Below, piece after piece: positions 1 to 38,197 of a stretch of 38,197 nucleotides of DNA. Position numbers and translations under genes: made by a program. The stretch covers positions 5,042 to 43,238 of the forward strand of contig NZ_KI912094.1 in assembly GCF_000517025.1 (NCBI RefSeq), in the 5' to 3' direction. The notes beneath the pieces are model-generated. The model had not been told where the DNA came from. It worked only from the letters and a program-made list of their open reading frames with translations, and did not search any database. This DNA is from Halonatronum saccharophilum DSM 13868 (GTDB lineage: Bacteria; Bacillota; Halanaerobiia; Halobacteroidales; Halobacteroidaceae). Position 1 is the stretch's first letter. Each line of letters begins with the position of its first letter.

Positions 1-304
1 ACTCAACTAACCTGTGATCTTTACCTATTTTTATTTTAGCTCCTTTAGCTGTAGCATTTTGATCATATACCTTTTGAGCCTTTAATGCATCATATTCTAT
101 TCTAATTGTATAGTCCCAATTTAATAGCTCTATTTTGCCTTTTTTAACCTCTCTGCTTATTGTAGTTCTATGTCTACCTAACTCTTGTGCAATCTCTTTG
201 GGAGACTTGTTTTGTTGATTATACAAGTGTTCTATTACTTTTCTATCTTCCCATTTTAAGTGTTCACCTTTGTTCTCATTTGTGTTATAATTATCTTGGC
301 ACAT
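1..304 (-). CDS. IS30-family transposase, N-terminal part (runs off the window)
   Basis: A minus-strand reading frame begins with ATG at 304 and stays open to the window edge (about 101 residues visible). The translation has the IS30-type N-terminus: a helix-turn-helix containing SPKEIAQELGRHRTTISREV (about residues 33-53), followed by a charged linker. This DNA-binding part of IS30 transposases recognises the element ends; the DDE catalytic core would lie to the left of the window and cannot be seen. No SD as strong as those of the neighbouring genes precedes the ATG. It marks the left edge as a mobile-element insertion. Whether the transposase is intact cannot be judged. Confidence 0.8.
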   Translation of the reverse strand, partial: MCQDNYNTNENKGEHLKWEDRKVIEHLYNQQNKSPKEIAQELGRHRTTISREVKKGKIELLNWDYTIRIEYDALKAQKVYDQNATAKGAKIKIGKDHRLVE

Positions 305-685
305 ATCAATACCTCACTTTATGTTATTTGTGGTTATTTAACATTATATATGAGGTATTCATATGTGTCATTTATTTTTTGCACTATCCGTGCATTTAAT
401 TATACAATGTTCCTTCACATCCAGGGCCAACATCTATCAGTCCTACCTCCATTCATCCTCTTAAATATGATATAGCTAACCTGCTGGTTTAGGCGAAGTG
501 AACCTAGAACTCTAACTCCACTTTTTAGCTAGACTTATTTAAAATTGACCCTTTATAAGACACTAAATTACTTGATTTACCTATTTATAAACGGAAATGA
601 ATATAATTTATACAATTAACCTTCAAAAACAATTAATTTCTACACTTATCCTATTTCTGTTACTTTGATATTTTAATTATTTTAC
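305..685. other. Intergenic; probable outer end of the IS30 element
   Basis: This gene-free stretch follows the transposase start. At about 385-400 there is a short hairpin (GCAC-TATCC-GTGC) followed by T-rich sequence, at the distance from the start codon where an IS30 terminal inverted repeat would be expected. The other end is outside the window, so the repeat cannot be confirmed. Plus-strand frames here are shadows of the transposase or AT-rich noise. From about 470 to 685 I see nothing recognisable. Confidence 0.4.
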
Positions 686-904
686 CTATTCACTTCCTTC
701 CAAATAACAAGCATTTCCAAACTTCAAAGAATGAATTTCTCCCCCTGTTGCCCAGTTGTCCCTTGAATATTCATCAAATACCACAGTAACCCATTCAGGT
801 TTCACATCAAGAATTCTACTTGCTTCTTTTGTTATAACATCTACAAATTCTTGTTTTTCTTCTAATGTTCTTCCTTTAGCCATTTTCACATTAATATATG
901 GCAT
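686..904 (-). CDS. 4-oxalocrotonate tautomerase-family protein
   Basis: This 72-residue protein starts MPYINVKMAKGRTLEEKQ, the signature of the tautomerase superfamily: after removal of Met the N-terminal proline is the catalytic base, on a beta-alpha-beta fold that forms oligomers in the cytoplasm. It is about 10 residues longer than classical 4-oxalocrotonate tautomerase, with the extra sequence (…GNACYLEGSE) at the C-terminus. A clear SD (AGGAGG) lies 8 bases before the ATG. It is monocistronic, with no degradation-pathway genes nearby, so its natural substrate is unknown. The family assignment is firm and the physiological role is not. Confidence 0.88.
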   Translation of the reverse strand: MPYINVKMAKGRTLEEKQEFVDVITKEASRILDVKPEWVTVVFDEYSRDNWATGGEIHSLKFGNACYLEGSE

Positions 905-1199
905 AAGAATTACCTCCTAAGTTCTCAATTTTCAACTGCCTTTTATGATTCTTAAGTAATCTTTAGGCCTTAATCAGATCTTAGTCTTCGCCAAGCCTTA
1001 AGTCTTTAAAAATTTACAACTATTAAGCTTCAATTCTCAAATGTATTGCTTAAAAATGTTCAAGAATATCGCTCATATCTTCCGTTTTAAGATATACATC
1101 CTTAATAAATTAAATTCTTAGTTAATGATAAGCCATAATAAATTATTAATTGAATCAAATAATACCTCATAAGTTTAAGATTCTTTAAATACAATTTAG
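905..1199. other. Intergenic with a 17-bp dispersed repeat copy
   Basis: No gene is seen here. The sequence TTAATCAGATCTTAGTC at 970-986 recurs exactly at 15003-15019 inside the MITE-like insertion of the first Mrp operon, so this gap probably holds a fragment of the same family of intergenic elements. The rest is AT-rich and featureless. Confidence 0.4.
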
Positions 1200-2837
1200 T
1201 TAAACCTTCTTATATTTAAATTGTTTTACTAAACTTTGTAATTCTTGAGCCATATCTGATAACTTTTCTGATGAAGTAGTAAGCTCATTAGACATCTTCT
1301 TTATATCATCTGTTGAATTTACTATTTCATCACTATTTTGTGCTAAATCATTAGTTGTATTAGCAGTCTGCTCTATTTGAATTGAAGTTTCTCGAACTGA
1401 ATCTTTAATTTCTTCAAAAACGCTCCCTGTTTGTTTTGCTATTTCTTGTCCATCTTTAGCTTTTCTCACTACCTCTTTAACTTTTTCTATTGCTTTTCTA
1501 GATTGTTTTTGAGTTTGGGTAATTAAATTAGAAATTTCATCTGATGCATTAGTAGTTTCACTTGCCAACTGCCTTATTTCTTCTGCTACAACTGCAAAAC
1601 CTTGACCTGCTTCTCCTGCTCTAGCTGCTTCAATAGCTGCATTTAAAGCTAATAAATTAGTTTGTTCTGCTATACCAGTAATTAATTCAACTATTTGTCC
1701 TATTTGTTCTGAATTTTCACCTAATTTATTAATTACACCTACAGTTTCATCTATTGTTCTATTAATTTTTTTAATACTATCTAATGTATGTTCAACATTT
1801 TGGCTGCCTTTATTAGTTTTTGAATTAGCTTCTTGAGAAAAACTTGCTACCTCCTGAGAACTAGCGGAAATTTGTTGGATACCTGCTGACATATTCTCAA
1901 TTAACCCAATAGCTGTTTCTATACTCGTATTACCTTGTTCAGCTAATAATAGCAATTCTTTACTAAAGGATGATACCTCTTCTGTAGAGCTGCTAATAAC
2001 ACTTAAAACATCTTCCTTGTTTGAAATTATACTCTGAACTGCCTTTGTTAACACTTCATAAACACCTGATTTTTCGTTTAACAACTCTTCTAATCGATTC
2101 CGATTAGAGATATTAGAAGAAACTTTATATAATAGAACATCTTCTGATATGTTCTTGGTGGCTATCCTTATATCTACCCCTACAACTCCTATTGCTTTTT
2201 TTCGGCTTATAATTGGTAGTGAAATTGTAGTCATTAAGTCGTTATTAAATGGGCAAATATAAGGCTCTATTACAGTTATCTTTTTTTCTTGCATAGGGCG
2301 AGTATAAAATTTTTCATTTACCCCAGCATCAATCCCTCCATCTATCTCTTTAGTATCTATTAAGTTAATTTCTTCCTCTAAATTCCGACAATAAGAAAAA
2401 AACCTCCCAGTCTCATCATGATTAACTTTATTTCTATACATATCATCTTTATTATCAAAAGCATTAGGTTCCCACATAGTCCAAACACCTAGAATATAAT
2501 CTTCTCCTCTTTCTCTTAGTGTGTTTTTTAATAAATCATCTATTGTTTTCCTATCTTTACCTTTGGCTTTGATTTTTTTAACTTTATTAAGGACATCTTT
2601 TCCAATTTCTAGTCCAGACTCTAAAACATAATAATCTTTTTTCATTTCAGTTCCGTATTTTAAATATTGAATCAATAATTCCATATAAGCTTTATTATTT
2701 TTTGACTTAATAACTTGAAATCCAAATAAAGATACAAGCCCAATAATTCCTGTAGTGAATAGGATTAAATTAGACCTCACAATAAAAATAAATATAGAAA
2801 TCACTAAAAAAATAAGTGATTTAATTAAATAATTCAT
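1200..2837 (-). CDS. Methyl-accepting chemotaxis protein with Cache-like sensor, no HAMP
   Basis: This 545-residue chemoreceptor starts at an ATG with a GGGGGA SD. Two hydrophobic segments (about residues 5-21 and 25-43) are followed by a Cache/PDC-like region (about 50-230) with the typical elements [24 protein letters not shown], a Y-x-RP element and GVVGVDI. A long coiled coil and the conserved signalling hairpin follow, containing [20 protein letters not shown] (about 389-408). This tip contacts CheA and CheW. There is no HAMP domain and no hydrophobic segment after the Cache region, so the sensor should lie on the same side of the membrane as the signalling domain, in the cytoplasm. No CheR-tethering pentapeptide is visible at the C-terminus. 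It is monocistronic and the ligand is unknown. Confidence 0.92.
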
Positions 2838-3430
2838 TTTTATTCCCCCTTCATATTTTACTTATAATATAATACCGATATTTTAGTTAGTTTTGAAAAC
2901 AATAAATATATTTTGATATTACAACTTATCTTAAACTCTTTTTTCTTCAGATCACACGATTTATTTGCTCCCAAACCTCTTAATAACATTAAAACCAACC
3001 ATATATCCCTCCTTCAAAGCTTCCTAAGTTATACTGATACCTCTTTAATATCATAACTCTCCTAGCCCTTTATAAGAACTTTTAAAAAACATTTCACTCT
3101 AAAACTATATATTATATTATGAAATATTATTATAGTTATTTTTATTTTTCATCTATTCTCAACCAAAATCCACTTACCAAACCTTGATTATCATCTTTTG
3201 TTTACCTATTTTAAAGTTAATATATAAAACCCATCATAATTAGCTCTTATAAAAATATATAAGCCAAGATCTGCCTTAACATTACATTTTATAATGAAAT
3301 TTATACAAAAAAATACAGCGCTATTATGTATTTCTACACTAAAAATTATATTCCTTCGATATTTTGTAAATATAAAGTTAATTCTCTTTTCAAATAAATT
3401 AAACTGACCAACGCCCACTTTCAATATATA
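2838..3430. other. Intergenic, no supported gene
   Basis: This stretch of about 590 bp is very AT-rich and lies between the chemoreceptor start and the GTPase pseudogene. One 72-codon minus-strand frame at 3206-3424 has no SD and no recognisable composition, so I do not call it. A 13-codon frame behind a good SD (GGAGG-N5-ATG, about 2960-3010, minus strand) is too short to support. No hairpin terminator stands out. Confidence 0.5.
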
Positions 3431-4660
3431 TTATTTTACTATTTCACAATGTACCTTCTGCTCTACCTCATACCAAGCTACTGTATAACCTTGACCTTTA
3501 GTACTTCTAATTGGATTGGCCCTATTATCTGAACCTGAATCTCCTGTAGCTCTTCTTCCCAGCTAACACTTAAGGAGGGATCTTCATCATTTAAAATTTT
3601 AAATGATGAAGATCCCTCCTTAACATTTGTTGTAGAGCCAAAGATAACCTTCGACCTTAGAGTAGGTATGCTATTGTAAGATAAACTTTGAACCTCCCCA
3701 CCCAATCCTAAACCAGCCTTGGTCTTAGAGAGACCCATAACTCCAACCAGTTGACCCGCCTGAGCAGATTCTACTGCTTGATATTTCTCTCTGGTATAAA
3801 TCCTAAGCCCAGTGATCTTCTCACTAACCTCCTCTTCTCCTGATAGATAAGTAAGCTCATCTCTAACATTAACCTTGCCATCCAGCACCTTCATAAATGA
3901 GGTCCTATTGCCTTGTTTATCATGACCAATCTTATATATTCTAGCTTTAAATTCTTGGTCACTATAATCTGTTTCTGTCAGAAAGTGAAGGTTATCAAGA
4001 AATTCAATTATCCCTTCATCATATAAGGCTGACCCACTAGAAGCTAAATACAATCTATTCTCCTTGATCATCTCTTTCATCTTATTTAGCCAAATTTATT
4101 TGTTGTACTCTCCTTCTAGATAACTCTCTAAGAGCTTATCATCTCTTTCAGCCACAAACTTTATAACTTCTTCAGTTAAACCTTCTTCTAAAGAAGTAAG
4201 TAGCAGACAGATATCTTGGGCCAAATCAACTCTAATCTCTTCCATTACCCTCTCTATCTGCCCCAACTCTATCTGTTTTATTGATAAAAAAGAAGGATGG
4301 AATTTGATGCTTCTTTAGTAATTCCCAAACTGTCTCTGTATGGCCCTGCACCTCTTCTACAGCACTGACGATTATAATTGCATAATCCATAACCATAATA
4401 GCCCTCTCCATCTCAGGTGAAAAATCAATATGACCAAGGGTATCTATTAGATAATAAGTATCTCCTCTATGCTTCATAAGGGTCTGATCTGAGAATATGG
4501 TTATACCCCTTTGCCTCTCTATCTGATGGGTATCCAAATAAGATCTCTGATGATCTACCCGACCAAGGTCTCTAATTGTATCTGTATGATATAAAAGCCC
4601 TTCTGAATAGGTATTTTTATCTGCATCAACATAGGCTATGACTCCAATTGTTTTGTTCAT
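3431..4660 (-). pseudogene. Decayed translational GTPase (EF-G/TetM-like ribosomal-protection type)
   Basis: Two fragments in different frames match successive parts of the EF-G-like family. The first (ATG at 4660 to 4232) is the G domain, with a damaged P-loop (AYVDADKNTYSE where the family has A/GHVDAGKTT), RGITI (G2), DTLGH instead of DTPGH (G3) and an intact NKTDR (G4). After GAD at about 4250 the frame shifts by one. The shifted frame continues through ERVMEEIRVDLAQDICLLLT to a stop near 4092, then resumes (4080-3478) with domain II-like sequence to NDEDPSLS…VQIIGPIQLEVLK. The domain IV/V region is missing; after LEVLK another frame reads on 20-odd codons to a stop at 3431. The fragments cover little over half of a normal ~650-residue protein. 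A frameshift, a nonsense codon, a ruined nucleotide-binding loop and truncation together argue against function. Confidence 0.85.
3570..3623. repeat. 54-bp perfect palindrome inside the GTPase pseudogene
   Basis: A 23-bp arm (3570-3592, TTAAGGAGGGATCTTCATCA plus TTT) is exactly the reverse complement of 3601-3623, and the 8-bp centre AAAATTTT is itself palindromic. The right arm is the expected conserved coding sequence of the family (the NDEDPSL codons on the minus strand). The left arm has replaced what should be upstream coding sequence, giving the odd string GSSSFK. This looks like a local inverted duplication (template switch) and not a terminator or operator. Confidence 0.9.
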
Positions 4661-4697
4661 TGCTATGCCTTCTGGTAATTACAGAATATAATTAATT

Positions 4698-5330
4698 TTA
4701 TAATTCTTTCTTATGTTTTTTCAGTTCATCACGTATTCTTACAAATTCTATATCTGCTATCTCTAAGAGCCCCGCCAATCTAGAGAATTTCCTTCTTATC
4801 TCTCTGGGAACTGCTTCTTCACTCTTATACCCTAAATCATGTTCTATCTCTGCCCAAGCATGCTGTAAGATTGAAGATATTTGTATCTCAACCTTATAAT
4901 CTTTAAATTTCTTATTTTCTGCCAACTTTAATCGATGAGGAGATAATTTTAAAATATAATGAAGAGATAGATATCCAAACCTATCTGGCTCTAATAAGTT
5001 ACGTTTATCTACAGAATTACCATAATCGATCTCAAACTCTCTCTTTATAATTTTAGCCACTTTATCAACCTCATCTTCAAAAAAAGTGATTATTCTCACC
5101 CCAGAAAGATCAGTAATATCAGATAGGTTATTATATTCTTCTTCAGATTCTTTAAGTTTATTTTTCAGGCTTGATTTCTCTTTTGCTCTGGAATTGATAG
5201 AATGAATATTTATATTGCTTCCCTCTAGTAACTCTTCTATTAATTTTTTTGTTTTCTCAGTAAAGAGTTCATAAAGGCCATATTTTTCATCATATTCATT
5301 GAGAATAGCTTTAATCTTATCTTCTTCCAT
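4698..5330 (-). CDS. Small RelA/SpoT-domain (p)ppGpp synthetase-like protein
   Basis: This 210-residue cytoplasmic protein is made of a single RelA/SpoT nucleotidyltransferase domain, without the HD hydrolase, TGS or ACT domains of long Rel enzymes. The motifs are intact: SRAKEKSSLKNK (R-x-K-x3-S), DITDLSGVRI, FGYLSLHY and EIQISSILQHAWAEIEHDLG. Such enzymes transfer pyrophosphate from ATP to GDP/GTP, or in toxSAS members to other acceptors. The ATG at 5330 follows a strong SD (AGGAGGGG). The domain is preceded by a short helical N-terminus (about 40 residues) and followed by a basic C-terminus. It stands alone; the neighbours are a pseudogene and a membrane protein in the same direction. No antitoxin-like partner gene is evident, so a housekeeping small alarmone synthetase is the simplest reading. 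Confidence 0.85.
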   Translation of the reverse strand: MEEDKIKAILNEYDEKYGLYELFTEKTKKLIEELLEGSNINIHSINSRAKEKSSLKNKLKESEEEYNNLSDITDLSGVRIITFFEDEVDKVAKIIKREFEIDYGNSVDKRNLLEPDRFGYLSLHYILKLSPHRLKLAENKKFKDYKVEIQISSILQHAWAEIEHDLGYKSEEAVPREIRRKFSRLAGLLEIADIEFVRIRDELKKHKKEL

Positions 5331-5541
5331 CTTATACCCCTCCTAAATTGAAATATACCGCTTAGATAATAGAAAACTATTATATTCCCTATTGAATAGA
5401 CTGATATAAACCGATAGGTTTGAATGTGCTTATGTAAGTTCTATATTCTGTGCAATCAAATCCACTTTTATAAATTTCGACAGACTACTTTAAAAACCCT
5501 TTAATATTCAAAAGAGGAGAATCTAATCCTTTCTTACTATT

Positions 5542-6282
5542 TTATAAATCAAAACCTGCTTCTAAAAGAAGTCTCTCTTCTAACTCTTCATCTTCATAAT
5601 CTTCATTCAACTTGCAATAAACATAAGCCATAGCTAACCCTGTCACTGGTACAGTCACAAGTAAACCTAGCAACAAAACAAGAGCACCAACTATATTAAT
5701 AAGTAATATCACTATCATAAATAAAAATAGTTCTCCTTTAATCTCTTCTGTAACCTCTGCACTCCTCTCTAAAGCTTCAAGTGGCCCTAGCTCTTGATCT
5801 ACAATAAAATAGTCAACAAAAAAGAATTTTATAGCTAAAATAATACCAATAATAACTCCAAGAACCACTCCAAAGAAGAAAATAAGATCAGAAACAAATA
5901 AAATAGATATAATTATGGGAGTCACGACTCCAATAGCTACTATTAATCCATACAATAATATCCCTACAAAGTATTTAAAAAATAGATGATAATTTCTAAA
6001 GAGCTCCATTACCTCTAGCCTATCCCCTTCTCCTCTTGCCAAAGTTATTAATATCTTTAAATATCCAATCTCGACCATATATATTACAAATAAATGCAAT
6101 AAATTAACTATCAAAAATAAACCTACATTACTTATTAACATCGCCTCAATAAAGAACTCGGGAATAATAATAATTAAGAGGTTAATTATAAATACCCCTA
6201 TTAGAAATCCCCAATTTTCTTTAAAGAGCTTCCAACCAAAGCTTATTGCCCCATCTACATAAAATTTAACTTCGCTCAACAA
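5542..6282 (-). CDS. Polytopic membrane protein, DUF975-like
   Basis: This 246-residue membrane protein has about six hydrophobic segments (near residues 25-50, 55-75, 105-130, 135-160, 188-210 and 215-235) and an acidic C-terminal tail (…NEDYEDEELEERLL). Between the fourth and fifth segments, QELGPLEALERSAEVTEEIK resembles the loop of DUF975 and GPDPase-membrane-domain proteins, which have no settled function. There is no ATG: an AGGAGG SD is followed by two consecutive TTG codons (6282 and 6279). The second gives 8-base spacing and is as likely a start as the first. The gene is apparently monocistronic, followed by a featureless 200-bp gap. Confidence 0.7.
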   Translation of the reverse strand: MLSEVKFYVDGAISFGWKLFKENWGFLIGVFIINLLIIIIPEFFIEAMLISNVGLFLIVNLLHLFVIYMVEIGYLKILITLARGEGDRLEVMELFRNYHLFFKYFVGILLYGLIVAIGVVTPIIISILFVSDLIFFFGVVLGVIIGIILAIKFFFVDYFIVDQELGPLEALERSAEVTEEIKGELFLFMIVILLINIVGALVLLLGLLVTVPVTGLAMAYVYCKLNEDYEDEELEERLLLEAGFDL

Positions 6283-6384
6283 TAAAACCTCCTAATAAGT
6301 TATATAATTATATTTATAAACCTCTTACAATATATAACTTACAGCTCTTTATTGTGACAAAATTATTATCTTAATATACCAAAA

Positions 6385-6412
6385 TAAGGGCCAACGATAT
6401 CGTTGGCCCTTA
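6385..6412 (-). terminator. Rho-independent terminator of asnS
   Basis: A 28-bp perfect palindrome (arm TAAGGGCCAACGAT) lies 26 bp after the asnS stop. On the minus strand it is followed by TTTT, giving a classical terminator. It contains the GGGCCAA/TTGGCCC heptamer that recurs through the window. Confidence 0.88.
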
Positions 6413-6438
6413 ACTCTAAAACTCTTCTCTTATACTAT

Positions 6439-7836
6439 TTAAAATTTTGCATTACCTGGGGTTCTTGGGAAAGGTATTACGTCACGAATATTAGATATAC
6501 CTGAGATATACATCAATATTCTTTCAAAACCTAAACCAAATCCAGAATGTGGTACAGTACCATACTTTCTTAGATCTAAAAACCACTCATACTTATCAAG
6601 ATCCATACCTTCCTCTTTCATAATATCAACTAAAACATCATAGCGTTCTTCTCTTTGACTTCCACCAACAATCTCTCCAATACCTGGAACTAAACAATCA
6701 ACTGCTCTAACAGTCTTTTTATCATCATTTAATCTCATATAAAAGGCTTTAATATCCTTTGGATAATCGGTTACCATTACTGGTTTATTAAAGTGCTCTT
6801 CAGTTAGGTATCTTTCATGTTCAGTCTGTAGATCAATTCCCCACTGGACAGGATATTCAAAATTCTTATCAGCTTCTTTTAGTATATCTATAGCTTCAGT
6901 ATAAGTAATCCTACCAAAATCAGAGTCTATAATCTCCTTTAATTTAGATATCCTATCATCATCAGCAATCCATTTATTAAAGAAAGCCATCTCCTCTTCA
7001 CACTCTTTTAAAGCATACTTAAAGAGATACTTTAAGAAATCCTCCATAACCTCCATACTCTCTTCTAAATTACAAAAAGCCATCTCTGGTTCAATCATCC
7101 AAAACTCAGCTGCATGACGAGTTGTATTAGAATTTTCAGCCCGAAAAGTTGGACCAAAAGTATAAACATCTCCTAAAGCAGAAGCCAAAACCTCACCTTC
7201 TAATTGACCACTTACTGTTAATCCTGTCTCCTCACCAAAGAAATCTTGGCTGAAATCTAGTTGGCCCTTATCATCTACTGGAATATCCTTTAAATCAAAA
7301 TTTGTAACTCTAAAGATCTCTCCTGCACCTTCAGTATCATTAGCCGTAATTATCGGTGTATGTATATAATTAAAGCCTCTTTCTTGAAAGAACTTATGTA
7401 CACCATAGGATAATTTACTTCTGAAACGATTCATTACCCCAAAGGTATTTGTTCTAGGCCTTAAGTGAGCAATTTCACGTAAATACTCAAAGGAATGTCT
7501 CTTCTTCTGCAATTCATAATCAGAAGGGCAGTCACCTATTAACTCAATCTCTTCAGCTTTCATCTCTACACTTTGCTCTCTACCCTTTACCTCTTCTAAA
7601 TAACCCGTGATTCTTAAGCTGCTCCCAGTATTAATCTCCTCTAAGACTTCAAATCTTTGTGGCTTTAAAATCACTACCTGCAGATTCTCAAGGGTGCTTC
7701 CATCATTGATCTCAATAAAAGCTATATTCTTTGACACCCGCTTAGTTCTTACCCAACCCAAAACAAGTACATCATTGTAATCACTTAAACTTCCTCTTAA
7801 AACATCATTTACTTTAGTTTTCTTGAAATAATCCAT
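6439..7836 (-). CDS. asnS: Asparaginyl-tRNA synthetase
   Basis: This 465-residue class IIb aminoacyl-tRNA synthetase charges tRNA-Asn with asparagine in the cytoplasm. The N-terminal OB-fold anticodon-binding domain (about 15-115; [19 protein letters not shown]) leads to the catalytic core with motif 2 ([20 protein letters not shown]) and motif 3 ([15 protein letters not shown]). The C-terminus [16 protein letters not shown] is typical of AsnRS; the [11 protein letters not shown] stretch separates it from AspRS. Length is normal (about 430-465). SD GGAGG lies before ATG 7836. A terminator at 6385-6412 closes the single-gene unit. No T-box leader fits in the 160-bp upstream gap. Confidence 0.97.
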
Positions 7837-8000
7837 CTGCTAAACAACCTCCTCAACATTATCAATAAATAAAACTAAGATAACACTTTGCTAATAATCA
7901 AATAATCAATAAATGCTAAATAATGGACAATAAATTTTAAGAATTTACTGATTACCCATTACTATTTTCTCATCACTAAAGCTTTATCTATATTATAAAC
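7837..8000. other. Intergenic with degenerate ATTACYC heptamer sequence
   Basis: Around 7945-7985 the sequence GATTACCCATTACT … CTCATCACTAAAGCTTTAT resembles the heptamer satellite and hairpin module at 17692-17945 and 30047-30190. It looks like a decayed copy of the same intergenic element. No gene is seen. Confidence 0.4.
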
Positions 8001-8573
8001 TTAAAAATCTATCTTTATTCCATAAAAGAAACCTCTAGCTGTACCATAGTCTTTACTATCACTAGCTACTACTTTGTAACCTATTACACCTTCTATCCCT
8101 TCACTTATCTCACCACTAACTCCTAATTCACCCATAAGCAATATAGATGAGTCATATACAAGGTCACTATTAAAATAAATCACCTTATCATCTAAGTCAT
8201 TCTCAATAACAAACCCTCCTTTAACACCTGCGTTAGAGGAATCAAAGATATTTCCACTTACACCACCAATCTTAAAAGCATAATTAAAAACTTCGCCAGT
8301 CTTCTGCATACCTTCTGGAATAAATTGATATTCAATCTCAGCAATTCCTCGCCCATTTCCCCCATAGGGCAAAATAAGGTTTACACCATAAGCTGAATAC
8401 TCATCAAGACCATATCCTAAGTTTAAATTGATAAACTCACCTCTATTAGAAGAAAAGTTTGTCAACTTAAGCCTATATACATCCTCGCCTAAATTTAAAG
8501 TTGATGCAAAAGCATTACCGGTCCATAGTATTATAACAAGTATGAGAATAATTATTCTTTCTATCCTTTTCAT
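8001..8573 (-). CDS. Exported beta-barrel-type protein (probable outer-membrane protein)
   Basis: This 190-residue protein has a signal peptide (MKRIERIIILILVIILW…, cleavage predicted after NAFA, about residue 23). The mature part is rich in alternating polar/hydrophobic stretches, Gly, Tyr and Asp/Asn, and ends in the aromatic residue F (YGIKIDF), as transmembrane beta barrels do. An SD GGAGTGAG lies before the ATG. I do not recognise the specific family. An outer membrane would explain it and agrees with a Halanaerobiales-like diderm host. It is transcribed divergently from the second exported barrel-like protein at 8753, which has a similar design; the two may be distant paralogues. Confidence 0.7.
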   Translation of the reverse strand: MKRIERIIILILVIILWTGNAFASTLNLGEDVYRLKLTNFSSNRGEFINLNLGYGLDEYSAYGVNLILPYGGNGRGIAEIEYQFIPEGMQKTGEVFNYAFKIGGVSGNIFDSSNAGVKGGFVIENDLDDKVIYFNSDLVYDSSILLMGELGVSGEISEGIEGVIGYKVVASDSKDYGTARGFFYGIKIDF

Positions 8574-8752
8574 AACTCACTCCTTCCATAACTATTATAC
8601 CATATATTAATATATATTCTCGCTTGTAATTAATTTTCCTTCATAAAAATAATCTCTAAATTTTTTATGAAAGAAAAGAAGGATATCCCTATTAACTTAT
8701 AGAATAGTGTGATATAGACTTAACTTTTTATCTAAGAGAGAGGGGATAAGAT

Positions 8753-9433
8753 ATGAAAAAGAGATTAATATTAATTTTAACTATAGGACTGATATTACTT
8801 ACTACTAGTAGCTCTTATGCTACCTTTACAACAGGAACCGGCAGACATACCTTTAAAATAGAAAATTTCAATGCAGATCCAAACCTTAGACTACAATCAT
8901 TTTTAGTAGGTTTTGGACTAAACAACAGATCTTCTATTAATATCCAGATAACAAGCGAAAATCTCTCCTCTTCTGGAGAAAGACAAGAGATGAGTTTTAT
9001 AATCCCCAGTTATACAAACTATGATCAAAACAACTTTTACTTAACTGGGCCAATTATAGATATAAACGCACAATACATACCTACTCATAAACTCTTTGTT
9101 AATCCTCATTCTCTTAACGCCTTGCAATTAGGTGTGAAAGTTTATAGAGGAGAAGTCATTAACCCTAATAGTGGAAGTATAGAGGAATACCTGGATAAAT
9201 TCTACCTATCTGCTGCTTTCTTAAGTAGATCACGCTTTGAAAATAGAAATCTATTTTCAAAGGTAGAATTAGGTTTTGACCCTAGGGAAGATGGTGGATT
9301 TATCTTCGATGGAGAAGTTGGAATGGAATTTAACCTTTTTGATAACTTTCGAGGTAAAATAGCTTATAGAAATGTCGGATCTTTTATCGACTCTAAGCAA
9401 GGTGCTTCTTTTAGTGTTAGAGTTCACTATTAA
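8753..9433 (+). CDS. Exported beta-barrel-type protein (probable outer-membrane protein)
   Basis: This 226-residue protein has a signal peptide of about 23 residues (MKKRLILILTIGLILLTTSS…, cleavage after SYA). The mature region shows beta-strand-like alternation (HTFKIENF, FLVGFGLNN, FYLSAAF, KVELGFD, GKIAYRNVG) and ends in an aromatic residue (SVRVHY). It starts at ATG 8753 behind an AGAGGGGA SD. With the MITE-free convergent gap at 9431-9484 it is one of only two clear plus-strand genes in the window. It lies head-to-head with the barrel-like protein at 8001-8573. The specific family and function are not recognised; a surface porin-like or adhesive role is possible but unsupported. Confidence 0.72.
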   Translation: MKKRLILILTIGLILLTTSSSYATFTTGTGRHTFKIENFNADPNLRLQSFLVGFGLNNRSSINIQITSENLSSSGERQEMSFIIPSYTNYDQNNFYLTGPIIDINAQYIPTHKLFVNPHSLNALQLGVKVYRGEVINPNSGSIEEYLDKFYLSAAFLSRSRFENRNLFSKVELGFDPREDGGFIFDGEVGMEFNLFDNFRGKIAYRNVGSFIDSKQGASFSVRVHY

Positions 9434-9484
9434 AATAATAAAGTGCTTATAAGCTAGCTAGCTTATAAGCACTTTATTATTTTA
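9431..9484. terminator. 54-bp perfect palindrome, bidirectional terminator
   Basis: Two 27-bp arms meeting at CTAG|CTAG form a perfect palindrome that starts with the TAA stop of the upstream barrel gene and ends 7 bp before the stop of the convergent histidine kinase. The A/T-rich outer ends provide T tracts in both directions, so it can terminate both convergent transcripts. Confidence 0.9.
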
Positions 9485-9490
9485 CAATAA

Positions 9491-11407
9491 TCAATAGACA
9501 TCAGAAAATTCAAGACTAACATTATTAATTAAATTACTAATATTATAACCCTTCTTATTTTCTTCATCTACTTTTTCTGTAGTCACAGGTAAAGTAATAA
9601 TAAACCTACTTCCTTCTCCTACTTCACTTTCAACCTCAATTTTTCCTCTATGTAGCTCTACTAAAAGCTTAACAATAGAAAGACCTATTCCACTACCTTC
9701 ACTTCTTCTTCTAAAAGATTTATCAATTTGAGTAAAGCGATCAAAAATAATTTCTTGTTTCTCCTTAGCAATCCCAACACCTGTATCCTCTACTATTATA
9801 ATTACCTCTTCTTCTGAAACAGAAGATAATTTTACAAAAATATCATCACCTTCATCAGTAAATTTAACAGCATTAGATAGTAAGTTTAAAATAATCCTCT
9901 CTAAAATAAAAGGATCAAAGGTCATAACCTTTTTATCAATGTTACTATAAAATTTTATATTCCTTGATTTCCAATCCATATATTTCTTTACAGATTCAGT
10001 TATCTTGCTTAAAAGAGCAACAATATCATGATCAGAGAGATTCAAAGTAAACCCATTGGTATTTATCTTAGTAATATCAATAAGGTTATTAGTAAGTCTC
10101 AATAATCTATATCCATTCTGCCTAATTATATCCGTATAACCTTTTACTTTCTTATATTTTTCATCATCCAAATTATTTTTATTATTTAAATCTAAAATTT
10201 GCAAAGAAGAAAATATCAAGTTCAAAGGAGTCTTTAGTTCATGTGACATATTTGCCAAAAACTCTAACTTTAATTTATTATATTCTAATTTCTCTTCTAA
10301 TAAGATCTGTTCAGTTACATCTACTCCAAAAGCTAATAATCCTTCATACTCTGCCTCTTCACTCTTCAGTATAGAGACTTGCCAGACCACCCTCTTCTCT
10401 TTACAGTCTTTAGTAAGTACTTTGCTTTCAAAATAATTTCTTACTTTCATTTTACCATCAATAACCTTATTGAATTTTTCTTTAATCTTTTTCCTACCTT
10501 CTCCTCTATAGAGAACATCAAAGATATTATTACCAACTATATCTTCTTTGTTGTAACCTAAGATTTTAGAACCTCTATTATTAATCAAAATAGCATTTCC
10601 CTCATTATTTATAACTAAGAATATTAGATCACCGATATCAAGGCTTTGTAGAGCAGTAAGCATTAAATTTAAAGGCTTTTTTACTTCATAAGATACCTCA
10701 ACAAAAGCATCTAATTCCTTTTTATTACTCTTTAGCTCCTCCTCTAAAAGATACTGCTTGGTAATGTCTGTACCCAAGCTCACCGTCCCCTCACTAGATC
10801 CATCTTCATCTATCATTAGGGCATTGTGCCAAAGTATCCTTCTCTCTTCACCATCCTTATTTATCAATATATTCTCTGTAGTCTTTGTTAGTATTAAATT
10901 TTCTGATAAACTACTAAAATCTTTATCCATAACTTGACTATATATTTTCTTTAAACCAACTCTATCTTCTTTCTTTATAAAATTATCAAACCAATTCTTG
11001 CCTATTACCTCTTCTCGATTATATCCTAAAAAATCACACCCTCTTTTATTAATCGATTTTACTCTCTGCTCAGTATCTAGTACAACAAAGATAACATCTG
11101 CTATATCCAAGTAATTTGCTATATAGCTTTGTTCAAGCTCTTCTTTAACACTATTAACCTTAACTCTCAAATCACTCTTTCTTACTAACAACTCTTTTGT
11201 TCTATTATTAACCTTTTCAATTTTAACCAATAATATAAAGACTAAAACTACTAGTATAATAATAGTTATTTCCATCCACCACTCAAACAGTAAATAGTTA
11301 ATAGAATCATTAAACCCAAATTCTAAATTAACATAACTATAAGTTAACAACATTACATAAATTGAAATAACATTAATTATTAGAGTAATAATTATTTTAA
11401 ATTTCAT
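9491..11407 (-). CDS. Double-PAS sensor histidine kinase with a dead duplicated H-box
   Basis: This 638-residue orphan sensor kinase has two N-terminal membrane helices (about 5-25 and 45-62), PAS 1 (about 100-220), PAS 2 (about 255-370), a HisKA dimerisation domain with the phosphoacceptor in NMSHELKTPLN (H389), and a complete HATPase (LLSNAVKF, EDTGVGI, GSGIGLSIVK). It presumably autophosphorylates and passes phosphate to an unlinked response regulator. Between PAS 1 and PAS 2, residues about 220-258 repeat the sequence leading into the H-box (LLEEELKSNKKELDAF…SYEVKKPLNL), but the histidine is Tyr240. The protein therefore contains an internal duplication of a PAS + H-box module whose first copy cannot be phosphorylated on His. 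No receiver domain or neighbouring regulator gene is present. Confidence 0.92.
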   Translation of the reverse strand: MKFKIIITLIINVISIYVMLLTYSYVNLEFGFNDSINYLLFEWWMEITIIILVVLVFILLVKIEKVNNRTKELLVRKSDLRVKVNSVKEELEQSYIANYLDIADVIFVVLDTEQRVKSINKRGCDFLGYNREEVIGKNWFDNFIKKEDRVGLKKIYSQVMDKDFSSLSENLILTKTTENILINKDGEERRILWHNALMIDEDGSSEGTVSLGTDITKQYLLEEELKSNKKELDAFVEVSYEVKKPLNLMLTALQSLDIGDLIFLVINNEGNAILINNRGSKILGYNKEDIVGNNIFDVLYRGEGRKKIKEKFNKVIDGKMKVRNYFESKVLTKDCKEKRVVWQVSILKSEEAEYEGLLAFGVDVTEQILLEEKLEYNKLKLEFLANMSHELKTPLNLIFSSLQILDLNNKNNLDDEKYKKVKGYTDIIRQNGYRLLRLTNNLIDITKINTNGFTLNLSDHDIVALLSKITESVKKYMDWKSRNIKFYSNIDKKVMTFDPFILERIILNLLSNAVKFTDEGDDIFVKLSSVSEEEVIIIVEDTGVGIAKEKQEIIFDRFTQIDKSFRRRSEGSGIGLSIVKLLVELHRGKIEVESEVGEGSRFIITLPVTTEKVDEENKKGYNISNLINNVSLEFSDVY

Positions 11408-11610
11408 ATTTTTCCCCTTCCTAAAATAACTACTTTGTTCAAATTTATTTAATTACAGTTATTAGGTATTCGTCATATTATTAAGAAAACCTCTATTTTT
11501 TTATCATTTCAATCAAATTTCTACTTGTTTTTCAAAATTAAATTTTATATAAACTATTATATTAAATTACTTTCTTTGAGCTCTTATTAAGAAATTAATA
11601 ATTCAAAAGA
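11408..11610. other. Intergenic between the Mrp 1 terminator and the histidine kinase
   Basis: AT-rich sequence with no gene. It must hold the promoter of the histidine kinase at 9491-11407, whose SD is GGAAGGGG, but no convincing TTGACA/TATAAT pair was found. Confidence 0.4.
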
Positions 11611-11638
11611 TAAAACCTCCTTTTAAAAGGAGGTTTTA
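11611..11638 (-). terminator. Terminator of Mrp operon 1
   Basis: A 28-bp perfect palindrome (arm TAAAACCTCCTTTT) lies about 140 bp beyond the last gene of the first Mrp operon, with T-rich ends. It separates the operon from the histidine kinase. The 140 bp between the operon stop and the palindrome hold nothing recognisable. Confidence 0.75.
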
Positions 11639-11778
11639 CCACTAGATTCACACAACCCAGGTGAGCAATTACAGGCTATGTGCTTCATCACTCTTTTTAC
11701 TCTATTAAATTTCAAATCAAATCTTAATATTTTTCATATTTAATAAGGTTTATATTATAAAATAAATTAAAAAGTACT

Positions 11779-13335
11779 TTATAAGAGCAAATTAATCCAT
11801 AAAAGAATCAAAGTTGAAAAAATCCAAAGAAAATATCTAGAAAGATTCCCATTGTGGGTAGCAGTTAATAACCTACCAGCATTATTAAAAACTCTACCAA
11901 ATAAAGAGTAAAAATCCAAACTTTTCTCTTCATAATCCTTAGGCTCAATAATATCATGGGCCAACTTAAAGATAAGTAAAGCCCATAAAGTAGGCTGCAA
12001 ACCTTCCCAAATATAAGCCAAACTATAATAATCAACTCCCAACTCTAAGCCATAAATAAGCTCTATAGCCCTTGGCCAAAGACCTATCACTATAATTGGA
12101 AAGACAAAAAGAAACATAGCCCCCTTCATATAAAGAGTTGGTGTTTTCTCCATCTCAACCTCTCTATCTCCAAAGAAACAAAAGTAAATAACTTTTATAA
12201 GAGATAAAGAAGTAGCAATTCCAGTTATATATAAGACCCAAACCAAGAGGTGACTCTCTAAAGCACTCTTTATCACTACCTTGCTTAAATAACCGTTAAA
12301 AAAAGGAAGACCCATAATACCAAAAGCTCCAATTATACAACAAAAAGCAGTAAAAGGTAACTGTTTAGCTAATCCTCCTAATTCAACTAAGTCCTCTTTC
12401 TTAGTTGAATAAATCACAATTCCAATTGTCATAAATAAAATACTTTTATATAAGACCCCATTAAAAAGGTGAAAAATACCACCTTGAGAACCTAAATAAT
12501 TTGTACTAGTTATTCCAATAATCATATATCCAATTTGACTTATGAGATGATAAGAAAATATCTTTCTAACATTAGTAGTTCTTAAAGCAAAAAAAGCAGC
12601 TATCAAAGCCGAAAAAGCCCCAAAATAAGAAAGATAACTTATACCACCTAAGAATTTATATATTCCATATACTCCTACCTTAGTAGTATAAATAGAAAGT
12701 AATAAGGTTATATAAAAAGGAACATTAATATAATTTTGTGGCAACCATGTATGAAGCCCAATAAAAGCAGCTTTAATTCCCACCCCTAAGATAAAGAAAG
12801 GAATCCCAAATTCTATATTCTCCAAAATTATACTCCCGCTCCCACTATATTGCATAAAGATACCCCAAAGCAAGCTTACCCCACCTACCAAATGCATAAT
12901 AAAGTAGTAATAGCTCGTCTTTGCAGTAAACTCCTTATTCCTATTAAAGATCAGAAAGTAAGATGATATAGTCATCATCTCCCAAAAGATATAAAAAGAG
13001 AAGAGGTCACCAACAAAGAGAATTGAAATAGAACTTCCTATATACAGATAAGCCAATAAGTAATAGCTTCTAGGGGCCAACTTCAAAGAATAGAGGTTAT
13101 TAACCAAGGCAGCAAAAGCAAAGATTACCCCAACTAACCTACTAATATTATCTACCTCTAATAATATCAATTCAAAGTCTAAGAAAGGAAGGGTAATTAC
13201 CATCCCCTCACTTAAAGTAAAGACGCTTATTAGAACAAGGATAGATAAAAAGATTGAAAATAACCTTCTAGCTCCTTCCTTAAAGAAGAAGATTGGTATC
13301 GCCGCAAATAGATATAAGAAACCTGGATTCAACAT
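11779..13335 (-). CDS. Mrp-type antiporter, second NuoL/M-like subunit (MrpD'), operon 1
   Basis: This 518-residue polytopic protein belongs to the complex-I/Mrp antiporter subunit family (Proton_antipo_M domain about 100-390). The conserved charged residues are present: Glu119 in YIFWEMMTISSY (TM5) and Lys188 in GVGIKAAFIGLHTWLP (TM7), followed by the family's LHTWLPQNY. It is the last gene of the operon, four bases after mrpD, with a TAGGAGGG SD before its ATG. It probably takes the place of the antiporter half of MrpA, because the MrpA C-terminal modules occur as separate small genes upstream. It has the same length as its operon 2 counterpart (18002-19558). Confidence 0.88.
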   Translation of the reverse strand: MLNPGFLYLFAAIPIFFFKEGARRLFSIFLSILVLISVFTLSEGMVITLPFLDFELILLEVDNISRLVGVIFAFAALVNNLYSLKLAPRSYYLLAYLYIGSSISILFVGDLFSFYIFWEMMTISSYFLIFNRNKEFTAKTSYYYFIMHLVGGVSLLWGIFMQYSGSGSIILENIEFGIPFFILGVGIKAAFIGLHTWLPQNYINVPFYITLLLSIYTTKVGVYGIYKFLGGISYLSYFGAFSALIAAFFALRTTNVRKIFSYHLISQIGYMIIGITSTNYLGSQGGIFHLFNGVLYKSILFMTIGIVIYSTKKEDLVELGGLAKQLPFTAFCCIIGAFGIMGLPFFNGYLSKVVIKSALESHLLVWVLYITGIATSLSLIKVIYFCFFGDREVEMEKTPTLYMKGAMFLFVFPIIVIGLWPRAIELIYGLELGVDYYSLAYIWEGLQPTLWALLIFKLAHDIIEPKDYEEKSLDFYSLFGRVFNNAGRLLTATHNGNLSRYFLWIFSTLILLWINLLL

Positions 13336-13339
13336 TTAA

Positions 13340-14812
13340 CTACCCTCCTAAAAATACACTGATATAATTTTGACTATCTAATAATAATGCAGGAGCCCTC
13401 TCCACTAAATAAAGAGGATATTGGGGAAATAGTCCCAATAAAATACAAAAGAAAGCCAAGATAAGAGCTGGTATCTCCAACTGCCAAGCTACCCTCTTTT
13501 TAGCCCACCCTTCTTTTGGGTTAGAGTATAGCATTATAAATACCTTTAGATAATATGTTAAGGATATTAGACTCCCTACAGGGATCATAAAAGCAGCCAA
13601 CAGGTACCCTCCTTCAATTGCCCCTTCAATAATCAACCACTTACTGATAAAACCGTTAAAAGGTGGAAGACCTACAATAGCCAAAGATCCAATTACAAAA
13701 ATTACACCTGCTCTAGGAACTAAAAAGCCTAAGCCCTTAAGATCTTTAATTTTATGAGCATTAAAATAATAGATGAAGATTCCTAAAGCCAAAAAAAGTG
13801 CACCCTTCATAATACTATGGTTAATAATATGATAAATAGCACCTACTATTCCTTTATGGCTTAATACACCAAAGCCTACTACTATATAACCAATCTGGGC
13901 TATACTTGAATAACCTAATAACCTCTTTATATTATCTTGCTGATAAGCCATTGTATGAGCTATCAGGAAGGTAAAGACCCCCCAATAGATAAGTATAGCC
14001 TCCAGACCAATATCCCTTAATAGATCTACTCCATATAATGTATATACTATTCTCATCAAAGCATATAAGAATGATTTGATAACTAAAGCAGAAGACAATA
14101 GGTTAAAAGGAGCAGGCGCCTTAGGATATGAATCAGGTAACCAAGTATGCAAAGGAATTAAAGCAAATTTTGTACCAAAACCTACTATCATCAAAACTAG
14201 AATACTAATTATAGTAAATTGATCTAACTCCCCGAAACTAAGAGCTATCTGGGCCAAATTTAAAGTTCCTAAGGATAAATAGATAGTTATTATCCCTAAC
14301 AAAAGAAACAAACCACTAAAGGATCCTATCATTAAATACCTAAAGGCCCCCTCTATACTCTCATCCTCCTTCTTAATAGCAACTAAAGAGTACGAGGCTA
14401 TAGACGTAACCTCAAAGAATACATAAAGGTTAAATAAATCCCCAGTCAGAACCATCCCCATAGTTCCTGTTACCAATAAGAAGGATAAGATATAATACTT
14501 TAGTATATTCTCCTTAATATATTTAATCGAATAAATAATAGCCAAAAATGATAAAATAGATATTATACTAGCCATTATTGCAGCAAAGGAATCCATAATT
14601 AAAACAATTCCTATAGATGAATCCCACCCTCCTAAATTGTATCCAATCGGTTCAACAAAAGCCTGAGCGGCTACTATAATCGTCAAAACAAGATGTAATA
14701 AACTACTTCCTATAATCACCGGAAGCATAAATCTTTCACAAAAATAACTTATTACCCCCAAAGAAAAAGCCGTAAACAAGGGTAATACAATCAACAAAAC
14801 CAACAAATCCAT
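13340..14812 (-). CDS. mrpD: Na+/H+ antiporter subunit MrpD, operon 1
   Basis: This 490-residue NuoN/M-like proton-translocating membrane subunit has the antiporter domain at about 110-410. Key residues are Glu134 (NLYVFFEVTSIASY) and Lys215 (GFGTKFALIPLHTWLP), plus Lys246 in SALVIKSFLYA. It works with MrpC in the antiporter membrane arm to exchange cytoplasmic Na+ for protons. The ATG follows a GGGAGG SD. It is preceded by a 361-bp gap from mrpC, three times longer than in operon 2 and filled by a MITE-like insertion, so its expression may be partly uncoupled from the upstream genes. It is colinear over its whole length with the operon 2 copy. Confidence 0.92.
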   Translation of the reverse strand: MDLLVLLIVLPLFTAFSLGVISYFCERFMLPVIIGSSLLHLVLTIIVAAQAFVEPIGYNLGGWDSSIGIVLIMDSFAAIMASIISILSFLAIIYSIKYIKENILKYYILSFLLVTGTMGMVLTGDLFNLYVFFEVTSIASYSLVAIKKEDESIEGAFRYLMIGSFSGLFLLLGIITIYLSLGTLNLAQIALSFGELDQFTIISILVLMIVGFGTKFALIPLHTWLPDSYPKAPAPFNLLSSALVIKSFLYALMRIVYTLYGVDLLRDIGLEAILIYWGVFTFLIAHTMAYQQDNIKRLLGYSSIAQIGYIVVGFGVLSHKGIVGAIYHIINHSIMKGALFLALGIFIYYFNAHKIKDLKGLGFLVPRAGVIFVIGSLAIVGLPPFNGFISKWLIIEGAIEGGYLLAAFMIPVGSLISLTYYLKVFIMLYSNPKEGWAKKRVAWQLEIPALILAFFCILLGLFPQYPLYLVERAPALLLDSQNYISVFLGG

Positions 14813-14844
14813 CTACTTCCCTCCTTTTCTTAAAAATCTATTAT

Positions 14845-15135
14845 ATAGTAATAAAGTACAACTTTAGAAGTTGGGTGGTTAGTTAGATGGGAGTTAGTTA
14901 AGAACTTTAAAAATATAAAGATCAAAGGCCTAGACGCAGACCAAGTTCTGACAAGAGCCGACAAAGTCCAGACAAAGACCAGAAAATTAAAAATAATAAG
15001 GTTTAATCAGATCTTAGTCATCTTTTGTCAAAGATTTTGTCTGCGTCAATTATTTTGGATTTTGATATATTGACTTTACTCACACTCACTACTTACCACA
15101 TATTACTTGACACAAAAGTGCTACTTTATTACTAT
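14845..15135. mobile_element. MITE-like element inside Mrp operon 1 (mrpC-mrpD gap)
   Basis: The segment is bounded by a perfect 14-bp inverted repeat (ATAGTAATAAAGTA at 14845-14858 and its complement at 15122-15135). Inside it lies a second, imperfect inverted repeat of about 45 bp, anchored by GACGCAGAC (14933-14941) and GTCTGCGTC (15039-15047). No protein-coding frame is credible. The corresponding gap in operon 2 is only about 115 bp, so about 250 bp were added here. The terminal motif recurs at 17692, 30047-30190 and 36102, as expected of a dispersed non-autonomous element or repeat hairpin. No target-site duplication could be defined. Confidence 0.6.
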
Positions 15136-15173
15136 TTAGTTGTACTTTATATGGCAAAAAATAATTTTCTTCT

Positions 15174-15509
15174 CTATCCTCTCAGCCGTCTAATCTCATT
15201 TATATCCACTGTCCCATATCTCTTATGTAACTTAATAATTAAAGCTAACATCAGTGCCGTCATACTTGCTCCAATAACGATTGCCGTTAAAGCTAAAGCT
15301 TGGGGGATTGGATCTACAACTATGGTATAATCTCCATCTAAAATAGGTGCTGTTCCACCCTCCCTATAACCTAAGAGGACTAAAAGAATTATTAAAGCCG
15401 ATTCAGCAATATTAAAGCCCATAACTACTTTGATTAGATTACTTTGGGTCAAGATTATATATAGACCCTGACAGAATAAGATTATAACTATCAAATAAGC
15501 AAATTTCAC
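15174..15509 (-). CDS. mrpC: Na+/H+ antiporter subunit MrpC, operon 1
   Basis: This 111-residue NuoK-like subunit has three hydrophobic helices (about 5-25, 30-48 and 70-95). The conserved core VVDPIPQALALTAIVIGAS (about 68-86) identifies MnhC/MrpC. It partners MrpD in the membrane complex. The gene starts one base after mrpB ends, indicating translational coupling. Its operon 2 copy has exactly the same length and the same YREGGTAPIL/YKPGGSAPIL loop. Confidence 0.93.
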   Translation of the reverse strand: MKFAYLIVIILFCQGLYIILTQSNLIKVVMGFNIAESALIILLVLLGYREGGTAPILDGDYTIVVDPIPQALALTAIVIGASMTALMLALIIKLHKRYGTVDINEIRRLRG

Positions 15510-15510
15510 T

Positions 15511-16200
15511 TTATTCCTCCTTTATCATACAGTTAAAGATAATTGCCAACCCAGCACCAACCTTTATACCAGTAGCTAAGTTTAATAATGAAATCGTTCC
15601 ACCACTAAATAAGTCACCTGGCTTACCTAAAGAAAAGAGGGCTTGCCCATTGGCTAAAAAATTAGATCCAGCCAATATGCCAATTAGGCCAATAAAGATA
15701 AAAGTCATCCCCCCAAAGCTCTCCATCAATGTTTTAGTCTTATAACGCCATCTCTTCTCTGAATAATCTGGGCCAAAGGTTATGGTCAAAAGAATTGAAA
15801 TAGTAGCTATCACAACCCCTCCAGTAAATCCACCTCCAGGTGAGAGATGACCATAAAGTATCAAATATAGACCCAACACTCCTAAAAAAGGCAAAATAAA
15901 GGATATGGTCTGATAAACGGCAACACTGAAGGTAGCAGCCAACATTGTAGCCCGCTTTTTAGGTACAAGAAAGGCTATTGCTGAAGCAACACCAAAGATA
16001 ACAGTCGCTTCTCCTAAGGTATCAAAACCACGATAATCAAATAAGATAGCAGTTACTAAATTGATAGCCCCTGTCTCTTCAACCCCACTTTGGAGATAAT
16101 GATCACTTAAACTTCTATCAATAACTTGATGGTTTAAGAGCAATACTGAAAGCAAAGAGGCAAAGATTAAGATTAAGATCAAAGGAAATATCTTTTTCAT
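15511..16200 (-). CDS. mrpB: MbhE-MrpB fusion subunit of Mrp antiporter, operon 1
   Basis: In this 229-residue membrane protein the first part (about 35-85, GAINLVTAILFDYRGFDTLG) is the MbhE-like module normally found at the C-terminus of MrpA. It is followed by a MnhB domain (about 90-225; ILYGHLSPGGGFTGGVV). Thus the MrpA tail is fused to MrpB here. The ATG overlaps the stop of the preceding mbhD-like gene by four bases (ATGA). Together with MbhD, MrpC and MrpG it forms part of the Na+-handling half of the complex. The operon 2 homologue has identical length. Confidence 0.88.
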   Translation of the reverse strand: MKKIFPLILILIFASLLSVLLLNHQVIDRSLSDHYLQSGVEETGAINLVTAILFDYRGFDTLGEATVIFGVASAIAFLVPKKRATMLAATFSVAVYQTISFILPFLGVLGLYLILYGHLSPGGGFTGGVVIATISILLTITFGPDYSEKRWRYKTKTLMESFGGMTFIFIGLIGILAGSNFLANGQALFSLGKPGDLFSGGTISLLNLATGIKVGAGLAIIFNCMIKEE

Positions 16201-16436
16201 TCTACCCCCTCCGTCTTATTAATAGTTATCACAAAAAAACCTGTAGTAATACCAGCAGCAATTACTGCTTCGGCCAAAGCCACATCAGGGGCCTGAAATA
16301 TAACAAATACAATAACTAAAACAGCGCTAAAGATAGATAGTATTATTAAGCAACTCAATAAATCATCACTAAAGATTACAGCAAAGGCTGCAACTACAAG
16401 AAAAGAGAGTAATATGTATAATATAAGCTCTATCAT
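16197..16436 (-). CDS. MbhD-like (DUF4040) subunit of Mrp antiporter, operon 1
   Basis: This 79-residue, mostly hydrophobic protein has the MbhD/DUF4040 signature FQAPDVALAEAVIAAGITTG (about 47-66), which in canonical systems forms the penultimate module of MrpA. As a free-standing gene this organisation is closer to the Mbh/Mrp-like complexes of archaea and some anaerobes. It starts one base after mrpG ends and overlaps mrpB by four bases. Confidence 0.88.
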   Translation of the reverse strand: MIELILYILLSFLVVAAFAVIFSDDLLSCLIILSIFSAVLVIVFVIFQAPDVALAEAVIAAGITTGFFVITINKTEGVE

Positions 16437-16437
16437 C

Positions 16438-16767
16438 CTAGTATCCCTCCTCTAAATCGTCCCTTAAAAGCCCTTTAGGTTTAAGACCAAAATAATAGGC
16501 TGCTCTGGCAATAGCATGGCTGGTTACAGGGTTTGTTATTATCAGAAATAATATTATTATACTTAACTTTAAAGAAATCCGATTGATCCCCTCAAAACAA
16601 ATGATCCCTAATAATATTGAAACCCCACCTCCTGTCAAGGACTTAGACCCTGCATGTAAGCGGGTATAAAAGTCTGGAAATCTAACCATAGCAATCCCGG
16701 TAATAATAAAGAAAAAGGTTCCAATAAATAAGAAGAAATACCCTAAAATCTCTAATAAGTTATTAAT
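16438..16767 (-). CDS. mrpG: Na+/H+ antiporter subunit MrpG, operon 1 (probable AUU start)
   Basis: This MrpG subunit has three hydrophobic helices with the family core MVRFPDFYTRLHAGSKSLTG and LIITNPVTSHAIARAAY. I place the start at ATT (16767), giving 109 residues beginning I/M-NNLLEILGYFF, where MrpG proteins normally begin. A GGGGGAGG SD sits six bases before it, and the ATT overlaps the mrpF stop (ATTAA). The alternative is a TTG at 16791 with no SD, adding eight charged residues that are not typical of MrpG. The paralogue in operon 2 has the same arrangement. The function is a structural subunit of the antiporter; the start is inferred. Confidence 0.85.
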   Translation of the reverse strand: MNNLLEILGYFFLFIGTFFFIITGIAMVRFPDFYTRLHAGSKSLTGGGVSILLGIICFEGINRISLKLSIIILFLIITNPVTSHAIARAAYYFGLKPKGLLRDDLEEGY

Positions 16768-17023
16768 CGCTAACCTCCCCCTTCTTTCCAAAATATTTGG
16801 CCATTATCAATAAATCTACAAAGAGGAGTAAACCATAAACCAAAGCCACATCTATAAATATCTCCCTTTCAAAATGGATGCTCAATAAAACCAATATAAT
16901 CAAAAACATTATCCCCATAGAATCAGCAGCTGCAATCCGATCAAAGACTGTTGGCCCTTTTAAAACTCTATAAAAGGAGAGTAATGCCGATATAATTATA
17001 GCCAATATTATATATAGTATCAT
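16763..17023 (-). CDS. mrpF: Na+/H+ antiporter subunit MrpF, operon 1
   Basis: This 86-residue protein has three helices and the MrpF signature GPTVFDRIAAADSMGI (about 28-43), followed by FIDVALVYGLLLFVD. The start ATG overlaps the mrpE stop (ATGA). The end contains a purine tract that also serves as the SD for mrpG, so the two are tightly coupled. It is a small structural subunit of the multisubunit antiporter. Confidence 0.93.
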   Translation of the reverse strand: MILYIILAIIISALLSFYRVLKGPTVFDRIAAADSMGIMFLIILVLLSIHFEREIFIDVALVYGLLLFVDLLIMAKYFGKKGEVSD

Positions 17024-17523
17024 TTAAATATCCTCCTTATTATAGCTTCAATTGGCCCAAATATCTCCTCTTTTAATTCCTCCCCCTCTAACTCCTCCAT
17101 ATCTATCCAGTGAATATAATAATCCTGCTCCTTAGTATCTAGATCTATGGTTAAGGTTCCAGGGGTTAGAGTTATACTATTTGCTAATAAAGTCATAGAC
17201 ATTATCTTAGTCTTCCAATTAAAGTCACTTGAAACTTTAATAATCCCCGTTTTTAAAGGTAGTTTTGGGTGCAAAGTTAGATAAGCTACCCGACAACTTG
17301 ATACAAAGGCTTCCACAATTAAAAAAAGTAGATAAATAATTATAAATACCGACCTTATTATAATTATCCATGCAGTTACATTAGTTGCTTTAGATTTAAT
17401 TACAAAGGTTAAAAGCAAAGATACAATTACACCTACAAACAATGAACTTATTGCTAAATCTCCTGATATAATCAACCAACTAATAAAAAATAAAACAAAA
17501 GTAAATATCTCTTCTTTTCTCAT
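17020..17523 (-). CDS. mrpE: Na+/H+ antiporter subunit MrpE, operon 1 (first gene)
   Basis: This 167-residue protein has N-terminal membrane helices (about 5-70) and a cytoplasmic C-terminal domain with the conserved ANSITLTPGTLTIDL (about 111-125). This defines MnhE/MrpE, which helps assemble and stabilise the complex. It starts at ATG 17523 behind an AGGAGGGG SD and is the first gene of operon 1. The upstream 400 bp hold the heptamer satellite and the operon 2 terminator, so operon 1 should have its own promoter between about 17530 and 17690, but I could not identify a convincing one. Confidence 0.92.
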   Translation of the reverse strand: MRKEEIFTFVLFFISWLIISGDLAISSLFVGVIVSLLLTFVIKSKATNVTAWIIIIRSVFIIIYLLFLIVEAFVSSCRVAYLTLHPKLPLKTGIIKVSSDFNWKTKIMSMTLLANSITLTPGTLTIDLDTKEQDYYIHWIDMEELEGEELKEEIFGPIEAIIRRIFK

Positions 17524-17691
17524 CTCTCCCCTCCTTAATAGTTTTTAATACTAACTTATTGCTAAAACTTCTCTAATAATCCACAAAAACCTTCTTTTAA
17601 AATTATATTCACCAATATCTTAACATACTAACATTACATAAAGATTAATGAATACTTAAAGAAGGATTAAATAAGATTAAAAAGGATTAAC
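17524..17691 (-). promoter_or_regulatory. Upstream region of Mrp operon 1
   Basis: This is the only gap in which an operon 1 promoter can lie, since a terminator closes operon 2 at 17947-17998. It is A/T-rich with the direct repeats AAGGATTAA, but no clean -35/-10 pair was found. Confidence 0.35.
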
Positions 17692-17716
17692 AGTAATAAA
17701 GCAAAGCTTTATTACT
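17692..17716. repeat. TAGTAATAAAG-type hairpin, copy A
   Basis: AGTAATAAAGC-AAA-GCTTTATTACT is a perfect 11-bp stem with a 3-base loop. It is followed by TAATCAGTAATGAGT and the heptamer satellite. The same hairpin recurs at 30163-30187 and 36102-36126. Confidence 0.8.
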
Positions 17717-17774
17717 AGTGATGTGTAATCAGTAATGAGTGACCAGTACAACCCTAAAAACTTAACTCATTTCC

Positions 17775-17949
17775 CATTACTCATTACTCATTACTAATTA
17801 CTCATTACTCATTACTCATTACCCATTACTCATTACCCATTACTCATTACCCATTACCCATTACCCATTACTCATTACTCATTACTCATTACTCATTACT
17901 CATTACTCATTACCCATTACTCATTACTCATTACTCATTACCCATTATA
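17775..17949. repeat. Heptamer satellite (CATTACY) x 24
   Basis: There are twenty-four tandem copies of a 7-bp unit, CATTACT or CATTACC with one AATTACT, followed by a partial CATTATA. They lie between the two Mrp operons and end directly at the operon 2 terminator. Perfect periodicity suggests slippage and copy-number variation between strains. Shorter degenerate copies occur near 7945 and 30130. Confidence 0.95.
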
Positions 17950-17998
17950 ATATAAAAAGAACAGCTAGCCATAGGGCCAACTGTTCTTTTTATATTAT
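17947..17998 (-). terminator. Terminator of Mrp operon 2
   Basis: A perfect 18-bp stem (ATAATATAAAAAGAACAG and its complement) with a 16-base loop lies directly after the last gene of operon 2. The loop contains GGGCCAA. T-rich arms on the minus strand make a strong rho-independent terminator, so the two Mrp operons are transcribed separately. Confidence 0.88.
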
Positions 17999-18001
17999 CC
18001 A

Positions 18002-19558
18002 TTATATAGAAATTTTAATCCAAAAGATGACTAGAGTTGCTACCATCCAAAGGATATACCGACTTAAATCACCATTTTGGACTTGACTAAATAAATTAGC
18101 CAAATAATCTAATCCACCCTTAACCCTTGGATAGAAGTCTCTATCAACTTCTGGGTGAGGGTGAGGTTCTATAATATCATGGGCCAACTTGAAGATAATC
18201 AAAGCCAATAAAATAGGTTGAAGACTGGCCCAAATATAACTTAAAGAAAAGTAACTTACACTTTTAGCACCTAAATCAAAGAATCCTTCTGCTAACTGAG
18301 GCATAATTCCAATAATAATCATTACAAAGGAGACCATCCCCATAGCGATTAACATAGATCTTTTAGGCTTACGTTTAATCTCAACATTACCCTTATCTCT
18401 AAAGAAACCAAAGTACATTACCTTCATAAAGGAAAGTGAGGTTCCTATCCCAGCTATAAATAACCCCCAAATTAGAATAGGATCACTAGTACCACTTTTA
18501 ATCAAAAGCTTACTTATATGACCATTAAGAAAAGGAAATCCAGCAATACCTAAAGACGCAATCACACCATAGAGGGATGTTAAAGGCAACTTCTTAGCCA
18601 AGCCTCCTAAATCAACCAGATCTTCCTTATCAGTAACATAAATAACCGTTCCAATCACCATAAATAACAGACCCTTATATAAAACATTATTAACCAAGTG
18701 CAGTATTCCACCTGCTACCCCCAAAGAGGACCTCACTCCAATTCCAACAATCATATAACCGATCTGACTGACAATATGGTAAGAGAGGAGCTTACGAACC
18801 TCAGTCTGCTTAAGAGCAAAAAGAACACCAATTATAGCAGTTATAACCCCACCATAAGCAAGAAACTCTTCTCCTAATAGACGGTACATACCATAGACAC
18901 CTACTTTGGTAGTATAAGCAGATAAAGCAACACTAGTAATAAAAGACACATTAGCATAGTTTTGTGGCAACCAGGTATGGAGACCAATAAAAGCCAACTT
19001 AATCCCTACAGCCAAGATAAAGAAGGGTAATCCATACTCAACTGTAGTAAGGAGTATACTTCCTGTATTAACATACTGCAACAATATCCCCCAAAGAAGA
19101 CTGACCGCTCCTACCATATGCATAGTAAAGTAATAATAACTTGTTTGGCCTGTAATAGGCTTAGTCTTATCAAAGATTAAAAAGTAAGAACTGATAGTCA
19201 TTAACTCCCAAAAGATATAAAAGGAGAAGAAATCTCCTACAAATAAAAGAGTCAAAGAACTACCAATATATATATAAGTTAAAAAAGAGTATCTCTTATC
19301 AGTCAACAAGAAGGAGTAGACTATAGCAGCTAAAGCAAAGAAAGCAAAGACCAAGCCAATAAGCCTACTTACATCATTAACACTCAAAAGAATAATTTCA
19401 AAATCTAAAAATGAGAATGTTAACCCTTCACCTAAAGGCAAGGTCCAAACCATTACTAAAGCAATTAAGGAGATTAATATAGATAAAAGATCCCTCAACC
19501 TTCCTTTGATAAAGTATAATATCCCAGCACCTAATAGATAAATCATTCCTGGATTCAA
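18002..19558 (-). CDS. Mrp-type antiporter, second NuoL/M-like subunit (MrpD'), operon 2
   Basis: This 518-residue paralogue of the protein at 11779-13335 has the same length. The conserved antiporter residues are Glu118 (FSFYIFWELMTISSY) and Lys187 (AVGIKLAFIGLHTWLPQNY). The start is TTG at 19558, ten bases after GGAGG; the ATG just upstream (GGAGGTTGATG) is in another frame. It is the last gene of operon 2, six bases after mrpD, and a terminator follows its stop. It probably supplies the antiporter half of the missing MrpA. Confidence 0.87.
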   Translation of the reverse strand: MNPGMIYLLGAGILYFIKGRLRDLLSILISLIALVMVWTLPLGEGLTFSFLDFEIILLSVNDVSRLIGLVFAFFALAAIVYSFLLTDKRYSFLTYIYIGSSLTLLFVGDFFSFYIFWELMTISSYFLIFDKTKPITGQTSYYYFTMHMVGAVSLLWGILLQYVNTGSILLTTVEYGLPFFILAVGIKLAFIGLHTWLPQNYANVSFITSVALSAYTTKVGVYGMYRLLGEEFLAYGGVITAIIGVLFALKQTEVRKLLSYHIVSQIGYMIVGIGVRSSLGVAGGILHLVNNVLYKGLLFMVIGTVIYVTDKEDLVDLGGLAKKLPLTSLYGVIASLGIAGFPFLNGHISKLLIKSGTSDPILIWGLFIAGIGTSLSFMKVMYFGFFRDKGNVEIKRKPKRSMLIAMGMVSFVMIIIGIMPQLAEGFFDLGAKSVSYFSLSYIWASLQPILLALIIFKLAHDIIEPHPHPEVDRDFYPRVKGGLDYLANLFSQVQNGDLSRYILWMVATLVIFWIKISI

Positions 19559-19564
19559 GGTTCA

Positions 19565-21031
19565 TCAACCTCCTAACAATAAATTAATATATTCAGTATT
19601 ATTTGATAAAAAGAATGTAGCCTGCTCAATCAAAGACAATAATGGTTGAGGGAAGATTCCTACTAACAAAGAAGAGATAGTCAAAACAAAGATTGGGAAC
19701 TTAAAGGTCCAACTAACTTTTTGAACCTCAATTGCCTCTCCTTTAGAATATAAGACCTTTATTATCCTCAAATAATAGGCCAAAGATATCAAGCTTCCAA
19801 TTAAGACAAAGAAAGCTGCTAGAGAATATCCACCTTCTAAAGATGAATAAAGTATCAACCACTTACTTATAAAACCATTAAAAGGTGGCAATCCAACCAT
19901 AGCCAAAGTAGCCAAAGTAAAAGCAAAAGAAATCTTTGGCATAGCAAAACCTAAACCTTTAATATCTTCTATCTTAGTAACTCCCTTAGTATAAATAAAT
20001 ATTCCAAGAACCAAGAATAAAACACTCTTAATTATTCCATGATTAAAGATATGAAAATTAGCTGCTATAATTCCATTCTCAGTACCTACACCGATACCAA
20101 GCATAATATATCCTATCTGAGCAATACTTGAGTAAGCAAATAACCTCTTTAGATTATCCTGCTTATAAGCTGATATATGTGCCACCAAGAAGGTGATTAC
20201 CCCCCAATAGATTAGTAGCGTACCTATATCTCCATTTATAAAGTCAATCCCATAGAGAGTATAGACTATCCTCATAAAAGCATATAAAGACGTCTTAATT
20301 ACTAAAGCTGAAGATATAGCATTAAAAGGAGTAACAGCTTCAGAATAAGCATCAGGCATCCAAGCATGTAAAGGAACAAGTGCAAATTTAGTTCCAAAGC
20401 CAATAAAGAAAAATACAAAGATTGTTTGTCTAATTGCAAAAGGTACTTCCATAAAGTTAGCTGCTACATGGGCCAAATTCAAAGCGCCAGTTGTTTGATA
20501 GGTCAAAATTATTGCTAACAAGACAAAAGTACCACTTATAGAACCCATAACCAAATATTTAAAGGCGCCTTCAAAGCAATCACCCTCATCCTTAATGGCG
20601 ACTAAAGCATAAGAGGTCACAGAAACAATTTCAAAGAAGACATAAAGATTAAATAAATCCCCCGTCAATACCATCCCCATCATTCCAGCAATAAGAAGAT
20701 TTAATATAATATAATACTTCAATTTGTGCCTTTTAATATAGTATAAAGAATATATTAATACCAAAAAAGAGATTATACTAATTAATAAAGCCATCATCAA
20801 CGAAAGTGAGTCAATAACTAAGTTAATACCTAAAAAAGAGTCCCATTCTCCCAACTTATAGATAATAGGCTCTTCTAAAACTCTCCTAGCTACTTTACCT
20901 ACTAAAAAAATATGCACAGCTGCACTAGTTAAAGCTATAGACCTTATTAGATTTTTTGAAAATAAATTTGCTAAACCCAAAACAAAGGCTGTTAGCAATG
21001 GTAAAACAATTAACATAATAGGTGTATTCAT
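19565..21031 (-). CDS. mrpD: Na+/H+ antiporter subunit MrpD, operon 2
   Basis: This NuoN/M-like antiporter subunit has Glu (NLYVFFEIVSVTSYA) and Lys (GFGTKFALVPLHAWMP) at the proton-transfer positions. I choose ATG 21031 (488 residues): it lies six bases after GGAGG, whereas the longer TTG start at 21037 overlaps the SD spacing. It is clearly paralogous to 13340-14812 over its full length, with nearly identical motif strings such as GMVLTGDLFNLYVFFE. It pairs with MrpC, encoded 115-120 bp upstream. Confidence 0.91.
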   Translation of the reverse strand: MNTPIMLIVLPLLTAFVLGLANLFSKNLIRSIALTSAAVHIFLVGKVARRVLEEPIIYKLGEWDSFLGINLVIDSLSLMMALLISIISFLVLIYSLYYIKRHKLKYYIILNLLIAGMMGMVLTGDLFNLYVFFEIVSVTSYALVAIKDEGDCFEGAFKYLVMGSISGTFVLLAIILTYQTTGALNLAHVAANFMEVPFAIRQTIFVFFFIGFGTKFALVPLHAWMPDAYSEAVTPFNAISSALVIKTSLYAFMRIVYTLYGIDFINGDIGTLLIYWGVITFLVAHISAYKQDNLKRLFAYSSIAQIGYIMLGIGVGTENGIIAANFHIFNHGIIKSVLFLVLGIFIYTKGVTKIEDIKGLGFAMPKISFAFTLATLAMVGLPPFNGFISKWLILYSSLEGGYSLAAFFVLIGSLISLAYYLRIIKVLYSKGEAIEVQKVSWTFKFPIFVLTISSLLVGIFPQPLLSLIEQATFFLSNNTEYINLLLGG

Positions 21032-21152
21032 AGTCAACCTCCAAATCTATTGACATTTATTCATTATATTCTAGGTGAAATTAAATTCAAGTCTAAAATT
21101 AAGATCAAGTAAGATCAATCATACATAAGCTCAAACTTAAACTCAAATTCAA

Positions 21153-21488
21153 TTAACCTCTTAAATTTCTAATCTCTCTAACATCTAAGGTATGGTGCTT
21201 ACTGAAGATCTTAATAATCAAAGCCAACATCATAGCAGTGGTACTAGCACCAATAACAATTGCTGTTAAAGCCAAAGCTTGTGGTATTGGATCTACAACA
21301 AGTTCATAACCTTTATCCAAAATAGGTGCAGAACCACCTGGCTTGTAACTTAAAGCAACCAATAATAATATTACTGCAGATTCTATAATATTAATTCCAA
21401 TTACCATCTTAATTAAGTTAGTCTTAGTCAAAATTGTATAGAATCCAATACAGATTAAAATTCCAACAACAGCATAGATAGAATTCAC
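21153..21488 (-). CDS. mrpC: Na+/H+ antiporter subunit MrpC, operon 2
   Basis: This 111-residue NuoK-like subunit has three helices and the conserved VVDPIPQALALTAIVIGAS segment, identical to that of operon 1. It starts one base after mrpB. The 115-bp gap to mrpD that follows is AT-rich, with no insertion, unlike the equivalent gap in operon 1. Confidence 0.93.
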   Translation of the reverse strand: MNSIYAVVGILICIGFYTILTKTNLIKMVIGINIIESAVILLLVALSYKPGGSAPILDKGYELVVDPIPQALALTAIVIGASTTAMMLALIIKIFSKHHTLDVREIRNLRG

Positions 21489-21489
21489 T

Positions 21490-22179
21490 TTACTCCTCCT
21501 TTATCAAGCTAGTAAACATAATAGAAAGTCCAGCTGCTACCTTTAAACCGGTCATAAAATTAATATAAGGAATTAGACCTGAACTCGTCAGCTCTCCTGG
21601 AATACCAAGATCAAATCCAGCTTGACCATTGGCTAAAAACGCACCACCAGCAAAAATACCAAATAAACCAAAGATCACAAAACCTATTGCTCCAAAAGAC
21701 TCTAAAAGAGATTTAACCCTTGGTCTAACCTGACGGTCTGAATAGCTAATTCCAAAGGTGATTGTTGTTAAGATCACTATCGAAGCCAAGACCACTCCAC
21801 CAGTAAATCCTCCTCCAGGTGACAAGTGACCATAAAAAATCAGATACATCCCAATAACAAAAAGGAAAGGTAAAATAAAACTGATACTTTGTTGAACAAT
21901 CACAGAAAATCTAGCAGATAACATATGTACCTTTTGCTTAGGAACTAAGAATGCTAAGGTACAAGCTGCTGCAAAGATAACTGTAGCTTCTCCTAGGGTA
22001 TCAAAACCCCGATAATCAAACAAAATAGCTGTAATTAAATTTATAGCTCCTGTATCTACAACACCACTACTAATATAATAATCACTTAACTCTTTAGCAC
22101 CCTCTGGCATTGTAAAAAAGGTTGTTAGTAATATTCCACCTAAGAGAAAGACAGTGATTGAACTTATTAATTTTCTCAT
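21490..22179 (-). CDS. mrpB: MbhE-MrpB fusion subunit of Mrp antiporter, operon 2
   Basis: This 229-residue membrane protein has an MbhE-like module (about 35-85, GAINLITAILFDYRGFDTLG) followed by a MnhB domain with YGHLSPGGGFTGGVV. Length and architecture are the same as 15511-16200. The ATG overlaps the mbhD-like stop by four bases. It belongs to the Na+-translocating part of the complex. Confidence 0.88.
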   Translation of the reverse strand: MRKLISSITVFLLGGILLTTFFTMPEGAKELSDYYISSGVVDTGAINLITAILFDYRGFDTLGEATVIFAAACTLAFLVPKQKVHMLSARFSVIVQQSISFILPFLFVIGMYLIFYGHLSPGGGFTGGVVLASIVILTTITFGISYSDRQVRPRVKSLLESFGAIGFVIFGLFGIFAGGAFLANGQAGFDLGIPGELTSSGLIPYINFMTGLKVAAGLSIMFTSLIKEE

Positions 22180-22415
22180 TTAACTCCCTCCAACTTATTT
22201 AAGGTGATTACGAAGAATCCAGTGGTAATACCTGTCGCAACTACTGCTTCGACCAGTGCCACATCTGGAGCCTGTAAAACTATAAAAATAATCACAAAAG
22301 AAGCACTAAATACAGACATCGCAATTACTGAATTTAATAAATTCTTAGTTGAAACAGCAAAAATTGCTATAAGAACAGAAAATACTAATAATACATGTAA
22401 GATAATACCCATCAT
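22176..22415 (-). CDS. MbhD-like (DUF4040) subunit of Mrp antiporter, operon 2
   Basis: This 79-residue hydrophobic protein carries the DUF4040 motif LQAPDVALVEAVVATGITTG. It has four-base overlaps with mrpG upstream and mrpB downstream, so the three are translated as a coupled block. It is equivalent to the MbhD module of canonical MrpA. Confidence 0.88.
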   Translation of the reverse strand: MMGIILHVLLVFSVLIAIFAVSTKNLLNSVIAMSVFSASFVIIFIVLQAPDVALVEAVVATGITTGFFVITLNKLEGVK

Positions 22416-22747
22416 CTCTCCTCCTTTTCACTTAATTCATCTCTAACTATATTTCTAGGCTTAACCCCAATCCCATAAGCCACCTTAGCAATAGCATGAG
22501 CTGTAACAGGATTAGTAATAATCAAAAAAGCAATTAATAATAATAATCTTAGAGTAATAAATAACTCCCATTTAAAAATCATAATTCCGATTAAAATGGA
22601 GATAGTTCCACCAGTCAACGTCTTAGAAGAAGCATGAAGCCTTGTATAAAAATCCGGAAATCTAATCATCGCAAGGGCAGAAATCAAACATAATATAGAT
22701 CCTGTAATAATAAAGTAATATCCAATAATATCAAATAAAAGTTTAAT
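22412..22747 (-). CDS. mrpG: Na+/H+ antiporter subunit MrpG, operon 2 (probable AUU start)
   Basis: This MrpG subunit has the core MIRFPDFYTRLHASSKTLTG and LIITNPVTAHAIAKVAY. I place the start at ATT 22747 (111 residues, I/M-KLLFDIIGYYF). It follows GGGAGG and a run of G with 8-base spacing from GGAGG and overlaps the mrpF stop (CATTAA). A TTG at 22774 would add nine residues but has no SD. The C-terminal tail (…RDELSEKEER) is acidic. The layout matches operon 1, which supports the unusual start. Confidence 0.84.
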   Translation of the reverse strand: MKLLFDIIGYYFIITGSILCLISALAMIRFPDFYTRLHASSKTLTGGTISILIGIMIFKWELFITLRLLLLIAFLIITNPVTAHAIAKVAYGIGVKPRNIVRDELSEKEER

Positions 22748-23006
22748 GACCCCCCCCTCCCTTCTTCTCACCAAAATATTTGGCCATAACTAAAACATCA
22801 ATAAACAATAAAACACCAAAGACCAAAGCTACATCGATAAATATATACCTTTCATAGTAAAGACTTAACAAAACCAGTATCAATAAAAACATTATACCTA
22901 TTGAATCAGCTGCAACTATCCTATCAAAGACCGTTGGCCCTTTAACTACTCTATAAGCCGTTATTAAGATAGAGATTACAATAACTACTATAAGTGATTC
23001 AATCAT
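22743..23006 (-). CDS. mrpF: Na+/H+ antiporter subunit MrpF, operon 2
   Basis: This 87-residue protein has three helices and the motif GPTVFDRIVAADSIGI, then FIDVALVFGVLLFID. The ATG overlaps the mrpE stop. The C-terminus (EKKGGGGH) is encoded by the G-rich tract that doubles as the mrpG ribosome-binding site, which explains its odd glycine run. Confidence 0.93.
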   Translation of the reverse strand: MIESLIVVIVISILITAYRVVKGPTVFDRIVAADSIGIMFLLILVLLSLYYERYIFIDVALVFGVLLFIDVLVMAKYFGEKKGGGGH

Positions 23007-23548
23007 CTAAAGACCCTCCTAATCGCTCTCTCTAAATCACCAAAAAGCTCTTCTCTTAAGTGATCTCTATCACTATCTTCAATATGATCTAGACAGTGAA
23101 TATAAAAGAACTTATTCTCCACATCAAGATCTACCGTTAAAGTACCTGGCGTTAGAGTTATTGTATTTGCTAATATAGTCATAGTTACCAGTTTATTTTC
23201 ATCTTCTAAATTAGTTGGAACCTTTAAAATACTAGACTTAAAAGGTAACTTGGGATGAACTGTTAAATAAGCAACTATATAACTTGCTATCAAAGCTTCT
23301 TTAGCCAAAACTATCAAATACCAAAAAAAAGCTAAAAAGTGGACAGTGATCTTTTTCGATAACTCTCTAGTAAAGTAACTATGCATAATAAAGACAGCTA
23401 AAAATGATATAAATAGCCCTAATACTAAAGATGAAGGAGAAAAATCTCCCGATGAAATTATCCAAGTAGTAAATAATAATAAAATAGTAAATAAATCTTC
23501 AGGATGCCCAACTGGAGACATCTCAAGTAAGTCTTTAATTTTTTTCAT
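23003..23548 (-). CDS. mrpE: Na+/H+ antiporter subunit MrpE, operon 2 (first gene)
   Basis: This 181-residue protein has a MnhE domain with ANTITLTPGTLTVDL (about 131-145). It carries about 14 extra N-terminal residues compared with the operon 1 copy (MKKIKDLLEMSPVGHPEDLF). An SD GAGGTG precedes ATG 23548. It opens operon 2; the upstream gap contains a 38-bp palindrome and the terminator of the two-component operon. Confidence 0.92.
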   Translation of the reverse strand: MKKIKDLLEMSPVGHPEDLFTILLLFTTWIISSGDFSPSSLVLGLFISFLAVFIMHSYFTRELSKKITVHFLAFFWYLIVLAKEALIASYIVAYLTVHPKLPFKSSILKVPTNLEDENKLVTMTILANTITLTPGTLTVDLDVENKFFYIHCLDHIEDSDRDHLREELFGDLERAIRRVFR

Positions 23549-23830
23549 TAAATCACCTCTAATCTTATTTTCATCTAAGTCAACACTTTATTATTCCTAT
23601 CTAACTTCTTCTATTTATAATTAAAATCTAAAAGATTAAATTTTTCTTAAGAAAAATTTAATCTTTTTAAGCAAAAAAATAAATCTTATTCAATATTAAA
23701 CCCTCTTATAATATTAGCAGAGGAGAACAAATATAATGATATCACTTATGTTATAATTTTTCAAGGACTTCTTACAGAAATGTTAATAAAATTAATAGTC
23801 TTGTAATGATAACCAATTTTAATTTTTAAT
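23549..23830. promoter_or_regulatory. Upstream region of Mrp operon 2, with a 38-bp perfect palindrome
   Basis: The palindrome at 23630-23667 (19-bp arms, AAAAGATTAAATTTTTCTT and complement) lies about 80 bp upstream of the mrpE start and about 165 bp beyond the two-component terminator. It could be an operator, a 5'-leader hairpin, or a second terminator for read-through. No strong -35/-10 pair was found; GTGTTGACTTAG near 23578 is the best -35-like match. Confidence 0.5.
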
Positions 23831-23859
23831 AACAAAAAATTGGCCTCAAGAGGCCAATT
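23831..23859 (-). terminator. Terminator of the two-component operon
   Basis: AATTGGCCTC-AA-GAGGCCAATT is a perfect 10-bp stem (23838-23859) followed on the minus strand by TTTTTTG. It sits 26 bp after the histidine kinase stop. Confidence 0.92.
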
Positions 23860-23884
23860 AAGTTAAATTATTAAATTTAAAACC

Positions 23885-25015
23885 CTACTTAAAAGAGTTC
23901 TTCTCTAAATTTCCCTTAGGAAGGATGAAAGAAAATTCACTCCCTCTACCTTCTTCACTATCTACCCAAATCTCTCCCCCATGGATATTAACAATTTCTT
24001 TAGCAATAGCAAGACCTAAACCAGACCCTTTATCTTGTCTATTTCTTGATTTATCAACCCTATAAAACCTTTCAAAAATTCTATCTTGATCTTCAATAGG
24101 AATTCCAATACCATTATCTATAATATCAATCTGAATATAATCTTTTCGGGCCAATATCTCAACCCTAATCTTCCCACCCTCTGGTGTATACTTAATAGAA
24201 TTATTAATTAAATTTGCAATCACCTGATATATCTTCGTTGGATCACCAACAACAAGACTATCCTTATTACTTTGAGGAGCATCTATAGTTATTTCGATAC
24301 CTTTCTCCTCAAGCCTTAACTCCACTGTCTTTAAAAAATTACACACTAACTGAACAAGATTTATTTTCTCCATTGACATCCTAACTTCTCCAGCTTCAAA
24401 CTCTGACAACCTGGCTAATTGGTCTATTAAAATTCTAATGTTATTGGCCTCTTCTATAATTGTCTTCAGATATCTTTTCTCTACCTCTTCATCTTCTAAT
24501 ACACCATCTAAGATAGACTCTGAAAAAAGCTGAATAGTTGCCAAAGGTGTCTTAAGATCATGGGATATATTGGTTACCAAATCCCTTCTAGCCTGCTCTA
24601 TCTTCTTTTGTTTCTTAAAAGCTTCATTCAATTTATAATTCATAACATTAAAAGCATCAGCTAATTGTAGCAATTCACTTTGAACATTTACCGAAACTTT
24701 ACCTTCATCAAATTTCCCCTTAGCAATTTTATTAGCTGCTGCTGTTAGCTCATCGATAGCTTGTGTAACAGGTTGAGATATATAATAATCTATTAATACT
24801 GAAAAAAGACCTGCTACAACTGTCAATAGGGAGAATGTAATAAGTCTAATCTCCTTTCCAACTAAGATATAACTAGAAATAATTATAATAGAGGCAATTA
24901 TATTACCTAAAAGAAAGGTAGCTAAGAGTTTATACCTAAACTTCTTAAATAGTATCCTTCTAATAGTTAATCTAATCTGTTTTATTTTATTTATTAGCTT
25001 CAAATTTATATCCAA
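23885..25015 (-). CDS. PhoR/ResE-like sensor histidine kinase
   Basis: This 376-residue membrane sensor kinase has two helices (about 30-50 and 57-78) separated by almost no extracytoplasmic loop, HAMP (about 80-132), HisKA with NISHDLKTPLATIQ, and HATPase with LINNSIKYTPEGG, DNGIGI and GSGLGLAIAKEI. With so little external sequence it probably senses a membrane or intracellular cue. It overlaps the regulator gene by 29 bases. The nominal start is TTG at 25015, but an in-frame TTG at 25003 sits better behind the purines and may be the true start. It lies immediately upstream of Mrp operon 2, so control of ion homeostasis is a reasonable but unproven guess. Confidence 0.93.
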   Translation of the reverse strand: MDINLKLINKIKQIRLTIRRILFKKFRYKLLATFLLGNIIASIIIISSYILVGKEIRLITFSLLTVVAGLFSVLIDYYISQPVTQAIDELTAAANKIAKGKFDEGKVSVNVQSELLQLADAFNVMNYKLNEAFKKQKKIEQARRDLVTNISHDLKTPLATIQLFSESILDGVLEDEEVEKRYLKTIIEEANNIRILIDQLARLSEFEAGEVRMSMEKINLVQLVCNFLKTVELRLEEKGIEITIDAPQSNKDSLVVGDPTKIYQVIANLINNSIKYTPEGGKIRVEILARKDYIQIDIIDNGIGIPIEDQDRIFERFYRVDKSRNRQDKGSGLGLAIAKEIVNIHGGEIWVDSEEGRGSEFSFILPKGNLEKNSFK

Positions 25016-25703
25016 CTCCCCAAACTGTCTTTATATAATTAGGATTGCTTGGATCCTCTTCAATTTTCTCACGCAATCTTCTGATATGAACAGTAATGGT
25101 ATCTGCTCCACCTACAAAATTATCTCCCCAGATTTCCTCTAATAATTGATAGCGAGAAAAAACCTGATTAGGGTGAGAAGCTAAATACCATAAAAGATCA
25201 AACTCTTTTCCAGTTAATTCAATATTCTTATTATCCTTTCTTATAATCTTTTCTTTATTATCAATCTCTATACCATCAAATGAAACTTTGCTACTATGAA
25301 GATTCATATTCTGTTTTTGGAAGTTGATTCTCTTTAACGCAGCTTTAATCTTAGCTACCAATACCTTAGAGCTAAAGGGCTTTGTAACATAACTGTCAGC
25401 TCCCATTGCATAACCTACCATCTTATCAACCTCATCAGCCTTAGCTGTTAACATAATTATATAAACAGAGCTTTCACCCCTTAATATTCTACAAACTTCT
25501 AAACCATCTAACTTAGGTAACATCAGATCAAGAACAATCAAATCTGGCTTCTCCTGACGAGCCAACTTTAAAGCTGCCTCTCCATCGGTAGCCGTTAGAA
25601 CATCTAACCCTTCCTGCTCTAAATACCTCTTTATTCCTTCAATAATATTAACTTCATCATCTACTAATAATACTTTGCCTGCTTTTGAATTCTTCGATAT
25701 CAT
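24987..25703 (-). CDS. OmpR/PhoB-family response regulator
   Basis: This 238-residue DNA-binding regulator has a receiver domain (about 8-122) with acidic pocket VDDE, phosphoacceptor Asp in LIVLDLMLPKLDG, and the conserved Lys in YVTKPFSSKVL. The winged-helix trans_reg_C domain (about 140-235) contains ELTGKEFDLLWYLASHPNQV and the RRLREKIEEDP…VWGVGYKF ending. It is phosphorylated by the kinase encoded next. A GGGGG SD precedes the ATG. Target genes are unknown; the adjacent Mrp operon and the Cys-rich mini-protein are the nearest candidates. Confidence 0.95.
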   Translation of the reverse strand: MISKNSKAGKVLLVDDEVNIIEGIKRYLEQEGLDVLTATDGEAALKLARQEKPDLIVLDLMLPKLDGLEVCRILRGESSVYIIMLTAKADEVDKMVGYAMGADSYVTKPFSSKVLVAKIKAALKRINFQKQNMNLHSSKVSFDGIEIDNKEKIIRKDNKNIELTGKEFDLLWYLASHPNQVFSRYQLLEEIWGDNFVGGADTITVHIRRLREKIEEDPSNPNYIKTVWGVGYKFEANK

Positions 25704-25808
25704 CGCATCCCCCTTGTATAAATATATAGATATAAAAATAACAATACTTAACTTATTTATTATAATACTTCTATCTTAAAAAGCATTTCCCCTTTAATTT
25801 ATTTTAAA

Positions 25809-25931
25809 TTACTTCATTTCCCTTATCTTCTCCTTAAAATAACAACATTTATCTGTAAGGTAGACATGACATTCAAGCTTTTTACAATAAAACTTCTTAT
25901 ATATAAAATATAAGCAATCTTTACATACCAA
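25809..25931 (-). CDS. 40-residue Cys-rich mini-protein
   Basis: This short minus-strand frame starts at TTG 25931, seven bases after a full AAGGAGGG SD, and ends with TAA at 25811-25809. The product begins (M)VCKDCLYFIYKKFYCKKLEC and contains six cysteines (residues 3, 6, 16, 21, 29 and 30) plus His22, with a lysine-rich, aromatic background. The CxxC…C…C…CC spacing suggests a small zinc- or metal-binding fold. It lies about 105 bp upstream of the response regulator start, in the same direction, and could belong to that transcript. I do not recognise a family. The strong SD, clean frame and cysteine enrichment are the evidence that it is real. Confidence 0.6.
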   Translation of the reverse strand: MVCKDCLYFIYKKFYCKKLECHVYLTDKCCYFKEKIREMK

Positions 25932-26078
25932 AAAAGTCCCTCCTTAGTTTAAATCTTTTCCAATCTGGTTATAGTATATGATTCACATTATTTTATGTCA
26001 CTACCTATCGAATATTTCAATCCAATAATTGTTAACTTTTCTAAAAAACATCTCTTGCCTTGTTTTTCTCTACAAAGA

Positions 26079-26107
26079 TTGACATATTATATTAACCTTT
26101 GTATAAT
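26079..26107 (+). promoter_or_regulatory. Consensus sigma-A promoter of the membrane hydrolase
   Basis: TTGACA (26079-26084), 17 bases, TATAAT (26102-26107), about 47 bases before the start codon. Both hexamers are perfect, suggesting strong constitutive transcription of the gene at 26154. Confidence 0.9.
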
Positions 26108-26153
26108 ATAAAGGTATTGAAATTAATTATTCCAAACTATAGGAGGATATAAA

Positions 26154-26738
26154 ATGACATACCATACACACTCCCTTTTGGGGTTTGTAACTGCAGTAAT
26201 AACTGTAAAGATTTTAAACTTTCTTAACATAATTGACCTATCCTATTTAATAGAAGGTTCTCTATTTAGCCCTTCTTTATGGCAATTTTATGGCGGAGCT
26301 ATAATAGGAGCACTAATGCCAGATATAGACCACGCTAGTAGCAAAGCTGGTAGAGCTTTGTGGTTTATTAGTAAGCCACTTAAAATTTTTGGTGTAAAAC
26401 ATAGAGGAATAACCCATAGTATATTAGGATTAGTTCTTTTCTTCTTCTTAACTGGTGAAATGGTTAAAGCCGGATGGATAAACGAATTAATTTGGTATGG
26501 ATTAGTAATTGGATATTTAAGCCACTTGATTGCAGATATGCTAAATGTACACGGAATACCTTTATTCTATCCTAATAATAAAAGGTTTAAGTTTAATACT
26601 AATATAACTACAGGAAGCTGGGGAGAACATCTACTGTTTTTACTAACCTTTACAATAATAACCCTATTTATATCTTCAGAACGTGGCCTATTAAACTTCT
26701 CGTTTAATGACTTTTTAACCTTAATAGGGTTTAAATAA
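26154..26738 (+). CDS. YdjM-type membrane-bound metal-dependent hydrolase
   Basis: This 194-residue membrane protein of the YdjM/DUF457 family starts at ATG behind AGGAGG. The metal-binding motifs are present: YHTHSLLGF at the N-terminus, GALMPDIDHASS (about 62-73), KHRGITHSILG (about 89-99) and GYLSHLIADMLNVHGIPLFYP (about 126-146). The His/Asp residues line a presumed metal site at the membrane; the fold resembles bacterial phospholipase C-like and YfhO-type hydrolases, but the substrate is unknown. It has a consensus promoter of its own and converges on nrdJ. Confidence 0.88.
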   Translation: MTYHTHSLLGFVTAVITVKILNFLNIIDLSYLIEGSLFSPSLWQFYGGAIIGALMPDIDHASSKAGRALWFISKPLKIFGVKHRGITHSILGLVLFFFLTGEMVKAGWINELIWYGLVIGYLSHLIADMLNVHGIPLFYPNNKRFKFNTNITTGSWGEHLLFLLTFTIITLFISSERGLLNFSFNDFLTLIGFK

Positions 26739-26740
26739 TT

Positions 26741-26821
26741 ATAGTGTACAGTTTACAATTAAGATCTTAAAGATACCTTTGACCTCTAAATGTACACTGT
26801 ACACTGTCAATTTTACATTTA
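26741..26821. terminator. Imperfect inverted repeat between convergent genes (possible terminator)
   Basis: TAGTGTACAGTTTACAATT (26742-26760) is matched imperfectly in inverse orientation by TGTACACTGTACACTGTCAA downstream. It fills the whole gap between the hydrolase stop and the nrdJ stop and could end both transcripts. The GTACACT direct repeats are an additional feature. Confidence 0.5.
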
Positions 26822-26822
26822 T

Positions 26823-29126
26823 CTAGCTACACTTACTATACCCACAATTGTTACATGAGTTACACCCTTGCTCAAAGTGTAGTTTATGACCACATTCTGG
26901 ACATAAAGTTGATTTATCTTCTTTGACAGCTGCTACTTCGTCTTCATATATACTATTGCAATTACTATTACAATAATCACAAGGACTATCTTCTTCATCA
27001 ACCAGCTCTCTATTTAAACCTTGAAAACTTTTAGTCTCTACTATCTTCTTAAGAGCATAAGCTACTACATCAGGACAGCTTCGACCTTTTAACTTCTTAC
27101 CTTTTCCTCTTTGGTACATAAAACTTGGACAGGTTGTTGTAGATTGAAGTTGGTCAATAATCTCTTCTGCAGCAATTCCACTTCTTAAAGCCAAACTAGT
27201 TAATCTACTTACCGCTTCTGTCATTACATGACAACCACCATCACTACCAGTCGTTAAAAAGGTTTCAATAGGGTCCCCCTCTTCATCAAGATTAATAGTC
27301 AAATACAACTTTCCACATCCAGTATCATATCTAATAGTCTCTCCTAAAGCAGCTAAAGGCCTTTGATTTGGATAGATCTTTGAGCTAGATCTAGACTCAA
27401 TCTCTTCTCTTTGGTCATCAGAACTCTTAGCCGTATTTAAAACTTGAACACCTCGACTACCATCACGATAAACAGTCAACCCTTTACAGCCTAACTTATA
27501 AGCTAGATTATAAGCTTGTGCAATATCCTCCTTAGTAGCTTTATTTGGGAAGTTTATAGTCTTACTAACTGCATTATCGACATGCTTCTGAAAGGCACCT
27601 TGCACCTTAACATGCCATTTAGGGCCAATCTCTGGCGCAGTAACTAAAACTCTCTCATCTGCTTGATCAGTAAAGTTATACTCAAACCAACTTATATTCC
27701 CATCAGCATCTGTATGAGAATATTTGAAACTAAAGAAAGGCTCTATCCCACCACTAGTTCCTGCCAAAAAGCTAATTGATCCTGTTGGAGCAATTGTAGT
27801 CAATGTAGCATTACGCTGTGGGACTTGAAAAGAACTTTGGTCAAAACCAGGAAAAGCTCCTCTCTCCTGAGCCAATTCTCTACTATATTTATGAGCATTA
27901 TCATTAATAAAAGCCATTATCTTTTCAGCTATCTCCACAGCTTCATCACTATCATAGGCTATCCCTAATCTAATTAATAATTCATGGAAACCCATTACAC
28001 CAAGCCCTATCTTTCTATATTTAAGGACTTGTTCTTCAATCTCTGGTAAGGGATACTTATTGACAGTAATAACATTATCTAAAAACCTTACTCCTAATTT
28101 AACAACCTCTCTAAGTTCATCCCAAAGGATATCTCCTTCTTTAACAAACTTAGATAGGTTGATTGATCCTAAATTACAAGCTTCATTAGGTAAGAGAGGC
28201 TGTTCGCCGCAAGGATTGGTCGCCTCTATATTCTCTTCTAAAGGATGCTTTCTATTAACTTCGTCTAAGAATATAATTCCTGGTTCTCCATTCTTCCAAG
28301 CGTAATTAACAATTAAAGAGAATACCTTCCTTGCATCTATATCTTTAATTAACTCCTTGGTCCTAGGATTGACCAAAGAATAACTCTCACCATCCTCTAC
28401 AGCTTTCATAAAATCATCAGTTAAAGCTACAGAAAGATTAAAATTAGAAAACTGATTATCCAAGAGTTTTCTCTTATAATTGTCTAATTTTTTCTCTAAC
28501 TTTTCACCTTTTAGTCCTGCCTCCTCTAAAGAAAGCTTATACTCTTGGTAAAGTTCCTTATTACTTTCACAAAGCTCTCCCTTAGCATTGATAAAGTCTA
28601 AGATATCTGGATGGTCAACTCTTAACATCCCCATATTGGCCCCTCTACGCTTACCACCTTGCTTAACAGTATCTGTGGCGCTATTAAAGACCTCCATAAA
28701 AGAAAGTGGACCTGAACTTACCCCTCCAGTAGTCTGAACCACATCATCCTTTGGCCTTAATCTACTAAAAGAAAATCCAGTCCCACCACCGCTCTTATGT
28801 ATTAATGCAGCATTCTTAACTGCAGTAAATATCCCTTCCATACTATCCCCAACTGGGAGAACAAAACAAGCAGCTAATTGCTGTAGCTGGGTACCTGCAT
28901 TCATTAAAGTAGGAGAATTAGGCAAGAATTTAAATTGGGTCATAATTTCATAAAATTTATCTTGATAATATTCTTGCTTCTTTTTATCTTCTTCAGCACT
29001 GGAGATATTGTTAGCCACCCTTTCAAACATCTCTTCAGGTGTTTCTATAACCTCTTGGTCTTCGTTCTTTTTTAAATATCTTTTCTCTAATAAGTTTATA
29101 GCATTTCTACTTAAATCCAAAATCAA
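26823..29126 (-). CDS. nrdJ: Adenosylcobalamin-dependent (class II) ribonucleotide reductase
   Basis: This 767-residue class II ribonucleotide reductase reduces ribonucleotides with a B12-generated thiyl radical and needs no oxygen, which suits an anaerobe. It lacks an N-terminal ATP cone. The N-terminal RNR_lgN-like part is followed by the barrel with HKSGGGTGFSFSRLRPKDD, the active-site loop ATNPCGEQPLLPNEACNLGS (catalytic Cys and Glu) and APTGSISFLAGTSGGIEP. The TSCPD-like region is DTGCGKLYLTINLDEEG. The tail carries a cysteine-rich zinc ribbon (CDYCNSNC … CPECGHKL … CNSCNNCGYSKCS) that supplies the shuttle thiols. The SD GGAGGG precedes the ATG. The promoter overlaps an inverted repeat. 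The neighbouring thioredoxin is a plausible reductant. Confidence 0.96.
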   Translation of the reverse strand: MILDLSRNAINLLEKRYLKKNEDQEVIETPEEMFERVANNISSAEEDKKKQEYYQDKFYEIMTQFKFLPNSPTLMNAGTQLQQLAACFVLPVGDSMEGIFTAVKNAALIHKSGGGTGFSFSRLRPKDDVVQTTGGVSSGPLSFMEVFNSATDTVKQGGKRRGANMGMLRVDHPDILDFINAKGELCESNKELYQEYKLSLEEAGLKGEKLEKKLDNYKRKLLDNQFSNFNLSVALTDDFMKAVEDGESYSLVNPRTKELIKDIDARKVFSLIVNYAWKNGEPGIIFLDEVNRKHPLEENIEATNPCGEQPLLPNEACNLGSINLSKFVKEGDILWDELREVVKLGVRFLDNVITVNKYPLPEIEEQVLKYRKIGLGVMGFHELLIRLGIAYDSDEAVEIAEKIMAFINDNAHKYSRELAQERGAFPGFDQSSFQVPQRNATLTTIAPTGSISFLAGTSGGIEPFFSFKYSHTDADGNISWFEYNFTDQADERVLVTAPEIGPKWHVKVQGAFQKHVDNAVSKTINFPNKATKEDIAQAYNLAYKLGCKGLTVYRDGSRGVQVLNTAKSSDDQREEIESRSSSKIYPNQRPLAALGETIRYDTGCGKLYLTINLDEEGDPIETFLTTGSDGGCHVMTEAVSRLTSLALRSGIAAEEIIDQLQSTTTCPSFMYQRGKGKKLKGRSCPDVVAYALKKIVETKSFQGLNRELVDEEDSPCDYCNSNCNSIYEDEVAAVKEDKSTLCPECGHKLHFEQGCNSCNNCGYSKCS

Positions 29127-29159
29127 CTTAATCCCTCCATATTAATAGTATTGATAACT

Positions 29160-29210
29160 ATTATATGTTCTTTAAAGAAAAATTTCAAATGAAATTTTTC
29201 CTTTAAAGAC
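29160..29210 (-). promoter_or_regulatory. nrdJ promoter with an overlapping inverted repeat
   Basis: On the minus strand TTGAAA (29183-29188), 17 bases and TATAAT (29160-29165) form a good sigma-A promoter about 35 bp before nrdJ. An inverted repeat with 19/20-bp arms (29169-29187 and 29190-29209, TCTTTAAAGAAAAATTTCA and its near-perfect complement) covers the -35 and spacer. It looks like an operator; it does not resemble the NrdR-box consensus. Confidence 0.65.
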
Positions 29211-29212
29211 TC

Positions 29213-29248
29213 AAAAAACCTTGCTAGTTTAAACTAGCAAGGTTTTTT
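29213..29248. terminator. Terminator of the trxA-csoR operon
   Basis: A 36-bp perfect palindrome (AAAAAACCTTGCTAGTTT and complement) lies 24 bp beyond the csoR-like stop, with six-base A and T tracts at its ends. It can act on both strands. Confidence 0.92.
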
Positions 29249-29272
29249 TATTAGTATTATTGCCTTATATAC

Positions 29273-29554
29273 CTACTTAGTAAATTTTAAGATTGTATCT
29301 AATACTTCCTTAACTGATTCTTCAACCTTTCCACCCTCTTCAATAGAATCTGCAATACATTCACAAGCATTATTCTCGATTATAGAAAGACCTATCTTAT
29401 TAATTGATGATTTTATAGCAGAAACCTGCACTAATATATCGACACAGTCCTTCTCTTCATCAACCATCTTCTCTATACCGCCTATATGACCCTTTACTGT
29501 CTTCAAACGACCCAATAGATCTTTTTTTACACTATCTTTAGTAATTACTGCCAT
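29273..29554 (-). CDS. CsoR/CstR-family repressor (DUF156)
   Basis: This 93-residue all-helical repressor of the CsoR/RcnR/CstR family has RLKTVKGHIGGIEKMVDEEK, DCVDILVQVSAIKSSIN and the helix 2 sensor segment IIENNACECI. Cys37 and Cys66 occupy the two thiol positions of the family, but the His ligand of Cu(I)-sensing CsoR is Asn62, and an extra Cys64 is present. A Cys-Cys pattern without the His is closer to CstR-type persulfide/redox sensors than to copper sensors. It is the second gene of a two-gene operon with thioredoxin and presumably represses that operon through the C/G-tract operator at 29945-29963. Confidence 0.9.
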   Translation of the reverse strand: MAVITKDSVKKDLLGRLKTVKGHIGGIEKMVDEEKDCVDILVQVSAIKSSINKIGLSIIENNACECIADSIEEGGKVEESVKEVLDTILKFTK

Positions 29555-29595
29555 AAAAGCACCTTCCCCTTCAAAGATAAACTCTCTTGTCTAAA

Positions 29596-29922
29596 TTAAA
29601 TAAGATCATCTATCTTATTTACTAAATCTCCTTTAGAAGAGAAACCTACCTGTCTATCTACAGCTTCCCCTTTGTTGAAAAAAACTAAGTTAGGAATACT
29701 TGCAACTTGATAATCTTGGGCCAACGATCCATGATCATCTACATTTACTTTGACAATTTTAACCTTACCATTGTACTCTTCACCTAACTCTTCTAAAACT
29801 GGAGCTATGGCTTGACAAGGTCCACACCAAGGTGCCCAAAAATCAACAACTACTGGCACATCTGACTCTAAAACTTCTTTCTTAAAGTTATTTTCAGTTA
29901 ATTCTAATGTATTTTTTCCCAT
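29596..29922 (-). CDS. trxA: Thioredoxin
   Basis: This 108-residue thioredoxin has the active site FWAPWCGPCQAIAPVLEELG (Cys33, Cys36) and VNVDDHGSLAQDYQVASIPN with the cis-proline loop. ATG 29922 is chosen because it lies eight bases after GAGG; an upstream in-frame GTG overlaps the SD. It reduces protein disulfides and could feed electrons to ribonucleotide reductase NrdJ, encoded downstream. It is cotranscribed with the CsoR-family repressor, so it is probably induced by the thiol-reactive signal or metal sensed by that protein. Confidence 0.95.
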   Translation of the reverse strand: MGKNTLELTENNFKKEVLESDVPVVVDFWAPWCGPCQAIAPVLEELGEEYNGKVKIVKVNVDDHGSLAQDYQVASIPNLVFFNKGEAVDRQVGFSSKGDLVNKIDDLI

Positions 29923-29944
29923 GTTTATCACCTCATTAAGTTTT

Positions 29945-30000
29945 ATCCCCCTCTAGGGGGGTTGTGTACTAATTATAACCACAATAACCAACTATGTCAA
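29945..30000 (-). promoter_or_regulatory. trxA-csoR promoter with CsoR-type operator
   Basis: TTGACA (29995-30000), exactly 17 bases, TATAAT (29972-29977) on the minus strand. Directly downstream, covering the predicted transcription start, is ATCCCCC-TCTA-GGGGGGTT (29945-29963). This is a C-tract/G-tract dyad with A/T flanks, the kind of operator bound by CsoR-family tetramers. Its position would block initiation, fitting autorepression by the CsoR-family gene of this operon. Confidence 0.85.
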
Positions 30001-30046
30001 GTCACTCACCCTACAATAAAGAAACTAAGTTTGAAAATCGATCTAT

Positions 30047-30190
30047 ATAGTAATAGAGTTGCACTTTGTGCAACTAGTAATCAGTAAGGTCAAAATCTAA
30101 GAATAAAGGATTTCTGGACTTTTAAGGTTTTACTTATTACTCATTACTACTTACTCTTCACTAGTAATAAAGCTTCGCTTTATTACTATA
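30047..30190. mobile_element. MITE-like element, copy B (TATAGTAATARAG ends)
   Basis: The ends TATAGTAATAGAG (about 30047-30059) and CTTTATTACTATA (30178-30190) form an inverted repeat with one mismatch. Inside are GTTGCAC-TTT-GTGCAAC, TAATCAGTAA, degenerate ATTACTC heptamers and a perfect hairpin AGTAATAAAGC-TTC-GCTTTATTACT (30163-30187). The module order resembles 17692-17945. No coding capacity is present. Confidence 0.55.
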
Positions 30191-30195
30191 ATTCA

Positions 30196-30639
30196 TTACC
30201 TTAGAAAAAGAAGTTTAACTCCAATCGATAAGAATATCAATCCCACCAATTGAACCCATTGAAATCCAACCTTTTCCAGACCCCAAACACCTAAGTGATC
30301 TATAGTAATTGCTGTTAATATCTGTGCTGTTATTATTATCGTTGTAGCATTTGCTACCCCTAGCCTAGGCATACTAAATATCACACCGTACAAGATGAGA
30401 ACATTTAAAATGCCGCCAAGATAACTATACCAAGGTGCAGAAAGAGCTTCACCAAGATCACCTTTTCCTAGATTGAATATAAATAAAACTAAAGCTACAA
30501 CTAAAGTCGCTATTATATGAACAATAAAAGTAGACTCTAATTCACCTACTACCTTTCCTAAAACAGAATTTAAAGCCCCTTGTAGAGCCATTGCCGCTCC
30601 AGAGATTGCAGCTATTAAATATATTAATATACTACCCAT
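30196..30639 (-). CDS. DMT-superfamily transporter, YdcZ/DUF606 type
   Basis: This 147-residue integral membrane protein has five hydrophobic helices (about 5-23, 36-56, 72-90, 95-115 and 127-145). The sequence SGAAMALQGALNSVLGK at the N-terminus and GVANATTIIITAQILTAITI later are characteristic of the DUF606 (YdcZ) family of half-size drug/metabolite-type transporters, which often work as dimers or pairs. Only one copy is present and the substrate is unknown. The gene is apparently monocistronic; the stop lies next to the MITE-like element at 30047-30190. Confidence 0.88.
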   Translation of the reverse strand: MGSILIYLIAAISGAAMALQGALNSVLGKVVGELESTFIVHIIATLVVALVLFIFNLGKGDLGEALSAPWYSYLGGILNVLILYGVIFSMPRLGVANATTIIITAQILTAITIDHLGVWGLEKVGFQWVQLVGLIFLSIGVKLLFLR

Positions 30640-30792
30640 TTGGACACTCCTTTAATCAATGGTATTTAGATTTAGCACAATATAAGTCCCCTATAACTTT
30701 TATTAATTAACTCTTAGTTTCTAAAGGTCTGCAATTATATGATTAGTCTTAGAAAAAATTAGAGATTTTATTCTAAAATCTAAATCACCTAA

Positions 30793-30846
30793 AATAATAT
30801 AAGAGACACCTTACTTTTGCAAAAGTAAGGTGTCTCTTATATTATT
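30793..30846 (-). terminator. 54-bp perfect palindrome, ptsH terminator
   Basis: Two 27-bp arms meet at TTTTG|CAAAA; the inner stem is AAGAGACACCTTACTTTTG. The palindrome includes the TAA stop of ptsH, so termination begins at the end of the coding region. T-rich outer arms serve as the U tract. Confidence 0.92.
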
Positions 30847-31105
30847 CTCCAAAACCATCTTCAATTAATTTAACTATTGCATCAACAGCTTCTTGGGCAC
30901 CTTCCCCATCAGCTTTAACTTTTATCTCTACACTATTACTAATCCCTAAGCTCATTATTCCCATAATACTTTTGGCATTAACTTCAGTACCATCTTTTTC
31001 TATAAGTACATCAGCTGAAAACTTATTAGCCTCCTGCACAATCATAGATGCAGGTCTAGCATGAATACCAGTTTCATTATTAATCTTTACAACTCTTTCT
31101 TTCAT
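30842..31105 (-). CDS. ptsH: Phosphocarrier protein HPr
   Basis: This 87-residue HPr carries phosphate from enzyme I to sugar-specific EIIA proteins. His15 in NETGIHARPASMIV is the phosphate carrier; Ser46 in NAKSIMGIMSLG is the regulatory HPr kinase site of Gram-positive carbon catabolite control. An AGGAGGGG SD precedes the ATG. It lies downstream of the EIICB gene, separated by a hairpin at 31179-31208, so it probably has its own promoter. Enzyme I (ptsI) is not in the window. Confidence 0.97.
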   Translation of the reverse strand: MKERVVKINNETGIHARPASMIVQEANKFSADVLIEKDGTEVNAKSIMGIMSLGISNSVEIKVKADGEGAQEAVDAIVKLIEDGFGE

Positions 31106-31178
31106 TGATGCCCCTCCTAAATTAAATTATTTGTAAATGTTTAGCAATCAATATTGAAATAACCATTATTATGTAATA

Positions 31179-31208
31179 ACACTTCCACTCTAGCTAGAGT
31201 GGAAGTGT
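31179..31208 (-). terminator. Hairpin terminator after ptsG
   Basis: A 30-bp perfect palindrome (ACACTTCCACTCTAG and complement) lies 27 bp after the EIICB stop. The following minus-strand bases (TTATTAC) are only moderately T-rich, so termination may be partial and allow some read-through into ptsH. Confidence 0.75.
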
Positions 31209-31234
31209 AGTAATAAAATTTAAAGTTATATTAA

Positions 31235-32683
31235 TTACATTAATTTCTTAATCTTATCTTTTAATGAGTCAGATTCAGGGCCAAAGATAGCTTGCACGCT
31301 TCCTCCGCCAGCTTTCATTACACCAGAAGCTCCCAACTCTTTAAGCTTATCAGTATCAACCTTAGAATCATCAACTACAGCTAATCTTAGACGAGTAATA
31401 CAAGCATCGATATCCTCGATATTTTCTGCTCCACCAAGAGCTGCTAAGATAGCCTTAGTTCTATCATCACCCTCTAAAGTTTCACCTGCTACTGAATCTT
31501 CAACATCATCTTCTCTACCTGGAGTCATTAAGTTCCACTTTCTAATAGCAAAACGGAATCCATAGTAGTAAATTACTGCAAAGACAGCACCAGTAACAAT
31601 CACTAACCACCAAGCAGTTCTATTTGGCCCTACACCAAATAAAATGAAATCAATAAATCCTCCAGAAAAAGTCTGACCGATTCTTACATTTAAGATCTCC
31701 ATAGTCATAAAGGAAAGTCCTGCAAAAATAGTATGAATACCGTATAGTATAGGCGCTACGAATAAGAATGAGAATTCAATTGGTTCTGTAATACCTGTCA
31801 AGAAAGAAGTTAAAGCTGCAGAGAATAAGATACCTCCAACAATCTTCTTCTTATGATCCTTAGCTTCATGATACATAGCCAAAGCAGCTGCTGGTAGTCC
31901 AAACATCATAAATGGGAACTTACCAGTCATAAATCTACCTGCTGTAAACTCTACACCATCTCTTAACTGAGCAAACCAGATTGTTTGGTCACCTCTAATC
32001 AATTCTCCTGCTTCATTTACATACTCACCAAATTCAAACCAGAATGGTGAATAGAAGATATGATGTAAACCAAATGGAATTAAAGCTCTCTCAATTACAC
32101 CAAAGATAAATGTAGATACTACTGGATTTGCTTCGATAGCAAAGTAGGATAATTGATTCAACCCTGCTTGTACCGGAGCCCAAATTGTTGGCATTACTAG
32201 ACCAACTACGAAAGCAACAACTCCTGTAGCGATTGGTACGAATCTCTTACCAGCAAAGAAACCTAAAAACGGTGGCAACTCAATATCATAGAACTTATTG
32301 AACATGGTAGCTGCTATCACACCAGCGATAATACCACCAAATACACCAGTTGCCAAAGTAGGAATACCTAGAACACTAGCATAAGCTGGACTTGTACCTA
32401 TCATCTCAGCTGTTACACCAGCCACTGTTCCCATTGTTTGATTCATCATTAGGAAGGCAACGATAGCTGCTAGAGCTGCAACCCCATCATTTCCAGTCAA
32501 ACCAATAGCAGAACCTACTGCAAACAATAATGGTAGATTAGCAAATATAATCTCCCCTGCTCCTGCCATTAAATCTAAATCAAAAGTAACACCAAAAGCC
32601 AAAAACAAACCAGCTGCTGGCAAGATAGCTACCGGCGTCATCAAAGCCTTACCTATTTTCTGTAACTTTTTAAATGCTTTCAT
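31235..32683 (-). CDS. ptsG: PTS glucose-type permease EIICB
   Basis: This 482-residue glucose-superfamily PTS permease has a membrane EIIC domain (about 1-385, ten or so helices; [48 protein letters not shown]). A short acidic linker leads to a cytoplasmic EIIB domain (about 405-482) with the phosphorylated Cys428 in [13 protein letters not shown]. It imports and phosphorylates glucose or N-acetylglucosamine; the sequence alone does not settle which. The EIIA domain is not fused but encoded upstream. Expression is controlled by a RAT antiterminator and terminator in its 5' leader (32882-32976), the target of the GlcT protein encoded two genes upstream. Confidence 0.93.
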
Positions 32684-32881
32684 TTTTAAGAATCCCCCTT
32701 TTGTTTGATTAATTCAATTTTTTGATATGGAAATTAATTTAAATAACTCATTATTATTCTGCTTATAATTTAGGATTCTTATTATATTATTTTCTTTTAT
32801 CCTCTTATAAATAGCTCTCAGGCAATTAAAGTGATAACTCAATATCCTCAACTAAAGTACTGGCCAGTACCTTTAAGAAAT

Positions 32882-32976
32882 AAAAAAAGCTAGAGAAAGA
32901 TATAGATCACCTCTAAAAACTAGAGATCATTTACATCTTCCCCTAGCTTATGCCTGCTTTATCAGTAACACGCTAG
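32882..32976 (-). promoter_or_regulatory. RAT antiterminator and terminator in the ptsG leader
   Basis: On the minus strand a RAT-type element (32943-32976, CTAGCGTGTTACTGATAAAG … GCATAAGCTAG) overlaps the 5' arm of a terminator (AAGCTAGGGGAAGAT … ATATCTTTCTCTAGCTT, then seven T). GlcT binding would hold the RAT hairpin and prevent terminator formation when glucose is present. The core is identical to the element before glcT (34780-34813). The rest of the 374-bp leader/intergenic region shows no other gene. Confidence 0.9.
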
Positions 32977-33004
32977 TGTTAGATAATTATTTAATTATAT
33001 ACTT

Positions 33005-33033
33005 ATTATACAATTATTTTTTATAATTGTCAA
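33005..33033 (-). promoter_or_regulatory. ptsG promoter
   Basis: TTGACA (33028-33033), 17 bases, TATAAT (33005-33010). Both hexamers are perfect and placed about 30 bp before the RAT element, so the leader RNA begins close to the RAT. Confidence 0.9.
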
Positions 33034-33057
33034 CAAAAATATTTAAAGTATTTGTGA

Positions 33058-33561
33058 TTATTCAGCAATTACACTCAATATTTGATCCTTTCCTTTCTCA
33101 ACGTCCTTTAGATCATTAAAAACCAATTCTTTAACACTATCCATATTAGTAATTAATATTGGAGTTATTATAGAGGATGCATTTTCCTTGATATAGTCTA
33201 GATCAAACTTAATCAGCTGATCCCCCGCTTTAACCTTGTCCCCTTCTTGGGCCAACTTCTCAAAACCTTCTCCATTTAAGTCAACAGTATTAATCCCAAT
33301 ATGAATTAATATCTCAAGACCTTCACTAGTTTCAATTCCAACAGCATGTTTAGTAGGAAAGATCTGTCTTATTACACCCTCAACTGGAGAAACTAAAAGA
33401 CCTTCAGTAGGTTCAATAGCAAGTCCATCTCCAACCATCTTATTTGAGAATACTTGATCAGGAACTTCGCTCAATTTGACAACCCTTCCCTTTAAAGGAC
33501 TAACTAAATCAACCACCTTCTTAATTTCTTCTTTACCATTCTTCTTAAAAATATTAAACAT
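33058..33561 (-). CDS. crr: PTS glucose-specific EIIA component
   Basis: This 167-residue EIIA-Glc type protein has the fold core VSPLKGRVVKLSEVPDQVFS, the supporting His72 (PTKHAVGIETSEG) and the phosphorylated His87 (LEILIHIGINTVDLNGEGF). It relays phosphate from HPr His15 to EIIB Cys428. It is a free-standing domain, with an extra charged N-terminal stretch (MFNIFKKNGKEEIKK). It lies between glcT and ptsG, probably cotranscribed with glcT (100-bp gap), while ptsG has its own promoter. Confidence 0.95.
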   Translation of the reverse strand: MFNIFKKNGKEEIKKVVDLVSPLKGRVVKLSEVPDQVFSNKMVGDGLAIEPTEGLLVSPVEGVIRQIFPTKHAVGIETSEGLEILIHIGINTVDLNGEGFEKLAQEGDKVKAGDQLIKFDLDYIKENASSIITPILITNMDSVKELVFNDLKDVEKGKDQILSVIAE

Positions 33562-33662
33562 TAAAAACTCCTCCTTTTAATCAATCTATTATTTTTTTAT
33601 TTCTTATTTACTTATATTATTGATTATAAGATTTAAATAAAGATTATCATATCTATATTAAC

Positions 33663-34523
33663 TTAATCAATACTCTTTTTAATTCTCTCTAAATGCATAG
33701 CTAGATATCCCTTTTCATCTTCAGGAACCTTTAATTCTATTCTTTCATAGATCAAATCTCCTAATTTACAAGCTATAACATATGACTCTCTACAGTCTTC
33801 AATTATCTTATCTAATAAGGGGTTAGTATTGGTTTTAGCATCTTCAATCCTCTCTAAAGCAAACCTTAAGTGGGTGACCAGTCTAGCATAATTTAAACTC
33901 TGATAAGATAAAGATATTTCTAACTCTGCCTCAATTAAATCGATCAACTCTTTAATCAATCTTGTATATTTAACTGTTCGAGATAAGCCCCTTTCAGTTC
34001 TAGCCCCATGTATATGTAAGGTGATGAATCCAACCTCTCCTTCAGGTATCTCAATACCTGCCCTCTCTTCAATCATCTTAGCTGCTTTATGGGCCAACTT
34101 ATACTCTACACTATATAGGGTCTTAGTCTCAGGTAAGAATGGGTTGGTAATCTCCATTCCATCTTCAATCCTCTTTAAAGCAAATCCAATATGGTCAGCT
34201 AAAGCAATATGAATATGCTCATCTAACTCTTCATCCAACTCTGAACTTACCATAGCAATTATCTCTGTAGTCAAACCTATAATCTCTTTATCTACATTTT
34301 TAACTAATTGGGCATACTGTTTCTTCTTATCTTCATTTACCGCTATAAATTCCTTTTCAATATCTGAGCTACCTTCAATTTTATCGCCTGCTTTTTTAGC
34401 AAAGCCTAAACCTTTACCAACTAAGATAACCTCCTGATCCTTCTTCTTGGCATTAGCCAAAACTACATTGTTATTAAATACCTTTTTAATTATATAAAAA
34501 TTAGAAGAATCTTCTTTAACCAT
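33663..34523 (-). CDS. glcT: GlcT-like BglG-family antiterminator
   Basis: This 286-residue RNA-binding antiterminator has a CAT RNA-binding domain (about 9-65; YIIKKVFNNNVVLA), PRD1 (about 70-178; DHIGFALKR, ITLHIHG) and PRD2 (about 180-284; VTHLRFALER, MHLERIK). The PRD histidines are phosphorylated by PTS proteins to set activity by sugar supply. I choose ATG 34523 (SD AAGGA/GGAAGGGG); a TTG four codons upstream is too close to the SD. The N-terminus is about 9 residues longer than in typical family members. Its own leader carries a RAT/terminator, indicating autoregulation, and the same RAT precedes ptsG. Confidence 0.94.
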   Translation of the reverse strand: MVKEDSSNFYIIKKVFNNNVVLANAKKKDQEVILVGKGLGFAKKAGDKIEGSSDIEKEFIAVNEDKKKQYAQLVKNVDKEIIGLTTEIIAMVSSELDEELDEHIHIALADHIGFALKRIEDGMEITNPFLPETKTLYSVEYKLAHKAAKMIEERAGIEIPEGEVGFITLHIHGARTERGLSRTVKYTRLIKELIDLIEAELEISLSYQSLNYARLVTHLRFALERIEDAKTNTNPLLDKIIEDCRESYVIACKLGDLIYERIELKVPEDEKGYLAMHLERIKKSID

Positions 34524-34535
34524 AGATTCCTTCAA

Positions 34536-34725
34536 CCCCTTCCTGATTACAAAGGACTCTAGCCCTATATGAAAGCAAAAATAAAATTTATGCCTTCAAA
34601 CAACTAGATAAAAGCGTTAAACCATAGCGAAGTGAAGTTACTAATTTTTGTTAGCCCTAAGCTAACTACTTTATAAATATAGTCTTTGATAAAATCAAAA
34701 ACTATATTACAGATTAAAATAAAAT
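34536..34725. other. glcT leader, segment between RAT terminator and start codon
   Basis: This untranslated leader has no gene. A short hairpin GTTAGC-CCTAA-GCTAAC lies near 34649-34665. It is not followed by U residues in the reading direction, so I do not call it a terminator. Confidence 0.45.
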
Positions 34726-34813
34726 AAGCTAGGAAAGAATAGACCTTCCCTTTAGCAAAAGAAGATTTACAGCCTTTCCTAGCTTATGCCTGCTTTATCA
34801 GTAACACGCTAGT
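34726..34813 (-). promoter_or_regulatory. RAT antiterminator and terminator in the glcT leader
   Basis: The RAT core (34780-34813, CTAGCGTGTTACTGATAAAG … GCATAAGCTAG) overlaps a terminator with a perfect 12-bp stem (AAGCTAGGAAAG at one end, CTTTCCTAGCTT at the other), followed on the minus strand by ATTTTATTTT. The core sequence is the same as that before ptsG. It implies that GlcT promotes read-through into its own gene and EIIA. Confidence 0.9.
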
Positions 34814-34841
34814 TATTTACTTTATGATTTTAATAATTATA

Positions 34842-34869
34842 TTATATACCCTATTTTTCACATTGTCAA
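34842..34869 (-). promoter_or_regulatory. glcT promoter
   Basis: TTGACA (34864-34869), 16 bases, TATAAT (34842-34847) on the minus strand, about 30 bp before the RAT element, mirroring the ptsG promoter layout. Confidence 0.88.
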
Positions 34870-34928
34870 TATCTATGATAAAAAATTATTATCCTAGTGC
34901 TAATAACTAAAAAAGAAACACTATACAA

Positions 34929-36056
34929 TCAACAAATCTTAATTGGTTTAGAAAGATTGGTATATTCTTTATCTATATCATGGAGCCTATTTCTATATTT
35001 AATCTCTTCCTCAGGGCTTTGGGCATCATTATATCTGTTATTTGCTTGCTCATATTCTTTATCCAGTTGGGCCAACTTAGTAGTAGTCTCTATTACAGTA
35101 GCTCCTTTAACCTTTCCATCTTTATTATGGCCAATGGCTATAATAGGTCTACCGAAGATATCTGGTCCATTTATTGCATCTCCACTATGCATAACACCAG
35201 TACCACCTGGATGAGTATGGACAATAACTGTATCTAATGGAATCTTTTTAGCATAGATTTCTCTTAATGAATATTCATTACTTGCAATATAACTACTGGC
35301 TAACTTTCTAGATGGAAGATACCCCATACCTCCAGTAACTATCCTTCCAGCAGGAATGATATGTCCATCTACCAATTTAGCTATAGTACCAACTTCAACC
35401 CCTTGTTCTACCTCTATTGACCTTTGGACTAAAGAGTCTACCAACTCTTTACTTATAGACTCAACTTTAGAATATTGGGCCTTTATGCCAACTTTATCAA
35501 TAGACTTTGCTTTAATCTCAAAAGAGGGTATTTCAACCTCTTCTAAACTTTGATAAAAAGCTAAAAATTCATAGTTAAGATCACAAATCTGCTCTAAAAC
35601 ACTATGTTCTTCTTCCATGGTGTTGGCCCAGAGTTTATCTAACTGTAAATTCTCTTCTTTAGTAAAGAGGTTAAATAATCTACTATCAGGATAAGCTATT
35701 CCAACCTGGGCCTTCTTTTCTCTCTTCACACCAATTCTAACCATAGGTATATCCAATAAATCAATCAACCCTGGATAAGAGATAACTCCCGTCCTCCCAG
35801 GATTAGTCTCTATAATAATAGCATTTGGGGGTAAAGAGTTGATCAATTCAAATACAGGGCTCTCCTTAAAATCACTATACTTTAAAAGAATACTACGCAA
35901 GGATAAATCCTCTCCAAATGCCAACTCTGTAATAGTATCTATATACCCATCTTTATTCACCAATCCAATTGAACCAGCTAACCTACCTTGGCCCATCTCT
36001 ATCGTCTTTGCTACTAACTTATCTACTATATCTACTGATATTCCTCTTACCTTCAT
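34929..36056 (-). CDS. Duplicated JAMM-like protein, N-terminal copy lacking the motif
   Basis: In this 375-residue protein the C-terminal half (about 200-320) contains VIVHTHPGGTGVMHSGDAIN (His280, His282, Ser291, Asp293), close to the HxHP…S..D zinc site of JAB1/MPN/Mov34 (JAMM) peptidases. The N-terminal half (about 8-110) has the same order of segments: VDIVDKLVAKTIEMGQG corresponds to KELVDSLVQRSIEVEQG, and ETNPGRTGVISYPGLID aligns with the HTHP region but lacks both histidines. It is thus a tandem duplication with one probably catalytic and one degenerate copy. A charged coiled coil (about 325-370) ends the protein. The family name is not recognised. It precedes the glcT promoter, with no shared operon evident. 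Confidence 0.7.
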   Translation of the reverse strand: MKVRGISVDIVDKLVAKTIEMGQGRLAGSIGLVNKDGYIDTITELAFGEDLSLRSILLKYSDFKESPVFELINSLPPNAIIIETNPGRTGVISYPGLIDLLDIPMVRIGVKREKKAQVGIAYPDSRLFNLFTKEENLQLDKLWANTMEEEHSVLEQICDLNYEFLAFYQSLEEVEIPSFEIKAKSIDKVGIKAQYSKVESISKELVDSLVQRSIEVEQGVEVGTIAKLVDGHIIPAGRIVTGGMGYLPSRKLASSYIASNEYSLREIYAKKIPLDTVIVHTHPGGTGVMHSGDAINGPDIFGRPIIAIGHNKDGKVKGATVIETTTKLAQLDKEYEQANNRYNDAQSPEEEIKYRNRLHDIDKEYTNLSKPIKIC

Positions 36057-36101
36057 AAGCCCCCCTTTTTTAATTAGAACGGTATAAAACAGAAACTTTG
36101 T

Positions 36102-36126
36102 AGTAATAAAGTTTCACTTTATTACT
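36102..36126. repeat. TAGTAATAAAG-type hairpin, copy C
   Basis: AGTAATAAAGT-TTC-ACTTTATTACT is a perfect 11-bp stem that overlaps the stop codon of the Dabb gene. It belongs to the same family as 17692-17716 and 30163-30187 and may double as a terminator. Confidence 0.8.
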
Positions 36127-36406
36127 TATAATCAACAACAGCTCTCTCTTTAACTACTTCTCTAACAAATTCTGCGGCTTTAAGGTGTTCTGGGTGCTTT
36201 TGGTATCTTGCCAAAGCACCTTGATCCTCAAATTCTGAATATAGGACAATATCATAGGCAGATTTTGATCTATTAAAATCTAAACCAACCTCAATTGCTT
36301 TTATATCTTCTATTTTATCTTTTAAGCCTTCTAGAATTTCTTTAACCTTCTTTCCTGCTTCTTTCCTATCTTCCTTCAACCTCCACATTACTATATGTTT
36401 AACCAT
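36122..36406 (-). CDS. Dabb (stress-responsive alpha/beta-barrel) protein
   Basis: This 94-residue protein has the Dabb-domain pattern: MVKHIVMWRLKED at the start, a helix (KKVKEILEGLKDKI), VGLDFNRSKSAYDIVLYSEF, and YQKHPEHLKAAEFVREVVKE near the end. These are small dimeric ferredoxin-like barrels of mostly unknown function. AGGAGG SD precedes ATG 36406. It is monocistronic; the hairpin at 36102-36126 overlaps the stop. Confidence 0.92.
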   Translation of the reverse strand: MVKHIVMWRLKEDRKEAGKKVKEILEGLKDKIEDIKAIEVGLDFNRSKSAYDIVLYSEFEDQGALARYQKHPEHLKAAEFVREVVKERAVVDYK

Positions 36407-36976
36407 AACCTTCTACCTCCTATTATATAGTTGATTTTATTACTCTATAATTTATAATTATACCTATTGTAGTAGAAAAAAACAATAATTAAATAGTAAT
36501 ATCAAAACCTAAAAACCATAATTTTTTTACCACTAATCCACACTAATAAGCACTAATCCACACTAATAAGCACTAATTAAAAACTAAGGTCTTTAAAATA
36601 TTCAAACTAAAATCTTATTAAAAGCAGGATTCTGGAATCTATAAATTCAAAACATTAACTTAAAAATCATTTAGCTACTAGCTATTGGCTATTATCCATT
36701 TAATGCTCTAATCAGACCTTTATCAGCTCTTATCACCCCAAAAGTACCTGTTCACATATCTCCCAAGATACTATAGCTAACACCTAACCCTACATTGTTA
36801 ATATAAACTTAAAAAATTTTGTTTCATCAAGCCACCCCTCACTTGCTAGATTATCCCAAAAACAAACTTGGAGTTTTTTAATGGCTTTATAGTCCTATTT
36901 CGACACCTAATGGTAAATACCTTCTTATTTGGTTATCATTTCAATTATGCCGTTGATTTACAACTTCATAAAATAT
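36407..36976. other. Long intergenic region with short tandem repeat
   Basis: No gene is seen in about 570 bp. At 36531-36577 the 10-mer CACTAATCCA / CACTAATAAG alternates for almost five copies. At 36938-36964 the sequence ATTTCAATTATGCC-GTTGATTTACAAC resembles the two ends of the CRISPR repeat. The remaining sequence is non-coding in appearance, with stops in all frames. Confidence 0.5.
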
Positions 36977-37012
36977 AAAAAAGCACTCACAATAATATAT
37001 GAGTGCTTTTTT
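36977..37012. terminator. Terminator beyond the distal end of the CRISPR array
   Basis: AAAAAAGCACTCA (36977-36989) and TGAGTGCTTTTTT (37000-37012) form a perfect 13-bp stem with a 10-base loop and T tracts in both directions. It lies just past the degenerate units, where a right-to-left array transcript would be expected to end. Confidence 0.9.
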
Positions 37013-37033
37013 GTCAGTTTTGAAGCGTTAGAT

Positions 37034-37488
37034 GTTTCAATCCTTATAGACTGTTAAACACCCCTCTATCCTAAACCACTCTACTAACTACAGCCACGGA
37101 AGGTCTTTTGACCTTTAAAGACCTGTAGAATCTTGAATTGTTGATTTAGACTATTACCGTTTAATTAAAATTAACAAACACACAAATTTCAATCCTTGTG
37201 GGCTGTCAAATACCACTCCGTCCTAAACCACTCTCTAACCACAGCCACGGAAGGTCTTTTGACCTTTAAAGACCTGCAGAATCTTGAATTGTTGATTTAG
37301 ACTATTACCGTTTAATTAAAATTAACAAACACACAAATTTCAATCCTTATGGGCTGTCAGATAAACTTCCGCCCTAAACTACTCTCTAACTACAGCCACG
37401 GAAGGTCTTTTGACCTTTAAAGACCTGTAGGATAGTGGACTGTTGATTTAAACTCTAATTCTGCATTTGAATTCCCACTCGTATCAAA
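37034..37488 (-). repeat. Three tandem ~152-bp units: CRISPR repeats split by a structured insert
   Basis: The units start at 37034, 37186 and 37337 (152, 151 and 152 bp). Each begins with the 12-bp repeat end RTTTCAATCCTT and continues with an insert containing ACAGCCACGG and the hairpin AGGTCTTT-N8-AAAGACCT (37101, 37252 and 37403). Each then ends with the other repeat end (TTGTTGATTTAGAC in units 1-2; TAGTGGACTGTTGATTTAAA + C in unit 3), followed by a 34-35-base spacer. Units 1 and 2 share the same spacer; unit 3 has its own. In unit 3 the insert is 84 bp and replaces only GTTT of the 37-bp repeat. On the minus strand GUGGCUGU can pair with the segment next to the repeat end in all units through G-C or G-U pairs. 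Confidence 0.85.
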
Positions 37489-38050
37489 GTTTCAATCCTT
37501 GTTTTAGTGGACTGTTGATTTAAACTAACTCAATAATAGATAATGATATCCCAGGAGAATAGTTTCAATCCTTGTTTTAGTGGACTGTTGATTTAAACCT
37601 TAAACGCCCTCTTATCTCCTGATAATCTTCATAATGTTTCAATCCTTGTTTTAGTGGACTGTTGATTTAAACGTATAATTGGGGTGATGACTTTGGCGAC
37701 GCCATACAGGTTTCAATCCTTGTTTTAGTGGACTGTTGATTTAAACGCAGTTTGGAGAGGTAGACTAAATAGAGGAGGGGGATGTTTCAATCCTTGTTTT
37801 AGTGGACTGTTGATTTAAACGTTTTTAACTTGTCAGTCATTGAAATCACCCCCCTAGTTTCAATCCTTGTTTTAGTGGACTGTTGATTTAAACGTTATTA
37901 CTGCAATTGCTTCAGTTATTCTACTCTCGCAACTTCCAGTTTCAATCCTTGTTTTAGTGGACTGTTGATTTAAACGTCGAGTGATTACAAGGTAGATGAT
38001 GACTAATGCGACAGTTTCAATCCTTGTTTTAGTGGACTGTTGATTTAAAC
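37433..38050 (-). CRISPR. CRISPR array, 8 identical 37-bp repeats, leader to the right
   Basis: Perfect repeats (GTTTCAATCCTTGTTTTAGT … ACTGTTGATTTAAAC) start at 37489, 37562, 37636, 37710, 37784, 37857, 37939 and 38014. A ninth, at the distal end, survives only as its last 21 bp (37433-37453). Spacers are 35, 36, 37, 37, 37, 36, 45 and 38 bp. The reverse complement of the repeat ends ATTGAAAC, the typical 3' handle of Cas6-processed type I-B/III crRNAs, so transcription should run right to left. This agrees with the decayed repeats and terminator on the left. No cas gene is in the window; the type is inferred from the repeat only. Confidence 0.97.
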
Positions 38051-38197
38051 GCCGTCAAGAAGAACAAACCCCATTCTACCAAGGGTTCATCAACATTTCT
38101 TAATACACTAACTCACCCATTTTAGCACCGTATATTTATACAAAACAGCCCTTTTTGACCATTTTGCCGTTAAATTGCACCCTTAACAAACCCTTAC
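38051..38197 (-). promoter_or_regulatory. Putative CRISPR leader
   Basis: No further repeat occurs after 38050, so this is the likely leader of the right-to-left array, cut by the window edge. On the minus strand TATAAA (38135-38140) could be a -10 element, but no good -35 pairs with it. No reading frame is credible. Confidence 0.5.

Follow-up and report, generated by a model that had tools for sequence, protein, structure and literature searches.

Phylogeny places two adjacent group 3 Mrp-type operons of Halonatronum saccharophilum in separate lineages

Introduction

Are two neighbouring antiporter operons with the same gene order and matching gene lengths necessarily copies of each other? 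The window, a stretch of 38,197 nucleotides from the salt-loving bacterium Halonatronum saccharophilum DSM 13868, contains such a pair: two eight-gene runs with 16 open reading frames, all on the minus strand, at positions 11779-17523 (operon A) and 18002-23548 (operon B). They are arranged head to tail, B (23548 to 18002) preceding A (17523 to 11779) in the direction of transcription. The original prediction described two complete Mrp operons that stem from an old duplication and were both kept. Look-alike neighbours are readily read in this way, yet the histories of these two operons proved to be separate.

Gene content and organization of the locus

In a profile comparison, Pfam families and their order were identical in all eight A/B gene pairs: MNHE, MrpF_PhaF, PhaG_MnhG_YufB, MbhD, MbhE+MnhB, Oxidored_q2 and twice Proton_antipo_M. 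The proposed recurrence of eight genes in the same order and direction is thus confirmed, and chance is not an issue for the shared order and families.

In operon B, mrpE is transcribed first (23003-23548, 181 aa; PF01899 MNHE, 1.2e-33). It is followed by mrpF (22743-23006, 87 aa; PF04066, 7.4e-13), mrpG (22412-22774, called as 120 aa from a TTG, although the real start may lie inside; PF03334, 1.3e-25), an mbhD-like gene (22176-22415, 79 aa; PF13244, 3.2e-18), a gene for an MbhE+MnhB fusion as in MbsE (21490-22179, 229 aa; PF20501 and PF04039) and mrpC (21153-21488, 111 aa; PF00420, 5.3e-28). The last two genes encode MrpD (19565-21037; PF00361, 1.3e-59) and H', a second antiporter-like subunit (18002-19558, 518 aa, TTG start; PF00361, 9.9e-41). 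MrpD was called as 490 aa. Since a GGAGG motif abuts the called TTG, the most likely start codon is an ATG located two codons further into the called frame, giving 488 aa.

Operon A comprises, likewise on the minus strand, mrpE (17020-17523, 167 aa; PF01899, 5.3e-32), mrpF (16763-17023, 86 aa; PF04066, 1.4e-13), mrpG (16438-16791, 117 aa; PF03334, 3.5e-26), the mbhD-like gene (16197-16436, 79 aa; PF13244, 7.3e-19), the MbhE+MnhB fusion (15511-16200, 229 aa; PF04039, 5.3e-23, and PF20501, 2e-10; PDB 6u8y_E, 7.6e-34), mrpC (15174-15509, 111 aa; PF00420, 1.4e-26), mrpD (13340-14812, 490 aa; PF00361, 1e-56; MbhH, 2.4e-75, and MbsH, 4.9e-74) and H' (11779-13335, 518 aa; PF00361, 8.9e-42).

An exact match of subunit lengths had been stated. 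As called, five pairs are indeed equal (518/518, 490/490, 111/111, 229/229 and 79/79), but MrpE (167/181), MrpF (86/87) and MrpG (117/120) differ, MrpD of operon B probably has 488 residues, and the two H' proteins both reach 518 residues only because indels offset each other (8 gap positions). The proteins are clearly diverged, as had been noted, with identities of 45-69% per subunit. Nucleotide identity is 63%, with values of 0.41-0.51 at third positions, and no tract of gene conversion between A and B was found.

Each operon has its own terminator, again in agreement with the prediction. The hairpin of operon B, at about 17952-17987 on the minus strand, was detected by folding (-24.9 kcal/mol, z -7.23) and missed by the terminator scan; that of operon A lies at 11609-11640 on the same strand (-19.0 kcal/mol, z -4.88). 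A 7-base tandem repeat with 26 copies is located between the operons (17765-17947). Upstream of operon B, genes for a histidine kinase and an OmpR-type response regulator (23885-25703, minus strand) are separated from the operon by a further terminator (23859-23838, z -4.2), and this pair has no counterpart beside the operons of relatives among the matches listed. The promoter scan, with 92 sites compared to 76.9 ± 9.2 in shuffles, identified none for operon A. In a synteny comparison of 23 flanking window proteins with the open reading frames of 35 loci, matches were given for 12 of the 35 loci. Those listed were limited to an HPr-like protein in the vicinity of the two Natroniella operons and a single fragment of a translation GTPase at a G045 locus, neither of which is informative.

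Operon type and proposed function

Judged by gene content, both operons have the group 3 Mrp or MBS-like layout, mrpE-F-G-mbhD-(mbhE+mnhB)-C-D plus H', and are not classical seven-gene Mrp sets. Group 3 is defined by the lack of mrpA and the presence of mrpD-type subunits, sometimes several, as outlined in PMC8415708. Full-length MrpA, in which a NuoL-like part is fused to MbhD/MbhE domains, is absent from both operons, and these domains reside on separate genes, which sets the operons apart from groups 1 and 2. Each combines MrpB/C/D/E/F/G-type subunits with two Proton_antipo_M genes (518 and 490 aa) to which MbhD/MbhE are not fused, as in group 3. Best matches were MbsE for the fusion subunit (PDB entry 6u8y_E with the operon A copy) and MbhH/MbsH for MrpD. 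Beyond the two operons, the genome contains no PF00361 (Proton_antipo_M) gene. PF00146, the NuoH/MbhM family whose members link a redox arm in MBH, MBS and complex I, is represented neither in this genome (0/1) nor in those of relatives (0/10). Thus, neither operon can be part of a complex I, MBH or MBS, and both presumably encode stand-alone antiporters. Hence, the view of two complete Mrp operons is correct in that both are whole and apparently functional, but they are group 3 or MBS-like operons without mrpA instead of the classical type.

Homology assigns MrpE/F/G and the MnhB half of the fusion to the cation module, and MbhD, the MbhE half, MrpC and MrpD to the proton module. The position of MrpA or MbsH' could be taken only by H'. 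Driven by the membrane potential and the proton gradient, the complex is expected to export Na+ (or K+) against uptake of H+. In saline and probably alkaline habitats, this may keep cytoplasmic Na+ low and the internal pH near neutrality. A structure prediction for H' (alignment A2, nine rows) had a mean pLDDT of 60.8 and values below 50 at residues 467-518; because of this low confidence nothing was built on the model.

Both operons retain all ionisable residues that are invariant in relatives, among them Glu134, Lys215 and Lys391 of MrpD and Glu119, Lys188, Lys219, Lys297 and Lys352 of H'. Therefore, both copies are probably working. One could suppose instead that one operon is decaying or a regulatory leftover beside a single working pump. 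A 361-bp repeat element with inverted repeats at its edges occupies the gap between mrpC and mrpD of operon A (14813-15173) and might cut transcription. It has 44 matches in the genome, the query place counted in. The corresponding gap is 115 bp long in operon B and likewise in L068, the operon from a metagenome-assembled genome (MAG) treated below. However, the element is wholly intergenic, mrpD of operon A retains a good ribosome-binding site, and all eight frames of operon A are open with their conserved ionisable residues intact, so a single working pump is very improbable. Both operons have presumably been kept as two pumps used under different conditions.

Phylogeny of the two operons

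Eight-protein trees were calculated from 17 rows. Four of 21 rows (the first copy of Fuchsiella, L128, L123 and L126) were left out as incomplete and retained in gene trees as far as they extend; L068 contributes only 248 aa of H'. The concatenation was run with the first MrpD of operons with three antiporter subunits and then with the MrpD adjoining H', and the grouping of A and B was unchanged.

In the eight-protein sets, operon A groups with L068 (support 100/100) and operon B with Natroniella (98-100/99-100), a member of the same family as H. saccharophilum. Both groups were also recovered in the small-subunit, MrpD and D+H' trees. In the H' tree alone, A and L068 remain together and the partner of B is not settled. 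The predicted order, Halanaerobiales, is correct, and the suggested check by phylogeny assigns the operons to separate groups, A with a relative from another class and B with Natroniella.

The same gene order, near-equal lengths and adjacency would all suit a simple duplication in the organism's own lineage followed by divergence. Under the model used, however, the AU test rejects a single clade of A and B (with L068), at p = 4.1e-8 and 1.95e-7. Moreover, each operon has its own closest relative, with overall identities of 63% for B and 74% for A compared to 45-69% per subunit between A and B. They are not each other's nearest relatives, as lineage-specific tandem duplicates would be, and a duplication of this simple kind is extremely unlikely. 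Within the sampled operons, A and B are shown by these trees to be members of two separate lineages and not sister copies, and the retained duplication does not hold in its original form. A duplication might still have preceded the divergence from Natroniella, since a clade of A, L068, B and Natroniella was not rejected (p = 0.199 and 0.223).

Origin of the tandem

The pair arose either by xenology or by very deep paralogy, while the machine itself is of an ordinary kind. The nearest relative of operon A, L068, belongs to a soda-lake Clostridia MAG, that is, to another class. Operon A and L068 share 74% identity over 1519 columns, compared to 63.5% for RpoB, 59% for AsnS and 50-64% for NrdJ segments. 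An Mrp identity above that of RpoB in a relative from another class is a mark of transfer. Operon A thus exceeds slow core genes in similarity to a distant lineage, with the caveat that the MAG contig could be misbinned. Among out-of-class matches in a draw of 398 genomes of the phylum, the MAG was best (75%), and the others listed reached at most 37%.

If L068 had been misbinned and came from an unsampled Halanaerobiales relative carrying A, the link across classes would be an artefact. Its contig is only 4.7 kb long and contains the operon without flanks, its bin falls short of completeness (72% for G438), and GC is similar and does not discriminate. On the other hand, the tetranucleotide profile mildly favours its own bin (0.64 compared to 0.56 for the window), which is also the nearest of six references. 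Misbinning is rather unlikely, though a real concern. An A-type operon has probably crossed between distant bacteria, and operons of this type may move between halo(alkali)philic Firmicutes.

The alternative is a very old tandem duplication before the split of Halonatronum and Natroniella, with loss of A in Natroniella and other relatives and later passage of an A copy to the MAG lineage. Adjacency would then be the original tandem state and follow naturally. The trees do not fix the root order of the lineages, and the common clade is not rejected, in keeping with deep duplication and loss. Fuchsiella shows that tandem duplication of the same operon occurs in the order, its copies being sisters (MrpD 100/99, H' 99/100). 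However, A would have to be lost in every sampled relative, as an operon grouping with A is found in none of the 12 further genomes searched within the order, 7 of them from the same family, and the best tree does not unite A with B and Natroniella. Overall, we regard this history as possible but rather doubtful.

Taken together, these comparisons make it probable that A and B each encode a complete, stand-alone antiporter of group 3, that the two belong to separate lineages and that the pair formed by addition of one type next to the other. How this happened can be proposed only tentatively: a travelling A-type operon, exchanged between classes of soda-lake Firmicutes, might have been captured beside a resident B-type operon, possibly through recombination of homologous ends, and retained as an additional pump differing in ion preference or expression. 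Operon B departs from the RpoB tree and is set apart from the operons of the RpoB-nearest genus (AU p = 4e-4); hence a native status is not proved for B either. If the capture took place, Mrp operons of this kind would be a shared, mobile kit of haloalkaliphiles.

Comparison with known systems

The locus offers a clean natural experiment, with two whole, anciently diverged and apparently working antiporter variants in one cell. Single-operon relatives (Natroniella) and a relative with true duplicates (Fuchsiella) are available for comparison. According to PMC8415708, the consequences of differences between Mrp groups are not well studied, and this pair would allow tests of ion preference in group 3 complexes with two antiporter subunits. 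In titles and opening abstracts of the open PMC papers listed in literature searches, no description of tandem group 3 Mrp operons or of the present locus was found.

The stand-alone Mrp system of Pyrococcus furiosus (mrpEFGBB'CD) described in PMC8415708 shares the order E-F-G-B domains-C-D and likewise has neither mrpA nor a redox module. It has a single antiporter-like subunit and an MbhD+MbhE domain fusion, whereas each of the two operons in the window encodes two such subunits and a fusion of MbhE with MnhB. The membrane arm of the P. furiosus sulfane sulfur reductase MBS (6u8y; PMC7684303) shares the MbsA-H order, the MbsE-type fusion and the combination of H and H'. Unlike MBS, our genome has no member of the MbsM/NuoH family, the operons showed no gene for a redox module, and H' has 518 instead of 618 residues.

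Two Mrp systems in one organism are also known from Sinorhizobium meliloti, with the clusters pha1 and pha2 of different groups (PMC5703873), and from Ca. Nitrospira alkalitolerans, with two group 3 copies (PMC7784846); the excerpts of these two papers describe no head-to-tail operons of the same type. A further parallel is Fuchsiella alkaliacetigena (L066/L109), also of the Halanaerobiales, which has tandem Mrp operons of the same type. In contrast to A and B, however, its two copies are sisters and represent a true lineage-specific duplication that was made independently.

Organization and integrity of the two operons

Operons A and B lie head to tail on the minus strand of the window as two runs of eight ORFs, with operon B (23548->18002) being transcribed first, followed by operon A (17523->11779). 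The ORF listing and Pfam searches bear out the original prediction of two eight-gene operons of the same order and direction: families and order match in 8/8 gene pairs, namely MrpE, MrpF, MrpG, MbhD, an MbhE+MnhB fusion, MrpC, MrpD and H', the last being the second Proton_antipo_M protein of each operon. The predicted equal lengths (518, 490, 229, 111 and 79) hold for the genes as called. However, the start of B mrpD is probably located two codons downstream of the called start, and the 518/518 match of H' arises through compensating indels in the A versus B alignment.

Protein identity between the copies is 45% for E, 69% for F, 52% for G, 56% for MbhD, 59% for the MbhE+MnhB fusion, 65% for C, 54% for D and 55% for H'. 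At the DNA level it is 63%, third codon positions agree at 0.41-0.51 only, and no gene conversion tract was found between the A and B DNA. Across 17 to 21 aligned operons, the invariant ionisable residues are all kept in both copies (among them E134, K215 and K391 in MrpD; E119, K188, H195, K219, K297 and K352 in H'). Which of these positions match those described for MbsH was decided by manual reading of the alignment together with known motifs. Both operons look functional. Na+ transport by A and B would be expected from their family, and the two pumps may plausibly be specialised.

Folding revealed a hairpin 3' of operon B (-24.9 kcal/mol, z -7.2) and another 3' of operon A (-19.0, z -4.9), which supports two putative transcription units and agrees with the terminator predicted for each. 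A third hairpin (z -4.2) is located between operon B and the upstream two-component genes. The promoter scan gave 92 sites versus 76.9 +/- 9.2 in shuffles and identified no promoter for operon A. Between the operons, a 7-base tandem repeat is present in 26 copies (17765-17947). The mrpC-mrpD gap of operon A spans 361 bp (14813-15173), compared with 115 bp in operon B and in L068, the operon of a metagenome-assembled genome (MAG). The gap of operon A is made up of repeat DNA that has 44 genome matches, including the query place, and is bordered by inverted repeats, resembling a small mobile or REP-like element.

Elsewhere in the window, two separate ORFs at 3478-4660 match a tet-protection / EF-G-like GTPase, one in its middle part and the other at its start, and are probably a broken gene. 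A CRISPR array with 8 repeats of CRISPR-DR7 is located at 37489-38050, near a 151-base tandem repeat (37035-37454).

Origin of the operon pair

An antiporter-like match (E <= 1e-20) is present in 12/13 genomes of the order, including the window genome, and complete H'-type operons were found in Natroniella (single), Fuchsiella (tandem) and several further genomes. In eight-protein trees of 17 operons, A groups with L068 (100/100) and B with two Natroniella operons (98-100/99-100), rather than with each other. Trees of the small subunits, MrpD and D+H' give the same groupings; the tree built on H' by itself also recovers A+L068 but yields no firm partner for B. The reading as an old duplication, in its plain form of copies made within the window's own lineage, is rejected by topology tests of A + L068 + B as one group (p 4.1e-8 and 1.95e-7), and the history of the pair differs from that first proposed.

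Two accounts remain. Either a second operon lineage was captured beside the one already there, or the operon was duplicated before Natroniella split off and then repeatedly lost; a single group of A, L068, B and Natroniella is not rejected (p 0.199 and 0.223). Operon B is 63% identical to the Natroniella operon, with RpoB 86% identical between Natroniella and the window. Operon B, too, is at odds with the RpoB tree, so that loss, duplication and transfer have all marked the past of the H'-type operons in the family.

Tandem Mrp operons arose more than once in this class, since the Fuchsiella tandem operons are sister copies in gene trees, a genuine independent duplication, and L128 and L129 each hold a tandem pair whose members are Mrp operons of different types. 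At these two loci (genomes G050 and G048) the H'-type operon comes first and the second operon follows immediately on its downstream side.

L110, L113, L114 and L115, from G006 and from the genus whose RpoB is nearest, each hold one Mrp operon in which the antiporter-like subunits number three (D1, D2, H'). Their H' is hardly longer than that of two-subunit operons, and the NuoH family has no member in these four genomes. Topology tests reject a grouping of the nearest genus's three-antiporter operons with A (p 5.3e-8) and likewise with B (p 4.3e-4). Lone H'-type antiporter genes occur in genomes G045 and G046 (L123, 10675-12291; L126, 4881-6473). No Mrp genes were recognised near them within the stretch analysed; the gene of L123 is flanked by M20 peptidase and glyoxalase-like genes.

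Probable transfer of the A-type operon

L068 belongs to MAG CSSed10_434R1 (G059), which we take from its sample prefix to originate from a soda lake. The MAG is labelled as the same phylum as the window and was not among the 59 class genomes searched. The RpoB tree places it on a long branch outside the window's class. Its RpoB is 63.5% identical to the window's, AsnS 59% and NrdJ segments 50-64%, whereas the operon reaches 74% identity to operon A over 1519 columns. Because a fast-evolving membrane operon is thus closer than RpoB between distant lineages, these values point to horizontal transfer of the A-type operon. A draw of 398 phylum genomes contained 28 with an H'-type match at E <= 1e-45. 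Among the outside-class matches listed the MAG reached 75% and all others <=37%; the MAG appears in this draw as G438, evidently the same genome as G059 because contig number and place are identical. Apart from the MAG, nearly all H'-type operons of this draw belong to the window's class, which argues for the A type having arisen in that class. A weak point of the transfer case is the MAG contig, which comprises 4.7 kb and the operon only; mild support comes from its tetranucleotide profile, which is nearest to its own bin (0.64 versus 0.56 for the window).

Comparison with known systems

The own genome contains exactly four Proton_antipo_M genes, all at this locus. The NuoH/MbhM family (PF00146) has no member there and is absent from 10/10 relatives searched; the control gave matches in 11/14 genomes. 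Judged by this gene content, A and B are stand-alone antiporters rather than components of a redox complex. H' matches several antiporter-like subunits about equally and scores 388.9 and 417.5 bits against NCBIfam PRK12668, under the family cut-off of 564. The best matches of MrpD are MbhH and MbsH, and that of the MbhE-MnhB fusion is MbsE (6u8y_E, 7.6e-34). Full-length MrpA is absent from both operons, and their layout fits the definition that PMC8415708 gives for 'group 3' Mrp. The pair is real and well-formed, and consists of ordinary group 3 Mrp antiporters; the same gene layout is found in the membrane arm of MBS, the sulfane sulfur reductase complex of Pyrococcus furiosus.
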